Assembly (NCBI RefSeq): GCF_000244895.1
Contig: NZ_CM001441.1
Coordinates: 5,309,417 to 5,373,416 of the forward strand
Source: Desulfosporosinus youngiae DSM 17734
GTDB lineage: Bacteria > Bacillota > Desulfitobacteriia > Desulfitobacteriales > Desulfitobacteriaceae
Direction of reading: 5' to 3'
Length of the DNA stretch: 64,000 nt
Shown here in pieces: positions 1-64,000 of this stretch. A program made the translations under genes and the position numbers. How positions within the stretch are numbered: position 1 is the first letter of the stretch; each line of letters starts with the position of its first letter. A model generated the notes under the pieces. The model was not told the DNA's origin and did not search any database. It worked only from the letters and a program-made list of their open reading frames with translations.

Positions 1-192
1 ATTACCCGGAGGTTTGGCGAAGTCCCGAACCGGCGAGTGGGCCAGCCTCGGAATGCCGCGGTACGAAGACACTGTCTTCGCACGAATTAACTAATCTTGC
101 ACGGATGTGGGCGAAGCTGCCCGACCCGGGAGCACTCTCTTTTTCATCCTCTGATGGTGCTGCGCAGCGGCATGGCAGGCTACTCTGATATA
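1..192 (+). repeat. Dispersed non-coding repeat, copy A (left end outside window)
   Basis: This intergenic GC-rich segment is closely similar to 32,826-33,077 (same orientation) and, more distantly, to the complement of 49,091-49,385. Shared blocks include a 'cccggaggtttggc' block, an 'agtcccg-accgg-gggc' block, a 17-nt perfect hairpin (cgaagacactgtcttcg, 64-80), a 'gaagctgcccgacc' block and a terminal 'tctgatata' (184-192). No reading frame is conserved between the copies, and the differences are whole-block insertions or deletions. This points to a structured RNA or a non-autonomous mobile element. The left boundary lies outside the window. Confidence 0.7.
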
Positions 193-238
193 TAAAAAAA
201 GGACCACTTAGTCATTTTTTGACCGTAGCCCTTTTACC

Positions 239-913
239 CTACTGAATTGTACTTTCTCCTGTAATTACCCAGCGGGAATTTTGTTTTATCAGATTAACAC
301 GAACCTGCACGATCTGTTCGTGCGCCTCTCCGACCGGAGCGCCGTCGGTAAGATTATAATCCCTGGCCGTGTAGCGGTAATCCACCCGCAATGTGGCCGC
401 GTTATCAGAGACACTTTCTACATCGACCTGATCAAAGACTATTTGACTCACGTCCAGCCCTATCCCTTGTACTAAATATTCTTCCGCCCGGCGAGCATGT
501 TTTTCGAATAAATCTCCTGTATATGCTTTAGCCAATTTCGTACGGAAGGCAGCTATGTCTGTGGATTTCCAAGCTCCGAAAAAAGTCCCGATATTCTGCT
601 TATAATCTGTGATGATTTGTTGCGCCAAGAGAGATTCTTTGCCGGTAAGGGAATCATGATCTTTTTCCGTTACATCCAAACTATCGGTTGTGTCCTTTCC
701 AGGCAGCCCATCTTCCACCGGATTTGTATCAGGTGGAGTTTGCAAAGGATTACTTACCGTACCTGAAACTGTTTGTATCTTATCTTGGCCACGTAATTTG
801 GAGATAAATGACGTTGGAGAACCCGAATTCGTGAGTAAAGACACACCTAGTGTCCCTACCAGTATACCCAGACCTAAAGCCAGTGCTCCAAATAGATAAT
901 TCATTTTACGCAT
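239..913 (-). CDS. Membrane-anchored protein with probable NTF2-like C-terminal domain
   Basis: Unknown protein of 224 residues. One N-terminal hydrophobic helix (YLFGALALGLGILVGTLGV) acts as signal anchor. A low-complexity acidic linker follows, then a roughly 120-residue alpha+beta domain with the helix-then-strands pattern of NTF2-like (ARC6-IMS or SnoaL-like) domains, ending in ...SRWVITGESTIQ. The ATG at 913 is preferred to upstream in-frame starts because an AAGGAG lies 12 nt before it and the extra residues would precede the anchor. It is downstream of another anchored unknown protein in the same orientation, with a terminator between them, so it probably has its own promoter. The function is unknown and the fold call is by eye. 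Confidence 0.6.
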   Translation of the reverse strand: MRKMNYLFGALALGLGILVGTLGVSLLTNSGSPTSFISKLRGQDKIQTVSGTVSNPLQTPPDTNPVEDGLPGKDTTDSLDVTEKDHDSLTGKESLLAQQIITDYKQNIGTFFGAWKSTDIAAFRTKLAKAYTGDLFEKHARRAEEYLVQGIGLDVSQIVFDQVDVESVSDNAATLRVDYRYTARDYNLTDGAPVGEAHEQIVQVRVNLIKQNSRWVITGESTIQ

Positions 914-1376
914 AAAGACCAAAATCTCCTTCAAATGATTTTTATTACTATCTTGACCAAAGGAAGAAGATGTTAGACATTTGAGATTATATTTATCAAA
1001 AAAATACAAGGCCTGTCCATTCTTCAGGCGGCCTTGTTTCTTTATTCTTATTCAGTTTTTCAACAACCCAACCAGCGTTCAACCTTGTAAAAACAAGATC
1101 ACAGTCACTGGATTTTGTTGCCTATTAAATTGTGACGTAAACAGTCCACTCAAAAACTTATGTTTTTCGGGCAATGCTCCCTTCTGCGCTGCGAAATGCC
1201 GATCCATTAAATAACCAATATAATGGATCATTTTATATAAAATTCTATCATGAGTTCTTAACTTCAAGAGCAGCCATTTGCACCATGGATATAATTCAGT
1301 GAATTTACTACCATATATACTACTGCATCTGAACTTCATTCCATTCCTATGTGTATTGCATCAACTGAGGCCTGAA
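914..1376. other. Intergenic, no convincing gene
   Basis: The stretch holds a terminator (1006-1037). It also contains one 86-codon minus-strand frame (1079-1339) with a weak ribosome site and no recognisable family, which I do not accept as a gene. Nothing else was seen. Confidence 0.4.
1006..1037 (-). terminator. Rho-independent terminator
   Basis: Inverted repeat acaaggcc/ggccttgt is followed on the minus strand by a run of seven T. It would end a transcript arriving from the 1377-2147 gene. Confidence 0.65.
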
Positions 1377-2147
1377 TTATGTCCTTTTGGTTGCAAATGG
1401 CGTCGCCCCGTAGATTTTTGAACTTGCATCATTACGCATCAGATGGGTATCGAAATCGTGAATGCCTTGGTGGAACTGCTCGATTCGAGTTTTATCCTTC
1501 GAATCAAAGGCATCGATCCCGCTGTTCAAAAGGACATCCAAGTACCCGGTGAAGGTCGCTGCTTTGGAGGCATTCGCTTCATTTTTGTACTGCTTGTCCA
1601 GTAAGGTTTTGTGAAATACGATATACTTTTTAATATCCTCTTCATTCATTTGAGGACCTGCTGCCGGCCCGTAGAGATAACCATCTACGTACTGATGGAT
1701 ATTCCATGCAGAGCCAAAGACTAAGGTTTTGGCATCGTTGCTTAATGCAGCCTCTCCGAAGTATCCACTGATAGACGGCGCCATGTCGATCAGCTTAGTG
1801 TCCGGTTCCTTATATTTGCTCTTATTTCCGGTATCACTCTGTGGAGGTGCATTAATGGCCGGAGGTGCTGTAGTTGTTGTTTGGGCTTCTCCTTGCGTTT
1901 CTCCTTGTGCCGTTCCCTGTGCAGCAGGCGGAGCGGTGCCCTCAGGCAACACCGTGCCATTGCTGCCGTTAATACTATTAGCCTCATCGACGGCTGGGGT
2001 TTGAATGACTACCTGGTCTGTGATAGCGCTTTGTTGCCTGAAAACTTTCCAGACGCTGGGGCCATAAACCCCTGCGGCAACAACAGCGCCCGCAAGAACC
2101 AACGTCCCTGCTAAGGTCACTATCCTCTTTTTGTCTAGTGGTATCAT
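1377..2147 (-). CDS. Membrane-anchored protein of unknown function
   Basis: A 256-residue protein that I do not recognise. An N-terminal signal anchor (VTLAGTLVLAGAVVAAGVYG) is followed by a Gln/Thr/Pro/Ala-rich linker with repeated 'GTAQGETQGEAQ'-like units (about residues 70-110). A predicted extracytoplasmic helical domain of about 130 residues comes next. The ATG at 2147 is chosen because AAAGGAGGG sits 9 nt upstream; the frame extends 42 codons further up without a site. The anchor-linker-domain architecture resembles the protein at 239-913, so both may be envelope or spore-envelope proteins, but there is no direct evidence of function. Confidence 0.6.
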   Translation of the reverse strand: MIPLDKKRIVTLAGTLVLAGAVVAAGVYGPSVWKVFRQQSAITDQVVIQTPAVDEANSINGSNGTVLPEGTAPPAAQGTAQGETQGEAQTTTTAPPAINAPPQSDTGNKSKYKEPDTKLIDMAPSISGYFGEAALSNDAKTLVFGSAWNIHQYVDGYLYGPAAGPQMNEEDIKKYIVFHKTLLDKQYKNEANASKAATFTGYLDVLLNSGIDAFDSKDKTRIEQFHQGIHDFDTHLMRNDASSKIYGATPFATKRT

Positions 2148-2379
2148 TAGTCTCTTCCCTCCTTTAGTCTTTTTATGGTACGAAAGCATTTTACCAATTA
2201 TTAGGAGAAAAGGGTGTCGTTTTAACTGTAGAGTTGAGTTCATTTTCCGTTCCCTATACTCAGAAAGTGCCAAAAGCCTTCTTGCTGTTCATATAATTCG
2301 CGATAATCAAGCAGCATTGTTGAAAATAATTCAGAGATCTATTGTGTATAGTGCAGATATTTAGTCAGACTTCTACTTG

Positions 2380-3255
2380 TTATTTATCTCCTACCAAATT
2401 CCGAAGATACTTAAATAATTCCTCTGAAAGGTCTTCCCGCCGTAAAGCGTAATCAACGGTGGCTTCCACAAAACCAAGCTTATCTCCCACATCATACCGG
2501 CGGCCTTCAAATTCATAGGCTAATATTTCCTGATACCGGCCCAGCTGTTTAATACCGTCCGTAAGCTGGATCTCACCACCCCTGCCGGCCGGCAGGTGCT
2601 CTAAGATATCAAAGATTTCCGGATTTAAAATATAGCGTCCCATGATAGCTAAGCGGGTTTCCGGGGCCTCTTTCGACGGGGGTTTTTCCACCATATTTTT
2701 GGCACGATAAAGCCGGTCCGCAAACTTTTCTCCATCCACGATCCCGTATTTGACAGTATCCTCAAGAGGGACCTCCTGAACCCCTACAATACTCGCTCCA
2801 TAGCGATGGTAGTGATTTATCATTTGCCGTAAAGCGGGGACTTCGGAATAAATAACATCATCCCCTAAAAGAACAGCAAAGGGTTCGTTACCAATAAATT
2901 TCCGGGCGCTGTAGATTGCATGTCCCAAGCCTAATGCTTCCTTTTGCCGAACGTAATAAATATCTGCCAGCCGGGCGATATCCTGAACTAAATCCAACAG
3001 TTCATCTTTAGAGTTCTTTTCCAAAAAAACCTCAAGCTCCATCGAACGGTCAAAATGATCTTCAATGGCTCGCTTATTCCGCCCTGTCACAATAATAATA
3101 TCTTCAATTCCGGATTGAATAGCCTCTTCAACAATGTATTGAATGGTTGGTTTATCCACAATCGGCAGCATCTCTTTGGGTTGGGCTTTCGTTGCCGGTA
3201 AGAAGCGGGTCCCCAAGCCGGCCGCCGGTATCACTCCTTTACGGATTTTACGCAT
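2380..3255 (-). CDS. galU: UTP--glucose-1-phosphate uridylyltransferase
   Basis: Cytosolic nucleotidyltransferase making UDP-glucose from UTP and glucose-1-phosphate, for glycolipids, cell-wall glycans and exopolysaccharide. At 291 residues it has the usual family length. It opens with the signature [20 protein letters not shown] (nucleotide-binding loop and catalytic lysine). The later blocks [23 protein letters not shown] and [10 protein letters not shown] are all present. The ATG at 3255 follows AAGGGGAGG. It lies downstream of clpP on the same strand, separated by a terminator, so it is probably transcribed independently. Confidence 0.96.
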
Positions 3256-3365
3256 GCTACGCCTCCCCTTTATAATAAAAAACTCTCTATGCTCATTTAT
3301 ATAGGAGAACCGTCCAACTATTCCACTTGCCTATTAACTTTTAGTGAGTGGATTAAAATAATTCA

Positions 3366-3399
3366 AAAACGCAAGAACGATTAACCGCCCTTGCGTTTT
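3366..3399 (-). terminator. Terminator after clpP
   Basis: Perfect 10-bp arms aaaacgcaag/cttgcgtttt lie 20 nt downstream of the clpP stop, with T residues at the minus-strand 3' side. Confidence 0.8.
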
Positions 3400-3418
3400 G
3401 ACCTTATAATACACCTGT

Positions 3419-4036
3419 TTATTTTTTTTCTAAAGAGAGATTATCGAGTTTTTCCAGAACCTGATCGACAAGACCATATTCTTTGGCTTCTTCAGCCGTC
3501 ATATAATAATCGCGATCTGTATCCTTCTCAACCTTTTCAATGGGCTGCCCGGTTCTCTCGGCAAGAATTTTGTTCATCTTGGCTTTAGTTCTGAGCAACT
3601 GTTTAGCATGGATTTCAATCTCAGTCGCTTGTCCGGAAAGCCCGCCCCCACCGATTAAAGGCTGGTGGATCAAAACTTCAGAATTAGGCAGTGCAACACG
3701 TTTTCCTTTTGTCCCGCTTGCCAGCAGGAAAGCCCCCATACTGGCAGCCATTCCGATACAGATTGTACGGACATCAGAGCGAATGTACTGCATAGTATCA
3801 TAAATAGCCATTCCAGCAGTGATCGAACCACCAGGACTGTTAATATACAGATTAATATCCTTTTCGGGATCTTCTGCTTCCAGGAAAAGCATTTGAGCTA
3901 CGATTAGATTTGCCACATCAGCATCAATTGCTCCTCCAAGGAAAATTATGCGATCTTTCAAAAGACGAGAGTAAATATCATAGGAGCGCTCACCACGATT
4001 AGTTTGTTCTACTACCATTGGGACGAGATAACCCAT
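3419..4036 (-). CDS. clpP: ATP-dependent Clp protease proteolytic subunit
   Basis: Barrel-forming serine peptidase subunit that degrades substrates delivered by Clp ATPases. The 205-residue length is typical. The catalytic triad is visible as Ser99 (GMAASMGA), His124 (LIHQP) and Asp172 ([10 protein letters not shown]), and the handle region YINSPGGSI is intact. The ATG at 4036 follows AGGGGGAA; an internal ATG (MVVEQ) would give a form six residues shorter. There is no tig or clpX next to it, unlike the classical clpP locus. It lies 95 nt downstream of the peptide synthetase on the same strand with no terminator evident between them, so it may be cotranscribed. It could be the housekeeping copy or an extra, cluster-associated ClpP. 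Confidence 0.95.
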
Positions 4037-4131
4037 TCACAATTCCCCCTATTCACTTTTATTAATGGCTGCCTTAAAACTTATTATATTCTTGCCGAAT
4101 AACTATATTTTAGTACAAAGGTCAGTTAAGG

Positions 4132-7100
4132 TCAAATAATTTGTTGCAAAAACCCAACTTTTATCATATGTCCCAAAATACTCCTAATATATGCCTCGGT
4201 AATATCCGGCCATTCAAAACCGTTTTGAGACAAATAGGTTTGCGTGATATGACTCTCAATCTTAATTCTCAATTCTGAGTCTATTGGACGCTCCTCGGTA
4301 AGGTCCAAAACTAATCCGCTGAGCGAGTTCAATGTTGGCAGCTCCTGGTCTATTAATTGATAAAATGCCTCCATCTCCAATAGTTTAATATCTATGCCCT
4401 GAGCATAAAGGATCTCGATTAATTGAGTCATCTCAAGTTTCTTATGATTAAACATGTGAAAGACCCGGCCTGTCAGGGTATTTGCCTTCATAATCTTGAT
4501 AATCCCTTTAGCACAGAAATCCACCGGAGTAAATTCCAAGTCTTGATCTACTTTATCAAGGGGTAAAGCCTTCAGTTCAAGTAATGATTTTAATTTTTGA
4601 TAAAAAGCGTTCTCCTCAATATTTCCTTGGAAATGACCATCTGAATATCTTCCCGTCAAAATCCCTACTCTGAAAATCGCTGCTTCCAGTCCTGAGGAGA
4701 TTGCTTGAAGAACTTGAACCTCTGCCTCAAATTTGCTTCGAATGTAGAGATTGTCGCGATAATTTTGGCCTATATATAGTTCTGTTTCACTGAATCGTCC
4801 GCCCGTAGGCCCGCCCAGCAATCGATTTCCGGCAATACTTACGGTCGATATGTGATTCAAAGTTCTTCCAAACGTCAGGCAGAATTTGATAACTTCCTGG
4901 GTTCCCTGCACATTTGCCTTCTCGAACTCTGAGTATTCACCATAATGTTTAACTAACCCTGCCGCATGAATCACGGTTAATACGTTTTCTCCCAGCGCCT
5001 TATAGTCTTCAGAGGATAGTCCCAGCAGTTTCTGAGTAACATCTCCCTTGATAATTTTTACCCGGCTAAAGTCAAACTTCTCTGATCCAGAAAAATAGCT
5101 TTTAAATAAGCGTTGAAACCGCTGCTCAGTCTCCTGACCGCGTACCAAACAGTAAATTGTTCCTGCAGTAGTATTCAAGAGCTCCCAAAGTAAATGCATC
5201 CCTAAAAAACCTGTCACTCCTGTTAAAAGTACATTCCCTTTCAGAGCCGGCATTGTGTCTTGGGACTGGTCATCAAAGTGACCCTTAGGGCGTGGAAAAT
5301 CCAGATCTGACTTACCTGAATCCTCTTGTCCAATTATTTCCCCCCTAAGTTTATCTGAAAGGAGGCGAACCGTAGGATAATCGTAAAAATCCTGAGCATT
5401 TAAGTCCCACTCCCGCAGCCATGTCCCGGTAAGCACCTCGATAATCGCCAGAGAATCCCCGCCAAGCAGAAAAAAGTTATCATCAATACTGATATGTTCT
5501 ATATCTAATGCTTTAGACCATAATCCAACTAATTCTTCGTCTGTTGAGTTTCTGGGGGGTATCCTTTCTGTATCTTCTAACTCTCCTTGATAAATTGGAT
5601 CAGGCAAGCTCTTTTTATCCACCTTTAAGTTAGGGGTAAGAGGCATAGCGTCCAGCCAAACAAATTTTGCAGGAATCATGTAGTCCGGCAGACGTTTTTC
5701 TAAATATAATCTTAAATCCAAGGCGGATAAAGCCTGGTTTGCTACCAAATAGGCACAAAGATAACTTTTCTTGTTCCCATCCTCACGGGTTATGACAGCC
5801 GCTTCTTCGATTAATTCATGGTCTGTTAAACACTTTTCGATCTCCCTTAATTCAATGCGGAAACCTCGAACCTTGACCTGATCATCATTGCGGCCTAAAC
5901 ATTCGATCTCCCCTTCATCTGTCCAGCGTCCAAGATCCCCGGTTTTGTAGATGGTTTCTCCTTCATAAAAGGGATCAGGCATAAACCGTTCTTGGGTAAG
6001 ATCTTTACGATGCAGATATCCGCGAGCCAGCCCTTCTCCCCCAATATAAATCTCCCCGGTTACCCCCTTAGGCACAGGCTCTTTGGCCTCATCAAGGATA
6101 TAAATCTTAGTATTGGCAATGGGCCGCCCGATGGTTACATGTTCTTCCCGGGTTACTTCTTTACACATAGACCATACTGTCGTTTCAGTAGGGCCATACA
6201 TATTGTAAAGTTTGGCAGAAGGAGCGAGTTTTTGTAATTTCTTTAACACGCCTTCCTGGAGCGGTTCTCCTCCAATAAAAATATCCCTTAAGTATACCAA
6301 GCCCGCAGAACAGTTAGGATCTTTTAACAAAGACTGAATTTTTGAGGGTGTGGCCTGGAGCATTTCAATATTATACTTCTTGATAAGATCAAACAAGGTG
6401 CTGGGAATTTTTTGTTCAGTTTCATTGGCCAGGATAACACATAACCCATAGGACAGGGGCACAAGAGTCTCCATTACAAAGATATCAAAAGCCACGGTGG
6501 TCAAGGAAACGATCACCCTTGGTTCCAAGAAGTAAAAGTTCTTCCCGAGAGCATGAATTAAATTATTAACCGAGCGGTGTTCGATCATAACGCCCTTAGG
6601 AGTACCTGTTGATCCTGAAGTATAGATAACATAGGCCAAGTTATTTGGCTTATTAATCCTGAGCAGGTTTGAAGAAGGTCCTGTGTATAATGATGAATCA
6701 TTTAGATCAATCTGCTCTAAGTTCAATGTTTTTTCTAAATATCCGGTGACTTCTTTTTCCTCAATACTTGAGGCGTTCGTTAGTAACATATGGGTCTTAC
6801 TATCTCGTAAGACATCTTCAATCCTGGTAATTGGGTATTGCGGGTCTATGGGAAGATAGGCGCCTCCTGCTTTGAGTACGGCTAGTATTCCGATCATCAG
6901 TTCAGGGGAACGCTTGAGCATAAGGCCAACAATACTATCTGAATTTACACCTTTCTGCCTGAGTACCCTGGCCAGCTGGTTCGCACGTTCATTTAGTTGT
7001 TTGTATGTTAACGTTTTCGCATTGACAATTAAAGCAATTCGTTCAGGTGTTCTCTCCACCTGCTCCTCGAATAACTGGTTGATTGTTTTTTCTTTAGGAT

Positions 7101-8457
7101 AATTTAAATTCGTTAAGTTAAGCTCATGGATTAGGGCTGTTTTTTCCTGGCTGGACAACAGCGAAAGTTGGAACAATGCTTTGGATGGATTGGCAATTGC
7201 ATCTATTAATAGCGTTACAAGATAATGATGAACTTGCTCCACTTCTTGATCGCTTAGTGCTCCAATTAAGTAATCGTAATCAAATCTTAACATTCCATCA
7301 TTTTTCCAATCACTTATGCTAAGGGATAAAGTATTAATTTCATGACCATTAAAATCCCAAAAGGTTTCGAAATCCATATTTTCAATGTCAAATTTGGAAA
7401 TCTGATATGAAAAAGCAACATCATTTAAAGCTCCTGAATAACCATGCTTCGCCCTAAGTTCTTTCAAAATTTCCTTATAAGGATAGCGCTGGTTTTTCAA
7501 TAACAGCCTCCATGACTTAGAAATATGATTAAGATAGGATAAAAAATCCCATTCAAGATCAATGGTTATTCTAAATGGAATATTGCTGATAAACATTCCC
7601 GCTGTGTTCCTTTGTTGATGATTGGACCTGTTTAGTACTGGTGTCCCAATCACAATGTCATGTTTAGCTGTCACTTTTGATAAATATAAGGCAAAAACAG
7701 CGAAGAAGATTATAAAACCAGAACTATTATGTCTCGCCGAAAATTGTTTTACTTTTTCACAAAGATTACTCGACATAGTTATTGTCCTTCTTTTGGCCTG
7801 ACTATCTCTCTTCCCGCGCGTTCTTTCATCAAAAAGAGTAAACTCGGGCATTGTCTCAAATAGCTTTTCCCAAAAAACTCCTCTTTCCTTATATTTAAGA
7901 GAATTGCAGTAATCCATATCATCTAAAATGTAACTTAAATAAGAGGGTTTTTGCTCAGTCAAAAAAGATTCATGGTTTACTAAAGCCTTATAAGTATTTA
8001 ACACGTCATTTATGATCATATTTAGGCTCCATGCATCAGAAATAAGGTGGTGGAATTTAAAATATAACGCTGCCTGGGAGTTAAATAGTTTCACATAAGC
8101 GATATAAAATAAATCCCTGTCTAAGTGCTTATAAATTATTCTTGTTTGATGATCTTTCCAGTCCTCGAACTCCTTTAGACCTTCTGAATGACTAAAGTCC
8201 AATTGATCGAGCTGGTATTCCCTGAACTCAGATATATATTGACGAGGTTCGCCATCAATCATCACAAACCTCAAACGAATAGCTTCATTCCTTAGAATAT
8301 TTATGTTAATTGCTTTTTGAAGCACATCGATATCCAGTTCGTCTTGGATTATCACTCCAACTGCTAAATTAGCATAGCTGGAATTTCCGTAAAATGTCTG
8401 AATATCCCAGATGGATTGCTGAGAAAAGGTCAGAGGGAAATACAATGGATGATTCAT
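4132..8457 (-). CDS. Single-module non-ribosomal peptide synthetase, C-A-T-reductase
   Basis: About 1,441 residues. The order is: condensation domain (about 10-440, active site HHLISDAWS); adenylation domain (about 465-950, with YTSGSTGTPKGV, YGPTETT, GEIYIGGEGLARGY, YKTGDLGRW and NLKVDKKSLP); thiolation domain (DNFFLLGGDSLAII, Ser carries phosphopantetheine); and a terminal NAD(P)H thioester-reductase domain starting VLLTGVTGFLGMHLL with a short-chain-dehydrogenase fold. The product should therefore be released as an aldehyde or alcohol, not hydrolysed. My reading of the ten specificity positions is D-I-M-Q-F-G-M-V-W-K, nearest to glycine-type codes I remember (inference). Because a C domain comes first with no upstream module, it probably accepts an acyl starter or free carrier. 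The ATG at 8457 follows AAGGAG by 7 nt. No phosphopantetheinyl transferase is nearby. Confidence 0.93.
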   Translation of the reverse strand: MNHPLYFPLTFSQQSIWDIQTFYGNSSYANLAVGVIIQDELDIDVLQKAININILRNEAIRLRFVMIDGEPRQYISEFREYQLDQLDFSHSEGLKEFEDWKDHQTRIIYKHLDRDLFYIAYVKLFNSQAALYFKFHHLISDAWSLNMIINDVLNTYKALVNHESFLTEQKPSYLSYILDDMDYCNSLKYKERGVFWEKLFETMPEFTLFDERTRGKRDSQAKRRTITMSSNLCEKVKQFSARHNSSGFIIFFAVFALYLSKVTAKHDIVIGTPVLNRSNHQQRNTAGMFISNIPFRITIDLEWDFLSYLNHISKSWRLLLKNQRYPYKEILKELRAKHGYSGALNDVAFSYQISKFDIENMDFETFWDFNGHEINTLSLSISDWKNDGMLRFDYDYLIGALSDQEVEQVHHYLVTLLIDAIANPSKALFQLSLLSSQEKTALIHELNLTNLNYPKEKTINQLFEEQVERTPERIALIVNAKTLTYKQLNERANQLARVLRQKGVNSDSIVGLMLKRSPELMIGILAVLKAGGAYLPIDPQYPITRIEDVLRDSKTHMLLTNASSIEEKEVTGYLEKTLNLEQIDLNDSSLYTGPSSNLLRINKPNNLAYVIYTSGSTGTPKGVMIEHRSVNNLIHALGKNFYFLEPRVIVSLTTVAFDIFVMETLVPLSYGLCVILANETEQKIPSTLFDLIKKYNIEMLQATPSKIQSLLKDPNCSAGLVYLRDIFIGGEPLQEGVLKKLQKLAPSAKLYNMYGPTETTVWSMCKEVTREEHVTIGRPIANTKIYILDEAKEPVPKGVTGEIYIGGEGLARGYLHRKDLTQERFMPDPFYEGETIYKTGDLGRWTDEGEIECLGRNDDQVKVRGFRIELREIEKCLTDHELIEEAAVITREDGNKKSYLCAYLVANQALSALDLRLYLEKRLPDYMIPAKFVWLDAMPLTPNLKVDKKSLPDPIYQGELEDTERIPPRNSTDEELVGLWSKALDIEHISIDDNFFLLGGDSLAIIEVLTGTWLREWDLNAQDFYDYPTVRLLSDKLRGEIIGQEDSGKSDLDFPRPKGHFDDQSQDTMPALKGNVLLTGVTGFLGMHLLWELLNTTAGTIYCLVRGQETEQRFQRLFKSYFSGSEKFDFSRVKIIKGDVTQKLLGLSSEDYKALGENVLTVIHAAGLVKHYGEYSEFEKANVQGTQEVIKFCLTFGRTLNHISTVSIAGNRLLGGPTGGRFSETELYIGQNYRDNLYIRSKFEAEVQVLQAISSGLEAAIFRVGILTGRYSDGHFQGNIEENAFYQKLKSLLELKALPLDKVDQDLEFTPVDFCAKGIIKIMKANTLTGRVFHMFNHKKLEMTQLIEILYAQGIDIKLLEMEAFYQLIDQELPTLNSLSGLVLDLTEERPIDSELRIKIESHITQTYLSQNGFEWPDITEAYIRSILGHMIKVGFLQQII

Positions 8458-8657
8458 CTTCATTCTCCTTAAATTTAAAGGTATTGTTTAATTTTCCATT
8501 CTTTGTTTTAATTAACAATAAAATAGCAACTTTTTAATTTAACAGGTATCTTGAAGGAAAATGGTTGAAGTTCCACTTGTCATGAAGGAATGATGTTGCA
8601 TTATGTCGAACTATAATGTGTTTAAGTACAACGATTTTGAAAGGTGGCTTTTTGCCG

Positions 8658-9929
8658 ATGCCTTCTCCTTTTATAAAAGTCCCGGATATGCATAAACAAG
8701 AATTCCTTGATGAAGTTGCTCGCCTGAGTTTTTTTCGTTCGCGTAATCTTGCATTGGTTCTTTTCCTTCTTAATATTCTCTTTATCATTTTCGATATAGT
8801 TAATTATCAAGAAGGCCTTTGGTATTGGAGTACTCTTTCAGGATATTCGAAATTGTTCTATCTTCATGTATTCCTGGGCTTTGTTTTAACGGGATTCCTT
8901 CTATTATCATGGGTCCATGATCTTAAGTCAGAAGACCAAAAGGTGAATTGTTGGCATACTTACCTAGGTATCTTTTTTTCCTCTTTTATTATAATTTTCA
9001 GCTGCTGCATATCTATTAATGATCAACTCCTCCATAATCAAATCACTGTCTTTATTCTTGGTTGTATACTGATTGCAGCTAATAACTACATGAAACCCCT
9101 CGTCAGTCTAATTAATTATACTTTTTCCTGGATATTATTTATACTTGGTATTATGTACTTCCAATCTGATTTAGATGTTCTCAAGGGGCATTATATCAAT
9201 GGCACGATCCTAATCGTTTATTCATGGTTTCTATCTTTAACCCTATACAAAATGAAGATTCAAGATTTTATTAATCGGAAAACTATTGAACAAAAGAGCA
9301 AAGAAGTAGAAGCCTCCAATAACGAACTCATCGAGATCAACAACCGGCTTGAAGCGTCTCTTCAAGCTTTAGATGAATCTCAGAATGTAATCTTTACATT
9401 AGCCTCAGCCCTAGAATCGAAGGACACCTATACGCGAGGACATTCCGAACGTGTTGCCAATTATGCCCTTCAACTAGCACATACCCTTGGACTTTCAGTG
9501 AAAGACCAAGAAACTGTTTGGCGAGCGGCTCAATTACATGATATCGGTAAAATCGGTATACCTGATGCAATCTTGAATAAACCCAGTAAACTGAACGAGA
9601 AGGAATGGGAAATTATGCGCTCGCATCCTGAAATGGGGGAAACTATTTGCTCTACACTCAGTTTTGCTCGCGATTTCCTACCCCTTATTCGCCATCATCA
9701 TGAACGTTTCGATGGAACAGGATATCCAGATGGTTTATGTGGGGAGGAAATTCCATTTCTAGCCCGAATTATTACGATCGCTGATGCTGTCGATGCAATA
9801 ACCTCTCAGCGTTCCTATCGGCCGAGCCGAACTATCGATTATGCCTTGGAAGAATTAGCCAAAGGGAAGGGTTCTCAATTCGATCCCGCTATTGTTCAAG
9901 CATTTATTGAATCATTTAACTATGCTTAG
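8658..9929 (+). CDS. Membrane HD-GYP domain protein (cyclic di-GMP phosphodiesterase-type)
   Basis: A 423-residue protein with about six hydrophobic segments in the first 205 residues, a short coiled coil (KSKEVEASNNELIEINNRLE), then a complete HD-GYP domain. Conserved residues include HSERVANYA, HDIGKIGIPD and HHHERFDGTGYPDGL, all expected for the di-iron phosphodiesterase. It is likely to hydrolyse cyclic di-GMP at the membrane in response to a signal sensed by the N-terminal region. The ATG at 8658 is chosen because AAGGTGG lies 10 nt upstream; the earlier ATG at 8616 has no site. Its 3' end overlaps the convergent kinase gene by 4 nt. Its sensor region is homologous to that of the kinase. 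Confidence 0.9.
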   Translation: MPSPFIKVPDMHKQEFLDEVARLSFFRSRNLALVLFLLNILFIIFDIVNYQEGLWYWSTLSGYSKLFYLHVFLGFVLTGFLLLSWVHDLKSEDQKVNCWHTYLGIFFSSFIIIFSCCISINDQLLHNQITVFILGCILIAANNYMKPLVSLINYTFSWILFILGIMYFQSDLDVLKGHYINGTILIVYSWFLSLTLYKMKIQDFINRKTIEQKSKEVEASNNELIEINNRLEASLQALDESQNVIFTLASALESKDTYTRGHSERVANYALQLAHTLGLSVKDQETVWRAAQLHDIGKIGIPDAILNKPSKLNEKEWEIMRSHPEMGETICSTLSFARDFLPLIRHHHERFDGTGYPDGLCGEEIPFLARIITIADAVDAITSQRSYRPSRTIDYALEELAKGKGSQFDPAIVQAFIESFNYA

Positions 9930-11689
9930 TCATTTGACATTGGCACATTGAATTTTACAAAGAATGTTGTCCCAAGCAGGCTGGATTTAATTGCAATTGC
10001 TGCATTGTGCCGTTCAGCAATTCCATAACAGACTGCCAACCCTAGCCCTGTACCCGTCTCCTTAGTGGTAAGAAAAGGTGTACCTAAACGGTTTATTAGT
10101 TCTGGCTTAATACCCATCCCTTCATCTTGAATGCTTAAGATCACTTTATTGTCACTAAAGTAAGTCTTTATTGTAAGGCATCCACCTTTAGTCATTGCTT
10201 CAAGTCCATTTCGCGCTAAGTTAAGGATCATCTGACGCATCTCTTTATCATCTAAAATTAAATCTGGTACCACATCAAGTTGGATAGTTACCCGCTTTTC
10301 ATCTTTAATAGCATCCACCTGAATAAGAGGCAGGATGCTATTAATAATATTATTGAGGTTATGCCTGGCAGCCTCAGTAACTTTCGTACGACTGATGGAG
10401 AGAAATTCTGTAATAATCTGATTTGCACGATCAAGTTCACTGATCATAAGTGGGATATAGTCCCTATATTTAGAAGAGTCATTCTTTTCTCCAAGCAGCT
10501 GTAAGAATCCTCGAACCGTTGTCATTGGGTTTCTTACTTCGTGGCCGATGCTTGCAGCCAATTCACCGACCAGGTTCATCTGGTCCATACGTGCCATTTC
10601 TTTCTCTATTTTTTTCTGACTGGTGACATCTCTAACAATCGTGGATGCTCCTATAATCTTTCCATTATGATTCTTTATCGGAGAAACCGTAAGATGGACA
10701 TCAATAAGCTTACCATCTTTCCTTTGACGTATAGTTTCGTAATGAGAAACAGCGTTCCCTTGGGAGATCGTTGATAAGATATTATCTAACTCTAATTGTT
10801 TGTCTAGAGGGAACAGCTTTCTAACCGACAAGCCAATAATCTCTTCTTCTGAGTAACCATATATACACACTGCCCCCCTGTTCCAATCGATAACTATTCC
10901 ATCTAAAGTCATCCCTATAATACCATCCTCAGTTGACTCGACTATCGACGCTAATCGGAAAATCTTTTCTTCTATTTGTTTTCGTTCGCAGACTTCATTC
11001 AACAGCTGTTTATTGATTTCCTCCAATTCCTTCGTCCGTTCTTTAACTAAGCTCTCAAGGTGGGTTTTATGCAAATAATCTTGAACTCTTGATTTATATA
11101 GAGTTACGGATAAAAACCAAGCAACAAAAATCAGTAACATTGTATTAAGATAATGACCATTTTGTACTAAAGAATTTGTTTGATTCTGCTGAATTCCTAT
11201 CATCACAATTATGTAGGATATCAAATAAATTCCAAAACTAACTTTGGGTTTTAACGAAAAAAACACTGCAATGATAAAACACCCTGTAACATAAACAGTT
11301 AATTCTCCATGAATTCTCTGATCAACCCATCCAGTGATAAATGCGCAAGTTAATAAAAAAAATAAAGCAAAAAAATTATTTTGAAATTTATTAATCCATC
11401 CCATTTCGTCCACAGACTGAAAGCTTATATGCCAATAAGTAAACGTAATTAAAGCCATCCCCAGAACAAATACTACATGAGAAAGAAACAACCATTTATA
11501 ACCCGGAGTGATGCTCCACAGTCCCTTTTGATAATTAATATAATCAAATAAAAAGCAGATCAAGCCTAACAAGAGCAAGATGGCCGATAGGATTCTGAGG
11601 TGCCTAAAATTTGAATAAAATTGATCGGACCAGAATTCTTCCTGTAATTCCGTGAGAAGATCCTTTTTATTTAATTTTATAATCTTCAT
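9926..11689 (-). CDS. PAS-containing sensor histidine kinase with multi-pass sensor domain
   Basis: About 587 residues: six predicted membrane helices (first 215), a coiled coil, a PAS domain (about 245-360; IFRLASIVESTEDGIIGM...), HisKA with H-box ASIGHEVRNPMTTVRGFLQLL-type sequence, and HATPase_c with N box (NLARNGLEAM), G1 (DEGMGIKPE) and G2 (GTGLGLAVCYG). This resembles the orphan sporulation-kinase group in Firmicutes, and no response regulator lies beside it. The ATG at 11689 is preferred to an upstream TTG at 11716. The membrane part matches the adjacent HD-GYP protein (FD-NYQ-GLW and GHY-N...WFLS-TLYK-Q motifs), so the two probably sense the same cue. Confidence 0.9.
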   Translation of the reverse strand: MKIIKLNKKDLLTELQEEFWSDQFYSNFRHLRILSAILLLLGLICFLFDYINYQKGLWSITPGYKWLFLSHVVFVLGMALITFTYWHISFQSVDEMGWINKFQNNFFALFFLLTCAFITGWVDQRIHGELTVYVTGCFIIAVFFSLKPKVSFGIYLISYIIVMIGIQQNQTNSLVQNGHYLNTMLLIFVAWFLSVTLYKSRVQDYLHKTHLESLVKERTKELEEINKQLLNEVCERKQIEEKIFRLASIVESTEDGIIGMTLDGIVIDWNRGAVCIYGYSEEEIIGLSVRKLFPLDKQLELDNILSTISQGNAVSHYETIRQRKDGKLIDVHLTVSPIKNHNGKIIGASTIVRDVTSQKKIEKEMARMDQMNLVGELAASIGHEVRNPMTTVRGFLQLLGEKNDSSKYRDYIPLMISELDRANQIITEFLSISRTKVTEAARHNLNNIINSILPLIQVDAIKDEKRVTIQLDVVPDLILDDKEMRQMILNLARNGLEAMTKGGCLTIKTYFSDNKVILSIQDEGMGIKPELINRLGTPFLTTKETGTGLGLAVCYGIAERHNAAIAIKSSLLGTTFFVKFNVPMSND

Positions 11690-11877
11690 TTGTCCACATC
11701 CAGTCCTTAATATCAACCGATCTATATTTAAAACATTATTCTAATTCTCTAAAATTACCAAAAATCCTTCTTTTCCTTGCAGGATCGCGTATTTACACGA
11801 TAGTCAATACTTTAACCAAATTCACTAACCGGAATATAATGGAATATGCACTTCTCTGAAAGGCGGTCGATTCAGAC

Positions 11878-12552
11878 GTGGATCAAAACAAGACTCAGCT
11901 CTCCCCTTATCCGCCCTATGGACCTTATCCCCTGAATTCAAACAGCATCAGAGGGTATAAACCTTCATTTTCCAAAAATCAAACTTGCGCCCCTCCTTAC
12001 CTGCCGATTCTTCCCTTGAAACCACCGCTCAAACTCGGCTATTGGGAATTACTGTCTCCCGCTCTTCTCGGGACAGCCGGGGCGCTTTTTTTGAGTTTGT
12101 TTTCCGGGGAAAAATCTGGGGAAGAAGAAGATGATAGCATTGAACCTTTTGGAGGAAGCCTCTTTAAATTAGCTCTTGTAGGATATGGAATCGGGGCCAC
12201 AGTGGCAGTTGCCTTCGCAATATCCGATATCATATCCAATTTTAAGCCCCCCTGCAAAAATCTTGTTTATCCCATTGGCGGGGCAATGGTCTCTGTCATC
12301 TTGCTTTTTGCTTCTGAGTATCTCGTCCTTTACCGATACTTCCCTTCCAGCTTTAAAGGCTACTTGGGGGAAAACATTGTCATCCAATTTATTTCATTCT
12401 TATATCTCAGCGTCACAACCCTAGCCACCGCTGACTTGGGGGATATCTTACCCACAAATACTACCCCCCGTTTGTTGATTGCCACAGAAATAGCATTCAA
12501 CCTGTTTGTCCTGGCAGCCGGAATTCAGCTGCTCCTTGCTCAGAAGGGCTAA
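11878..12552 (+). CDS. Ion-channel-like membrane protein with non-canonical selectivity filter
   Basis: 224 residues with a Pro/Tyr/Asn-rich cytoplasmic N-terminus (about 50 residues) and then about four hydrophobic segments. The last pair carries a two-TM potassium-channel pore pattern: SVTTLATADLGDILPTNTTP followed by a long hydrophobic helix. The threonines before the filter and the GDILPT after it match Ion_trans_2 pores, but TVGYG is replaced by TADLG. It may conduct something other than potassium or be a regulatory paralog. It starts with GTG at 11878 (AAAGGCGG upstream). It stands alone, followed by its own terminator. Confidence 0.6.
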   Translation: MDQNKTQLSPYPPYGPYPLNSNSIRGYKPSFSKNQTCAPPYLPILPLKPPLKLGYWELLSPALLGTAGALFLSLFSGEKSGEEEDDSIEPFGGSLFKLALVGYGIGATVAVAFAISDIISNFKPPCKNLVYPIGGAMVSVILLFASEYLVLYRYFPSSFKGYLGENIVIQFISFLYLSVTTLATADLGDILPTNTTPRLLIATEIAFNLFVLAAGIQLLLAQKG

Positions 12553-12557
12553 CTCGT

Positions 12558-12587
12558 AAGGATGGTTTGACAAAACTATCCTTTTTT
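12558..12587 (+). terminator. Terminator after channel-like gene
   Basis: Near-perfect hairpin aaggatggttt/aaaactatcctt with a T6 tail, 5 nt after the stop codon. Confidence 0.8.
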
Positions 12588-12667
12588 ATTACTTAAATAT
12601 GGTTTTCCGATCATGTATTATGAATTCATTAATAAAGACACTTATAATTGAACAAGAATAGATGTAA

Positions 12668-14053
<1,386 letters not shown>

Positions 14054-14083
14054 TCCGTAGTTTCTCAACTTAGATTTAAGTTA

Positions 14084-14116
14084 AGGCACCTTGGTTGAAT
14101 ACCAGGGTGCCTGTTT
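14084..14116 (+). terminator. Terminator after gdhA
   Basis: Hairpin aggcaccttgg/ccagggtgcct (one G-T pair) then TGTTT, 30 nt past the gdhA stop. Confidence 0.75.
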
Positions 14117-14151
14117 ATATGGTTGAACTAAGGGATTTCTCTCGCTAAGGC

Positions 14152-14373
14152 TTAGCGCCGGCCAAATTTGCCGGTGAAACTGTTTAGGAATGCCTTTATT
14201 CCGCCGCTTCCCCCGGGCGGCACTTGTACCTTTAGGGTATCAAAGAAACCGGAATCCATTCCGCGTTTTTGCATAAAACGTTCAACCCCTCTTAGAGGAA
14301 ATGGGTTTTGTCCCAAGCTCTGCATCAGATTAAGGGTATTTGGGTTGTTAAACAACTTAAGTCCTCTGCTCAA
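14152..14373 (-). CDS. Small basic protein of unknown function
   Basis: A 73-residue protein starting at TTG 14373, with a strong CAGGAGGTGG site 7 nt upstream that supports translation. It is Gly/Phe/Arg-rich with a C-terminal FLNSFTGKFGRR. No family is recognised. It lies downstream of two YjcZ-type sporulation miniprotein genes on the same strand, but a terminator intervenes. A spore-associated role is only a guess from position. Confidence 0.55.
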   Translation of the reverse strand: MSRGLKLFNNPNTLNLMQSLGQNPFPLRGVERFMQKRGMDSGFFDTLKVQVPPGGSGGIKAFLNSFTGKFGRR

Positions 14374-14413
14374 CTATTATCCACCTCCTGCTATCTTGGA
14401 TCAAAACTTAATA

Positions 14414-14435
14414 GGCTTCCTATAAATAGGAAGCC
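14414..14435 (-). terminator. Terminator after yjcZ-type gene
   Basis: Perfect arms ggcttccta/taggaagcc with a 4-nt loop, then an A/T-rich tail on the minus strand. Confidence 0.7.
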
Positions 14436-14455
14436 CTGTATCATGAGATGATTCT

Positions 14456-14581
14456 TTAGAAGATTACACCTAAAGCTATAAGGATTAATATAGCGATAGC
14501 AATAATTCCTACGCCTACACCTGCACCTGCACCGGGAGCAACCGGAACAACAGGACACCCACAACCGCCATATCCAAACAT
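14456..14581 (-). CDS. YjcZ-family sporulation miniprotein
   Basis: A 41-residue product starting MFGYGGCGCPVV and ending in a hydrophobic helix (GVGIIAIAILILIALGVIF). The Gly/Cys/Tyr-rich head followed by one C-terminal membrane helix is the YjcZ/YhfM-like sporulation miniprotein pattern. The ATG is preceded by a near-consensus AAAGGAGGT. It is usually expressed in the mother cell in relatives (family knowledge); here it pairs with a second such gene upstream. Confidence 0.8.
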   Translation of the reverse strand: MFGYGGCGCPVVPVAPGAGAGVGVGIIAIAILILIALGVIF

Positions 14582-14625
14582 ATTATTACCTCCTTTAATA
14601 TAAATGACTTAAACTTGCGCAGGTC

Positions 14626-14730
14626 TTAGAATACAATACCCATCGCAATGAGAAGCAAAATTATTACAACTACGATCGCAATGCCAGCACCAACGCCGCT
14701 GCCACAAGATCCGCCAGCTCCTAATGCCAT
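14626..14730 (-). CDS. Second YjcZ-like sporulation miniprotein
   Basis: A 34-residue product starting MALGAGGSCGSGVGAG and ending in the hydrophobic helix IAIVVVIILLLIAMGIVF. It has the same head-plus-helix layout as the next gene. The ATG at 14730 follows AAAGGGGGA. The intergenic distance to the downstream paralog is only 44 nt, consistent with a tandem duplication and cotranscription. Confidence 0.72.
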   Translation of the reverse strand: MALGAGGSCGSGVGAGIAIVVVIILLLIAMGIVF

Positions 14731-14822
14731 TTTAAATCCCCCTTTCCTCTTTGTAACAGTATACGGAGATTCTTGAAATAGGTTAACATTTTTTGGTATT
14801 AATAGATATTTTTTCTAGAACA

Positions 14823-14860
14823 AATAGACCGCTCCCTAGTTCACTAGAGAGCGGTCTATT
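14823..14860 (-). terminator. Terminator after glnK
   Basis: Inverted repeat aatagaccgctc/gagcggtctatt lies 20 nt downstream of the glnK stop. The T-tract is modest and the stem may act in both directions. Confidence 0.65.
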
Positions 14861-14880
14861 TAGTATCCCTTCTCATTTTG

Positions 14881-15219
14881 TTATAATGCCTTTTCTCCGC
14901 TGGCTCCCGTTCTTATGGTATACACATTATCAACGGTCGTCACAAAGATCTTGCCATCTCCTATCTCTCCCGTTCTGGCCTCATTTGTGATAGCTTCGAT
15001 AATCTTATCACTGTCTTTATCCATCACTACAACTTCGATTTTCACCTTTGGTATGAGATGAATGGTATATTCAACCCCCCGATAGACCTGAGTATTTCCC
15101 TTTTGTTTTCCACATCCGATCACTTGAGTCACCGTCAATCCATTAACCCCAAGTTTACCCAACGCATCTTTCACATTGTCCAGCTTGCCCGGTCGAATGA
15201 TCGCCTCAATTTTCTTCAT
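14881..15219 (-). CDS. glnK: Nitrogen regulatory protein P-II
   Basis: 112-residue trimeric sensor of 2-oxoglutarate and ATP/ADP that docks on AmtB to block ammonium entry. It has the N-terminus MKKIEAIIRPGKL, a T-loop with Tyr51 (GNTQVYRGVEY, the classical uridylylation tyrosine) and the B-loop TGEIGDGKIFV. The start at 15219 is chosen because GGAGG sits 8 nt upstream; the ATG two codons earlier would be too close. It lies 35 nt after amtB, the canonical amtB-glnK pair. Confidence 0.95.
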   Translation of the reverse strand: MKKIEAIIRPGKLDNVKDALGKLGVNGLTVTQVIGCGKQKGNTQVYRGVEYTIHLIPKVKIEVVVMDKDSDKIIEAITNEARTGEIGDGKIFVTTVDNVYTIRTGASGEKAL

Positions 15220-15254
15220 AATCATATCCTCCGCTTGATTAATTTTTTGCTCAA

Positions 15255-16484
15255 TTAAACAAATTCAGTATAGGCGGTTTCCCCATGTAAGGATAAGTCC
15301 AGACCACTCGATTCTTGCTCTTCACTAACACGTAGTTTGGTTACCAGGCTAATAGCTTTCAATATGATAAAGGTTGCCAGCATGGTAAACACTATTGTAA
15401 TTAAAACACTCATGGCTTGAATCCCTAAGAGTGAAGCATTCCCGTAAAATAATCCATCCGCACCGGCTGAATTGATGCTCGTAGTGGCAAAAACCCCAGT
15501 AGCTAATGCCCCCCAGGTCCCGCCAATTCCATGGCAACCAAAAGCGTCCAAGGCATCATCATATCCAAATTTGGCTTTCATTACGCTGATCGCCAGATAA
15601 CAAATTGCTCCGCCAACTAAGCCGATAACTATGGAAGAAAGCGGTGTCACAAATCCGGCCCCTGGAGTTATGGCTACCAATCCTGCGATAGCACCGCTCG
15701 CGGTCCCCAGAATTGTGGATTTGCCTCTATGGATGCGCTCCGCAACTGCCCAGGCAACTGCCCCTGCAGCAGCAGCAGTATTGGTATTCACTAAGGCGAT
15801 ACCGGCTAAACCATTTGCGCCCAGAGCACTCCCTGCATTAAAACCAAACCAGCCAAACCAAAGGAGCCCTGCGCCTAAAACTGTCATGGGAACATGATGG
15901 GGCGCCATAGATTCTTTGCCCAGCCCCTTGCGCTTTCCGAGCACTATAGCCGCTATTAATGCGGAGTAGCCTGAGCTAATATGCACTACATTTCCTCCGG
16001 CAAAGTCTAAGGCTCCAAGATTTCTTAAGAAACCGCCGACTCCCCAAACCCAATGGGCTAGAGGATCATAAACAAATGTAGCCCATAGAAGCATAAAGGC
16101 CACGAATGCCGGAAAACGCATCCGTTCTGCGATCGAGCCGCTTATTAGGGCGGGAGTAAGGATTGCGAACATCATTTGAAAACCCATAAAGACAATGGCC
16201 GGAATCGTGGCTGAGTAATCCGGATTAGGTTCCATTCCAACTCCATTTAAGCCCAGCCAGTCTAAGCCGCCGATCAAACCATAATGATCTGTTCCGAACG
16301 CTAAACTGAATCCCACTAAAATCCATTGCAAAGACATAATACCGATCATAATCCAACTATGCATGAAGGTACTAAGCACATTCTTTTTACGGACCATACC
16401 ACCATAAAAAAGCGCTAAACCAGGGGTCATCAGAAAAACCATCGCCGCCGCAATCAATACAAAGGATGTATCTCCCGTATCCAT
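15255..16484 (-). CDS. amtB: Ammonium transporter
   Basis: 409-residue AmtB/Rh-family channel with 11 predicted membrane helices. Signatures seen include FYGGMVRKKNVLSTFMHSW, the DFAGGNVVHISSG block (first twin His region), FGWFGFNAGSALGANGLAG and DALDAFGCHGIGGTWGALATG (second twin His). It ends with a C-terminal cytoplasmic tail that PII would contact. It starts at ATG 16484 after GAGGAGG. It is first in the amtB-glnK operon. Its leader carries a terminator plus an alternative hairpin (see 16514-16563). Confidence 0.96.
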   Translation of the reverse strand: MDTGDTSFVLIAAAMVFLMTPGLALFYGGMVRKKNVLSTFMHSWIMIGIMSLQWILVGFSLAFGTDHYGLIGGLDWLGLNGVGMEPNPDYSATIPAIVFMGFQMMFAILTPALISGSIAERMRFPAFVAFMLLWATFVYDPLAHWVWGVGGFLRNLGALDFAGGNVVHISSGYSALIAAIVLGKRKGLGKESMAPHHVPMTVLGAGLLWFGWFGFNAGSALGANGLAGIALVNTNTAAAAGAVAWAVAERIHRGKSTILGTASGAIAGLVAITPGAGFVTPLSSIVIGLVGGAICYLAISVMKAKFGYDDALDAFGCHGIGGTWGALATGVFATTSINSAGADGLFYGNASLLGIQAMSVLITIVFTMLATFIILKAISLVTKLRVSEEQESSGLDLSLHGETAYTEFV

Positions 16485-16513
16485 AATTATTCCTCCTCAA
16501 AAAGTAAAAACAA

Positions 16514-16563
16514 ACGACGCTTTGAGCTACTCCTGCGAGTATTCTCAAAGCGTCGTTGCTTTG
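16514..16563 (-). promoter_or_regulatory. amtB leader: terminator/antiterminator pair, ANTAR-type candidate
   Basis: On the minus strand a 13-bp stem (arms 16544-16556 and 16514-16526) followed by T-rich TTTGTTTTTACTTTTT forms an intrinsic terminator ending about 30 nt before the amtB start codon. Its 5' arm is shared with an alternative hairpin at 16546-16563, CAAAGC-AACGAC-GCTTTG: a 6-bp stem with a six-base loop having A at position 1 and G at position 4. That loop rule is the ANTAR-protein target rule. The two folds exclude each other. I could not find the first of the two hairpins that ANTAR targets normally have. Confidence 0.6.
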
Positions 16564-16684
16564 TCGTTATAGTTGCTTACCCATGGGCTTTCGGTTGTGC
16601 ACACCTTATGTTTGGTATTCTAGCACAGGGACTAACCCGATTACAATACCTTCTCTTTATGAATCTTGTATACCTGCCGGAACT

Positions 16685-17992
16685 TCATTGAATTAAGTTC
16701 ATTAACGCCGGCATGATGAAAGGGTTGTAGATAAACTCCAAGAATAAGAATAAGATGAGCCCTACGACTCCGCCAATCATGGATCCGTTGATCCGAATCC
16801 ATTGTAAGTCGTTACCCGCTTTATCCTGAACAAACTGATTGAGATCCTGGTCCGTGTATGAGTCAAGGGTTTCCTTGACCATGTTTCCAATGACATCATG
16901 TTCATTTTTGATCACCCGGCATAAGATATCTGCAATAAATGAATTGATTCTCTCCCGAAGTTCCCTGTTCTCCTGAATGCTGTCCCAGTATGTTTCAATA
17001 TAAGGATATAGCATCTTAGACAAGACATTGGATTCCATGCTTGATGGTGACGTCGCGGAGTTAATGGCCGCCCCTATGACAGTCTCTAAAAGCCTCTCGA
17101 ACAAAGGCTCTGACAGAACCTCTTCCGTCCACTGCCGTACCTGTCTTTCGAAGTTTGGATCCTCTGCTAATTCGGCGATTTGAGCTAAAAGGCTGTCCTT
17201 GAGAAGGGCCCGCAAGGGATCGCTGGGATCTTTGAATTTACGCAAGGTTAATAGTAACTCAACTTGCAAGGCATCCGCTGCTTCATCAAGATTAAGCCCA
17301 TCTGACAATTCAACAAAACCCATCAGGGTACGGAATAATGAACCGCCATTGCTGACCTTTTCCTGTTTGATTTCTTCAAAATATCGGACAAAGATTTGCC
17401 GTGTTTCTCCTTCCGCTGCTTTATCCCATAATCCGTCTGCTAACCGGTCCAGCCCTTGATCGAGATATCCTTGGGCTGAAGCCCAACCGCTCAAAGCCTG
17501 AATCTTAGGACTTAAGTTCCCGGACTGCGCATCCTGGCGGAGATACCCGGCAAGCTTCCTGGCGAGCAGGTCCGGCTGTTGTCTTTCTAAATAACGCTGA
17601 AGATAGGAAACCAGCTTATTCGTTAAGAACAGTGACCCGCCTTGCTTTGCGATATAATTAAAGAGTGACTCGCTAAAGGGAACTCCTTCAATTTTCTTGC
17701 GGATCAAATCCATGCGCAAGAGCTCTGATTGCACCATGGATGCTACTGCCTTGATGACCTTCTCCCGATTCCTGGGGATCAGGGCAGTATGAAAACCCCA
17801 GCCCAACGGTTTTCTGAAAATCGCGGTTACTGCAAACCAATCGGCGATTCCGCCTACTAAGGCGGCCTCTAAGACGAAATACATCAGCCTGATTCCCAAG
17901 TTCTGGGGATAATAGTATTCTAAGACCGCTGCGCCCAGGAAAAAAATAAAAACAATGCTTAAGATCAGGTTCGCCTTTTTATGATAATTCAT
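16685..17992 (-). CDS. DUF445 family membrane protein
   Basis: 435-residue protein of the DUF445 (YheB/YjiN-like) family, function unknown. There is a hydrophobic N-terminal helix, the conserved GGIADWFAVTAIFRKPLGW segment, a long helical middle, the near-C-terminal block VQDKAGNDLQWIRINGSMIGG and a terminal membrane helix. The ATG at 17992 overlaps the stop of the upstream paralog by one base (TAATG), so the two are translationally coupled and likely form a complex. Confidence 0.88.
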   Translation of the reverse strand: MNYHKKANLILSIVFIFFLGAAVLEYYYPQNLGIRLMYFVLEAALVGGIADWFAVTAIFRKPLGWGFHTALIPRNREKVIKAVASMVQSELLRMDLIRKKIEGVPFSESLFNYIAKQGGSLFLTNKLVSYLQRYLERQQPDLLARKLAGYLRQDAQSGNLSPKIQALSGWASAQGYLDQGLDRLADGLWDKAAEGETRQIFVRYFEEIKQEKVSNGGSLFRTLMGFVELSDGLNLDEAADALQVELLLTLRKFKDPSDPLRALLKDSLLAQIAELAEDPNFERQVRQWTEEVLSEPLFERLLETVIGAAINSATSPSSMESNVLSKMLYPYIETYWDSIQENRELRERINSFIADILCRVIKNEHDVIGNMVKETLDSYTDQDLNQFVQDKAGNDLQWIRINGSMIGGVVGLILFLFLEFIYNPFIMPALMNLIQ

Positions 17993-19209
17993 TACTTAAA
18001 CACCATCCCAAGCAAGTAAATCGTCATTCCAGCCAAAGCACCCACAACAGAACCGTTAATCCGGATCATTTGCAGATCATTGCCCGCTTTATCCTCAATC
18101 AGCGCAACCAGCTTGTCATCCGTCAAAGGGTCTAAGCCTTCGCGTACTATGCGGCCGATGGCATTATGGTGAGATCTTATCTGCTTTTCCAGCATACCTT
18201 TAATTCCTTCATTTATCTGAGATCTTAAGGGACTATTTTGAGCGATTTTTTCCAGGGCCTCCTGCCAATGATTCGGAACTTTATCCATGCTTGTCCCCGT
18301 TAATGTCCTAATTGCCTGCTTTACTTCAGTAGTTTCCAGAGCTTTATCCATGCCCTCCAATATGATGAGATTGAATCGTTCCTGCAGCGAAGTGTTTGTC
18401 TTGAGTTCGAGCACTAACCTGAGCAGTGCGTCCTTAATCCACTGGGCTGCCGTTCCATCCTGCAACACTGTTTTGGCCTTTTCCTGAAGACCCTGAGCAA
18501 GTACGGAAGGTGAGGGAAGGAACATCCCCACCATTTTGCGCGTGGTATTGTTTTCTTCATACCTTGTCAAAGCCGCTTCAATCATATCCTCCAGAGCTGC
18601 ACTGACTTCAGGCTGTTCTACAAATTCAGTGATAACCTGGCAGATTACTGCCAAGGCTTTATCGACATCCCCGCGTTCCACCGACAATTCAACGACTTCC
18701 GCAAGAGTTTGGGGGAGATTCAAACCTCCGATGTTTTCTCGAAGTAAACCTTTAATCTGCCGCCTAATCTCTTCCGGTTCTTGATGGTCCAGAATATCCT
18801 CTGCAAAATTCACAAGCATCAGGCTGACAGTTTCCTGGACCTCACGCTCTTGAAAAACCCGAATCAGCAGCCCGGAAAAATCCCATCCCGACAGTTTGCG
18901 TTTAAGCAGGTCTTGAGAAAGTAATTCATTCTGTACCATATCTGCTAAGGCAGAAAAAATCCGTTCTCGATTCTGGGGAATAATCTCGGTCCGCACCACT
19001 TTACTTGGCCGGATACCCAGCGGACGCCGAAAAAGAGCTGTTACCGCAAACCAATCCGCAAGCCCCCCGATCATTCCTGCACTGCATCCACTAGAGATCA
19101 GTCCCCCGATAAAACTTCCCTGCAAATAAAACGGATAGCTCACCAAAAAACCCAAGGTTATACCTCCCAGGGTTAGATTCGCACTCTGAGTATTATTTCT
19201 TTTCATCAT
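17992..19209 (-). CDS. DUF445 family membrane protein, paralog
   Basis: 405-residue paralog of the next gene with the same architecture: an N-terminal membrane segment, GGLADWFAVTALFRRPLGI (about residues 45-65), a long charged helical region, IEDKAGNDLQMIRINGSVVGA and a C-terminal membrane helix. It starts at ATG 19209 after an AGGTGA site. Two divergent tandem copies suggest subunits of a hetero-oligomer in the envelope. No specific role can be read from the sequence. Confidence 0.88.
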   Translation of the reverse strand: MMKRNNTQSANLTLGGITLGFLVSYPFYLQGSFIGGLISSGCSAGMIGGLADWFAVTALFRRPLGIRPSKVVRTEIIPQNRERIFSALADMVQNELLSQDLLKRKLSGWDFSGLLIRVFQEREVQETVSLMLVNFAEDILDHQEPEEIRRQIKGLLRENIGGLNLPQTLAEVVELSVERGDVDKALAVICQVITEFVEQPEVSAALEDMIEAALTRYEENNTTRKMVGMFLPSPSVLAQGLQEKAKTVLQDGTAAQWIKDALLRLVLELKTNTSLQERFNLIILEGMDKALETTEVKQAIRTLTGTSMDKVPNHWQEALEKIAQNSPLRSQINEGIKGMLEKQIRSHHNAIGRIVREGLDPLTDDKLVALIEDKAGNDLQMIRINGSVVGALAGMTIYLLGMVFK

Positions 19210-19326
19210 ATTCTTTCACCTGCATTAAAACTTCTTCTCTATTCTAGCCTATTTTTTATTTTTCTGCCAGCAGGCTTTGTATTTATGCCTGCCGATCCTT
19301 GTTTCTGTTGATTATATGCAAATTGA

Positions 19327-19369
19327 AAAGAAGACTCAAGCTCCTTCGTCATGAGCCCGGGTCTTCTTT
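19327..19369 (-). terminator. Terminator after acyl-CoA dehydrogenase
   Basis: Stem aaagaagac/gtcttcttt with an internal gap-containing extension and a TTTT tail on the minus strand, 29 nt past the stop. Confidence 0.7.
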
Positions 19370-19397
19370 GCAAGGAATTCTTTACGTTTCATTGAGA

Positions 19398-20636
19398 TCA
19401 TTCATAAACTTTCTCTTCAGTTAAATGGGCGTTGAGAGCATCTTCTTCAATCGCCCGGCGGTTAGCCATGTGAGTTTTTAATTCTTTGTAATATTCGTGC
19501 TGAATAATGAGATTCATGACTTCATTGGTACCCGTCCAAATCATAATTAAACGCGTATCCCGCAAAAGCCGTTCCACCGGATATACATTGGTATAGCCGA
19601 TTCCCCCCATGATTTGCATGGCATCATTAACAACTTCCCAGGCTGTATTGGTGGCAAATTTTTTAGCCTCGGAAACCAGGCGTCTTCCCTGAGCCGCCGG
19701 CACTCCTGAGTCAATAGCCCGTGCAGCCGCATAGACCAGGGCGCGGGCAGCGTCCAAACGGGTGATAGAATCTGCGACCTTGAAGCTTACTGCCTGGAAA
19801 TCCTTGATCGTGCGGTTAAAAGCTTTGCGCTTAGTACTGTATGCTGTTGCTACCTCCAGGGCAGCTCTGGCCATGCCTAAGGCTCCGGCTGCACTCGTCA
19901 TTCTCTCCGGAATCATCATCTGATAGAAGATCTCAGCGGCTCCGTTTTCTTTGCCCAACAGGTTTTTGCCGGGAATCCGCACATCCTTAAAGACGACCCG
20001 CCCTGCTCCGCCGCCTCTGGTTCCCATCAGTCCGTACACATGCCCCACTTCAACGCCCGGGCCCCTGTCAACGATGAAAGCACTCATGCTTTCATGAGAT
20101 TTGCCTTCGGGGTTGGTCTTAGCATAGACCATGAAGTAATCTGCTCCTTCAGCACCCACCACAAACCGCTTTTGACCGTTAAGGATAAAATCCTCTCCAT
20201 CCCGCACAGCGACTGTGGTGGCACCGAAAAAGTCCGATCCGCCCCGGGGTTCGGTCAGCGCCTCGGCTGTATAGATTTTTCCCTCCAGCGTGGGTTTTAA
20301 GTAGCGCTGTTTTAAGTCTTCCGAACCAAAACGAGCGAGCGCTTCCCCAACGATGGAGGGCAGGGAGTAAAGGCAGGCCAGACTGGTCCCTAAAATCCCG
20401 ATTTCTTCCAAAACTCCGACTTCATCAACCCAGCTTAGCCCTCGGCCGCCATACTCCGGAGCAAAACGCAAACCTAACAGATTTGCTTCTCCAAGGTCTT
20501 TAATATAATCCACAGGATAAACCACGTTCTCGGCATCCATATCCAGGATTAATTGCTTAGGAACCTTTTCTTTGACGAAGGAACCCGCCTCGTTCTGCAA
20601 TTCTTTTTGGGCTTCTGTTAAAAGGAAATCGAACAT
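19398..20636 (-). CDS. Acyl-CoA dehydrogenase
   Basis: 412-residue flavoprotein oxidising an acyl-CoA to a 2-enoyl-CoA and passing electrons to ETF. It carries the family blocks [26 protein letters not shown], the [20 protein letters not shown] segment and a final [10 protein letters not shown]. In the last block the YEGT glutamate of short/medium-chain enzymes is absent. A glutamate in [15 protein letters not shown] aligns with the catalytic position used by isovaleryl-/long-chain-type enzymes, which hints at branched or longer substrates (inference). Its ribosome site AGAGGAGG overlaps the end of the merR gene, so the two are coupled. Confidence 0.9.
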
Positions 20637-20638
20637 TT

Positions 20639-21043
20639 TTATCCTCCTCTTTTTTCTGTATTGCGTTCCCTCAGCAGCTCTGTAAACTGCTGGTGATAGT
20701 CCAGTAATTCCCCTTTCAGAAGGGTGAGCTCCCTGATCTTCTCATCAAGCTCCTGCAAACGTTTTTCACCGTAGGCCACAGCTCGTTCCAATTGGAGACC
20801 CTCTGTACGATCAATATCATACAGATCGATCATTTCTTTGATTTCAGCCAGAGAAAACCCTAACCTTTTCCCGCGCAGGATTAAGGTTAAGCGGGCTCTC
20901 TCGCGCGGCCCGTATAATCTCTGACTCATTTTCTCGTGATGCACTGGGGTTAACAAGCCCATTTCCTCATAGTAACGAATAGTCCTTGGTGTGATCAGCA
21001 ATTCTTGAGCCAGTTTTGAAATGCTCACGAGTGACTGTTCCAC
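20639..21043 (-). CDS. MerR-family transcriptional regulator
   Basis: 134 residues from a GTG start at 21043 (AAAGGGAG upstream). It has an N-terminal MerR winged helix ([24 protein letters not shown]), a wing region, then a long dimerising coiled coil ([25 protein letters not shown]). No metal-binding cysteines are present in the C-terminus. The frame stays open 55 codons further upstream, but that part overlaps the promoter and lacks a start with a good site. It is first gene of a two-gene operon with the acyl-CoA dehydrogenase, so it most likely controls itself and that gene in response to an acyl-CoA, like LiuR-type MerR regulators. Confidence 0.82.
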
Positions 21044-21089
21044 AGCTGCAATTACACTCCCTTTCCTAATTATCTTGGTACTTTTGTAA

Positions 21090-21120
21090 ATATTCTGACA
21101 CCAGTTTACGTAAACGTCAA
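21090..21120 (-). promoter_or_regulatory. MerR-type promoter with 19-bp spacer and LiuR-like operator
   Basis: On the minus strand TTGACG (-35, 21115-21120) and GAATAT (-10, 21090-21095) are separated by exactly 19 bp, the over-long spacing characteristic of MerR-controlled promoters. The spacer contains the palindrome TTTACGTAAA, matching my memory of LiuR-type operators. Transcription would begin about 40 nt before the merR GTG start, indicating autoregulation. Confidence 0.7.
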
Positions 21121-21250
21121 GGAACTTATTGTCGAATAATAGTTTTCTATGTAAGACTATTTCTTTCGGCATTGTCATTGCTCTTAGCTCTTTGATTTTT
21201 CTTGGCACGGGGTATAATAAACTAAGGAAGAAAATTTAACGGAGGAAACT

Positions 21251-22009
21251 ATGCAACATAAATTCTCCAGGACAGAGCTTTTGATTGGTAATACAGGTCT
21301 GGAAAAACTTAGCCATAGTACAGTCATGATTTTCGGAATTGGAGGGGTTGGCTCTTTCACTGTGGAAGCTTTGGCCCGTGCGGGTATTGGTCATTTAATC
21401 CTTGTTGACTTTGACGATATTTGTCTTACAAATATTAATCGCCAATTGCACGCCCTTCACTCCACCGTGGGAATGGCGAAAGTTGAGGTTATGAAACGCA
21501 GAATTTTGGAAATCAATCCAAAAGCCAATGTCGAAACGATTAAGAAGTTCTATACAGGGGATGAAGCAGACTACTTTCTGCATAGGAACCTGGATTATGT
21601 TATTGATGCCATTGATACTGTTTCGAGTAAAGTGAATTTAGCGAAAGAATGTTTAGACCGTAAAATTCCCTTTATCTCCAGTATGGGGGCAGGCAATCGA
21701 CTGACCGCGGAAAACTACAAGGTCACAGATATCTCTAAAACCAGCGGGGATCCGCTGGCTAAAGCCATGCGCAAACTATTGCGCAAGGAGGGAATTACCA
21801 AAGGGATAAAGGTTGTGTTTAGCCCGGACCTGCCTCTTACTCCATTCTCCTCTGGTGCGGATTGCCGGACTAACTGCATCTGTCCCAGCGGGGATGCCCA
21901 CTGTGCGGAAAAACGCCAAATTCCGGGGAGCATTTCCTTTGTTCCCTCAGTGGTTGGGCTGCTGATCGCAGGTGAAGTTATCCGGGATTTGATCAAAGAG
22001 AGCAACTGA
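21251..22009 (+). CDS. tcdA: tRNA threonylcarbamoyladenosine dehydratase (ThiF/E1-like)
   Basis: 252-residue E1-like adenylating enzyme that cyclises t6A37 of tRNAs to ct6A. It has the nucleotide loop MIFGIGGVGSFTVEALARAG, LVDFDDICLTNINRQLHAL (family signature), VIDAIDTVSSKV and SSMGAGNRL. A Cys-containing segment near CRTNCICPSGDAHC and the conserved GSISFVPSVVGLLIAGEVIRDL end the protein. An AACGGAGGAAAC ribosome site precedes the ATG. It is divergent from the merR operon and stands alone. Confidence 0.9.
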   Translation: MQHKFSRTELLIGNTGLEKLSHSTVMIFGIGGVGSFTVEALARAGIGHLILVDFDDICLTNINRQLHALHSTVGMAKVEVMKRRILEINPKANVETIKKFYTGDEADYFLHRNLDYVIDAIDTVSSKVNLAKECLDRKIPFISSMGAGNRLTAENYKVTDISKTSGDPLAKAMRKLLRKEGITKGIKVVFSPDLPLTPFSSGADCRTNCICPSGDAHCAEKRQIPGSISFVPSVVGLLIAGEVIRDLIKESN

Positions 22010-22037
22010 TCCTATGGTTCCTGACAGCAACCCATAA

Positions 22038-22073
22038 AGGCCCTCGTTACTGCAGATGCAGTAACGAGGGCCT
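22038..22073. terminator. Bidirectional terminator between tcdA and hcp
   Basis: Perfect 16-bp arms aggccctcgttactgc/gcagtaacgagggcct with an AGAT loop lie between the convergent tcdA and hcp genes. Confidence 0.8.
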
Positions 22074-22098
22074 AAGGGTTTCAGGATCTTCCGTGTTT

Positions 22099-23742
22099 TT
22101 ACGCCATGAATAGTTTGAGATCATCTTCAACATTGGAGATGCCTGCAATGCCGAAGTTTTCAACTAAGACTTTGGCCACATTCGGGGATAAGAAGCCTGG
22201 AAGGGTTGGTCCTAAATGAATGTTCTTTACTCCTAGGTAAAGCAAGGCCAGCAGCACGATAACCGCTTTTTGCTCATACCAGGCAATGTTATAGGAAATC
22301 GGAAGTTTATTCACATCATCAAGTCCGAAGACTTCCTTGAGTTTCAAGGCGATTACCGCTAAGGAGTAGGAGTCGTTGCATTGTCCTGCGTCAAGCACTC
22401 TGGGGATGCCGCCGATGTCGCCCAGGTTTAGTTTATTGTATTTGTATTTGGCACATCCGGCTGTCAGGATCACAGTGTCTTGAGGTAGGGCTTTGGCAAA
22501 ATCCGTGTAATAGTCTCTGCTCTTCATGCGGCCGTCACACCCTGCCATAACGAAGAAACGCTTAATGGCTCCGGATTTTACGGCATCCACCACTTTATCG
22601 GCAAGGGCCAGGACTTGATTGTGAGCAAATCCGCCGATGATTTCGCCGGTTTCAATTTCCGTTGGGGCCGAGCAGCTCTTGGCATGGGCAATCAGGGCAG
22701 AGAAGTCTTTGGCCTTGCCGTCTGCACGGTCCGGGATGTGTTTTACTCCTTCAAATCCCACTACTCCAGTGGTGTAGACACGGTCTTTATAGGAATCTTT
22801 AGGAGGAACGAGGCAGTTAGTGGTTAAGAAAATGGGTCCGTTAAAGGAGTCGAATTCTTTGTCTTGTTTATACCAGGCATTTCCGTAGTTGCCGACAAAA
22901 TGATCGTACTTCTTAAAGGCTGGGTAGTAATGGGCCGGGAGCATTTCGCCGTGGGTATAAACATCCACACCGGTTCCTGCGGTTTGAATAAGCAATTCTT
23001 CGAGATCTTTCAGGTCGTGACCGCTAATCAAGATGGCCGGATTATTTCTGACCCCGATGTTAACCTTAGTGAGTTCCGGGTTTCCGTAAGTTGTGGTGTT
23101 GGCCTTATCCAGAAGGGCCATGACATCCACACCGTGTTTCCCGGCTTCTAAGACAAGGGCTACCAGGTCACCGGCTTCAAGGGTATCATTCAGGGTCGCA
23201 GCCAAAGCCTTTTCGATAAAGGCGAAGATACCGCTTTCTTGATACTCAAGATTATAGGCGTGTTCCGCATAGGCAGCCATTCCTTTTAATCCATAGGTGA
23301 GCAACTCCCGCAGGGAACGGACATCTTCATTTTCCGTAGCCAAAACGCCAACAGAAGCGGCTTTTGCGTCAAACTGATCTACAGGCACGTTCCAGGTAGC
23401 CGCATCGTGTAAGTCTGCCGGAATTGTGCCGCCGGCTTTAATGATTTCTTGTTTGAGTCCTTCACGTAAGCTGAGGCCTTCTTGGATGCGCTCTACAAAA
23501 CGATTTTTATCAAAGTTGGCGTTGGTAATCGTGCAAAAGAGACTTTCCATAATGAATTTATCAATATCCGGCCGGACAATACTAAGTTCACGGGCTTGAA
23601 CCGCATAAACGGCGATTCCTTTAAGTGTGTAGATTAGAAGGTCTTGCAAATTAGCGACATTTTCGGTTTTTCCACAGACTCCTTTGATTGTGCAACCAGT
23701 TCCTTTAGCCGTTTCCTGACATTGAAAGCAAAACATACTCAT
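22099..23742 (-). CDS. hcp: Hybrid cluster protein (hydroxylamine/NO reductase type)
   Basis: 547-residue class I/II Hcp. The N-terminal cysteine pattern [21 protein letters not shown]...C binds the proximal Fe-S cluster. Later hybrid-cluster blocks include [20 protein letters not shown] and [12 protein letters not shown]. It reduces NO or hydroxylamine and protects against nitrosative stress in anaerobes. The ATG at 23742 follows AGGGGGAAAC. A palindromic CRP/FNR-type site lies about 110 nt upstream (23851-23868). With nrfHA and norCB in the window it forms part of a nitrogen-oxide stress set. Confidence 0.95.
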
Positions 23743-23850
23743 TTTTTGTTTCCCCCTAATTTTTTTATTTAAATGTTTGTATAAGCAAGTTGACTAAGGT
23801 TAGTTTATAGTAATTTCGGGAAATGCACTGTGATTGTGGCTTATGTTTAG

Positions 23851-23868
23851 GTGTGAGAAAAGTCACAC
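23851..23868. promoter_or_regulatory. CRP/FNR-family operator (TGTGA-N6-TCACA)
   Basis: GTGTGA-GAAAAG-TCACAC is a perfect 6-bp inverted repeat with a 6-bp spacer, matching the CRP-family half-site geometry. It sits between divergent hcp (minus) and the carbonic-anhydrase-like gene (plus), about 108 nt from hcp and 116 nt from the other start. The regulator is not in the window. Confidence 0.6.
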
Positions 23869-23983
23869 TAAGTTGCTCGAAACTAGCATTTAACTTTATG
23901 CTACCTTATAATTAATTAGACAAAACAAAGCCTGTTAAACAAATCCCCCAGAGCTTTGAATTATTTTACAGAGGAAGAATTAT

Positions 23984-24490
23984 ATGATTGATACTCACAA
24001 AGAACCCCGGATAGCGGGCACAGTCTATCTGGCTGAAGGCTGTATTGTAAAGGGGGATGTCCATATTGATGAGCAATCCAGTGTGTGGTTTAACTCGGTC
24101 ATCCGGGGAGACCTGGCTAAAATCAGGATTGGTAAGTGTTCCAACATTCAGGACTTGGTTGTTATTCACGTAGCCCAAAATCAGCCCGTAATCATCGAAG
24201 ACTATGTTACCGTTGGTCATTCTGCTATCCTTCACGGGTGCAAGATTGGCAAAGGCTCTCTTGTCGGAATGGGAGCAATTATTCTTAATAATGCCATTAT
24301 CGGTGAGGGAACATCCATCGCTGCCGGAACCATCGTTCCGGGCAATAAAACTTATCCCCCCCGGGTTATGCTGATGGGAGTACCGGCCCGGGTGGTCAGA
24401 GAGCTTAGTGATGCGGAAGTAGAAGCTATGCTTAAAACTGCCGAACGATATGCAGGTAAAGCTCAGGAAGCTAAGAATTCCTCTGTGTAA
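23984..24490 (+). CDS. Gamma-carbonic-anhydrase-like hexapeptide-repeat protein
   Basis: 168-residue left-handed beta-helix protein of the YrdA/PaaY group. It shows hexapeptide repeats through residues 15-130 and three potential metal histidines: IHVA, and the two of VGHSAILHGC. An R-G-D in VIRGDLAKIRIG is also conserved in the family. Relatives bind zinc or iron; carbonic anhydrase activity is variable, so the reaction is uncertain. The ATG at 23984 follows GAGGAAG. It is divergent from hcp and followed by a terminator. Confidence 0.85.
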   Translation: MIDTHKEPRIAGTVYLAEGCIVKGDVHIDEQSSVWFNSVIRGDLAKIRIGKCSNIQDLVVIHVAQNQPVIIEDYVTVGHSAILHGCKIGKGSLVGMGAIILNNAIIGEGTSIAAGTIVPGNKTYPPRVMLMGVPARVVRELSDAEVEAMLKTAERYAGKAQEAKNSSV

Positions 24491-24509
24491 ACGACGGGAT
24501 AAATAACGG

Positions 24510-24543
24510 GCCCTTACTTCATAAACCTTGGAGTAAGGGCTTT
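24510..24543. terminator. Terminator between convergent genes
   Basis: gcccttact/agtaagggc stem with TTTA on the plus strand, between the hexapeptide-repeat gene and the convergent GGDEF/HD-GYP gene. Confidence 0.7.
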
Positions 24544-24546
24544 ATC

Positions 24547-26160
24547 CTAGCTAAGAAGCTTTGTGATCAATAGCTTGGTAAGGTGCGGATCAAACTGTTT
24601 TCCGCTTCCTTTTTCTAATTCTCGAATCCCATCTTCTTGAGACCGGGCTAAACGATAAGGCCGGTCATGGGTTATGACGTCAAAAGCATCGACTAGTCCG
24701 ACCAACCGGGAAAGCAGAGGTATTTGATCTCCTTTCAATCCTCTTGGATAACCTGTTCCATCCCAATGTTCACGAAGAGCCAGAATCCCTTCCGCAACCA
24801 CTGATTCATCGATTGATTGTGCCATACGAAAGCCGATTTCACTATGTCTTTGCATGACTTCCCATTCACAACTCGTTAACCCGCAGTCTTTTCCCAGGAT
24901 TTCTTTAGGAATACCCACTTTACCGATATCATGCAGCCTCACCATCAATCTCAAATTATCCAATTCAGGTGATCCTTCATTTATACCTATGACCTGAGCG
25001 AGCTGAGCTGCGAGACTTTCAACTCTCTTAACGTGCCCTTGATTTTCGAAAAATCTCGTATGAAGCTCCTTCTCAACACTTAGTATAAGTCTGCGCCGCA
25101 CTTCTTTTCTCTTATGCAATTTATCGCTGTACATTCTATTTTCGGCGATACCTAAGAAATTAAAAATAGTTTTATCCGGGGTTTTTTGAGTTGCCATTCC
25201 TAATGAGACGCTGAGTTCTGTGGGCAGGCCTTCCTGGAGTTTGCAGTTTTCTGTGATCCGTTCAGCAACCTTTTGACAGGCGGCCCTATCAGAACCAGGC
25301 AATAGAATCAGGAACTCATCCCCTCCCCAACGCGCTATAATATCTGATTTGCGAGTACTTTGGAGCAGGACCTTTCCCAGGCTTATCAGCAGCTTATCTC
25401 CCTGAAAATGGCCAAAAACATCGTTGGCCAACTTTAGACCGTTTAAATCGGCCATAATTACACTAAGGGGATAATCCCCTTCCGACAAAACCTCTTCTAG
25501 CCATTTATCGACATAAGCCCGATTATATAAACTTGTAAGTTTGTCATGATAGCTTAAAAAAGCTATTTGCTCCTGGGCCTTATGCCTTTCCGTGACATCT
25601 GTAAGGATTAACATGCATAGAAGATCATCATCCGCATAGTTTGGAGGAATTGGTCTAACCTCAATAGAGATGTAGCAGCCTTCCCGTTCTATCACTTTAG
25701 GTAATTTATTAATTAAATGTTGATGTACCTCTCTATCTGTGGTTTCGAAAATACTCCTGAAAACCTCTGAAAAGAGGGCATTCAGTTTTCCGTCGTCACT
25801 CTTAAGCAAGTCAAGAATGTTCATGCGGCTAATCTTGAATCCGAAGAGTTTTTCACACTCTGCACTATATTCTCTGTCAACCATTAAATCCTGTCCAAAG
25901 GTTAGAAATCCTTGACCCACATTATCGAGAATATTTTTAAGTTCATTTTCTCTCCGCATTAGATTGCCTGCCTGAATATCGCTGATTTTAAAAATTCGCC
26001 GGGTAAATGTTAACAGCCTTTCATAACTTTTTACGATCAGCTTATAATCCGCAAGAAATTCATTTCCTTCGTACTTTCCCCCGGCAATGTCTACCAGTGC
26101 TTGTTCCAGGACTTGCAGTTCCAGATTAAATAATTGTCGCTGAAAGTCTCTTTCGATCAT
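24547..26160 (-). CDS. PAS-GGDEF-HD-GYP cyclic di-GMP enzyme (SiaD-position)
   Basis: 537 residues without membrane helices. The N-terminal helical stalk spans about residues 1-85. It is followed by a PAS domain (about 85-200; ILDNVGQGFLTFGQDL), a GGDEF domain (about 205-365; active motif RWGGDEFLILLPG intact), then HD-GYP (about 370-535; HDIGKVGIPKEIL, HWDGTGYPRGLKGDQIP). Both synthesis and breakdown motifs look complete. It is last in a four-gene set after siaB, siaC and the PP2C gene, the position of the SiaD diguanylate cyclase in Pseudomonas. Its helical N-terminus is the expected site for SiaC control. The fused HD-GYP half is a departure from SiaD. Confidence 0.9.
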   Translation of the reverse strand: MIERDFQRQLFNLELQVLEQALVDIAGGKYEGNEFLADYKLIVKSYERLLTFTRRIFKISDIQAGNLMRRENELKNILDNVGQGFLTFGQDLMVDREYSAECEKLFGFKISRMNILDLLKSDDGKLNALFSEVFRSIFETTDREVHQHLINKLPKVIEREGCYISIEVRPIPPNYADDDLLCMLILTDVTERHKAQEQIAFLSYHDKLTSLYNRAYVDKWLEEVLSEGDYPLSVIMADLNGLKLANDVFGHFQGDKLLISLGKVLLQSTRKSDIIARWGGDEFLILLPGSDRAACQKVAERITENCKLQEGLPTELSVSLGMATQKTPDKTIFNFLGIAENRMYSDKLHKRKEVRRRLILSVEKELHTRFFENQGHVKRVESLAAQLAQVIGINEGSPELDNLRLMVRLHDIGKVGIPKEILGKDCGLTSCEWEVMQRHSEIGFRMAQSIDESVVAEGILALREHWDGTGYPRGLKGDQIPLLSRLVGLVDAFDVITHDRPYRLARSQEDGIRELEKGSGKQFDPHLTKLLITKLLS

Positions 26161-26211
26161 ACAGAAAGTCCTTTCTCGTTTTAACTCATTATGACACCCT
26201 TACATTTTAAG

Positions 26212-28047
26212 CTATCTAACCCTAAAGCCGATAACCGTAATATCATCCCGCTGAGGCTCTTCCTGCCGGTACTGAATTAAAGCCTGATTAAAAAAGCTGC
26301 TTTGTTCTTGACAGTTAAGGTTACTGCTTTCCTCTATCAGGGAAATAAAACGCCCGCGGCCCAGGGAATGATTCTTAGGTCCTCCGTTCTGATCGAGAAA
26401 TCCATCAGTCGTTATATAGAAGAAATCATCCTTACCCAGCTCAATCGTTGTATCCTGAAATCGTTTATCATCTGATGTCAGGTAGCCAACACTCTGGCGC
26501 TCTCCCTTAATCCTAAGAATCCTTTCCTGGTTTTTATGATAAAGATCAATTTTAGCTCCGGCAAACACTAAGCGATTTTGTTCAATCACGCATATCCCTA
26601 TATCTAATCCATCGTCCGTAATTCGGGACGCTTGCTTATTCATGGCCGACTTCATTCTAAGATTCAGTTCTTTGATAATCTCTCCGGGGCTGGTATTAAA
26701 TCCTTCCTGAACAATATGGTTAAGTATAGGAGCCGCAGCCATGGTCATTAAAGCGCCCGGCACCCCATGTCCGGTGCAGTCCGCCACTGCCAGAATAACT
26801 TTATGATTGATGGTTCTCAGCCAATAAAAGTCTCCGCCCACAATATCTCTTGGCTGCCACAGAACGAAGCAATCCTTAAACGCTTCACGCATCTCTTGGT
26901 CTGAGGCAATGATCGTTTCTTGAACTTTCTTAGCGTAGTCTATACTGTCTATTATCTTGATGTTTTGTTCCTTAAGCTCTTGAGTACGTTCATTGACCTT
27001 TCGTTCCAGTTCATCGCTTAACTGAATGGCCCGTTTTAAAGGATTGGCGATTCGGGTCGAGATCAGATAAAAAACAAGGGTGACTAAAACAAGGGCCAAT
27101 AAAGCGGATAAAATAGTATTCGTCATAATCGACGTCAAAAACCCGATGGTTTCTTTTCTCGGAACTTGTATGACTAACTCCCAGTCCGTAGACTGCAGGC
27201 TCTGATGAACTAAGTCAATAAGTTCACCGTCAACGTTCTTATACTCTAAAACCTTTGGTCCGTCTATACCTTGGCTTTGGCTGTCTCTGCTTAAAACCAT
27301 TTTACAAATGTCTGAAGGCAATAAGTCGCCCAGCAGCTTACCACGGTCCTCTAAATCTGCCGCCAGGTGAATTTTACCTGACTGATCTACCAGCCAGATA
27401 GTTCCGATCTGCCCAGATTTATACGATGAGAACTCGTCGGAAATATCCTTGAGATCCAAGCCAACCCCTGTTACCCCCAGTGGTTTTTCAGGATCACCCA
27501 TTAAGGCATCGACAAAAACAAAGGTATTCTTCCGTTCTTTATTGTACTCAATAACCACTGCGATTGGAGTTTTCGATTGAATCGTATGAAAAAACCACCC
27601 ATCCTGCGGGTTCGCTTCGGAAAGCTTACCTACCACTTCACTTTCCGTCCAATAATTATACGTGCTGGTACTGGCCAAAAAGGTGTTGCTGTAGTCGTAT
27701 TCAGTGGCAATCTTATTCAATTTTTCCACCGCTAATTTTTGAGCATGAAGATCACGTTCTCCTCCGGAAACCCATTCCATTAAGAAAGGATCCCGGGCCA
27801 TGATCAAAGAGGTTTCTTTGGCCCTTGCTATCCTTCCGTCAATTTTGCTGGCCGCAGATTGAACGATAAAAAATAAATCCTTAGTTTTAAGCTTTTCAAT
27901 AACCGCCTTCTTAGTGATGTTATAGCTTAAAGAGCCTGTCAAAAGCATTGCAATCGCAATACTAAGGCAGGCCAGCAAAATTACCCATATAGTCCTCTTG
28001 TCATACAGGTCAGTTTTCTTGATATTATCCATTGACTCCTGCCCCAT
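26212..28047 (-). CDS. Membrane Cache-domain PP2C/SpoIIE-type phosphatase (SiaA-like)
   Basis: 611 residues: a membrane helix (about 20-42), a periplasmic double-Cache sensor (about 45-300), a second helix (about 305-330), a short HAMP/coiled coil (KRAIQLSDELERKVNERTQEL), then a SpoIIE/PP2C phosphatase domain (about 385-610). The phosphatase domain has the metal aspartates in PRDIVGGDFYW, AVADCTGHGVPGALM and the final QRDDITVIGFRV. It should dephosphorylate the SiaC-like protein encoded upstream in the operon. The ATG at 28047 or the ATG five codons later (AGGAG just upstream) could start it. Confidence 0.9.
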   Translation of the reverse strand: MGQESMDNIKKTDLYDKRTIWVILLACLSIAIAMLLTGSLSYNITKKAVIEKLKTKDLFFIVQSAASKIDGRIARAKETSLIMARDPFLMEWVSGGERDLHAQKLAVEKLNKIATEYDYSNTFLASTSTYNYWTESEVVGKLSEANPQDGWFFHTIQSKTPIAVVIEYNKERKNTFVFVDALMGDPEKPLGVTGVGLDLKDISDEFSSYKSGQIGTIWLVDQSGKIHLAADLEDRGKLLGDLLPSDICKMVLSRDSQSQGIDGPKVLEYKNVDGELIDLVHQSLQSTDWELVIQVPRKETIGFLTSIMTNTILSALLALVLVTLVFYLISTRIANPLKRAIQLSDELERKVNERTQELKEQNIKIIDSIDYAKKVQETIIASDQEMREAFKDCFVLWQPRDIVGGDFYWLRTINHKVILAVADCTGHGVPGALMTMAAAPILNHIVQEGFNTSPGEIIKELNLRMKSAMNKQASRITDDGLDIGICVIEQNRLVFAGAKIDLYHKNQERILRIKGERQSVGYLTSDDKRFQDTTIELGKDDFFYITTDGFLDQNGGPKNHSLGRGRFISLIEESSNLNCQEQSSFFNQALIQYRQEEPQRDDITVIGFRVR

Positions 28048-28100
28048 CCCCCGTTCCTAACCAGGCAATTATCCTCAGCGCTTGTTAAATAGCCTCTAAA

Positions 28101-28496
28101 TTAGTCCCTGACTATTTCCGGGATAATCTCAAATGGAAAGGATATGTCCTCCTTAAATTCCTCGGCACATTCCACTTCACTTTCATTTTCCATATCACAG
28201 TACCAGCTAAGTTGAATACTAACACCCCGTTTGAAGGCTTCCTCAAGATTTTCCAGAAGCATCATCATACATTTGGAACTGCTTGTATTCACATAGCTGA
28301 GCCTTACCTCAAACCGTATTTCACTGGGACCTGTCGCTAAATAGCCTTCCATCCAATTAAGAACCGGATCATAAAACTTAAAGGCATTCTCAGGGTAAGA
28401 TTGCCCTTTTAAGATAAGGAATCTTTTATCCGCATCAAAATCGATTAAAGGGGTGGCTTTTGTCGATTCAAAAAATAACTTTTCCATTTCATTCAC
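28101..28496 (-). CDS. siaC: SiaC-family regulatory phosphoprotein
   Basis: 131-residue DUF1987/SiaC protein: KATPLIDFDADKRFLILKGQSYPENAFKFYDPVLNWM, then LSYVNTSSSKCMMMLLENLEEA. The TSSSK segment, like an anti-sigma antagonist, contains the phospho-acceptor Ser/Thr. In Pseudomonas unphosphorylated SiaC binds and activates the diguanylate cyclase SiaD. It lies 6 nt after siaB, and a GGDEF gene follows in the operon. Confidence 0.88.
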   Translation of the reverse strand: MNEMEKLFFESTKATPLIDFDADKRFLILKGQSYPENAFKFYDPVLNWMEGYLATGPSEIRFEVRLSYVNTSSSKCMMMLLENLEEAFKRGVSIQLSWYCDMENESEVECAEEFKEDISFPFEIIPEIVRD

Positions 28497-28502
28497 CTCG
28501 TT

Positions 28503-29051
28503 TTATACCGTCACCGTTAGGGTAAAGAAGGATAAATCCTGTATGCTTCGCATGGAATAACTCATAGGTTTGCTGCACTTTCTGGCTATATCAATAAGAC
28601 CAAGTCCTGCCCCCTTACTGTCGGGAGGGAGCGCTTTCTTCATTTGTTCTTTATACCGCTTCTTTAGTTGATCCTTATCTAAGTGGATCAAGGAGTCCAG
28701 CTGAGCCGCCAACCTGTCAGCATCTGCTTTCTCGATTAAGTTTCCTGCGCAAATATAATAGCCTTCGTTATTTCTGCCAATCGTTACAATTCCAGAATTG
28801 TAGATAGGATCGTAAAATTTGCTCCCTTCCTTGGATAGGGCATATTTTTTAATATTATGTGTCGTTTCAACAAAAATTGCAAAAACATTATATATATCAT
28901 TACGAGGTCGGTCTTCTGCTTCCATGTGCTTCATGATAGCCTCTCCAAGCTCCTCAATAATCCCTTGAGAAAAACGGCCGGAAAAGCTGATGAGGATTCC
29001 ACTGGAACTTAATGTACTTTGTAAATTCATGAGCATCTTATCGTCAAACAT
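28503..29051 (-). CDS. siaB: SiaB-family protein kinase
   Basis: 182 residues of the SiaB/DUF6272 family, a GHKL-like kinase fold that phosphorylates SiaC. It shows ISFSGRFSQGIIEELGEAIMKHM near the start and KGAGLGLIDIARKCSKPMSYSM near the end, the latter resembling a GHKL G-box. The ATG at 29051 is chosen because AAAGGAGG lies 6 nt upstream; the frame continues 25 codons further without a site. It is first gene of the sia-type operon (siaB-siaC-PP2C-GGDEF/HD-GYP). Confidence 0.88.
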   Translation of the reverse strand: MFDDKMLMNLQSTLSSSGILISFSGRFSQGIIEELGEAIMKHMEAEDRPRNDIYNVFAIFVETTHNIKKYALSKEGSKFYDPIYNSGIVTIGRNNEGYYICAGNLIEKADADRLAAQLDSLIHLDKDQLKKRYKEQMKKALPPDSKGAGLGLIDIARKCSKPMSYSMRSIQDLSFFTLTVTV

Positions 29052-29426
29052 GTTTGTCCTCCTTTGTTCAAACCCTTTAGTTCGACCCAGCCGCCATACT
29101 AGCTTGACATATTTCGACGTGGGCAATTAGTATTCCTGCATTTTTCGAAGCAGATCTTTAAGTTAATCCGGAGTTCAATCAACATTTATTTCCAGACCAA
29201 AAAGTCTTGCTCCAAGCGGGTTTAAACTCACGGAAAGTCTCGACTACATTTAGGTTCTATTAAGGAAATCAAGCAATAGCAAGGGGTTCGGGAATTTTAT
29301 GGTTGAACGCCAGACTAATAAGATTTCACATTGATTATAGGGCTTACTCCATAAAAAATATCGTCCCTACGTAAAACGCAGAACGATACTTCTTAGGCGA
29401 TAGAAACGACGGCGGAAATCTTAGAA
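29052..29426. other. Intergenic region upstream of siaB / downstream of mgtC
   Basis: It must contain the sia operon promoter and the mgtC terminator (29357-29390). I see no gene, no tRNA and no repeat here. Confidence 0.5.
29357..29390 (-). terminator. Terminator after mgtC
   Basis: Stem AGTATCGT/ACGATATT (one G-T pair) with a second inner stem, then TTTTTTAT on the minus strand, about 37 nt past the mgtC stop. Confidence 0.7.
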
Positions 29427-30164
29427 TTACATTGAAGGCTTATTTGGACCTTTAAAACGCCCGGAAAAACGGGTGAAGAAGGAAAAAAACGGCTTATCAG
29501 TGTTACCAGCTTGTTCTGCTGAGTATATTCCATCAATTTCATTAATATCATCAATAATCTGTTCCATATTTATCTTGCGAAATGGAGTTCTTAATCTAAA
29601 CTCAATGGTAGTTCGATTGTCTTCCTCTTTTAACAATTTCACGGAAATGTTCTGGGGAACTATATTATGCGCATCCAGAAGCCGATTGATTTCTTTAACT
29701 CTGCAGGTTCCATTAATAGCGATAACTATCAATGTCTGAGTATTTCTAAAAAAATAAGTTTCCACCGAACGCTCCAAGGTTAAAAAAACCAACAGAGTAA
29801 CAAACGATGACGAAAAATAAAATCCTGCCCCCACTGCTAAACCAATCGCTGCCACTACCCATAACGAAGCGGCCGTTGTTAATCCCTTAACGGATGTTTT
29901 ATCTCTTAAGATAGTCCCTGCTCCTAAAAAACCAATGCCGGAAACCACTTGAGCCGCCAAACGGGCAGGGTCTTTGGTAAGTGTGGTAAATTCATTAAAT
30001 CCATACATGGATAAAATCATGATCAATGCAGAACCTAACGAGACTAAGATGTGAGTCCTAAATCCGGCCGGACTGTCATTCCGTTCTCTTTCAAAACCTA
30101 CAACCCCGCCGAAAACACAAGCTAAAAACAGTCTCAAAGCAATCTCATAGTCAGTGATAAACAT
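29427..30164 (-). CDS. mgtC: MgtC/SapB family membrane protein
   Basis: 245 residues with about four to five N-terminal membrane helices carrying the family signature CVFGGVVGFERERNDSPAGFRTHILVS, then GAGTILRD and GLTTAASLW. A soluble C-terminal ACT-like domain (about 140-230) follows. Proteins of this family modulate magnesium homeostasis or F-type ATPase and support growth at low Mg. It stands alone between terminators. No Mg riboswitch was seen in the 190 bases upstream. Confidence 0.9.
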   Translation of the reverse strand: MFITDYEIALRLFLACVFGGVVGFERERNDSPAGFRTHILVSLGSALIMILSMYGFNEFTTLTKDPARLAAQVVSGIGFLGAGTILRDKTSVKGLTTAASLWVVAAIGLAVGAGFYFSSSFVTLLVFLTLERSVETYFFRNTQTLIVIAINGTCRVKEINRLLDAHNIVPQNISVKLLKEEDNRTTIEFRLRTPFRKINMEQIIDDINEIDGIYSAEQAGNTDKPFFSFFTRFSGRFKGPNKPSM

Positions 30165-30299
30165 TCTATCTCCACCTCATTCTGAAAGACACTGTTTTTA
30201 ATCTATTATTCGCTAAAACAAACTATAATTCCTTTTATTCTCAATAGCTCATAATACTATTTCTTAATAAAGCCTTAACAAAAGCAGCCAGAGGAGATA

Positions 30300-30340
30300 A
30301 CAAACAGGCGGAGGACTTTAATCATCCTTCGCCTGTTTGT
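30300..30340 (-). terminator. Terminator after chemoreceptor gene
   Basis: 11-bp arms acaaacaggcg/cgcctgtttgt extended by gagga/tcctt, immediately downstream of the stop at 30354. Confidence 0.8.
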
Positions 30341-30353
30341 CTAAGTTATCCCT

Positions 30354-32351
30354 TTAAATTTTGAATTTAGATACTATCTCAATAAGATGATCAGAACTTT
30401 CTTTTGATACATTTGCCTGCCTCATAACCTCATCGGTTTTCTCAACGACCATGGTTGCTTTTTGAGCAATATTTGTTGTACTTTCAGCACCTTCATTAGC
30501 GGCTACAGCAATCCCTTCTATGACCTTCGTCATCTCTTGTATGGAAGCAGTGAGTTCCTCAGAAGTGGCACTGAAGTCTGTCACAAGGTTGTCAACAAAC
30601 TCCGCATCGCTATTGTATTGTTCTCCAATACTGACCATAGCTTCGTAGTCTTTAAGCACCTGCTTGTCTATGAATTCCAAAATACTTGCTGAGCTTTCTG
30701 ACAGGTTTCCGACGGATGCAACAACAATTTTAGTGATCTCCTGTATCTGATTAACGGCATCCTTTGAGTTTTCGGCCAATTTTCTTATCTCTTCAGCAAC
30801 AACAGCAAAACCTTTTCCCGCTTCCCCAGCTCTTGCCGCCTCTATAGCAGCGTTCAAGGCAAGAAGATTGGTTTGAGACGTGATTTGCAATATGGCATCT
30901 GAGAGTACATTGATCTGATCCACTGATTTAGAGTCTTCTATTGCTTTGATCAGCTTATCCTGGGTAGTTACATAGACATTCCGGGCACTCTTTTGGGAAT
31001 AGACAGTGTTTTGCTTTAGTTCGTTAGCTCTTCTGCTGATTTCACCGGCTGCTTCTGCACCTTGCTGCGCCTTTAGCGCAATGGACTCAATCGCACGTTC
31101 GATTTCAGTGGCTGTTGCACTCATCTCTTCACTGGATGCAGCCGTTTCTTCCATACCTGCGGACAGTTCTTCTGTGGTTGCAGACACTTCCCCAATCTGG
31201 TAGGTTAAATCGTTGATGTTTTGCGCAGTCGTCTTCACCGCCTCAGTAACGTTATATGATTCCGCTATAACTCCTTTTACTACTTCTTTGACGGATTGCT
31301 GCATGATATCAATTGATTTTGTCAGAACCCCTATCTCATCCTTCGTTTCCATATACTTTTTGGAAACTTCGTTCGTGAAATCCCCTGTTGCAACCATCTT
31401 TAGGTGTTCTGAGGCCAGCACGATAGGCGTTGAAATAAATTTCGCGATTACGTACCCAACTCCTAAACTAAGCACTAAACATAGTATGGAAGCAATCAGT
31501 ATTAACATTTTCATATGCTGCAGTTCGGCAAAAACCTCAACTTTGGGCGCTGCCACCGCCAAGGACCAGTCAGTCCCTTCTACCGGTGCATAGCCCAGAA
31601 ATTTTGCCTCTCCATTATACTTATATTCCCCCGCTCCGGTTTTTCTCTCGGTCATTTGCCTTTCCAATTCAGCTAAGGATACAAGTTCCGGGTTTTGCTT
31701 AACATTTTCTAAATCATTGTCCATTTCCATCACTAGATCTGCATTATAGTGGGCAACCTTTGTACCCATTCCATTGATCATGAATGCTTTTCCGGATTCT
31801 CCAAACCTTATGCTGTTGGTTATCTGGCTTAAATTATTACCATCCCTCACAGCGGCCAGCACACCAACTATGGCACCATTTTGTTTAATCGGGACCGCAT
31901 AAACAATGATCATTGAACCATCATCCCGGCTTATTATTGGTTCAGATATCGCTCGTTCACCGGCGATAGCCTTCTGAAAATAATCCCTATCCTTAATATT
32001 AAGCTCCGTTCCTGTTGTTATCTTTGCCGATCCATCCGGGAGAGCAATAAGCATCGAAGTATGTCCGCTTCTTGTTGTCTCATCTTGAAGAATTGCGTTC
32101 TTATCCTCCCAAGGGTTATTAAGGTCTTTTATGCGATCCCTGTTCGCTACCACTTCTAAAGCCCCTAACAGGACATTCATTCTTTCTGTTACAACCTTTG
32201 CTCCTTGGCCTGCCAACTGCGGGAGTGCCTGTTCAACCTGTGCGGTTATCGCTTTGGCTGCCATTATATATGAAATTACACCTAAGCCTCCACAAACAAA
32301 TAGCAAAAGCACCCCAATATACAATACAATTTTTCCTCTTATGCTGCTAAT
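30354..32351 (-). CDS. Methyl-accepting chemotaxis protein with double-Cache sensor
   Basis: About 665 residues: a first membrane helix, a large extracytoplasmic dCache domain (about 40-275), a second helix ([21 protein letters not shown]), HAMP, then a signalling domain with the hairpin tip [26 protein letters not shown]. The start is unusual. Reading from ATT at 32351 gives [15 protein letters not shown], a typical receptor N-terminus, with a near-perfect GGGAGGGG 7 nt upstream. The first conventional start is TTG at 32324, nine codons later with AGAGGA. No che genes are nearby, so it is an orphan receptor; its ligand is unknown. Confidence 0.92.
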
Positions 32352-32578
32352 ATAAACTCCCCTCCCTAGATAAATTACTTTTTTAGAATAACTACTATAA
32401 GTATAACGTGGATTATATATTCGCTAAGTGTTATCTAGTTCCTGCTAGGAAAACCAAGTTTTTTAAAATTATTTTAAGATAGCTTCATGCTTAGTTTTAG
32501 CGTGTTAAGACTATTGCTTAAGAAATTGAAAAGCTTTTGTTATTACCTGTCAATCGATTGCAAATCTGCCTTAGAAGA

Positions 32579-32596
32579 CCTTGGCTGACGCCAAGG
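32579..32596. repeat. Small inverted repeat
   Basis: ccttggc-tgac-gccaagg, directly before the large palindrome at 32601-32636. It may be part of the same structured block. Confidence 0.5.
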
Positions 32597-32600
32597 TTTC

Positions 32601-32636
32601 TGTACCAAATTCCCAAACGTTTGGGAATTTGGTACA
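32601..32636. repeat. Perfect 36-bp palindrome
   Basis: The half-site tgtaccaaattcccaaac is followed at once by its exact complement, so the 36 bases are fully self-complementary with no spacer. It lies between the chemoreceptor gene and repeat copy B. There is no T-tract and it is not next to a gene end, so a simple terminator is unlikely. Confidence 0.8.
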
Positions 32637-32679
32637 AGCATCACCGCTATATGGATTAGCAAGTAAAAGAATGCCCTGC

Positions 32680-33077
32680 TCCAAAAAGACCCTAAAGACA
32701 TACAGAAGAATTCCCAGACCCTCAAGCAGGGCAGCTTCGTCCACAGAAGCGAACCCATCGCATGGAGAGGCGGTAAAAGCCCACAAAACGGTGCGGGGAG
32801 ACAGAGCCACGGGTTCACATCAGGTATTACCCGGAGGTTTGGCACGAAAGTGTCCGGTGGACAGTTTCGCCGAAGCGGCTATCTCCAAAGAATACTTATC
32901 CGCTGAAGGTAGTCCCGCACCGGCGGGTGGGCGAGCCTCGGAGTGCTGCGGTACGAAGACACTGTCTTCGCACGAATTAACTAATCTTGCACGGATGTGG
33001 ACGAAGCTGCCCGACCCGGGACACTCGCATTTTCATCCTCTGCTGGTGCCGCAGCAGCTGCATGGAAGTCTGATATA
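32680..33077 (+). repeat. Dispersed non-coding repeat, copy B (most complete)
   Basis: About 400 bp with 80% or more similarity by eye over shared blocks to copy A (1-192) and copy C (complement of 49,091-49,385). Blocks in order: aaaaagaccc; gcagcttc; catcgcatggagaggcggta; aaagcccaca; cacgggttcacatcagg; attacccggaggtttggc; an insertion of about 65 nt unique to this copy; agtcccgcaccgg; the hairpin cgaagacactgtcttcg (32954-32970); gaagctgcccgacc; ctgctggtgcc; tctgatata. Open frames exist through it but are not conserved in other copies. The module-wise gain and loss fits a structured RNA element. Confidence 0.75.
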
Positions 33078-33094
33078 CCTAAAAGAAAACAGCC

Positions 33095-33883
33095 CTATTC
33101 AGACTGTTCAGGCGACATCCCCTCTTGATTCCAGTCTATCTCCAACCCGACCGGGCAATGATCCGACCCCAAAACATCCTGATATATTACCGCATTTCTG
33201 AGCTGACTTTTCAATTCTGCAGAAACACAAAAGTAGTCGATTCGCCACCCAGCATTATTGGCTCTGGCATTGAACATATAGGACCACCAGGTATAGGCTT
33301 GTGTTTTATCCGGATAAAAGAACCTAAATGTATCAACAAAGCCCTTGTTAATTACTTCATCAAATTTGCTTCTTTCTTCCGGAGTAAAGCCTGCGTTCTT
33401 TTTATTGGTACTTGGATTTTTAAGATCCATTTCTTTATGGGCCACATTTAAATCTCCACAAACTATTACAGGTTTGCATTTTTCTAATCCTATAATATAG
33501 TTCAGAAAATCGTCCTCCCACTTCATCCTGTAGTCTAATCTAGCCAGACCTCTTTGAGAATTTGGGGCATATACTGTAACTACATAGAATTTCTCAAATT
33601 CTAAGGTTATTAATCTTCCTTCCTTATCATGCTCTTCTTTACCCATTCCATAGACAATATTAAGTGGTTCAATCTTAGAGAAAATGGCTGTCCCGGAGTA
33701 GCCCTTTTTCTGAGCGAAATTCCAGTACTGATAATAGCCGTCAAGAGTAAAGGGAATCTGTTCTTTTTGAATTTTTGTTTCCTGGAGACAAAAGATATCC
33801 GCATCTTCCTTCAGAAAGAAATCCATAAAGCCATTTTTTACACAAGCTCTAATTCCATTAACGTTCCATGATATTAACTTCAT
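33095..33883 (-). CDS. xth: Exodeoxyribonuclease III / AP endonuclease
   Basis: 262-residue Mg-dependent AP endonuclease and 3'-5' exonuclease of base-excision repair. All catalytic blocks are seen: [18 protein letters not shown] (metal Glu), [31 protein letters not shown] and [11 protein letters not shown]. It starts at ATG 33883. Its 3' end lies only 17 bp from the end of repeat copy B, so the element has inserted next to it without breaking the gene. Confidence 0.95.
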
Positions 33884-34025
33884 CTAGTAAAATCTCTCCT
33901 CTTGAGTTTGCTTATTGAGAAAACTCTCACTCCTGCTCCGATTATAATCGTTCTGCGACTATAATACCAGAGGTGACAGGTCCCATAACCTTCCATAAAT
34001 AGTGATAAAGAAATCCTTTTAAAAA

Positions 34026-34055
34026 GGCGTAACGAAAGTAAAGTTTCGTTACGCC
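34026..34055 (-). terminator. Terminator after nrfA
   Basis: Perfect 12-bp arms ggcgtaacgaaa/tttcgttacgcc with a T-tract on the minus strand. Confidence 0.85.
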
Positions 34056-34072
34056 CTTGATTATCTTATGAC

Positions 34073-35341
34073 TTATTCACTTGTTTTTACTCTGGCGTCC
34101 TTAGCCAGTTGTCTCGCTTGATGTGCATAGTCTATGGCTTTTCCTAAATTGTTCAATGATTCTGCCGGGTTATGAAAACCATAACCATTGGTTACCATGA
34201 CATAGTCCAAATACCACTGCCCTTTGCGATGCATCTCTTGGGCCTGGGCAAGGAGCTCTGCATTAACTCCTGGAGTTTCACCTGCCGTTTTCAGCTCATT
34301 AATTGCCTGTACCACTGCCTCACCAGCGAGATCCTGAACCTCTTTGGTTTTTTCCTGGGTATCTTTAACTCTCGCCGTGAGCCATTCACTGCCTTCTCTG
34401 TGACAAACCGCACAACTTTGATCAATCGTCTTCAAGGGACTTGTCCAGTTATGGGAGCTTACTTTGGTATTGCCGATTTTTACATAGGGCATATGACAAT
34501 CGGCACAAGCCAGGCCGGCAGTCTGATGCGTGCTGCCCATAAAAGTTTCATACTCTGCATGTCTGACCTTGACCAACCCTGTACCGGCATCAGGATGCTT
34601 CCATTCGGAAAAATTATCCTCATCAAAATAGGCTAGAATCTCATCAGCCTTAATTCCATTATCCCAAGGAAATGTTAGGATTTTAGATTCAGGTTTAAAA
34701 TAATAGGTCACATGGCATTGGGCACAAACCAGGGACCGCATTTCCTGCCTTGTCGCCTTAGTAATATCTTTTCCCTGCCGTTCAAAGGCTTGGATTAAGG
34801 CCGGTTGAGTAATTTTCAGCTCCATGGTTTTGGGATCGTGACAATTTAAACAGGCAATTGGATCTTTCAACTGAGAGTTGATCTCTTCAAAGGACATCGT
34901 ATAATACTTATCACCATACTTCTCGATCAGTCCCGGAATCTGGGATGATTTACAGGTATTGCAGGCGGCACCCGTCTTATATCTCGAAGGATCAATCTCT
35001 CGAATATCCTCCAGCGTATAGACATGTCCCCTAGGCTCATTGAATTCATTCGCAAAACCTAGTCCGGCATAAAGCGGTTTCATATAGGGCTTCGTCTCAA
35101 AGTGGGATGGCTTTTCCGTGTTGTTAAAATTCTCTTGATAGGTCTGATAATGCAGCGGGTAATAGTTCCCCCATACAGCCGGGTCGGTTTCATTGGCAGC
35201 GATTTCCCCCAATTGTTCTCTCCGTGGTTCCTGGTTATGAGTTACAAAGAAAAACGCTCCGGCAAACATAACCGCGGCCAAAATTGTCGTTGTAACTACA
35301 GCAATCCCCAAATGCTTTCTGGAATAGGTTTTGTTATCCAA
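34073..35341 (-). CDS. nrfA: Ammonia-forming cytochrome c nitrite reductase
   Basis: 422-residue pentaheme enzyme reducing nitrite to ammonium on the outer face of the membrane. The N-terminal signal-type helix is AVVTTTILAAVMFAGAFFFV. Five heme motifs are present: CNTCK (lysine-ligated active-site heme, diagnostic of NrfA), then CLNCH, CAQCH, CADCH and CAVCH. Starts at TTG 35341 with AAGGAGGG 7 nt upstream. It is second gene of the nrfHA operon, 17 nt after nrfH. It also detoxifies NO and hydroxylamine, consistent with the divergent norCB. Confidence 0.95.
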   Translation of the reverse strand: MDNKTYSRKHLGIAVVTTTILAAVMFAGAFFFVTHNQEPRREQLGEIAANETDPAVWGNYYPLHYQTYQENFNNTEKPSHFETKPYMKPLYAGLGFANEFNEPRGHVYTLEDIREIDPSRYKTGAACNTCKSSQIPGLIEKYGDKYYTMSFEEINSQLKDPIACLNCHDPKTMELKITQPALIQAFERQGKDITKATRQEMRSLVCAQCHVTYYFKPESKILTFPWDNGIKADEILAYFDEDNFSEWKHPDAGTGLVKVRHAEYETFMGSTHQTAGLACADCHMPYVKIGNTKVSSHNWTSPLKTIDQSCAVCHREGSEWLTARVKDTQEKTKEVQDLAGEAVVQAINELKTAGETPGVNAELLAQAQEMHRKGQWYLDYVMVTNGYGFHNPAESLNNLGKAIDYAHQARQLAKDARVKTSE

Positions 35342-35358
35342 GATTTATCCCTCCTTGC

Positions 35359-35793
35359 TTATTTCTGATGAGGAGTACTGCGATGACAATCAAAGCAATA
35401 CCTGCCTCCATCCTCACTTGTATCCCCAACAGTCTGAAGGAGGTCCCCATGGCAGCGCAAACAATTATCCTGAACAATGTTCCTGCCGATAGGGCTGATC
35501 CGGATTTCGTAGGGGTCTTTGTCAGCGAGTACGGAAATGACGTCTTTGGTTCCCGTATAGGCCTTGTACATCGCACCGGAAACTAAACTATGAGGAATAT
35601 GACAATCTCCGCAATTTGCTCCTAAGCTATGAGCAGAATGCAGAAAGGTCCCGACCTGTTCATCCATGACATGGCATTGGCCGCAAAACTCAGGACGATC
35701 CAGACCAAGTGCCGGCAGCTTGGTCAATAAGATCAGGCAAAAACTAAGCAATAGAGCACCGCTTAAAATCACCAGTTTCTTCTTTCTCGACAA
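35359..35793 (-). CDS. nrfH: NrfH-type tetraheme quinol dehydrogenase
   Basis: 144-residue membrane-anchored NapC/NirT-family cytochrome passing electrons from menaquinol to NrfA. One N-terminal helix (LVILSGALLLSFCLILL) is followed by four CxxCH motifs: CGQCHVMDE, CGDCH, CLRCH and CFDCH. The Met in CHVMDE is the expected ligand region. It begins at TTG 35793 behind a GAGGGGGGA site. It is divergent from norC with a 234-nt regulatory gap in which I found no clear FNR site. Confidence 0.93.
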   Translation of the reverse strand: MSRKKKLVILSGALLLSFCLILLTKLPALGLDRPEFCGQCHVMDEQVGTFLHSAHSLGANCGDCHIPHSLVSGAMYKAYTGTKDVISVLADKDPYEIRISPIGRNIVQDNCLRCHGDLLQTVGDTSEDGGRYCFDCHRSTPHQK

Positions 35794-36027
35794 TTCTGAG
35801 ATCTCCCCCCTCCTCTTCGATGCTTTTCTCTATAATCTATTACGGCCTATTCATCCGCCAACCCGTCACTTTGATTTACAATATCCTAAACTATTCTATA
35901 TCTTTCAATTTAATCCTGCCTGCTTCCTCAATAAAAACTAAAAAGTTCTTTTTGCCAAACAACGTATAGTTTAATTGATTTGGTAAACACTACCATAATA
36001 ATTCTGATAGAATTGGAAGGAATCCTC

Positions 36028-36423
36028 TTGAAGCTGCGAACTTTTTTGTTGTTAGGAACTCTATCTTTTGTGTTATTTGTAGCGATTACACTGGTATCCT
36101 CAAGACTTCCATCCCCCATGCCTGAATCAGCTGTGGCCGGCAAGCTCGTCTGGCAAAGAAACAATTGTGTAAGCTGCCACACTCTATTTGGACATGGCGG
36201 GTATGAAGGAGATGATTTAACGCATATTACTGCTAAGGTTAAGTCGTCATACCTTATCAACTATCTTGTTCAGCCGCCACTAATGCGGCCTAACAAACAC
36301 ACTCATCACCCGTCCCTCAATGAAGAAGATGCCCATAACTTAGTAAACTATCTGGAGTTTGTGCACACCATTCCGACTTTAGGTTGGCCTCCCCAGCCGA
36401 AAAATGTGGAGGAGGACTCATGA
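36028..36423 (+). CDS. norC: NorC-type membrane cytochrome c
   Basis: About 131 residues: one N-terminal anchor helix then a single c-type heme (NNCVSCHTLFGHGGYEGDDL) and the C-terminal histidine/methionine region. This matches the small subunit of cytochrome-c-dependent NO reductase. The TTG at 36028 (AAGGA 6 nt upstream) is preferred; an in-frame ATG at 35980 would add 16 hydrophobic residues. It overlaps norB by 4 nt (ATGA). Confidence 0.85.
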   Translation: MKLRTFLLLGTLSFVLFVAITLVSSRLPSPMPESAVAGKLVWQRNNCVSCHTLFGHGGYEGDDLTHITAKVKSSYLINYLVQPPLMRPNKHTHHPSLNEEDAHNLVNYLEFVHTIPTLGWPPQPKNVEEDS

Positions 36424-37808
36424 AGCTATTCAAGCGCTTTTCCTTTACAGGTAAAGTTGATAAATCCCTAGGCCGAAAACAGCAATTTATGGCTCAAAAG
36501 ATCAGCCGAAGATATTGTTTGACGGCAGCCAGCTTATTTGCCTTGCAAAGTATCGTTGCTTTGCTAGGAGCATCGGATTTGCTGATACCGGATTTTCCTT
36601 CTCCAATTCCCTTTGAGTATGGCAGAGCAATTCACCTTTCTTTAGCTGTGCTTTGGCCTCTCATCGGTACCTTGGGCATGGTTTACTTTTTCATCACTGC
36701 CGAACTTAACAGAGAAATCTATTCTCCCCGTTTGGTCCGCTGGCAGTTTGGGCTGGTTATGTTTTTCAGCCTGTCTATCTTTGGAACCTTGGCCCTGGGG
36801 ATTGGCAACGGCCGGGAATATCTTGAAGGACTGCCCGTTTTTTATGTCGGTATCTCTTCGGCTCTGGCCCTGGTCTCCTACAACCTTATCCGAACATTGC
36901 TGATGGATAAAAAAAATATAACCCCTGCTGCCGCGATAATGACAGTGGGAGTTATCTTTCTCCTTCTGCTTTTGCTGCCAAACGCCATAACCTTCAGCAA
37001 CCCGATCGCCGATGAGGCCACCAAGTTTTGGGTTGTCCACTTATGGGAAGAAATGGCCTTCGAGCTTACCACCGCTGGTTTCATTGCCGCCTATTATAGT
37101 GTTTCGGGGCTGGCCTCCCGGAAACAAATTGAAAAGTGGCTTTATTTAGAAGCGGCTTTGGCGGTCGTTGGAGGCTTGTATAGTACCGGACATCATTATT
37201 ATTGGATTGGTTTCCCTGCTTTTTGGCTGGTCCTTGGTTCATTGGTCAGCCTGGTCGAGATCATTCCCGTAGGTATGCTGGCCCATATGACCTATAAAGG
37301 TCTTAAGTCGGTCAAAATTAGAAGCAACCGGCAAAAGCTCACCCTATGGCTGATACTCAGCGGTGTCTTTCATCATATAACCGGCGCCTCTCTTTTAGGC
37401 CTGTTTATGACCTTGCCCTGGGTCAATCTTTATGCACATGGAACGTATTTTACCTCCGGTCACGCACATTTGGCTTTATTCGGCAGTTTAGGCTTCACGG
37501 TTTTAGCCGGGTGTTATTACATTCTAAGCCAAGGCAGTGAACCCACACTCAAGGGGTACCGGGGCGGAGTTATCGGAGTACTTTTGCTCAATGGCGGACT
37601 GATCACCATGGGCGTTGCCCTGCTGATTGCCGGTTCCATACAGACTTATCTCTGGAGAATCCTGGGTGTTGACTTTATGGAAGTGCATTCCCTTCTTAAA
37701 CCGTATTTGATCATTCGATTGCTGGGCGGGGTGATGTTTGGGCTTGGCGACCTGCTGTTTTCCTGGCGTATTTATAAAGCCTGGCAGGAAACCCGGTCCT
37801 ATAGGTAA
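36420..37808 (+). CDS. norB: Nitric oxide reductase catalytic subunit
   Basis: 462-residue heme-copper-family subunit with about 12 helices that reduces NO to N2O. The ligand histidines are identifiable: RAIHLSLAVLW (low-spin heme), FWVVHLWEEMAFE (FeB His plus the glutamates typical of Nor), TGHHYYWIG (FeB His pair) and SGHAHLALFG (heme b and b3 ligands). There is no quinol-oxidase N-terminal extension, and norC is present, so it is the cNor type. The ATG at 36420 follows GGAGGAGG and overlaps norC. Confidence 0.92.
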   Translation: MKLFKRFSFTGKVDKSLGRKQQFMAQKISRRYCLTAASLFALQSIVALLGASDLLIPDFPSPIPFEYGRAIHLSLAVLWPLIGTLGMVYFFITAELNREIYSPRLVRWQFGLVMFFSLSIFGTLALGIGNGREYLEGLPVFYVGISSALALVSYNLIRTLLMDKKNITPAAAIMTVGVIFLLLLLLPNAITFSNPIADEATKFWVVHLWEEMAFELTTAGFIAAYYSVSGLASRKQIEKWLYLEAALAVVGGLYSTGHHYYWIGFPAFWLVLGSLVSLVEIIPVGMLAHMTYKGLKSVKIRSNRQKLTLWLILSGVFHHITGASLLGLFMTLPWVNLYAHGTYFTSGHAHLALFGSLGFTVLAGCYYILSQGSEPTLKGYRGGVIGVLLLNGGLITMGVALLIAGSIQTYLWRILGVDFMEVHSLLKPYLIIRLLGGVMFGLGDLLFSWRIYKAWQETRSYR

Positions 37809-37841
37809 CCTGAACTGAAACTTTAACTATGAGGACAAACA

Positions 37842-39245
37842 ATGCAGATTACAATAACGAGTTCGTTCTGGATGTTTCTTTTGATAGTGATGCTTGCACT
37901 TCAATTGCTCTTAATACTTATACTTGTCATTAAACCAATTCTGCGTTATCTTGTTGGACTACAGATTAAAGATTTTCTGGGAAAATTGCTTTCGGATAAG
38001 TACACCCAAAACCTTATGGAAATTTGGCCGGCGGGAAAACGTATATCTGTGTTAAACATCCTGGAAATTGGTTTGCGTTCGCAGAATGGAAAAATTGTCA
38101 CACGGCCTATCGGTTCTCCTAAGAAGTTTCCCGGTTTTGACAACCTCATGTTTTCTCCCCGCTTAATGACAAGACTTTCTTTACCCGAAAACGCTCAGAT
38201 AAACATGCAGGTAACAATCGGTCCGAGAGCCAAAAAGCCGATGACCCTCAACATTCCCATTATGATCGGCGCTATGGCTTATGGTATAGCTCTGAGCGAA
38301 GAAGCAAAAAAAGCTTTGGCTAGAGCAGCCAAAACCCTGCAAACTTCCACTTGTTCCGGAGAGGGTCCTTTTTTGCCGGAAGAACGCATGGAAGCGGGCA
38401 ACTATGTCTTGCAAATATCACGCTGGGCATGGGGGGCAAGAACTCAGGAGCAAATTGACTCTGCCAACATGTTGGAAGTCCAGATGGGGCAAGGGTCGGA
38501 TATGGGGGCTGTCAGTATAGAGGCCGCCGAATTTGAAGGCCGGGCCCAAGAACTTTCAGGCTTGGCCCCGGATGAAATGGCTATTGCCTTTCCGGCACCG
38601 CCCGGTATTCAAAAGCAAAGCGATTGGCCTGGTTTCATGAAGAGTCTGCGTAAACGATCAAACGGTGTCCCCATCGCCTTAAAACTTATGGCTACCGGAC
38701 ATCTGGAGGAAGACTTAGACGCCGCCATTCGTTTAGGTTTTGACGCTGTCATTATTGATGGCGCACAAGGCGGCTCTCATGCGACGACTCCCGTTAAACA
38801 AGATGATTTTGGCATTCCCACTCTCTTTGCCTTAATCAGAGCCGTGCGCTTTTTAAAGAAACACGGGGTCCGTGAGCAGATGAGTTTAATCATAGCCGGT
38901 GGGTTCTATACTCCCGGGGAGTGTCTTAAAGCCCTTGCTTTAGGGGCGGATGCTATCTATATGGCAACTGTTCCCCTCTTTTCGCTGACCCATAATCAAG
39001 TTAGTAAAGTAATACCCTGGGAACCTCCAACAACTTTGGTATTTTATGATTCTCCATCTAAGAGCAAACTCGATATCGATCAAGCGGCCACAAGTGTTGT
39101 AAACACCATAACCTCCATGGTTTTAGAAATGGAAGAAGGCATGCGCGCTCTTGGCAAAGCATCCTTGAAAGAGCTTAACGCTGACGACCTTGTGGCCTTG
39201 GACGCTTTGAGCGCAGAGGTTACCGGAGTAAAGCGGATGTACTAG
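37842..39245 (+). CDS. Membrane-anchored FMN-binding glutamate-synthase-domain protein
   Basis: 467 residues with an N-terminal membrane helix pair (SSFWMFLLIVMLALQLLLILILVI), then a GltS-type (beta/alpha)8 FMN domain: PIMIGAMAYGIALS, TCSGEGPFLPEER, QMGQGSDMGAVS, IIDGAQGGSHATTP, IIAGGFYTPGECLKALALGADAIYMAT. It lacks a glutaminase domain, and I cannot see the cysteine triad for a 3Fe-4S cluster, so true glutamate synthase activity is doubtful. It lies 33 nt after norB on the same strand (ATG behind GAGG), suggesting an electron-transfer or stress role linked to NO reduction. Confidence 0.85.
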   Translation: MQITITSSFWMFLLIVMLALQLLLILILVIKPILRYLVGLQIKDFLGKLLSDKYTQNLMEIWPAGKRISVLNILEIGLRSQNGKIVTRPIGSPKKFPGFDNLMFSPRLMTRLSLPENAQINMQVTIGPRAKKPMTLNIPIMIGAMAYGIALSEEAKKALARAAKTLQTSTCSGEGPFLPEERMEAGNYVLQISRWAWGARTQEQIDSANMLEVQMGQGSDMGAVSIEAAEFEGRAQELSGLAPDEMAIAFPAPPGIQKQSDWPGFMKSLRKRSNGVPIALKLMATGHLEEDLDAAIRLGFDAVIIDGAQGGSHATTPVKQDDFGIPTLFALIRAVRFLKKHGVREQMSLIIAGGFYTPGECLKALALGADAIYMATVPLFSLTHNQVSKVIPWEPPTTLVFYDSPSKSKLDIDQAATSVVNTITSMVLEMEEGMRALGKASLKELNADDLVALDALSAEVTGVKRMY

Positions 39246-39265
39246 TTCCGGATTTAAGACAAAGA

Positions 39266-39300
39266 CAAAGGCCAAAACCTCATAGAGATTTTGGCCTTTG
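39266..39300. terminator. Bidirectional terminator
   Basis: Perfect 12-bp arms caaaggccaaaa/ttttggcctttg sit between the plus-strand nor cluster and the end of the minus-strand microcompartment operon. Confidence 0.85.
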
Positions 39301-39322
39301 CCGTAAGCTTTTTAAGGGGGCA

Positions 39323-39613
39323 TTATGCTTCTTTCTTAGCTGAGGGGAGAATCATTTCTACGTCACCATGGGGACGGGGAATGACATGAACGGAGATCAG
39401 TTCTCCAACACGCTGAGCTGCAGCGGCTCCGGCATCGGTGGCCGCTTTTACAGCACCAACATCTCCTCTTACCATAATGGTCACCAGACCACCGCCGACG
39501 AATTCGCGGCCAATCAGCTGAACGTTGGCAGCTTTCACCATGGCGTCTGCCGCTTCTATTGCTCCTACAAGACCTTTGGTTTCAATTAATCCTAAAGCTT
39601 CTGATCTACTCAT
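39323..39613 (-). CDS. BMC-H shell protein (PduA/EutM type)
   Basis: 96-residue single-BMC-domain hexamer subunit: [55 protein letters not shown]. These hexamers tile the flat facets and their pores pass small polar metabolites. It is the last gene of the operon, preceded by TAGGAGG. It is the most canonical of the three single-domain shell proteins (also 54948 and 55266). Confidence 0.95.
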
Positions 39614-39633
39614 TTTTGTTTCCTCCTAAAATT

Positions 39634-40275
39634 TTAGTTTGCTAGTTTTATTTTTGAAGTTGAGGCGAGATGCATGGCATTCGCTTCTTCCGTATCAATA
39701 TGAAATTCCAGGACCGAGGTATTATTGGCTCTGATGACGACATTGGAGTAAGTTCCTCCCCGAAGTCCATCTATTTGGATCGTCACTTGTTCCCCATCGG
39801 TTACGCCAAAGTTTTTGGCATCCTCCAGGCTCATATGAATATGGCGCTGCGCTATCAAGAGGCCTTTGCCAAGTATGACACTTCCTTTGGGGCCAATGAG
39901 AGTGATTCCCGGGGTTCCCGGCAGATCTCCCGACAACTTCACCGGCGCGGTTATGCCAAGTTTGAAGCAATCTGCCTGGAGTATTTCTACCTGGGATTCC
40001 CTTCGCACCGGTCCGAGAATGCGAACTTTTTCAATAGCGCCTTTAGGCCCTGCTATGGTCAGGGTTTCCTTGCAGGCATATTGCCCGGGCTGGGATAAAT
40101 CCTTGGCTTTTGTCAATCGGTATCCTGCACCAAACAAGGTTTCCAAATCCGCTTGGGAAAGATGAATATGACGGTTGGATATGCCAACGGGTATGGATTG
40201 GTCGTCCTTTTGCAAATACCCCCCTTCTCTAATTGCTTCCAAGAGAAGCGCTGCTAAATCATCATACTTTCCCAC
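39634..40275 (-). CDS. pduL: Phosphate acyltransferase PduL-type
   Basis: 213 residues; converts acetyl-CoA to acetyl phosphate inside the compartment, recycling CoA. Two repeated zinc-site modules are evident: NRHIHLSQADLETLFG and QRHIHMSLEDAKNFGV, with EFHIDTEEANA as a third histidine region. The first 20 residues (KYDDLAALLLEAIREGG) form an amphipathic helix, the expected encapsulation peptide. It starts with GTG at 40275, close after the aldehyde dehydrogenase stop. Confidence 0.95.
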   Translation of the reverse strand: MGKYDDLAALLLEAIREGGYLQKDDQSIPVGISNRHIHLSQADLETLFGAGYRLTKAKDLSQPGQYACKETLTIAGPKGAIEKVRILGPVRRESQVEILQADCFKLGITAPVKLSGDLPGTPGITLIGPKGSVILGKGLLIAQRHIHMSLEDAKNFGVTDGEQVTIQIDGLRGGTYSNVVIRANNTSVLEFHIDTEEANAMHLASTSKIKLAN

Positions 40276-40277
40276 GG

Positions 40278-41762
40278 TTATTTACCACCTCTTTGTTTGA
40301 GCAGCGCAAGGACTTCATTCACCACGCTCATAATCTCATCGTCACCGACAGCGCTGGGGCTGCCGCTTTGTCCCACACAGGCTGAAGAGACAGAGGGCGT
40401 GTTTTCGGCAACGTCTTTGATTCCATAGGCTATACGCTTGATATTAATCAAGTGCAGGGGAGTTACATTATCGGAAGTTGCGCTTCCGCCCCAAGTACCG
40501 CAGCCCAGGGTAAAGGACGGGGACAGTCCCGTACTTGCCCCCACACCCCCTTGGCTGGAGGCTGTGTTGACTAAAATCCTGAAGACAGGTTTTTCGGCAA
40601 ATTTCATGACCATTTCAGGGTTTTCTGTATGAATGGAAAGGCTGTGCCCGACACCGCCATTATGCAAAAGTTTGATGCACAGATCACAGGCTTCCTGCCA
40701 ATCGTTGACAGTATAGAAGGCTAGTACCGTCGTCAGCTTTTCATAGGACAGGGGATATTCTTCACCCACGCCCTGTTGTTCTCCCAACAGGACTTTTGTT
40801 CCGGGAGGAATGGTTATCCCGGCACTGTCTGAGATGACAGCCGCTGATCTCCCCACCATTTTTGCGTTCATGGCATGACCGCGGACAAATAACTTTTTGG
40901 CCACTTGGTTTGTTTCCCCAGGGGTCATGAAGTATCCGCCCTGGCGTCTGAACTCTTCCATAACCTGGTCACGAATGCATTCTTCAACAATTACGGACTG
41001 CTCAGAAGCACATATGGTGCCATTGTCAAAGGTTTTACTGGCAATGATATTCTTGACCGCTTTCCTAATATCGGCGGATCTTTCAATATAGGCCGGAACA
41101 TTGCCCGGGCCGACACCCAAGGCCGGTTTTCCTGCGCTATAAGCGGCCTTGACCATGGCTGAGCCGCCTGTGGCGATGATCATAGCCACTTCGTCGCATT
41201 TCATCAGTTCATTGGTGGCATTCATTGAAGGCTTTGAGATACAGCCAATGATATTAGCCGGGGCACCGGCAGCTACGGCGGCATCGTTCATCAGTCTGGC
41301 TGCCTGCAAAGTGCACTTCAGGGCCGAAGGGTGGGGGGAGAACACAATCCCGTTCCGGGATTTAATGGCGATAATGGATTTGTAGATGGCCGTTGATGTA
41401 GGATTGGTTGAGGGAATAATCCCCATGAGCACGCCTACCGGTTCGGCAATTTCCATTAGTTTGTTGACCTTGTCATTTTTGACGACTCCGATCGTCTGCA
41501 TGGGTTTGATGAATTCATAGAGTTCTGTGGAAGCAAAACGATTTTTAAAGATTTTATCCTCTACTTTGCCAAACCCTGTTTCTTCCACTGCCAATCTTGC
41601 CAGAGAAGCGGCATTCTCCTCCGCGGCTTTCACCATATTACGGATAATTTTATCAATCTGCTCGGCATTGAATTTAGCCAGCTGAGTTTGAGCCACCTTG
41701 GCCTGACGGGCAAGATTTCTGGTCTCTTGCACGGATTGTAAATCATAATCAAAGTTTTCCAA
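40278..41762 (-). CDS. CoA-acylating aldehyde dehydrogenase, active form
   Basis: 494-residue EutE/PduP-like enzyme, acetaldehyde plus CoA plus NAD to acetyl-CoA. The catalytic cysteine is Cys251 in FDNGTICASEQS, and the NAD region IIATGGSAMVKAAYSAGKP is intact. The C-terminal tail (DDEIMSVVNEVLALLKQRGG) is an amphipathic helix after a flexible linker, the expected encapsulation peptide. It should handle the acetaldehyde made by CutC. A paralog at 53388 is altered at the catalytic position. Confidence 0.95.
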   Translation of the reverse strand: MENFDYDLQSVQETRNLARQAKVAQTQLAKFNAEQIDKIIRNMVKAAEENAASLARLAVEETGFGKVEDKIFKNRFASTELYEFIKPMQTIGVVKNDKVNKLMEIAEPVGVLMGIIPSTNPTSTAIYKSIIAIKSRNGIVFSPHPSALKCTLQAARLMNDAAVAAGAPANIIGCISKPSMNATNELMKCDEVAMIIATGGSAMVKAAYSAGKPALGVGPGNVPAYIERSADIRKAVKNIIASKTFDNGTICASEQSVIVEECIRDQVMEEFRRQGGYFMTPGETNQVAKKLFVRGHAMNAKMVGRSAAVISDSAGITIPPGTKVLLGEQQGVGEEYPLSYEKLTTVLAFYTVNDWQEACDLCIKLLHNGGVGHSLSIHTENPEMVMKFAEKPVFRILVNTASSQGGVGASTGLSPSFTLGCGTWGGSATSDNVTPLHLINIKRIAYGIKDVAENTPSVSSACVGQSGSPSAVGDDEIMSVVNEVLALLKQRGGK

Positions 41763-41815
41763 GTTACTATCCCTTCCTCCACTGTCTCGATCGTTTCCAG
41801 GTACATTGTTCGTAG

Positions 41816-42433
41816 TTACTCAATCTCCCGCTCGTAATATCCCTTGAATTTCTGGATCAGTAAGTCTTTGTTTGCTTTGGAAATGGCTCTCCCTGCGAAG
41901 CCAAGTTCTTTGTAGTCTCTGGCCAGATTTCTAAGCTTTACCACGGAAAAGGATCGCAAGAGGTTCAAGCTCTTGCCAAGGCCGACTTCCTGTACGAGAG
42001 CATCGACTTCCTCTTTGCAGAGTCGCTTCAGCGTTATTTGCTCCAACTTAGTACATTCTTCTTTTATGATCTCGGCTGATTCTGCCTCTCCGGCAGCTTT
42101 GTCACAGTTTCCTAAGGGATCGGTCAGGTTCGGGTTCGGATCAGAGTCTGAAAGAACGCTTGTTTTCTCAAAGACCATGCTTTCAAGGGCAGGATGGGGT
42201 CTGGGAATCACATGCTGAGAAACCAATGAGGAACCCATCCTTGCAGCCGCAGTTACACCTGCCTCCACGGCAGCTTTAACCGCTCCCACATCGCCTGTTA
42301 TGGCAATTGTAACGAGGCCGGCACCGGTCAAGGTCCTCCCCATGAGCTCTACTTGTGCGGTTTTTAGCATGACATCTGCACATTCAATAGCAGGAACGAG
42401 TCCCCGGGTCTCAATTAGTCCAAGAGCCTGCAT
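41816..42433 (-). CDS. BMC-H shell protein with C-terminal SAP/Rho_N-like extension
   Basis: 205 residues. The first 90 form a normal BMC domain ([54 protein letters not shown]). After an acidic linker, the last 65 residues (SFSVVKLRNLARDYKELGFAG and NKDLLIQKFKGYYE) resemble a SAP/Rho_N helix-extended-loop-helix module. This is analogous to PduK or EutK, which also carry C-terminal appendages. The role could be anchoring nucleic acid or cargo; neither can be shown here. Confidence 0.85.
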   Translation of the reverse strand: MQALGLIETRGLVPAIECADVMLKTAQVELMGRTLTGAGLVTIAITGDVGAVKAAVEAGVTAAARMGSSLVSQHVIPRPHPALESMVFEKTSVLSDSDPNPNLTDPLGNCDKAAGEAESAEIIKEECTKLEQITLKRLCKEEVDALVQEVGLGKSLNLLRSFSVVKLRNLARDYKELGFAGRAISKANKDLLIQKFKGYYEREIE

Positions 42434-42444
42434 AGTTTACCCTC

Positions 42445-43098
42445 CTATTGTTGTGCCATGACATAAAAGAATTTGACATAATCCGAAGAACTCCAGGTTA
42501 CTTTAGAACCCTTAGGTACAAAAAGGACATCTCCCTGATGGGCATGAAACGTCTCACCATCGATGGTGATGGACAGGCTTCCTTCGAGAATAATATCAAT
42601 CTCTTCGCAGCATAATTCCCGCTCAAAGCTGGATTTTTCGATGGTCAAAAAGCCTGCGCTCATTTTGGAATCATCTTTGCCGATCACTTCACGATAAGCT
42701 ACATCAGTGCCGGGATCTCCTGTATCAAAGGGTTCGAATTTTACAGTCCTGCCGCGTACAATCTTCAGTCCGGTTTTTGCGCCATAAACCGCACGGAAGG
42801 GGGATTCAGGAGATGGGTTAGGGACACTTGCCAGGCGTCTGCTGCCCAATACCGCTTTTACCACTTGAAGGATTATTTCCGGGTCAAGCTCGTTTTCCTG
42901 GTTCTCTTTCTTCGGCAGTCCGCTTGGTTTAGCCATGTGGCTTCCTTCAGCAGATGAGTCTGTTGTAAATTCCACACCCAGCTCTCTGGCCAGGTCTTTA
43001 GCCGCCATGGTAATGATTGTATTGCAGTCGATGCAGATTCGTTTTTGCCCTTTTTCTGCGGCTGCTTTTACCTCGGTTGCAGAAACAAGTTTTTTCAA
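42445..43098 (-). CDS. eutQ: EutQ-like cupin protein
   Basis: 217 residues: an N-terminal helical segment (KLVSATEVKAAAEKGQKRICID), a linker, then a C-terminal cupin (about 115-215; ELCCEEIDIILEGSLSITIDGETFHAHQGDVLFVPKGSKV). EutQ in Salmonella has acetate kinase activity and binds the shell (family knowledge). Here it would make ATP from the acetyl phosphate produced by PduL. It lies 11 nt upstream of the shell gene and downstream of pduT. Confidence 0.88.
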   Translation of the reverse strand: MKKLVSATEVKAAAEKGQKRICIDCNTIITMAAKDLARELGVEFTTDSSAEGSHMAKPSGLPKKENQENELDPEIILQVVKAVLGSRRLASVPNPSPESPFRAVYGAKTGLKIVRGRTVKFEPFDTGDPGTDVAYREVIGKDDSKMSAGFLTIEKSSFERELCCEEIDIILEGSLSITIDGETFHAHQGDVLFVPKGSKVTWSSSDYVKFFYVMAQQ

Positions 43099-43148
43099 GG
43101 TGCACCTCCTTTCAATCCTCTAAGGTATAGAAGTCGATTATTGCAACG

Positions 43149-43697
43149 TTAGAATAACGAAGCCCACAATCTGTCCGATGGTGAAGGAATTACTTCTGTA
43201 TCAACCAGCAAGCCTTTTTCCATAGCGATGGCTTTCCCGGCTTGAATACCCGCTTCCACAGCGCCGACATCCCCGGTGAAGGTGAAGTAGGCTTTGCCGC
43301 CCAAACCACTGCCTAAACGCAGTTCCAGAGCTTGTACATCCGCTGCTTTGAGTACCGCATCAGCTGAAATAATCATTGATGCCAGGGAAAAACATTCCAT
43401 AATTCCCAGGGCCCCGATTCCATCAGGCATGGTTGTGGCCGTGATGGCTGGGAAAATGCCTTCATGAACATTAGCGAGGATAAAGCTGTCGACCAGATAT
43501 TCGCCTGCTGTTTCAATCCCTACGCTGATCGAGCTTTCTACAGCGGCGACATCTCCTTTGATGATGGCGATATATTTACCGGGACAGACGGGGGTTGCGC
43601 TGACCACTTCCACGTAGGCTGTTTTAAGCATCAAGTCTGTCGCATGGATCCCCCGGGCAATACTCGTAAGCTCAATCATACCTATTGCACTATACAT
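43149..43697 (-). CDS. pduT: BMC-T shell protein with Fe-S pore (PduT type)
   Basis: 182 residues with two fused BMC domains (about 4-88 and 95-180), forming a pseudohexameric trimer. Cys38 in SATPVCPGKY is at the exact position that in PduT supplies one ligand per subunit to a 4Fe-4S cluster in the trimer pore. This suggests electron transfer across the shell, with PduS as partner. It overlaps the end of pduS by 8 nt. Confidence 0.92.
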   Translation of the reverse strand: MYSAIGMIELTSIARGIHATDLMLKTAYVEVVSATPVCPGKYIAIIKGDVAAVESSISVGIETAGEYLVDSFILANVHEGIFPAITATTMPDGIGALGIMECFSLASMIISADAVLKAADVQALELRLGSGLGGKAYFTFTGDVGAVEAGIQAGKAIAMEKGLLVDTEVIPSPSDRLWASLF

Positions 43698-45027
43698 ACG
43701 AACCCACCTTTATCAAAATAGAATGATCCTTAATCTCTGCCACAGTTCCTTCGAAACTGGAGTGAACGGGGGCTCCAAGGCTGTTGTCCGGAATTTTGCC
43801 AATCAGTTGTCCGGCTTTCACCTTCTCGCCGATCTCAACCACCGGGATTGCCGGCGCTCCAATGTGCTGCTGCAGAGCAATCCGGATGTATTCGGGGCGA
43901 AACTCGACCTGAGTCATAGGGGCCGGTTGATCGAAGGCTGATAAGCCAAGTTTCATGACGAGACGTTTACTGGGAATCAGGCGGTAGTCTCTGGCCGGCC
44001 GCGCTTGGAAATCCATCTCCAGGGGCTGATATCTTATCCCTTGTTCCGCCAGCTTACGTTTGTAAAGGCTATTGACCGAGCGGGGATGGAGATTAGCCGG
44101 GCAGGAAAATAATTCGCAGGCATTGCATTCGCAACACAATTGGGCGATTTGCTGGTCCTTGACATCCTCCAAATTGTAGCTCAGAGCGCGCATGACTTTA
44201 TGGGGCTGCATATTGTGCCCCAGGAGATAACGGGGACACAGATCGGTGCACATGCGGCATTGTTCACAGGCAGTCTTGCCGATGACTCTGGCCCGCTCGA
44301 GGCTGACGGATTTTTTCCGGATCAGAAAGTGGTCCTTTTTAAGCAGGACATAGCCTTTGCTTTTTTTGGTTACATACCCATTAACCTGGTTCAGGACAGA
44401 ACCCATCATAGGGCCGCCATCGATCACGGCATAATCATCCGGATTGTCTACTCCGCATTGTCCGATGACCTCTTGGATGGATACGCCTACGGGTACTTTA
44501 AGGGTCATACGCTGAGGAATATCTCCAGCTACGGTAATATAGGTTTCTGTGACAGGCTTTCCGGCTATGGCCCTGCATATATTCAGGGCAGTTTCCGAAT
44601 TGATAACCACACACCCTACTTTAAGAGGAATGGCTGCCTCCGGAACAATTCGTTGGGTCAGTTCATGAACTAAAACCTGTTCGTCCCCAGCGGGATAGAT
44701 ATCCCTAAGCTCCATCACTTCCATATAATCTGTAAGTCCCAAAGCTGAAATTCTTTCCCGCATGAGGCCAATGACCTTTTTATGTTTGCCCTTGATACCC
44801 ATGATGGCTTTGCGGGCTTCAACCTGTCTTCCCGCCGCTTCCAAACCTCTGATGATTTGATCAGGAAACAGCTCCATCAATTGCTGGTCCACGCGAAGCA
44901 GGGGTTCACATTCAGCTCCATTAAGCAATATATACTCGGCTTGAGAGGTTAGTTTAGCATGAGTCGGAAATCCGGCTCCGCCTGCCCCAATCACTCCTGC
45001 CTCCTTGACTAAGTTCAGCAGATCCAA
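43690..45027 (-). CDS. pduS: RnfC-like Fe-S flavoprotein (PduS type)
   Basis: 445 residues: an NADH/FMN-binding RnfC/Nqo1-like part (GVIGAGGAGFPTHAKL, LLNGAECEPLL), an SLBB domain, two 4Fe-4S motifs (CEQCRMCTDLCPRYL and CCECNACELFSCP), and a C-terminal barrel-sandwich hybrid-like region. In B12-dependent systems PduS reduces cobalamin. There is no B12 enzyme here, so a likelier role is moving electrons from NADH through PduT out of the compartment. It starts at TTG 45027 after GGAGGTGGGG. Confidence 0.9.
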   Translation of the reverse strand: MDLLNLVKEAGVIGAGGAGFPTHAKLTSQAEYILLNGAECEPLLRVDQQLMELFPDQIIRGLEAAGRQVEARKAIMGIKGKHKKVIGLMRERISALGLTDYMEVMELRDIYPAGDEQVLVHELTQRIVPEAAIPLKVGCVVINSETALNICRAIAGKPVTETYITVAGDIPQRMTLKVPVGVSIQEVIGQCGVDNPDDYAVIDGGPMMGSVLNQVNGYVTKKSKGYVLLKKDHFLIRKKSVSLERARVIGKTACEQCRMCTDLCPRYLLGHNMQPHKVMRALSYNLEDVKDQQIAQLCCECNACELFSCPANLHPRSVNSLYKRKLAEQGIRYQPLEMDFQARPARDYRLIPSKRLVMKLGLSAFDQPAPMTQVEFRPEYIRIALQQHIGAPAIPVVEIGEKVKAGQLIGKIPDNSLGAPVHSSFEGTVAEIKDHSILIKVGSYV

Positions 45028-45048
45028 CGTTCCCCACCTCCGGTTTTT

Positions 45049-45309
45049 TTAAAATGTGCAGTCTTCGTCAATAATGCCTACAATGGCTGCATCAATGGGT
45101 ACATCCTCCCGATCCATCATTTTGCGGGCCGAGCTGCCAAGACTGACCAGGACTCGGTCCCCTATGCCAGCACTGATGGTGTCCGCGGCTATGATGAGAC
45201 GACCGGCATCAAGACCGCCCAGGATTTCTACCAACATGAATTTCAGCCCTACAAGGGAATCCGCTTTTCTGGTTGCCCAAATATTATCAATTACTTTTGC
45301 AGCTATCAT
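45049..45309 (-). CDS. eutN: BMC vertex protein (EutN/CcmL family)
   Basis: 86-residue BMC-P pentamer subunit closing the shell vertices: MIAAKVIDNIWATRKADSL, KFMLVEIL, ISAGIGDRVLVSLGSSARKM, AAIVGIIDE. It is the only vertex gene in the locus, and its start overlaps the preceding shell gene by 4 nt. Confidence 0.93.
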   Translation of the reverse strand: MIAAKVIDNIWATRKADSLVGLKFMLVEILGGLDAGRLIIAADTISAGIGDRVLVSLGSSARKMMDREDVPIDAAIVGIIDEDCTF

Positions 45310-45629
45310 CGGATTTCACCTGTTTTCTCTTCTTTAAATTTATAGATTATTTCCTGGATAGCAGCTTCCACTGATGCCGTATCACCGAAGACAGCGATCA
45401 TAATCATATTCTGGGGGCATTGACCTTTAATGTCTTCCACAACCACCCCTGCCGCTTTTTCCGCAATATCCGCAGCAAAAACCATATCAATTAACCGCCC
45501 TTGAACTAAACCTACCGCATCATAGTTCTCAATAGAGACTGTTGAAGAGGAGCCTTTACGCCGAAAGAGCATATCCACAGTCCCCCTGGAAGGGGATTTT
45601 ATAATTCGATACTCCATGTTATACGTCAC
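45306..45629 (-). CDS. Circularly permuted-type BMC shell protein
   Basis: 107 residues. The N-terminal part (YRIIKSPSRGTVDMLFRRK) precedes a BMC core in permuted order, ending FGDTASVEAAIQEIIYKF, as in EutS/PduU-like proteins. It is shorter than and clearly different from the EutS-type protein at 47630, so the locus has two permuted shell proteins. It overlaps eutN. Confidence 0.8.
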   Translation of the reverse strand: MTYNMEYRIIKSPSRGTVDMLFRRKGSSSTVSIENYDAVGLVQGRLIDMVFAADIAEKAAGVVVEDIKGQCPQNMIMIAVFGDTASVEAAIQEIIYKFKEEKTGEIR

Positions 45630-45635
45630 TCCTGA

Positions 45636-46478
45636 TTAAAGGATTTCCTGGGTGCAGTTAAGGGCAATACCTAAAGGGGTTACAAACATGGGGTTCTTGG
45701 GTTTATAAGTGGGAAGGTTGGTTTGTTTGGCGATAATATCCTCGATTCCATCCAGACAACAGGTCCCGCCGACCAAATAAATCTCGTTGACCGGGTATTC
45801 AGCTATATGACGGCTGATAATGGATGAGACCTTTTCAATCACCGGTCTTAATACGGGTATTAATTCCCGATGGTTTTTAAAATCACGCTTATATTGATCC
45901 GCATCCTCAAAACTCATTTTATAAGCACCGGAAATAACCAGAGAAAAGTGAGTACCCCCTGTCGGCTCATCGGCAACATAGATGACCTTGCCGTCTTTCA
46001 GAACGGCAGTCCCCGTAGTACCGCCGCCTATATCAACAATCGCACCGTCTTTAATCTTAAGTACGGCATTGGCCGCTGTCGGTTCATCCAATAGGTTGGT
46101 GATTTCGAAACCAGCCCCCTGTACTACATGTTTGATGGCTCCTGAGTCAAGGGTAAAGGTTCCCGGGGGAAGCGCTGCTGCCGCATAGATCAGTTCCGCA
46201 CCCAGTTTTTCTTCAAGTTCTTGTTTTAACTCTCTGACGATGCGTATTGCCCCGATATAGTCCACCACCATCCCATCTTTGACGACACTGGCCAAGCGAT
46301 AGGCTCCGGCAACCGGCTGATAATTCTCATCCAGAACTGCCAGGACAATATAGGCTGTTCCCAAATCAACGCCTGTGTAATAAACCGAGGATTTATGCAA
46401 GATGGGTGTTTTAATAACCTTCTCAAAATCACGAACAAGCTGATCGCAGTATAGAAAAGCTGGATTTACCCTTTCCAT
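45636..46478 (-). CDS. eutJ: EutJ-type Hsp70-fold chaperone
   Basis: 280-residue actin/Hsp70-fold ATPase lacking a substrate-binding domain: YYTGVDLGTAYIVLAVLDEN (phosphate 1), AIVDIGGGTTGTAVLKDG (phosphate 2), NEIYLVGGTCCLDGIEDII (adenosine motif) and FVTPLGIALN. It is thought to help reactivate or assemble compartment enzymes; the exact role is unproven. It overlaps the EutT-like gene by 13 nt. Confidence 0.9.
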   Translation of the reverse strand: MERVNPAFLYCDQLVRDFEKVIKTPILHKSSVYYTGVDLGTAYIVLAVLDENYQPVAGAYRLASVVKDGMVVDYIGAIRIVRELKQELEEKLGAELIYAAAALPPGTFTLDSGAIKHVVQGAGFEITNLLDEPTAANAVLKIKDGAIVDIGGGTTGTAVLKDGKVIYVADEPTGGTHFSLVISGAYKMSFEDADQYKRDFKNHRELIPVLRPVIEKVSSIISRHIAEYPVNEIYLVGGTCCLDGIEDIIAKQTNLPTYKPKNPMFVTPLGIALNCTQEIL

Positions 46479-47137
46479 TCTTTACCCCCCAGACACTTCC
46501 GCATCATCATGCAGAGTATATTAATGATCAGATTGACCTTATCAATCAGGTCCTGTCGTGAGCAAACTTGCTTCTCCCGGTTCCAATAGGCCTCTAAGAT
46601 GGCCGGTTCGACCCCTCGAAGGGAGGCGCGCAGGTAGTTCAACCGAGCAATCCCTTTTCCCTTTTCCAATCCCCCATCAAACTCGCTGATGTCAAGATAG
46701 TTTCCCAAATTATCCGATCGTTCTCTGATTTCTTCTTCCGACCATCCCCAAAATTGAAGATTGTCTGGAGGGATCTGCTCCCGTTCAGCATTTCGCAGGT
46801 TGCGAAAGGATCTGCCCAGGGCCATAACTTCTTCTGACAAAACAACCTCTCCGGAATCTAAAAGTTCAGCGGCAGTCAAAACAAATAGTGCTTCAATTGA
46901 CTCCATTCCGGCCCGCAATCTCAGGCTGCCCCAGCTTGCTCCTGCTTGTGCCTGGTTCAGTACTTCGATGTTGGATTGATTGTCATCACAACACCGATCC
47001 GGTTCCAGCTTGACTCGTTTATCCACAAGAAACTGACGGGCCCCCGGAGTAATCTTTGTATCTGCCCTCAGTATATAGATTGCAAAGGGTTCCCTTTTGT
47101 ATAAATCCCGCAATTCCATTTCCGTGATGAATCTCAT
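46466..47137 (-). CDS. EutT-like protein of the cobalamin adenosyltransferase family
   Basis: 223 residues. The N-terminus RFITEMELRDLYKREP and ADTKITPGARQFLVDKRVKL aligns well with EutT, and the rest is the helical adenosyltransferase-like bundle. The metal-binding region has CC (DRCCDDNQ) but not the full CCxxC of EutT. No B12-dependent enzyme is in the locus, so it may be a relic or have a structural/accessory role. It lies between the eutP- and eutJ-like genes. Confidence 0.7.
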   Translation of the reverse strand: MRFITEMELRDLYKREPFAIYILRADTKITPGARQFLVDKRVKLEPDRCCDDNQSNIEVLNQAQAGASWGSLRLRAGMESIEALFVLTAAELLDSGEVVLSEEVMALGRSFRNLRNAEREQIPPDNLQFWGWSEEEIRERSDNLGNYLDISEFDGGLEKGKGIARLNYLRASLRGVEPAILEAYWNREKQVCSRQDLIDKVNLIINILCMMMRKCLGGKEWKG

Positions 47138-47186
47138 TGCCTCACCTGCCCTTCTTGAAATCTCCTTTTCCTATCTGAAAACTTCA

Positions 47187-47633
47187 TTATTTGAGGTTTG
47201 ACGTTCCAAGTAAATGGTCTTTCAAGGCTCGTACACCGGCTTTGTCTTGCAACGAAATCCTGAAATAAGGTTCTCTAACCCCGGCTTTTTTCAATTGCTG
47301 AATACACACATCGGAATTATTGGGGGCTAAATCACTCTTGGTGATGACTCCAACGACCGGACAGTTAAAGGATTTGGCAAAAGCAGGCGGATAGACTTCA
47401 ATGGGTCTGGATTGATCAATTAATATGAGTACATGGGACGCTGCTTGTGCCGTCGCTATCAGGTATTTATAGGTATAAGTGTTTTCAATATAAGAACCTG
47501 GCGTGTCAATGGCATTCTTTCCATAAACAACATCCTGAGTCTTTTTTAAAGGTCTGACGGAGTCATTTAAGACATTGGCCAAGGTGGATTTTCCTGATTG
47601 GGTGGGTCCGACGACCATAATCCGTTTTCTCAT
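47187..47633 (-). CDS. eutP: EutP/PduV-family small GTPase
   Basis: 148-residue Ras-like protein with a P-loop GPTQSGKSTLA, switch region DTPGSYIENTY and the specificity motif TKSDLA. PduV binds the compartment exterior and EutP has been linked to acetate kinase activity (family knowledge). Its ATG overlaps the end of the EutS-like gene by 4 nt. Confidence 0.9.
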   Translation of the reverse strand: MRKRIMVVGPTQSGKSTLANVLNDSVRPLKKTQDVVYGKNAIDTPGSYIENTYTYKYLIATAQAASHVLILIDQSRPIEVYPPAFAKSFNCPVVGVITKSDLAPNNSDVCIQQLKKAGVREPYFRISLQDKAGVRALKDHLLGTSNLK

Positions 47634-47998
47634 GTGCGTGTAATCTTGGCCGGCGTAAAGCCTAACAATTTTTCCAAGGTTTCATTAATAGCGATCATAG
47701 CTGCCTCAACACTGGCTACATCACCGGATATGACCAGGGACCCTGTAAAGCGATCCAGAAAACCGATCTCGACATCAGACGTCTTGGTGGCAATATCTGC
47801 AGCAATAATTGCTGTCTCACCCGGAGTTAGGGTTGAAATTCCCAGCGCTCCTGTTTCTTCAATTCCCAGACGTTCATAGATGTCCCGGGCGGGAGAAGCG
47901 ATGATGTGAGCCAGAGTGACTTGTTTGCCAGGCACAGATTCCTGGATTATTCGCTTTCTGTCAAATTCATCGGCTACGCTCATAAAATCCCTCCGCAC
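47630..47998 (-). CDS. eutS: EutS/PduU-type permuted shell protein
   Basis: 122 residues: an N-terminal beta-hairpin segment (RIIQESVPGKQVTLAHIIASP) that caps the hexamer pore with a small barrel, then the permuted BMC core (ALGISTLTPGETAIIAADIATK, GFLDRFTGSLVISGDVASVEAAM). This is the classical EutS/PduU layout. It is directly downstream of cutD. Confidence 0.93.
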   Translation of the reverse strand: MRRDFMSVADEFDRKRIIQESVPGKQVTLAHIIASPARDIYERLGIEETGALGISTLTPGETAIIAADIATKTSDVEIGFLDRFTGSLVISGDVASVEAAMIAINETLEKLLGFTPAKITRT

Positions 47999-48026
47999 TA
48001 TTATTATCTTTAGTCAGACGAGTTCA

Positions 48027-49007
48027 CTAATGCTTAATAACTTTGACCGCTAAGTTATAGCCCTTTACAAACTCTTCAATTTTATCTAACTCGTCTTCCC
48101 TGAAGCTTAAATCCTCTTCAATGGGGTACTTCATGTCCAATTGCTTGTATTTGTTGATGCCTAATTTGTGATAGGGAAGCAAATCGATGCCTTGAAAGTT
48201 TTTATAACCTTTAAAGGTTTGCAGAAACTCCAGAGTTCTGCCAAGGGTGTCTTGACTGGCGTTTAAGCCCCTGAGGAGAGGCATTCTGACCTTGACCGCA
48301 AACCCCCGCCGGATGAGTTCGGTCAGGTTGTCCAGAATACGTTCATTGGGTACACCAGTGAGTTCATAATGCCGCTCAGGATCAATATGCTTAATGTCAT
48401 ACAGAAATAAATCGGTAAACTGAGCGATCCTAAGCAGGGAGTCCAGTTTTACATACCCGCTGGTTTCTATGGCCGTGTGAATTCCTAAACGCTGACATTC
48501 CGTCAGCAGGTTGACAGCGAATTCCGGCTGGGCTGTAACTTCCCCTCCCCCAAGAGTGACTCCCCCGCCTGAACTAAGGTAGAAAAGGGTATCTTGTTGG
48601 ATGATTTCCAGGACATCCGTTATGGTTTTATCGGAGCCAACGATGGATATAGCTTGTTTAGGACACACGGTTTCGCATTTTCGGCAACCTATACAGTCCA
48701 GACTTCTGTTTACTTTGTGACTGGATCTTGTAAGATCCCTTTGCTGCTGTTCTTCTTGATCCGGGAAATAATGTATATGAACGGGACAGACAGAAAGACA
48801 GTTACCACAGTCAACGCACAAATCTTCTTTGTACATGACCTGATAGTTTCTTACAAGTCCCTCGGGATTCGAACACCACTTGCATCTTAGAGGACACCCC
48901 TTGAAGAAGATTAATGTGCGTATGCCCGGTCCATCATAGATGGAATATTTCTGGACATTGAAGATTCTCGCTTTTCGTTCTAAGATGCTGCCGCTTTCTG
49001 TACTCAT
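48027..49007 (-). CDS. cutD: Glycyl-radical enzyme activase (CutD type)
   Basis: 326-residue radical-SAM activase that installs the glycyl radical on CutC. It has the SAM cluster motif GPGIRTLIFFKGCPLRCKWC (CxxxCxxC), two added ferredoxin clusters (CVDCGNCLSVCPVH and CIGCRKCETVCPKQ), the SAM-binding SGGGVTLGGGE and the YDIKH block. It is separated from cutC by the transporter, the small regulator and repeat copy C. Its ribosome site (GGATGGGGAC) is inside the 3' copy of a direct repeat. Confidence 0.94.
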   Translation of the reverse strand: MSTESGSILERKARIFNVQKYSIYDGPGIRTLIFFKGCPLRCKWCSNPEGLVRNYQVMYKEDLCVDCGNCLSVCPVHIHYFPDQEEQQQRDLTRSSHKVNRSLDCIGCRKCETVCPKQAISIVGSDKTITDVLEIIQQDTLFYLSSGGGVTLGGGEVTAQPEFAVNLLTECQRLGIHTAIETSGYVKLDSLLRIAQFTDLFLYDIKHIDPERHYELTGVPNERILDNLTELIRRGFAVKVRMPLLRGLNASQDTLGRTLEFLQTFKGYKNFQGIDLLPYHKLGINKYKQLDMKYPIEEDLSFREDELDKIEEFVKGYNLAVKVIKH

Positions 49008-49087
49008 AATGTCCCCATCCAGCTTTTATTTTTGGTTCCAACGTTTTGGCAGATATTTTTTAAGAAGTCTCCTGCCTTGATCGTTAA
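48996..49087 (+). repeat. Direct repeat flanking repeat copy C, cutD side
   Basis: This 92-bp segment is about 90% identical to 49414-49504. It covers the end of a regulator reading frame, the ribosome site and the first codons of cutD. The two copies lie on either side of the element at 49091-49385. Confidence 0.85.
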
Positions 49088-49090
49088 TGG
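49012..49090 (-). pseudogene. 3' remnant of a duplicated winged-helix regulator gene
   Basis: Reading on the minus strand gives VYSINDQGRRLLKKYLPKRW-NQK and a stop. The intact gene at 49443-49733 ends YYSVNDQGRRLLKKYLPKRW-SQK. The rest of this second copy is missing, replaced by repeat copy C. The substitutions are mostly synonymous or conservative, so it was probably once a working paralog. Confidence 0.75.
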
Positions 49091-49385
49091 AATAGACTTG
49101 CATGCTCCCTGCCGTGGCACCAGCAAAGGATGAAAACGGGGTCGCTTGGGTCGGGCAGCTTCTCCCACATCCATTTACTCAGCACTCCGAGGCTCGCCCA
49201 CTCACCGGTGCGGGACTCCGCCAAACCTCAGGGTAATACCTGATGTGAACCCGTGGCTCCGTTTCCCCGCACCGTCTTGTGGGCTTTTACCGCCTCTCCA
49301 TGCGATGAGTTCACTCCTGTGGGAGAAGCTGCCTTCCTTTAAGGTCTGCGGATTGTTTGAATGTTTTTGGGGTCTTTTTTCAGGG
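49091..49385 (-). repeat. Dispersed non-coding repeat, copy C (inside the microcompartment operon)
   Basis: The complement of this segment shares the blocks of copy B (32680-33077) in the same order: gaaaaaagacc; gcagcttc; catcgcatggagaggcggta; cacgggttcacatcagg; gaggtttggc; agtcccgcaccgg; gagcctcggagtgctg; gaagctgcccgacc; tgctggtgcc. It lacks the 17-nt hairpin module and the 65-nt insertion of copy B. It is transcribed as part of the operon, between the regulator gene and cutD. Confidence 0.75.
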
Positions 49386-49413
49386 TAGTAGACTCTCATG
49401 CCGCTGTATTGGA

Positions 49414-49504
49414 TTCTGCACACATAATGTCCCCATCCAGCTTTATTTTTGACTCCAACGTTTTGGCAGATATTTTTTAAGAAGTCTCCTGCCTTGATCG
49501 TTAA
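49414..49504 (+). repeat. Direct repeat flanking repeat copy C, regulator side
   Basis: Partner of 48996-49087. On the minus strand it contains the end of the intact regulator gene, the sequence GGATGGGGACATTATG and a few codons resembling the start of cutD (M-C-A-E-S against M-S-T-E-S), which then run into a stop. Confidence 0.85.
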
Positions 49505-49733
49505 CCGAGTAGTAGATGATCAATTCTCCCTGAGGGCCAAGTGCCACTTCATTATCGTCAACGATGGCGTTTGCTTTCATATTAAGCAGGTGATACATCA
49601 CAACCTTTTTTGTGAACTGTCGTTCCGTGCCATACTCAGGTTCCAGGGCCTGCATAATCTCAGCAGCGCAGGCTTTATCAACCGTGGAAAGATAATGCAG
49701 TATCCTAAAGCGCAGGGGTAAAGTATCAGCCAT
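49443..49733 (-). CDS. Small winged-helix DNA-binding protein
   Basis: 96 residues from ATG 49733 (GGCGGGGTGG upstream): ADTLPLRFRILHYLSTVDKACAAEIMQAL is a winged-helix opening, followed by FTKKVVMYHLLNMKANAIVDD (recognition region) and a wing GELIIYYSVNDQGRRLL. This resembles ArsR/PadR-type small regulators, with no sensor domain. It lies between the transporter and cutD, so it may regulate the microcompartment operon from within it. Confidence 0.75.
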   Translation of the reverse strand: MADTLPLRFRILHYLSTVDKACAAEIMQALEPEYGTERQFTKKVVMYHLLNMKANAIVDDNEVALGPQGELIIYYSVNDQGRRLLKKYLPKRWSQK

Positions 49734-49735
49734 GA

Positions 49736-50746
49736 TTATGCCACCCCGCCTTTTTTGAAAAATTCCTTGGGGTTGATAGCTACAAAGGTAGCGCCAATTA
49801 GTACCAAGCCACTGCCTATGAGCAAATTCCGGGTAAGGGGCGAGTTCAGGAAAACGACTGAGAAGATAACTCCCCACATGACATAGGTTCCATTCAGAGC
49901 CATCCCTTTGGCGACTCCTATGGTCGAGTTGGCTCTATACCAGGACAGGTAAGATGTCCCAGCCACTAAGGCAGCAATGGCAAAGGCCCCCAGGGTTCCG
50001 GGCAGAGTCACAACTTGGGAAACCACGGCCCAGCCGCCGACGAATGGAAGAATGAAAATGGCCAGAAAAAGACTGGAGGTCAGTTCACGGATATTGATGG
50101 CAATTTTGGGGTCAATCATGGACATGCCGAACACGGCCAAGACAGCTTCTGCCCCCCATCCCAAAGCAGCTAACGCCGCGAAGAGCAGGCCAAGATAAAA
50201 GGTTTCGCTGTTCCCCCCTTCGGGCGGCACATAGGATATAACTATGGCACCGGTAACCGAGAGAAGCATACCCACCCAAACCCGGGGCACAATTTGCTGC
50301 TTAAGGAAAATCCAAGAAAGCAGAGCGCCCACAATCGGATATAAGGCGGTTATTGTTAAAGCATAAGCAGGTCCTGCCATTGAGATTCCCAGCAGGTATC
50401 CGCCATTAGCAACAGGTCCGCCGAACAAAGCCGCTACGCAAACCATCAGCCCGGGAAAGGTTTTAAGACTGCGGAGGATTTCCTTTAAACGCCCGGCTCC
50501 GACGTTATATAGGAGCAGCCAGAGGCCTGCCAAAGAATCATTAATACAGGCTGCGGCCAGCGGGATAGCAAATAGAGCCGCATTTTCACTCATGACAGGC
50601 ACCAGACTTAAAGCCAGCCCTAAGAGTACACTGTTCAAACCCCAGGCACAGCCGCTGAAAAGACCTATGAAGACGCCTTTTCTGGCAAACTTGGCATTCA
50701 TTTTTTCCTTCATTATAATGGCTGTTTGATTTCCAGATATGCTCAT
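49736..50746 (-). CDS. DMT-superfamily (EamA-type) transporter
   Basis: 336 residues with ten predicted helices in two EamA repeats (FIGLFSGCAWGLNSVLLGL and LLFAALAALGWGAEAVL). Typical ends are YPIVGALLSWIFLKQQI and GSGLVLIGATFVAI. It lies immediately downstream of cutC, so it is probably the uptake system for choline or an exporter of a product such as trimethylamine; the sequence alone cannot decide. The start at 50746 has AAGGAGGG. Confidence 0.85.
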   Translation of the reverse strand: MSISGNQTAIIMKEKMNAKFARKGVFIGLFSGCAWGLNSVLLGLALSLVPVMSENAALFAIPLAAACINDSLAGLWLLLYNVGAGRLKEILRSLKTFPGLMVCVAALFGGPVANGGYLLGISMAGPAYALTITALYPIVGALLSWIFLKQQIVPRVWVGMLLSVTGAIVISYVPPEGGNSETFYLGLLFAALAALGWGAEAVLAVFGMSMIDPKIAINIRELTSSLFLAIFILPFVGGWAVVSQVVTLPGTLGAFAIAALVAGTSYLSWYRANSTIGVAKGMALNGTYVMWGVIFSVVFLNSPLTRNLLIGSGLVLIGATFVAINPKEFFKKGGVA

Positions 50747-50824
50747 AAGACTGCACTCCCTCCTTATTATTATTTAGTACTTAGAGCCGGTCTCCCTGGA
50801 CCTTCCACCCGCGAAACATCCTGC

Positions 50825-53368
50825 TTAAAAATGCTCCAATACGGTTCTGCTGATAATTTCATCCTGTACTTCTTTGCACAGCTCTACGAAGTAAGCACTA
50901 TAGCCAGCCACACGAATGATTAAATCCCGGTATTTATCAGGTTCGATTTGAGCTTTCTTCAAAACTTCGTTGTCAACATAACTGAACTGCATTTGACCGT
51001 TGCCGAGAATAGACGCTGTTCTAAGTAAGGTGATCAGGCCATTTTCTCCCTCCGGAGTTTCCAGAATGCCGCGCAACAATTTGAAGTTGTGGACCATACC
51101 TATATTCATTGACTCGTTGCTGAGCTTACTGACGGATTTAATGATGGCGGTAGGTCCCAGCTTATCCGCGCCCTGAGTCGGACTGATTCCGTCTGACAGA
51201 GGAGTCCAGGCCAACCGCCCATTAGCCGTCGCGCCGGTAATTTCCCCGATGGGCGTGTTGTTGGAAATAGAAAGCGTGCCATGAGTGAAATGGGAATGGA
51301 GCATTTTAAAGGTATTGTGAACCCGTTCGGTCCAGATAATGAGATCTGAAGCGATTTCATCCACATAGTCGTCGTCATTCCCGTATTTCGGTGCATTCAG
51401 GCAGTCCGTCCGAAGGGCTTCATACCCTTCAAAATTCGCATCCAAGGCATCCCGGATTTGCTTTAGAGTGTATTTCTTGTCCTCAAAGACTAATTTCTTA
51501 ATGGCGGCCATCGAATCCGCATAGGTTCCCAAGCCGGAGAAGATCAGTCCCGGGCCGCAATTGATCAGAGCGCCGCCGTTTGTAACATCCGTGCCTTTTT
51601 CCATGCACCCTTCTACCAGCAGGGACATTAAGGGTTTAGGGACAAGGTCCCGATGAATCCGCTGGCTGACGATGGTTCCGATGGCAGACAAGCGGATGAT
51701 ATGCTCAAGTTGTTTTTTGCAGGCAGCGTCAAATTCTTCATAGGTCTTAATATTGTCAAGCTCCCCCGTGTCAATCCCTTCCAAAGTGCCATGCCATTTC
51801 ATCATCCCGCGATTCAGGACAAATTCTATAGCGATGGGCCATTGGGTATAACCGGTGGATGTCCACTGATAGATTCTGCCGGATTTTTGCGGTTCCACAC
51901 AGCCCATGAGGCAATAATCCCGTGCATCTTCGATACCGAATCCCTTGGCCAGCATCATTTTAATATGAGTATCATCAAAGTGACATGCCGGGAATCCCAG
52001 CCCCGCTTTGACAACATCCACGATTTTCTTGAGATACTGCTGGGGAGATTTATTATGAATCCGGCAGGCCAGAGAGGGTTGATACATCTTGGTAAAACGA
52101 ACGGCGTCCATGATCAGATAAGTCAGTTCATTGGTGGCATCCCCGCCGGTTCGCTTCTGTCCGCCAACGGTCAAGTTAATAAACGGCTGATACCCGGCAA
52201 AATACTTCGCTCCCAGTTCGCTGGACAACCACATAACTTCTGAGCATTTAATAATAAAGCTGCTTATTAATTCAAAGGCTTCCAGTTTATTTATTCTGCC
52301 TGCTTCCATGTCAGCTTTGAACATGGGATAAATGTATTGATCCAACCGTCCCAGAGAAATACCCGTCTGGTTTTCTTCCACGACAAACAGGGATTCCAGT
52401 GTCCAGATGGACTGGAGCGCTTCCTGGAAGGTGCGGGGAGGATTGGCCGGCACATAAGTCAGACAATCGGAAATTTTGTAGAGTTCTTTCTGCCGGGCTG
52501 AATCATGCTCTCTCTCGGCCAGCTCTCTTGCATAATCCGAAAGCCTTTGGGCATAAGCCAAAATTCCATCACAAGTCTCGATCTCCGCTTTATAAAAGTA
52601 AATCTTATCCAGGTCCTCCGGATTTTCCATGGACAGTTTGCTCAATCTATCGACGGCTTCCTGTCTAGCCCCCTTAATGCCCTTTTTAATCAGGATCACA
52701 TCATAGCCCGGGCAGGTGTCGCCGCCGCCATTGACCTGATGGTAAGAAAGGTCACTGACAAAGGATTCGCCTGAAAATGACCACACGCCGGCTTCCTCAT
52801 ATTGGGTCTGACAAACCTCATCCACACTTTTGCCTTCCCAAAAGGGGAAGATCTCTTCCCGCAAAATCCGCTTGTCTTCCTCACTGATTTGAAAAGGGTC
52901 CTGCTGCCGGGTTGACATAGTATCCAGTTCGTCCCGAATCCATCTCCAGGCAATATCCGGAGACACGGCGCCGGCTCTGGGTTTCCCGCAGGGATGCCCT
53001 ACAATCAATTCATCCTTTTGAATCACCAATGGGGCGGTCTCACAGGCCTTTCTGAAGCACTTGGCCCTGAGGAGAATTTTAGGCAGCCCCGGATTTTCTT
53101 TGGTTACTTGGGTGAAGGCTTGGGCCCGATAAATGCTGACACTTGGTTTAACCTTTAAATAGGCTGCCCTTAGTCGTTCTAAGCGCGGTGTAAGTCCGGT
53201 GATTTCCCCTTCAAATGCAGGCGATTTCGTCACACTGTTCGAAGAGGGACTGTTTGCGGACAACTCCTTGGAAATTCCCTGAAACAGCTTCATGATGGCA
53301 GCCGTTTCCTCCGGGGATAAGTGTTTTGTTGCCTCCGCAAATCTATTGGAAAACTCTCTGATATCCAC
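50825..53368 (-). CDS. cutC: Choline trimethylamine-lyase, type I
   Basis: 847-residue glycyl radical enzyme, choline to trimethylamine plus acetaldehyde. Residues recalled for D. alaskensis CutC (Y208, D216, F395, C489, E491, T502, Y506, G821) are all present at +1: Tyr209, Asp217 ([10 protein letters not shown]), Phe396, Cys490 and Glu492 ([10 protein letters not shown]), Thr503 and Tyr507 ([10 protein letters not shown]), and radical Gly822 (RVAGYSAYF). The first 40 residues ([20 protein letters not shown]...) form a helix before a Ser-rich linker, a likely encapsulation peptide. There is no long type II extension. It starts with GTG at 53368 behind GGGAGGA. Confidence 0.96.
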
Positions 53369-53387
53369 GTTCTTTCCTCCCTCTACT

Positions 53388-54896
53388 TTAATAATCTCCG
53401 TACCACTTAAGCTGCTTCATTAATTCCTGGAGTAACTCTTTCAGATCATGTGTACTTTCAATGGAATTCCGACTGGTCGGGCCAGGAGCCTTACTTATTT
53501 CCGCAGTTTCAACCGCCGGTACACCAGCGGTAATATCCTCTATCTGCCGCACACCGTAACCAACTTTTCGTATATTAATCAAGTTCATGGGGGATACATT
53601 ATCCGAGGTTAACCCGCCCCCTGCAGCGCCGCACCCCAAAGTCAAGGCCGGGAACAAATTCGTTGTGGCTCCTATACCCCCTAATGCAGCCGGAGTATTC
53701 ACCAACACTCGGGATACCGGCTTCTTTAAAGCGAACTCCCGAATCACTTCTTCATTCTTGGAGTGAATGACCAAGGTATGTCCCCGCCCCTCATTAATCA
53801 GCAACTCTATGCACTTTTCACAAGCATTCATCCAGTCTTTTTCCACGTAAAATGCCAGAACCGGGCAAAGTTTCTCTCTGGAATAGGGATGATTTGGAGA
53901 GACATATTTTTGTTCGGAAATCAATACTTTTGTATCATCCGGGACAGCCAGGCCGCTTCGCCATGCCAACTCCAGGGCGGATTTACCGACAATTTCCGGA
54001 TTTAAGCTGTCATCAGAACGGAAGAATAGCTTACTAAGCCGGGCTGATTCCTGTTCGGACATAAAATAAGCCCCATTTTCCCTAAGCTCCCGTCTTACTT
54101 CAGCGGCGATACAGCTCTCTGCAACAATGGATTGTTCCGAAGCAGGGACAATCCCGTTATCGAAGGTCCGGCTGAAAATAATATCTTCTACGGCCTTTTT
54201 TATGTCGGCCGATCGCTCAATAAAGGCCGGTCCGTTACCCGGGCCGCCATAAATGGTTGGTTTACCGGATGTATAGGCCGCCCTGACCATCTTTGGCACA
54301 CCGGTAATCAGGATCAGGGATGTGTCTTGATGGTTCATCAAGGCAACCGTACCGTCAACAGCCAGGGTACGCAAATAGCCGATGGCACCGCTTGGTAATC
54401 CGCTTTCCTCCGCAGCCTGGATTAGGATATCAAGGGTCTTGGAGATCGTCTTTTTGGCCTTGGGATGAGGAGAAAAGACAATCCCATTTCCGGATTTTAC
54501 GGCGAGCAGTGCTTTATAGATTGTCGTAGATGCTGGGTTGGTGGAAGGAGGCAAGCCCGCGATCACACCAACAGGAACCCCAATATCCATGGTCTTGTTA
54601 ACTTTATCATCATTGATAATACCGACAACGTTCATGTTCTTGATTTTCTTATAGAGAAAATCACCGGCAAAGATATTCTTAACAAGCTTGTCCTGCCATT
54701 TGCCAAACCCTGTTTCTTCATGGGACAAAAGAGCAAGCTCTTTGGCAGATTTGCAGGCCGCTTCAGCCATATGCCGGACAATTTTATCCAGCTTTTCCTG
54801 AGGAAAAGCTGCCAGTATCTTTTGAGCCTCGCGCGCATTTTCCACGAGAATTCGAGCCTCTTGGACGGAGAGCAGATCATTATCGATTCTATTCAT
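53388..54896 (-). CDS. CoA-acylating aldehyde dehydrogenase paralog lacking catalytic Cys
   Basis: 502 residues, colinear with the enzyme at 40278 over its whole length (same spacing to residue 251) and with a C-terminal amphipathic helix ([20 protein letters not shown]). The active-site block reads [12 protein letters not shown]: Pro251 replaces the nucleophilic Cys. The nucleotide-binding stretch also changes from ATGGSAMVKA to [10 protein letters not shown]. The frame is intact with a strong AAAGGGGGG site at ATG 54896, so it is not decaying. It may be a structural or regulatory pseudoenzyme in the compartment. Confidence 0.9.
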
Positions 54897-54947
54897 GCTC
54901 AATTCCCCCCTTTCCACCCGCAGAATCAATCAACTAACCTTGGGTCA

Positions 54948-55238
54948 TTACCAGTCAAGAACGTATTTAGCAATAATCTTTTCTACTTCCGCATGCGGCC
55001 TGGCAATAACAAGGGAGCTATACACCCGGCCCACTTTGCCTGCTTCTATAACACCTGCCTCGACAGCCGCTGTTACCGCTCCTACATCCCCGCGAACAAC
55101 AACGGAAACCAGACCGGATGCCACGTTTTCATAACCAACCAATTCGACATCCGCAGCTTTACACATGGCATCCGCAGCTTCCAGCACTGAAACCAGACTA
55201 TAGGTTTCTATGAATCCTAAGGCACCATTTTTGTTCAC
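54948..55238 (-). CDS. BMC-H shell protein
   Basis: 96 residues from GTG 55238 (AAAGGGGA 6 nt upstream): [58 protein letters not shown] second start at 55256 would add six residues but lacks a site. It differs from the other hexamers at the segment following the BMC pore loop, so it may set a different pore property. Confidence 0.92.
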   Translation of the reverse strand: MNKNGALGFIETYSLVSVLEAADAMCKAADVELVGYENVASGLVSVVVRGDVGAVTAAVEAGVIEAGKVGRVYSSLVIARPHAEVEKIIAKYVLDW

Positions 55239-55265
55239 ACGGACTCCCCTTTCCACTAATCAATA

Positions 55266-55565
55266 TCAGTCCGCATCAATGTCATGTCTTGAAACAATTT
55301 TTCCTACTCTGCTAATGGGACGCGGAATGACATGGGAGGCGGTCATCTCACCAATAGCGGCTGCTGCTGCTGCGCCTTTTTCCACAGCCGACCTTACCGC
55401 AGCCACATCTCCTTTAACCATGACCGTGACAAGCCCTGACCCCATATTTTCGTAAGCAACAAGAACAACATCAGCGGCTTTACACATGACATCCGCTGCC
55501 TGAATAGCAGGAACCATTCCTCTTGTTTCAATAAGACCTAAGGCCTCTTCTCCGGAGTATTTCAT
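55266..55565 (-). CDS. BMC-H shell protein, first gene of the operon
   Basis: 99 residues: [61 protein letters not shown]. It is the first gene of the long minus-strand operon, with AAGAGGAGTTG before the ATG. It is very similar in layout to the next gene, consistent with tandem duplication. Confidence 0.93.
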   Translation of the reverse strand: MKYSGEEALGLIETRGMVPAIQAADVMCKAADVVLVAYENMGSGLVTVMVKGDVAAVRSAVEKGAAAAAAIGEMTASHVIPRPISRVGKIVSRHDIDAD

Positions 55566-55710
55566 CGAAACAACTCCTCTTCTTTATAAATAATCCTTTA
55601 ACCAATAATAACTTGGTCTTCATATTAGAGCATTTTAGACGTTTCCCGGAATAATAAACACATAATTGCTTTTAGAACTAATTATTGGAGCTTGACAAAT
55701 TGTATATAAA

Positions 55711-55731
55711 ATTCCGCTCTTGAGCCGGAAT
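55711..55731. promoter_or_regulatory. Candidate operator upstream of the microcompartment operon
   Basis: Inverted repeat attccg-N9-cggaat, about 145 nt before the first shell gene. It is a plausible regulator-binding site, but could be incidental. Confidence 0.35.
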
Positions 55732-55778
55732 GTTTGTTTCTTAAATCAAAAAGCATTATCTCTGTTTTAAAGCCAGGC

Positions 55779-55814
55779 AAGAGAGCTGTAGTTCTTCGCT
55801 AAGCTCTCTTTTTT
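55779..55814. terminator. Hairpin terminator between trxB and the microcompartment operon
   Basis: 9-bp arms aagagagct/agctctctt. The T-tract (T6) is on the plus strand, while both neighbouring genes are on minus; on the minus strand the tail is only CTTGCC. It probably still ends the trx transcript. Confidence 0.5.
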
Positions 55815-55837
55815 GCCTATCTCTAAAAAGACTATAG

Positions 55838-57052
55838 CTAGCATAATAATTGGGCTTTTAGTTTTTCTTTATCCATGCTGCAATCCAGTCGTTTAATTTC
55901 TTCCCCTTTATCCAGAACAACAACTGCAGGTACCTTATCTATCCCATATTTTTGAGCAAGAGTCTTCTTGGTTGCCATATCGACTTTGAAGATTTTGTAA
56001 TCGTTAACAGTTTCGTTAAAGATTCCTTCTAATAAAGTGCCGAATTCCAGGCTTTCATTGACTAGGACATTAAAAAATACTAATAATGTTTTTTTATCGT
56101 TTTGCAGAATCTTGGCGTTAAAATCCTTGAGTTCCTCAATGTAGCGTTCAGCTGCTACAGCGGCTGTCGCCCCATCACCTGCTGCAGAGACAACTTGTCT
56201 TAAATATTTCACCCGATTATCTCCGGCCGCATAGACTCCTTCAAGGTTTGTTTCCATGCTCTCATTAACTGGAACATACCCTCTTTTGTCCATATCAAGT
56301 CCGCTATCCTTGAGGAAACGGGTAGAAGGAATCATTCCGACGAAGAAGAATACACCCTGACAGGGTAGTTCAGATGTACTGCCAGTCTTTAGGTTTTTAA
56401 GTTTTACTCCCTCTACATTCTCATCTCCAAGGACTTCCTCAACGGTTGAGTTCCATATAAACTTCAATTTATCGTTATTAAATGCTCTTTCAGCGCTTAC
56501 TTTATTGCAATCGAGAATCCCTTCATCATGTAAAACAATCACGGTGACTTTGCGGGCAAACTTGGTAATATACATACCCTCTTCGATAGCCTGGTCACCG
56601 CTCCCGACAACAACAACATCTTCCCCTTCGAAAAACTCTGCATCACAGGTTGCGCAATACGCTACTCCACTCCCGCGCAGTCTTTTTTCCCCTGGGATAT
56701 TCAGAAGCCTCGGCTCACTGCCGCAGGCCATGATAACGGCCTTGGCGAAGAATTCTTTGCCTTTTTTGGTCTTGATGATTTTATCTTCCTTAGAAAAATC
56801 AACACTAACGACCTCTTCTTTTAAGAATTCGACCCCAAAACTTTGGGCGTGCTTATGGAAATCCTTCATAAGATCCGGCCCGGAGACCTGGATGTAGCCA
56901 GGATAATTGACGATCTCCCTTGTGGTATCCGCTAAGCCGCCAATGGTGCCTTTATTGATAACTAAGGTTCTAAGCTTGGCACGACCGCCGTAGATGGCTG
57001 CAGAAAGTCCAGCGGGCCCCCCTCCAATAATAATCAAATCAAAACTATTTGC
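55838..57052 (-). CDS. trxB: Thioredoxin reductase with fused C-terminal thioredoxin-like domain
   Basis: About 404 residues. FAD/NAD(P) two-domain reductase (LIIIGGGPAGLSAAIYGGRA, active-site CATC in VAYCATCDAEFFEG, VVVVGSGDQAIEEGMYI, VYAAGDNR) of about 315 residues. A roughly 85-residue thioredoxin-fold domain follows (KKTLLVFFNVLV..., IDKVPAVVVLDKG) that lacks any CxxC; the protein ends in a free Cys (AQLLC). The second of two GTG codons (57052) fits AAAGGG spacing better than 57064. It lies 26 nt after the thioredoxin gene. Confidence 0.88.
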   Translation of the reverse strand, partial: ANSFDLIIIGGGPAGLSAAIYGGRAKLRTLVINKGTIGGLADTTREIVNYPGYIQVSGPDLMKDFHKHAQSFGVEFLKEEVVSVDFSKEDKIIKTKKGKEFFAKAVIMACGSEPRLLNIPGEKRLRGSGVAYCATCDAEFFEGEDVVVVGSGDQAIEEGMYITKFARKVTVIVLHDEGILDCNKVSAERAFNNDKLKFIWNSTVEEVLGDENVEGVKLKNLKTGSTSELPCQGVFFFVGMIPSTRFLKDSGLDMDKRGYVPVNESMETNLEGVYAAGDNRVKYLRQVVSAAGDGATAAVAAERYIEELKDFNAKILQNDKKTLLVFFNVLVNESLEFGTLLEGIFNETVNDYKIFKVDMATKKTLAQKYGIDKVPAVVVLDKGEEIKRLDCSMDKEKLKAQLLC

Positions 57053-57078
57053 CACTGCTTCCACATCCCTTTAAATGA

Positions 57079-57405
57079 TTATGCTTCAAGAACTTCTGCA
57101 ATTTTCTCTTCAATTTGTTCTTCCTCTGCTGCACCGGCTTGCTTACCTTGATACTCACCATTATTGAAGAAAAGGATCTGAGGTACACCTTTTAAAGAAA
57201 ACCGCTGAAACAAATTTTTGTCTTCTTCAACATCAACATAATAAAAACCAAATTTACCTTCATATTGAGGCTGCAATTCTTCTAACATGGGAACAACTTC
57301 TTTACATACATGACAGTCTTTTCTTGAAAAGATCACCAAACAAGGCTCACAATTATCATAAATTATTTCTTCAAAACGGCTCGAATTTAGTTGTTGCAAA
57401 GACAT
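57079..57405 (-). CDS. Thioredoxin-family protein with CHVC active site
   Basis: 108 residues: VIFSRKDCHVCKEVVPMLEEL has CHVC instead of CGPC, with the cis-Pro (KGVPQILFF) later. An extra CEPC lies just before the first strand (YDNCEPCLVIF). This resembles the atypical thioredoxins found with glycine/betaine reductases and other specialised pathways. The ATG at 57405 has GAGGAG 8 nt upstream. It forms a pair with the following reductase. Confidence 0.85.
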   Translation of the reverse strand: MSLQQLNSSRFEEIIYDNCEPCLVIFSRKDCHVCKEVVPMLEELQPQYEGKFGFYYVDVEEDKNLFQRFSLKGVPQILFFNNGEYQGKQAGAAEEEQIEEKIAEVLEA

Positions 57406-57559
57406 AATCTCCACTCCTCGTAAATTAATGATGTATCTAGCTAAACATAATCCTACATCAGCACTTTTACAGCTTTTACAGCTTTTGCAGTGATTATGGA
57501 CATTATCATCCCAATTTTTCAGGTATCGGCGATCTTTCTCGCTTTGACTTCTATCAAAA

Positions 57560-57594
57560 AGCAGCTATCAGAGTGCAGCACTCTGATAGCTGCT
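57560..57594 (-). terminator. Strong terminator after phosphodiesterase
   Basis: 17-bp perfect arms agcagctatcagagtgc/gcactctgatagctgct around one base, then TTTTTGATAG on the minus strand, 15 nt past the stop. Confidence 0.85.
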
Positions 57595-57608
57595 CATATC
57601 GCACTTTA

Positions 57609-59657
57609 TTAAATATCTTCGGAGAAAATCTGATAAATCGGAGCTCCCTCACATTGTGCAGGGTAACGCAGCCCGAGCAGTGCCGAAACTGAAGGTGCAA
57701 CATCGACTTGTCGGATGGTGCGTTCTGTTGTAAATCCTGACTTAATACCCGCACCTGCGGCTACAAAAATCGGAGAAACTGATGTTTCAAAATACCCCTC
57801 TGAAGTTGAAATGCTATCACCGTGCAATCTGTTGTATCCTTCTTCAACTGAGAAGAAGATATCGCCGCATTCCGGTCCATTAGCACCAATTAACACAGCA
57901 TCTTTGTTTCTGAGGCAAATCCCGATAACACGTTTACCCGTACGTTCATCTCTGTAATTATAGAGATCGGAGATGAGTTGTTCTTCTAAGTCATATTTGT
58001 CTTTGGGATCCACAATCCCGTATTTGTCACGGCCTTTGAGGTTGATGTAAATGTAGTTACTGCGGATTTGTACAGCTCTGGTCTTTTCCCAATCGACTTC
58101 TCTGATGGAATTGCCATTCTCGTCTTTTTTCATAACCGTATAGCCCAGTTCCTCCATCACCTTTGTGTTGAGGCCGCCATATTCTCCAATAATCGGAGGT
58201 ACGTTTTCCCCAACAATAAGACCATGATCACTTACGACCAACACTGTCCAGCCTTCATCTAACAAATACAGGAATTCTCCGAGATAATCATCCGTCTGCG
58301 TATAGAATTTTTCGATAAACCCTTGATACGTTTTTTCATCGGTGTGATCCCAATTTGGCAGAGTCTTACCCAGATGCCATAACTGATGACCCGCGCAGTC
58401 GATATTGTGAAGGTGTGAAAATACGGCTGTATATCCCTTTTCTTTAATCAAATAATTCATACTGTCAGCTTGCCACTTGCAGTAAATTTCCCAGGAAGGT
58501 TCGAAGATTTCACGTACCAACTCAGCATCTTCCCCCCCGATTAAGCTGACAGGCGGAACTTCGCCGACGTTGCCGACAACATCTTTATAAAGGGACTTTT
58601 GATGCCATAATTGGTCATTTGAGATATCAAGAGCGTTGCTGATCCAAAGTCTAACCTTATTGCCGGCCGGATCAAGTTCTAAAATCTTCATTGAACGGCA
58701 GGCAGGTTTGGTGACTTCCTTTTTGGTTACATCATCAATAATACCTGTTACCATTTTATCCCGTTCCAGAATAACGATTGGCGCTTCTGCCTTCTTGTTC
58801 TTGTAAATAGCTACCCGGTCATATTCCCCGGCTTCATTTTTGAGAATTAAGGCCGGACGTCTCATGACACCACCGGATGTTAAGATCGTGAATTCTTTAG
58901 CCCCTTCAGGTGCATTTGCCCAACCCGCAGCATCCTTGAGGGGAGAGTTGACGATATCATAAGCTACCTTGCTGCCGATAACAACTTCCGTATCTTCGTC
59001 ATCCATTACGTAGGTACGGATTTCGCCGCCTTCACGGGCTGTATCCCCCCACCAAAGTTCCATCATTTCATCGTCAACCTCAGCGTCCAAAGTGTCTTCC
59101 AAGTCGGTAATTATGCAGCCCACGCCTGCTGGTTTATCCACTCTTGGAGCGTAACGTACTTCTTTAATTTCAGGGGTGGCAATGATCACCTTTTCCCAAT
59201 CGAGCTGGGCGACACCCATATTGACCGAACCCGGCTGTGTACCGTCCACAACACTCAGATTTTCACTGTGCGAGGTTGGAGGCCAGGAGCTTCCGGGCCA
59301 ATGCCAAACGAGGGTCTTCATGCCGGCTTCGGAGGTAATATTCCAGATTTGCTCCGCCGTGCAATTACGAGAATCTAAATTGTATACAACTGCATCAAGG
59401 CTTTCCGGGGACTGTCGCCAATAGCAAGTAATCCCATGAGTTCCCGGATAAGCACCTGTGGCGAGTGTCGTCCAACAAGGCGGTGTAATCGTTGGGATTG
59501 CTCCTAAAAGCATAAGATCTTCTCTGGCTGATCCTCGATCAATAAATTTTTGTAGGTTAGGCATTTTTCCTTCCGCCAGAAACTTCCTGCTGATTCTGGG
59601 GTCCATTCCATCGACACCCAATACCAATAGTTTATTGGTGAGTGCTGCTCTCTTCAT
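57609..59657 (-). CDS. Alkaline-phosphatase-superfamily phosphodiesterase/phosphatase
   Basis: 682 residues. The NPP-type metal site is visible: LLVLGVDGMDPRI (first Asp), the nucleophile region TITPPCWTTLATGAYPGTHGI (Thr) and VVSDHGLIVG (Asp-His). HLHNIDCAGHQLW has further histidines. There is no signal peptide, so it is probably cytoplasmic. The substrate is not readable from sequence; nucleotide, phosphonate or choline phosphodiesters are all possible, and the BCCT/LysR context favours a quaternary-amine phosphoester (inference). The ATG at 59657 is 12 nt after GAGGA; a GTG four codons up is too close. Confidence 0.82.
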   Translation of the reverse strand: MKRAALTNKLLVLGVDGMDPRISRKFLAEGKMPNLQKFIDRGSAREDLMLLGAIPTITPPCWTTLATGAYPGTHGITCYWRQSPESLDAVVYNLDSRNCTAEQIWNITSEAGMKTLVWHWPGSSWPPTSHSENLSVVDGTQPGSVNMGVAQLDWEKVIIATPEIKEVRYAPRVDKPAGVGCIITDLEDTLDAEVDDEMMELWWGDTAREGGEIRTYVMDDEDTEVVIGSKVAYDIVNSPLKDAAGWANAPEGAKEFTILTSGGVMRRPALILKNEAGEYDRVAIYKNKKAEAPIVILERDKMVTGIIDDVTKKEVTKPACRSMKILELDPAGNKVRLWISNALDISNDQLWHQKSLYKDVVGNVGEVPPVSLIGGEDAELVREIFEPSWEIYCKWQADSMNYLIKEKGYTAVFSHLHNIDCAGHQLWHLGKTLPNWDHTDEKTYQGFIEKFYTQTDDYLGEFLYLLDEGWTVLVVSDHGLIVGENVPPIIGEYGGLNTKVMEELGYTVMKKDENGNSIREVDWEKTRAVQIRSNYIYINLKGRDKYGIVDPKDKYDLEEQLISDLYNYRDERTGKRVIGICLRNKDAVLIGANGPECGDIFFSVEEGYNRLHGDSISTSEGYFETSVSPIFVAAGAGIKSGFTTERTIRQVDVAPSVSALLGLRYPAQCEGAPIYQIFSEDI

Positions 59658-59808
59658 AATACGTATCACTCCTCATAAATTTAAGCTTAGTATTAACATT
59701 CTCCAACTAAGTGGGGAAAATTTTACGCTTTAAGATCCAAACATGCAGTTGCTGCTACTTGTTAATTCATTCACTTTCCACTCGAATTATATTCAATTCG
59801 AGTTTATG

Positions 59809-59844
59809 TGTAAAATACCGACTAATTATGCCCCGTATAGTTAA
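59809..59844. promoter_or_regulatory. Shared LysR-type operator, copy 1 (upstream of phosphodiesterase)
   Basis: tgtaaaatac-N4-taattatgcccc(g)tatagttaa is nearly identical to 61987-62022. The core TATGCCCCGTATA is a T-N11-A LysR box (59827-59839), about 150 nt upstream of the phosphodiesterase start. Confidence 0.65.
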
Positions 59845-59902
59845 GTTAACTATGGCTTATTAGGATTTTTAATAGTTAATGTTTAGTGTTGATTTAAAAG
59901 TG

Positions 59903-59939
59903 AAACAGGTGACAACGATACATATGTCATCACCTGTTT
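59903..59939 (-). terminator. Terminator downstream of BCCT transporter
   Basis: 10-bp arms aaacaggtga/tcacctgttt. The T-run on the plus strand suggests it may act in both directions. Confidence 0.6.
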
Positions 59940-60055
59940 TTACTAATTCGTTCTACGGTAAGATTCTAAAAACCTTACTGGCTGAAGCCGCCTTTTGCTA
60001 TACTACCAGAAAGTATAAAACTTACGTTATTATACTGCAAGAAAGGTAATCCGTA

Positions 60056-60072
60056 CGAAGACAGTGTCTTCG
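60056..60072. repeat. Isolated hairpin module of the dispersed repeat
   Basis: cgaagaca-g-tgtcttcg, preceded by cgta as in copies A and B (one base of the loop differs). The rest of the element is absent, which suggests the hairpin moves or persists as an independent unit. Confidence 0.6.
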
Positions 60073-60131
60073 GGCACCGGCCAAGTTTTCTTTATTTTCC
60101 GAGCTGGTCTTACTGGACAGCCCTGTTATGA

Positions 60132-61697
60132 TTAGCCTTCTTCCGGATAATCAACAACTTGCACTTTAGCTTCTTGGCCGAAATCTTCCTTGAGCCACTT
60201 GCATAGGGACATCCCTAAGATGATGATAATAGCTATAATAGGTACGCTGGTGGCAACAGATGAAAGCTGAACTACAGATAATCCGCCCACCATCATGATA
60301 GCCACCCCGATCACAGCCAGGGCTGCACACCAGAAAAGTCTTGTCCAGCGGGGAGATTCCTGATCGTTCCTAACCTCTTTGCAAGCGATCATGGAAATAA
60401 TAAACGCATTGGAATCAATGGTCGTAGCTTGGAAAATAAGCATTACAAATAAGAAATAGGGAATCACTATTGCAGTTAAAGGTAAGGTATTTAAGACTTG
60501 GGTAATCATTGCCCCGGCACCAGCCTCAGCCAAAGTTACATCAAGTGCTACCCCTTGATTAAGCTGTAGATCTACTGTATAGGCACCGAAGACTAAGAAG
60601 AATATTGAACAGCCGATTGTCGTTACAACCATCATATTCAGAACAACGTTTTTGATCGTTCTCCCCTTGGAGATCCTGGCAACAAATAATCCGAAATACA
60701 TGGCCCATGCTGCCCACCAGGCCCAGTAAAATACTGTCCAGTCCTGAGGAAAACCGGATTTGGTAACCGGATCCGTATATAAACTCATCCGTAAAAAGTT
60801 AGTAGCCCAAACCCCTAGACTGTCAACATAAAAGGATAACATAAATAGGGTGGGGCCTACCAGCATAACAAAGGCTAATAATCCCATACATAACCAACTA
60901 TTTAATTCCGACAATTTTTTAATTCCACTATTTAAACCGGAGTAAGCACTATAGCCAAATACCGCTGCAATCACCAGTGTAACCCCAATTTTTACCGCCA
61001 TAGAATCCTCAATACCCAGCATATTGGCACTTACAGCCGATATCATAGGCACGACCGTTCCTAAGGTAGTCCCTAATCCGCCTACCAGACCGATAACAAC
61101 AAAGATATCAATAGCTCTGCCAAGCCATCCGTCTACCCTGTCCCCCAATATTCCCCTGCAAGCATAGCTTGGATAGAAGTAGGGTTTTTTTCTTACGTAA
61201 ATCATGTAGGCAAAGGCGATAGCCCCCGGGACAAAGATAGCCCAGGCCGATATACCCCAGTGAAATATTCCATAAGCAATAGAGAATTGCGCAGCTTGTG
61301 CTGAAAATGCCTCACCCCAGAAAGGAGGAAACTTAAGATAAAAAATAGGCTCGGCCATGGACCAATAAACTAAACCGGCTCCGACACCGCCGGTGAACAT
61401 CATCGATATCCAGCTGAAGTCTGAGAATTCAGGTTTATCATCTTTTCCGCCCAATTTTACATTGCCATATCTGCCAAAAGCCAGCCAAAGTGAAAACACT
61501 ACACAACCCAAAGCAAATAATAACCATAACCAGTCCATTCTATAGGTTATAGCTTTTAAGATGGTTGAAACATAAGGTTGCAGCTCCGTACCAAAAATAA
61601 GCATTGGTGCATATAACACAACACATAAAATGGCACTGCCCCAGAAAACAACAGGATTAATACGAGCATATATACCTTTAGACTTCTCTTGTGACAA
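60132..61697 (-). CDS. BCCT-family transporter (choline/betaine/carnitine type)
   Basis: 521 residues with 12 predicted helices. BCCT signatures: MFTGGVGAGLVYWSMAEP, WTVFYWAWWAAWAMYFGLFVARISKGRT (Trp-rich substrate box) and NSWLCMGLLAFVMLVGPT. It imports a quaternary amine by sodium or proton symport, or exchanges it for a product. The TTG at 61697 (AAAGGG 8 nt before) fits better than GTG 61706. It is divergent from lysR and shares its control region. With a choline lyase operon nearby, choline or glycine betaine is the likely substrate. Confidence 0.9.
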   Translation of the reverse strand: MSQEKSKGIYARINPVVFWGSAILCVVLYAPMLIFGTELQPYVSTILKAITYRMDWLWLLFALGCVVFSLWLAFGRYGNVKLGGKDDKPEFSDFSWISMMFTGGVGAGLVYWSMAEPIFYLKFPPFWGEAFSAQAAQFSIAYGIFHWGISAWAIFVPGAIAFAYMIYVRKKPYFYPSYACRGILGDRVDGWLGRAIDIFVVIGLVGGLGTTLGTVVPMISAVSANMLGIEDSMAVKIGVTLVIAAVFGYSAYSGLNSGIKKLSELNSWLCMGLLAFVMLVGPTLFMLSFYVDSLGVWATNFLRMSLYTDPVTKSGFPQDWTVFYWAWWAAWAMYFGLFVARISKGRTIKNVVLNMMVVTTIGCSIFFLVFGAYTVDLQLNQGVALDVTLAEAGAGAMITQVLNTLPLTAIVIPYFLFVMLIFQATTIDSNAFIISMIACKEVRNDQESPRWTRLFWCAALAVIGVAIMMVGGLSVVQLSSVATSVPIIAIIIILGMSLCKWLKEDFGQEAKVQVVDYPEEG

Positions 61698-61937
61698 GTT
61701 ATTCACCCTTTCTTGTGATTTAATCTGAGATTCTTTGATTCAACTACTTATTGTCCTGAAATAACCATCAAAACCTCCTATAAATTAATCCACAGGAGCC
61801 AGTACTATTGAAACGATAATTAACTTTAATTAGACTGTCCAAGGGCTTGGGGTCATATTATGGCACCCCACTTGTAAAAATTAATAAATCGAAATAAGAG
61901 CGTTAACTTTTCTCCCTTCATAAATTTATGTTTTAAT

Positions 61938-61953
61938 TGTGATTTCCATCACT
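61938..61953. promoter_or_regulatory. CRP/FNR-family-like site upstream of BCCT/lysR
   Basis: TGTGA-TTTCCA-TCACT, one base off the perfect inverted repeat seen at 23851-23868 upstream of hcp. It lies about 240 nt upstream of the transporter start. Confidence 0.4.
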
Positions 61954-61986
61954 TATTTGCAGATTATAAGGTAATATAGCTTTATC

Positions 61987-62022
61987 TGTAAAATACTTAG
62001 TGATTATGCCCCCTATAGTTAA
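61987..62022. promoter_or_regulatory. Shared LysR-type operator, copy 2 (BCCT/lysR divergent region)
   Basis: Partner of 59809-59844: tgtaaaatac-N4-tgattatgcccc(c)tatagttaa, core TATGCCCCCTATA (62005-62017). It lies between the divergent transporter and LysR genes, the classic location of a LysR operator. The rest of 61698-62221 is AT-rich and shows no gene. Confidence 0.65.
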
Positions 62023-62221
62023 TATAGAGGAAGATTATTAAATTTTTCTATAGTTAAATTTTTACACCTAACTGTAACTTCCAAATAATAGGTTGAATTA
62101 TTATTGTTTTCTCACTTTGTTATCTGAATAACTCATAGTATAATGAGAAGTAATCGTTAAGTTCAAACCTCATAAAATAAACTCTAAATCCCAAATTAAG
62201 CTGTCAAGGATGGTTAGAAAT

Positions 62222-63127
62222 ATGCGCTTAGAACAATTATCCTATTTAATTGCTGTCCATGAATCTAAATCGATTTCTCTTGCCGCCGAACGCTCCCATA
62301 TTTCACAGCCTGCGCTTAGCTCTGCCATCAGTAAATTAGAGGACGAACTGGGTATTGTTCTGCTAAAAAGAACTAATGCAGGAGCCCAGCTTACTGAAAT
62401 GGGCGAACAAATTATTGTTGTGGCTAAGGAAGTTCTCAACAAGATTGATGAAATCAAATCCATTGCTCATGGCGATTCAATTGATTTACAGGGTAATATT
62501 TCAATGGCTGTTGAACCAAGTATAAACATAACAGTAATGCCTGAAATATTGACAACCTTTAAACATGATCATCCTAAAGTGGATACTATTTTGAAAGTCG
62601 GAGAGTCGAATAATATACTAAGGGATGTTCAATCAGGTAAAGCTGATTTTGGGATGATCTTAAAAACCGATGCCTTTTCCAAATCAAAGGATATTAACTA
62701 CAAAGAATTGTTTTCTGATGAGCTGGTCATCATTTCCGGGAATAATTGTGAGATGACTAAAGGGTCTTCCACTATGACTCTTAAGCAGGCCCTATCTTTG
62801 CCTATTCTTTTATACAACACTGAATATATCACTGATTGTGGCGTATCGAGTGTATTGCAAAGATATGGTGATATTAATGTGTCTTACAGGGTTGACAACC
62901 TAGAGATGATGGAAAAGATTCTGTCTCAAGGAAAAACAATTGCCTTCGTCCCTCAGTTTATGGCTGATGAATACGTAAAATCCAGTAAAATAAAAAAAAT
63001 CGCCCTCAGCGATGCGCATTTAGAGGTTATAATCCTTTTAATATGGCTGAACCGCCATCATCTCTCTTTAGTCGAAAAAGAATTTATTAAGGTCATTAAA
63101 AACGTCTGCTCCAAAAGGTATAAGTGA
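62222..63127 (+). CDS. LysR-family transcriptional regulator
   Basis: 301 residues: an N-terminal winged helix (MRLEQLSYLIAVHESKSISLAAERSHISQPALSSAIS, typical LysR helix-turn-helix), a linker helix, then a periplasmic-binding-like effector domain (about 90-295). It starts at ATG 62222 with AAGGA 10-12 nt upstream; an ATG four codons earlier has no site. It is divergent from the BCCT gene, and the shared operator makes it the probable regulator of transporter and phosphodiesterase. The effector is unknown. Confidence 0.92.
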   Translation: MRLEQLSYLIAVHESKSISLAAERSHISQPALSSAISKLEDELGIVLLKRTNAGAQLTEMGEQIIVVAKEVLNKIDEIKSIAHGDSIDLQGNISMAVEPSINITVMPEILTTFKHDHPKVDTILKVGESNNILRDVQSGKADFGMILKTDAFSKSKDINYKELFSDELVIISGNNCEMTKGSSTMTLKQALSLPILLYNTEYITDCGVSSVLQRYGDINVSYRVDNLEMMEKILSQGKTIAFVPQFMADEYVKSSKIKKIALSDAHLEVIILLIWLNRHHLSLVEKEFIKVIKNVCSKRYK

Positions 63128-63195
63128 AACTTGCAAGCCGTAGCCTCGGGCCGTACTCTCTGACACTTACGTTCAGACAAACAAAATAGTCCATT

Positions 63196-63228
63196 AAAGT
63201 CGAGATAAATTTTTGTTATCTCGACTTT
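63196..63228 (+). terminator. Terminator after lysR
   Basis: Perfect 13-bp arms aaagtcgagataa/ttatctcgacttt, 69 nt past the stop. Confidence 0.7.
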
Positions 63229-63335
63229 TCCAGTTATGCCCGGAATTGAAGTCAACTGTCAACCTCGATTGCTTATGGCGAAGTTAATTAAATTCATACT
63301 AAAAACGATGCTTAATTTTTAACCCCCAAAAGCCG

Positions 63336-63376
63336 AAGGGGCTGTCTCAAAAATAAATGAAGACAGCCCCTTTTTA
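63336..63376. terminator. Second terminator, before dapA
   Basis: 12-bp arms aaggggctgtct/agacagcccctt with TTTTTATG on the plus strand. It may serve transcripts arriving from either side. The rest of 63128-63492 shows no gene. Confidence 0.75.
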
Positions 63377-63492
63377 TGTTCTTAATTGTATTAAAGATTG
63401 TGCACTACTATTACATTTTTCAGCCCAAGGATAGCGAAACTACCCTATTGCCAGATAGATTTGCCGGTCTCGTCCTGTCTCTATGATCTTCC

Positions 63493-64000
63493 TCAAACGT
63501 TTAATCCATGTGCTCTCATAAGAGAGACCAACTTTTCACGGTTTGTATCCTCCATTGTTGTAAGAGGGGATCTGAGATAATCCTTGCAGAAACCCATAGC
63601 TGCCATAGCAGCCTTGACCGGAATAGGGTTTACTTCGCAAAACAGTGCCTCTATAAGGGAGTAAAGTTTATATTGCTGCTCTGCACTGCCTGCAATGTCA
63701 CCCTTAAAGAAACGTGTGCAAATCTCACGTGTCTGTGCCGGCATGACGTTAGAAATCACAGAAATGCCGCCAACTCCGCCAAGCGCCATAAGTGGAACCA
63801 ACTGATCGTCATTGCCTGAATACAAATCAAGCTTACCATGCACACGCGCCATGGTTTCAACAACTTTGGAAATGTTGCCATTTGCTTCTTTAATCCCTAC
63901 TATATTTTCGTGTTCAGCTAATGCCTCGTAGGTTGCAGGCTCAATATTTATCCCCGTCCTTGAAGGCACATTATAGAGAATGATAGGCTTAGTACTCTTG
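63493..64000 (-). CDS. dapA: 4-hydroxy-tetrahydrodipicolinate synthase, C-terminal part (cut by window end)
   Basis: About 169 residues of the C-terminal part of a DapA/NAL-family aldolase. It shows the YNVPSRTG catalytic-tyrosine block, Schiff-base lysine in VGIKEANGN, YSGNDDQLVPLMALGGVGGISV, and the helical C-terminus PVKAAMAAMGF. The first part of the gene lies beyond 64,000. It condenses pyruvate and aspartate semialdehyde toward lysine and the dipicolinate of spores. A related aldolase of the same family cannot be excluded from this fragment. Confidence 0.88.
   Translation of the reverse strand, partial: KSTKPIILYNVPSRTGINIEPATYEALAEHENIVGIKEANGNISKVVETMARVHGKLDLYSGNDDQLVPLMALGGVGGISVISNVMPAQTREICTRFFKGDIAGSAEQQYKLYSLIEALFCEVNPIPVKAAMAAMGFCKDYLRSPLTTMEDTNREKLVSLMRAHGLNV

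Follow-up and report, generated by a model that had tools for sequence, protein, structure and literature searches.

The window, that is, the whole stretch of 64,000 nucleotides analysed here from Desulfosporosinus youngiae, a host whose genome is a single contig of 5.66 Mb, contains a choline microcompartment locus of the GRM1 type (Table 1). This type was assigned from family profile matches, with several genes scoring below the cut-off of their nearest named family. A GRM1-type cutC and cutD share the BMC locus with the gene of interest, a Cys-less aldehyde dehydrogenase (AldDH) homolog hereafter called the window protein, and so does a second, Cys-bearing AldDH. Two BMC-H genes, the Cys-less AldDH and cutC follow one another in that order, with 19 nt from the stop codon of the AldDH to the listed cutC start; the second AldDH gene is on the same strand, at a distance of 11.6 kb from the first.

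Table 1. Features of the GRM1 locus, positions being those of the window; conservation counts refer to the 171 aligned AldDH rows described in the text.
Feature	Position	Strand	Basis
BMC-H shell gene, EutM-like	39323..39613	(-)	profile match
PduL-type phosphotransacylase	39634..40275	(-)	profile match
Cys-bearing acetylating AldDH, active-type paralog, TTG start	40278..41762	(-)	TIGR02518 740.8 bits; motif
BMC-H with ~100-aa C-terminal extension	41816..42433	(-)	profile match
EutQ-like, below family cut-off	42445..43098	(-)	profile match
BMC-T, PduT-like, below family cut-off	43149..43697	(-)	profile match
PduS/RnfC-like Fe-S protein	43690..45027	(-)	profile match; name PduS from order and size
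BMC-P, CcmL/EutN-like	45049..45309	(-)	profile match
EutJ	45636..46478	(-)	profile match
EutT-like, weak match	46466..47137	(-)	34.9 vs 226 bits; PF01923 20.7 vs 24
EutP/PduV-like, below cut-off	47187..47633	(-)	profile match
EutS-type BMC-H	47630..47998	(-)	profile match
cutD, CutC activase	48027..49007	(-)	TIGR04395 523.3 bits
cutC, choline TMA-lyase, 847 aa, GRM1 type without long N-terminal extension	50825..53368	(-)	TIGR04394 1558.5 bits
Cys-less AldDH homolog (pseudo-AldDH), 502 aa, ATG start	53388..54896	(-)	translation; TIGR02518; PF00171
C-terminal amphipathic helix of encapsulation-peptide type, residues 482-500 (predicted)	53397..53453	(-)	model; hydrophobic moment
Low-confidence linker, residues 458-481	53454..53525	(-)	AlphaFold2 pLDDT < 50
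Codon 251, CCT (Pro), catalytic Cys position	54144..54146	(-)	alignment and codon listing
Residues 216-217, Tyr-Gly	54246..54251	(-)	Tyr216 in 74/75 Cys-less rows
Residues 198-204, TGVPKMV	54285..54305	(-)	Val200 in 71/75 Cys-less rows; Gly in 93/96 Cys rows
Shine-Dalgarno-like stretch AAAGGGGGG	54905..54913	(-)	8 nt before ATG 54896, read from sequence
BMC-H shell gene, directly upstream of Cys-less AldDH	54948..55256	(-)	profile match
BMC-H shell gene	55266..55565	(-)	profile match

The best NCBIfam family of the window protein is TIGR02518, that of acetylating acetaldehyde dehydrogenases (661.4 bits, for a cut-off of 620.1), and this score alone would have it annotated as such an enzyme. 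It shares 47% identity with the paralog. The catalytic Cys of the family falls at residue 251 in both proteins, within FDNGTICASEQ in the paralog, and the window protein is not filed as an active TIGR02518 enzyme because it carries Pro there. An earlier note on this DNA had indeed claimed a Cys-to-Pro change at this residue together with an altered cofactor loop, and both were found, the loop passing from TGGSAMV in the paralog to TGVPKMV. Its description of an intact frame behind a good ribosome-binding site was likewise correct, the translation being free of internal stops and AAAGGGGGG being suitably placed before the ATG. It had also named a sequencing error at 54151-54160 as a reason to doubt the change; the Pro call stands, and the codon itself lies just outside that interval. 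A single-base error could not mask a Cys, as passing from CCT to TGT or TGC takes at least two changes, and the eight near relatives whose codon 251 was printed all have Ser (TCA). Such an error would moreover leave our conclusion unchanged, since the relatives are Cys-less too. Other catalytic residues are present in the window protein, namely Asn120 (oxyanion), His373 (base) and Glu341 (CoA-activating), all mapped from PMC4762007 through position and motif rather than by superposition.

The predicted structure (AlphaFold2, mean pLDDT 78.1, pTM 0.65, with pLDDT below 50 at residues 217-220 and 245-250 in addition to the linker) matches the fold of acetylating AldDHs. The best solved relative is the Listeria monocytogenes AldDH 3k9d (55% identity over 452 columns), which we take to be an EutE and which, unlike the window protein, has an unaltered loop and a Cys. 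The more distant Cphy1178 (PDB 4c3s; C269A mutant 5dbv) has the same fold at 30% identity; its N138, P161, H162, E357 and H387 columns are matched in the window protein, while its C269 column holds Pro. In Cphy1178, C269A abolishes activity, and the adenosine and phosphate contacts occupy the columns of Pro143 and His144 of the window protein (PMC4762007). By our own assignment, following the split given in the available text of PMC8217296, Cphy1178 is of the N-terminal encapsulation type and the window protein of the C-terminal one. A cargo helix had been claimed earlier and is borne out as a prediction: a terminal amphipathic helix behind a flexible linker, as in BMC cargo, is predicted here, and the hydrophobic moment of the tail exceeds that of more than 99% of 200 shuffles. 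By the same test both AldDHs of the window have helix tails. Of the rows tested, 61 of 74 Cys-less and 57 of 95 Cys-bearing ones have a tail whose moment is above that of at least 95% of shuffles; two rows with tails shorter than 20 residues, one Cys-less and one Cys-bearing, were set aside. As a prediction, the structure model confirms the fold and the tail only.

Occurrence and selection across CutC loci

The survey looked for CutC (TIGR04394) in overlapping sets of genomes. Matches came from 14 of 398 genomes in the window's phylum, 6 of 297 in that of genome G401, 19 of 45 in the window's family, 6 of 246 and 45 of 225 in two orders, and 7 of 12 selected genomes. It yielded 93 distinct CutC places, the window included, all of which were examined; two (in G956 and G1479) scored below the family cut-off, and the window's family and Clostridiales are over-represented in the sample. 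AldDH genes were picked by position alone, an AldDH being scored when it lay within 1.5 kb upstream of CutC on the same strand. Among the 86 places with a short CutC and shell genes, 80 have an AldDH of the Cys-less type there, with Ser at the Cys column in 65, Pro in 11 and Ala in 3, one gene being split and six places having none. None of the 79 intact copies carries Cys, and since these genes were chosen by position, the loss of Cys next to short cutC genes is not due to chance. The copy was found at none of the four places with a short CutC and no visible shell genes (one of them cut by a contig end). By contrast, the three long, GRM2-type CutC genes all have a Cys-bearing AldDH upstream, and eight Morganellaceae loci found by another route, two of them in the genomes of L119 and L120, each combine a long CutC with one Cys-bearing AldDH.

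Within the window's family, the copy (at least 71% identity) was present in 19 of 19 genomes with CutC and in 1 of 26 without, the latter a genome 79% complete. In one of the 19 (G1115) the match spans only residues 220-496; its locus, L101, has the Cys-less AldDH split into two overlapping frames (10424-11903, minus strand) in a GRM1 stretch of otherwise ordinary appearance.

The six shell-bearing places without the copy are L086, L087, L116, L118, L134 and L176. L086 (9066-12321) and L087 (9072-12333) are complete GRM1 loci, which retain shell genes, CutC, CutD and the downstream Cys-bearing AldDH and lack the Cys-less AldDH between BMC-H and cutC; the protein is therefore not indispensable everywhere, and these two loci offer natural absences of it. 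A search of their genomes (G056 and G095) at E 1e-60 gave Cys-bearing AldDHs only and no Cys-less copy elsewhere. A second AldDH of G056, 51% identical, was considered as a relocated copy and rejected, as it has Cys. L134 concerns a second CutC-like gene, with a Cys-bearing AldDH 1605 bases upstream. Such second CutC-like genes, 62-66% identical to the window CutC, were seen in L134 (17070-19481), L116 (7518-10100), L114 and L118, with no AldDH within 1.5 kb upstream.

Purifying selection is apparent in the window copy, for which dN/dS ranges from 0.055 to 0.114 against 30 relative sequences (some being the same gene under two identifiers), compared with 0.031 to 0.066 for the active paralog against six sequences, four of them cut by stretch ends; these Nei-Gojobori values are approximate, dS being at least 0.8. 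Across the 54 loci with both copies, the Cys-less AldDH, with a mean pairwise identity of 0.671 and 72 invariant columns out of 476, is somewhat less conserved than the active one, with 0.695 and 122. A decaying duplicate, or a Pro produced by sequencing error, could be suspected from the Ser (not Pro) of the near relatives on the tree, the split gene of L101 and the two loci without the gene. The intact frame, the low dN/dS and the presence of the copy in all 19 CutC-bearing genomes of the family (one split) make this extremely improbable, and we reject a pseudogene or error on the selection and survey data.

Ancestry and altered sites of the Cys-less lineage

From 199 distinct full-length rows, those more than 93% identical to a kept row were dropped, and the remaining 171 (75 Cys-less, 96 Cys-bearing) served for column counts and for a tree built by a quick method with the two catalytic-loop motifs masked. 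A more careful tree used 64 of them, ten named long-branch rows being omitted on purpose and others thinned. On the 171-row tree, Cys-less and Cys-bearing rows are separated by one change on a single branch (support 100), with no Cys row nested inside the Cys-less clade; the 64-row tree recovers this clade at 100/100 and places the window protein among its Cys-less counterparts from other GRM1 loci. The lineage spans Bacillota and Thermodesulfobacteriota. We took Cys as the ancestral state from the superfamily and not from rooting. The four states Cys, Ser, Pro and Ala require at least eight changes on the 171-row tree, hence at least seven among Ser, Pro and Ala, and the Pro copy of the window adjoins a Ser relative, L006 (support 96).

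Such interchange indicates that no nucleophile is needed at this position, and it bears on the idea of a different chemistry, using a Ser nucleophile or none. Ser does stand at the Cys column in 61 of the 75 non-redundant Cys-less rows, and the acyl-transfer His and Glu are mostly kept. Nevertheless, Ser, Pro and Ala replaced one another repeatedly after the loss of Cys, the window protein itself carries Pro and the oxyanion Asn is often lost, so that we regard another chemistry as improbable and do not favour Ser as a substitute nucleophile. The codons at 251 in Cys-less rows are TCN, CCN and GCN, and in 27 of the 75 (TCT or TCC) they are one base away from Cys.

The remainder of the protein is largely maintained, as 93 columns are conserved at 97% or more in Cys rows and 67 of these stay at 90% or above in the Cys-less ones. 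Pro143 is kept in 68/75, His144 in 71/75, Glu341 in 72/75 and His373 in 71/75, which would be in line with a non-reacting binder of NAD or CoA that buffers a private cofactor pool. This cofactor role is in our view unlikely: Gly200 has become Val and Gly or Ser216 has become Tyr in nearly all rows (Table 1), altering the dinucleotide loop and the neighbouring strand, Asn120, kept in 26/75 rows including that of the window, is Ser in 48/75, and the kept residues could simply mirror the fold. Derived and nearly fixed in the lineage are, besides Val200 and Tyr216, I16, E19, L36, S58, L167, Y174 and L175. In Cys rows, column 216 holds Ser in the seven GRM2 and L034 rows and Gly in the other 89; Gly217 is common to the Cys-less lineage and to the GRM2 AldDH, CutF, while Tyr216 and Val200 are special to the former. 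We had considered that Tyr216 fills the general-base site of ALDH2, and have withdrawn this, as in ALDH2 numbering the site corresponds by position to residue 217, which is Gly in CutF too.

The earlier note had used the active paralog as comparator, which is slightly misleading for descent, since the nearest Cys-bearing kin of the Cys-less lineage are the GRM2 AldDHs (CutF) and L034, at 59-62% identity to the window protein. Grouping of the Cys-less clade with the GRM2 AldDHs has moderate support (97/72), which rises to 100/99 when L034 is added. The L034 AldDH, near the Cys-less lineage, bears Cys and a long repetitive tail; by eye, its locus (4258-9984) is a BMC locus of another type, with an AldDH, an Fe-ADH-like ORF and a different glycyl-radical-enzyme-like ORF. 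The active GRM1 AldDHs occupy two places in the tree, one in Bacillota and one in Thermodesulfobacteriota, and forcing 14 of them, a set named after the tree had been seen, into one clade costs 118 log-likelihood units and is rejected (AU test). Loci of the GRM2 type vary too, because in L170 (a clostridial order, long CutC, GRM2-like) the CutC-adjacent AldDH falls in yet another clade.

Gene order agrees with this kinship, the window protein and CutF of Klebsiella, E. coli, Proteus and Providencia occupying the same slot, with BMC-H genes on one side and cutC, directly or preceded by an alcohol dehydrogenase (ADH) gene, on the other. The annotated E. coli order is three BMC genes, AldDH, EutN/CcmL, alcohol dehydrogenase, cutC and cutD; in Providencia, ORFs read by eye give BMC-H genes, AldDH, BMC-P, ADH and cutC. 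In the GRM1 locus L007, an Fe-ADH sits between the Cys-less AldDH and cutC. A C-terminal helix, predicted in the window protein, is common to both, the E. coli CutF ending in the peptide quoted for Klebsiella CutF (PMC6971018). They differ in that CutF has Cys, Gly200 and Ser216 where the window protein has Pro251, Val200 and Tyr216, in that CutF is the only AldDH in the eight Morganellaceae CutC stretches whereas the window locus has two, and in that the CutC partner of CutF has a long N-terminal extension, absent from GRM1 CutC. The window gene thus has neither the Cys nor the extended CutC that mark a GRM2 CutF.

Possible roles of the retained copy

The observation at the centre of this work has been published, and ours is a rediscovery, as Axen 2014 (PMC4207490) described GRM1 loci with two AldDHs, one of which always has Ser or Pro in place of Cys, and Sutter 2021 (PMC8217296) a putatively inactive second AldDH copy in GRM1A and GRM1B; the window locus, with its two AldDHs beside CutC, shows no essential difference. 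A scaffold or regulator role for the Cys-less AldDH was already proposed (Axen 2014, PMC4207490), while the available text of PMC6325248 and PMC8667426 does not discuss this copy. Added here are the single lineage, the Ala variants, the near-fixed Tyr216 and Val200, the relatedness to GRM2 CutF and the slot common to both, the active AldDHs that do not form one clade and the two loci without the Cys-less copy.

Lineage-wide loss of the nucleophile, purifying selection, linkage to cutC and the conserved helix tail together argue, at the level of sequence, that the copy is very probably non-catalytic and retained. To this extent the earlier note is well supported; the roles it listed, scaffold, cofactor handling and cargo partner, stand as candidates at the level of sequence. 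The explanation that we rank best, at about even odds, is that the putatively inactive second AldDH of GRM1 is kept as a structural core protein. An AldDH fold would have lost its nucleophile once and then been maintained in Bacillota and Thermodesulfobacteriota as part of their GRM1 loci. It would still oligomerise like its relatives, so that several helix tails per oligomer may form a multivalent hub, linking CutC, either by direct binding or by way of helix-helix contacts, to the shell and other cargo, while the second, Cys-bearing AldDH would oxidise acetaldehyde. Encapsulation peptides do cause condensation in vitro (PMC12339742), and the induction by choline of the lyase-adjacent AldDH gene in Clostridium ljungdahlii, given below, also counts in favour of this explanation. 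The lower conservation of the Cys-less copy relative to the active one counts against this explanation.

For CutF of Klebsiella GRM2, co-migration with shells requires full-length CutC; CutF also moves full-length CutC into larger assemblies, and the contact depends on the N-terminal extension of CutC, of about 335 residues (PMC6971018). The Cys-less copy is perhaps a CutC adaptor derived from CutF. From a CutF-like ancestor, the enzyme task would have passed to another AldDH and the assembly task stayed. In its fullest form, which we put forward tentatively and consider rather doubtful, a CutF-type ancestor in GRM1 lost its catalysis in a single event, with changes to its pocket (Tyr216, Val200), and turned into an adaptor devoted to CutC assembly, the chemistry being recruited from AldDHs of more than one origin; in GRM2, CutF would have kept the chemistry, and CutC would have grown a noncatalytic extension that meets it. 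Against a structural adaptor of CutC stand the two loci without the copy, the GRM1 CutC without extension, the moderate support of the GRM2 sister grouping and the exception of L170. Distances count against it too, since over the 54 loci the Cys-less copy tracks the active AldDH (partial r 0.52) more than CutC (0.24), and a mirror-tree case for CutC as the partner is not favoured.

These same distances suit a regulatory or filler subunit, which would form mixed oligomers with the Cys-bearing AldDH and tune its activity, its stability or its dose in the lumen. The 47% identity between the paralogs and the helix tails on both are in line with this, as is the induction of both AldDHs by choline in Clostridium ljungdahlii: the AldDH gene next to that of the choline lyase, labelled simply as an aldehyde dehydrogenase in the available text, rose by log2 7.2 +/- 0.9, and the other AldDH by log2 5.6 (PMC12016505). 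One surveyed locus, L128, has the gene order, in size and strand, of that choline locus, and Pro at the Cys column. Among papers open without subscription, which our search covered, this induction is the only published experiment found on the Cys-less copy. However, the Cys-less copy forms one lineage and the active GRM1 AldDHs tested do not, so that no single active partner is conserved, and the gene adjoins cutC, far from the active AldDH. We therefore hold a regulatory subunit to be unlikely, a little less so than the cofactor role.

The copy is of broader interest, since little is known of how metabolosome cores are put together around glycyl radical enzymes. With a conserved Cys-less AldDH tied to cutC and its Cys-bearing GRM2 cousin as a natural control, the scaffold proposal of 2014 becomes testable. 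Also worth testing are the evolutionary tie between the Cys-less copy and GRM2 CutF and the origin of the active enzyme from more than one source.

Other genes of the locus

The extension of about 100 residues of the BMC-H at 41816-42433 has no Pfam match, and its end gives the impression of a SAP/HeH-type motif; a similar BMC-H occurs in L086. Between cutC and cutD (49443-50746) lie an EamA-type transporter and a 144-aa ORF without a Pfam match, and a similar-looking transporter ORF was seen by eye in L086, upstream of the BMC-H genes and cutC. A BCCT-family transporter near the locus (60132-61706) is a candidate importer of choline or betaine. Finally, the EutT/cobalamin adenosyltransferase homolog at 46466-47137, in a compartment that is B12-independent, is possibly another repurposed enzyme.
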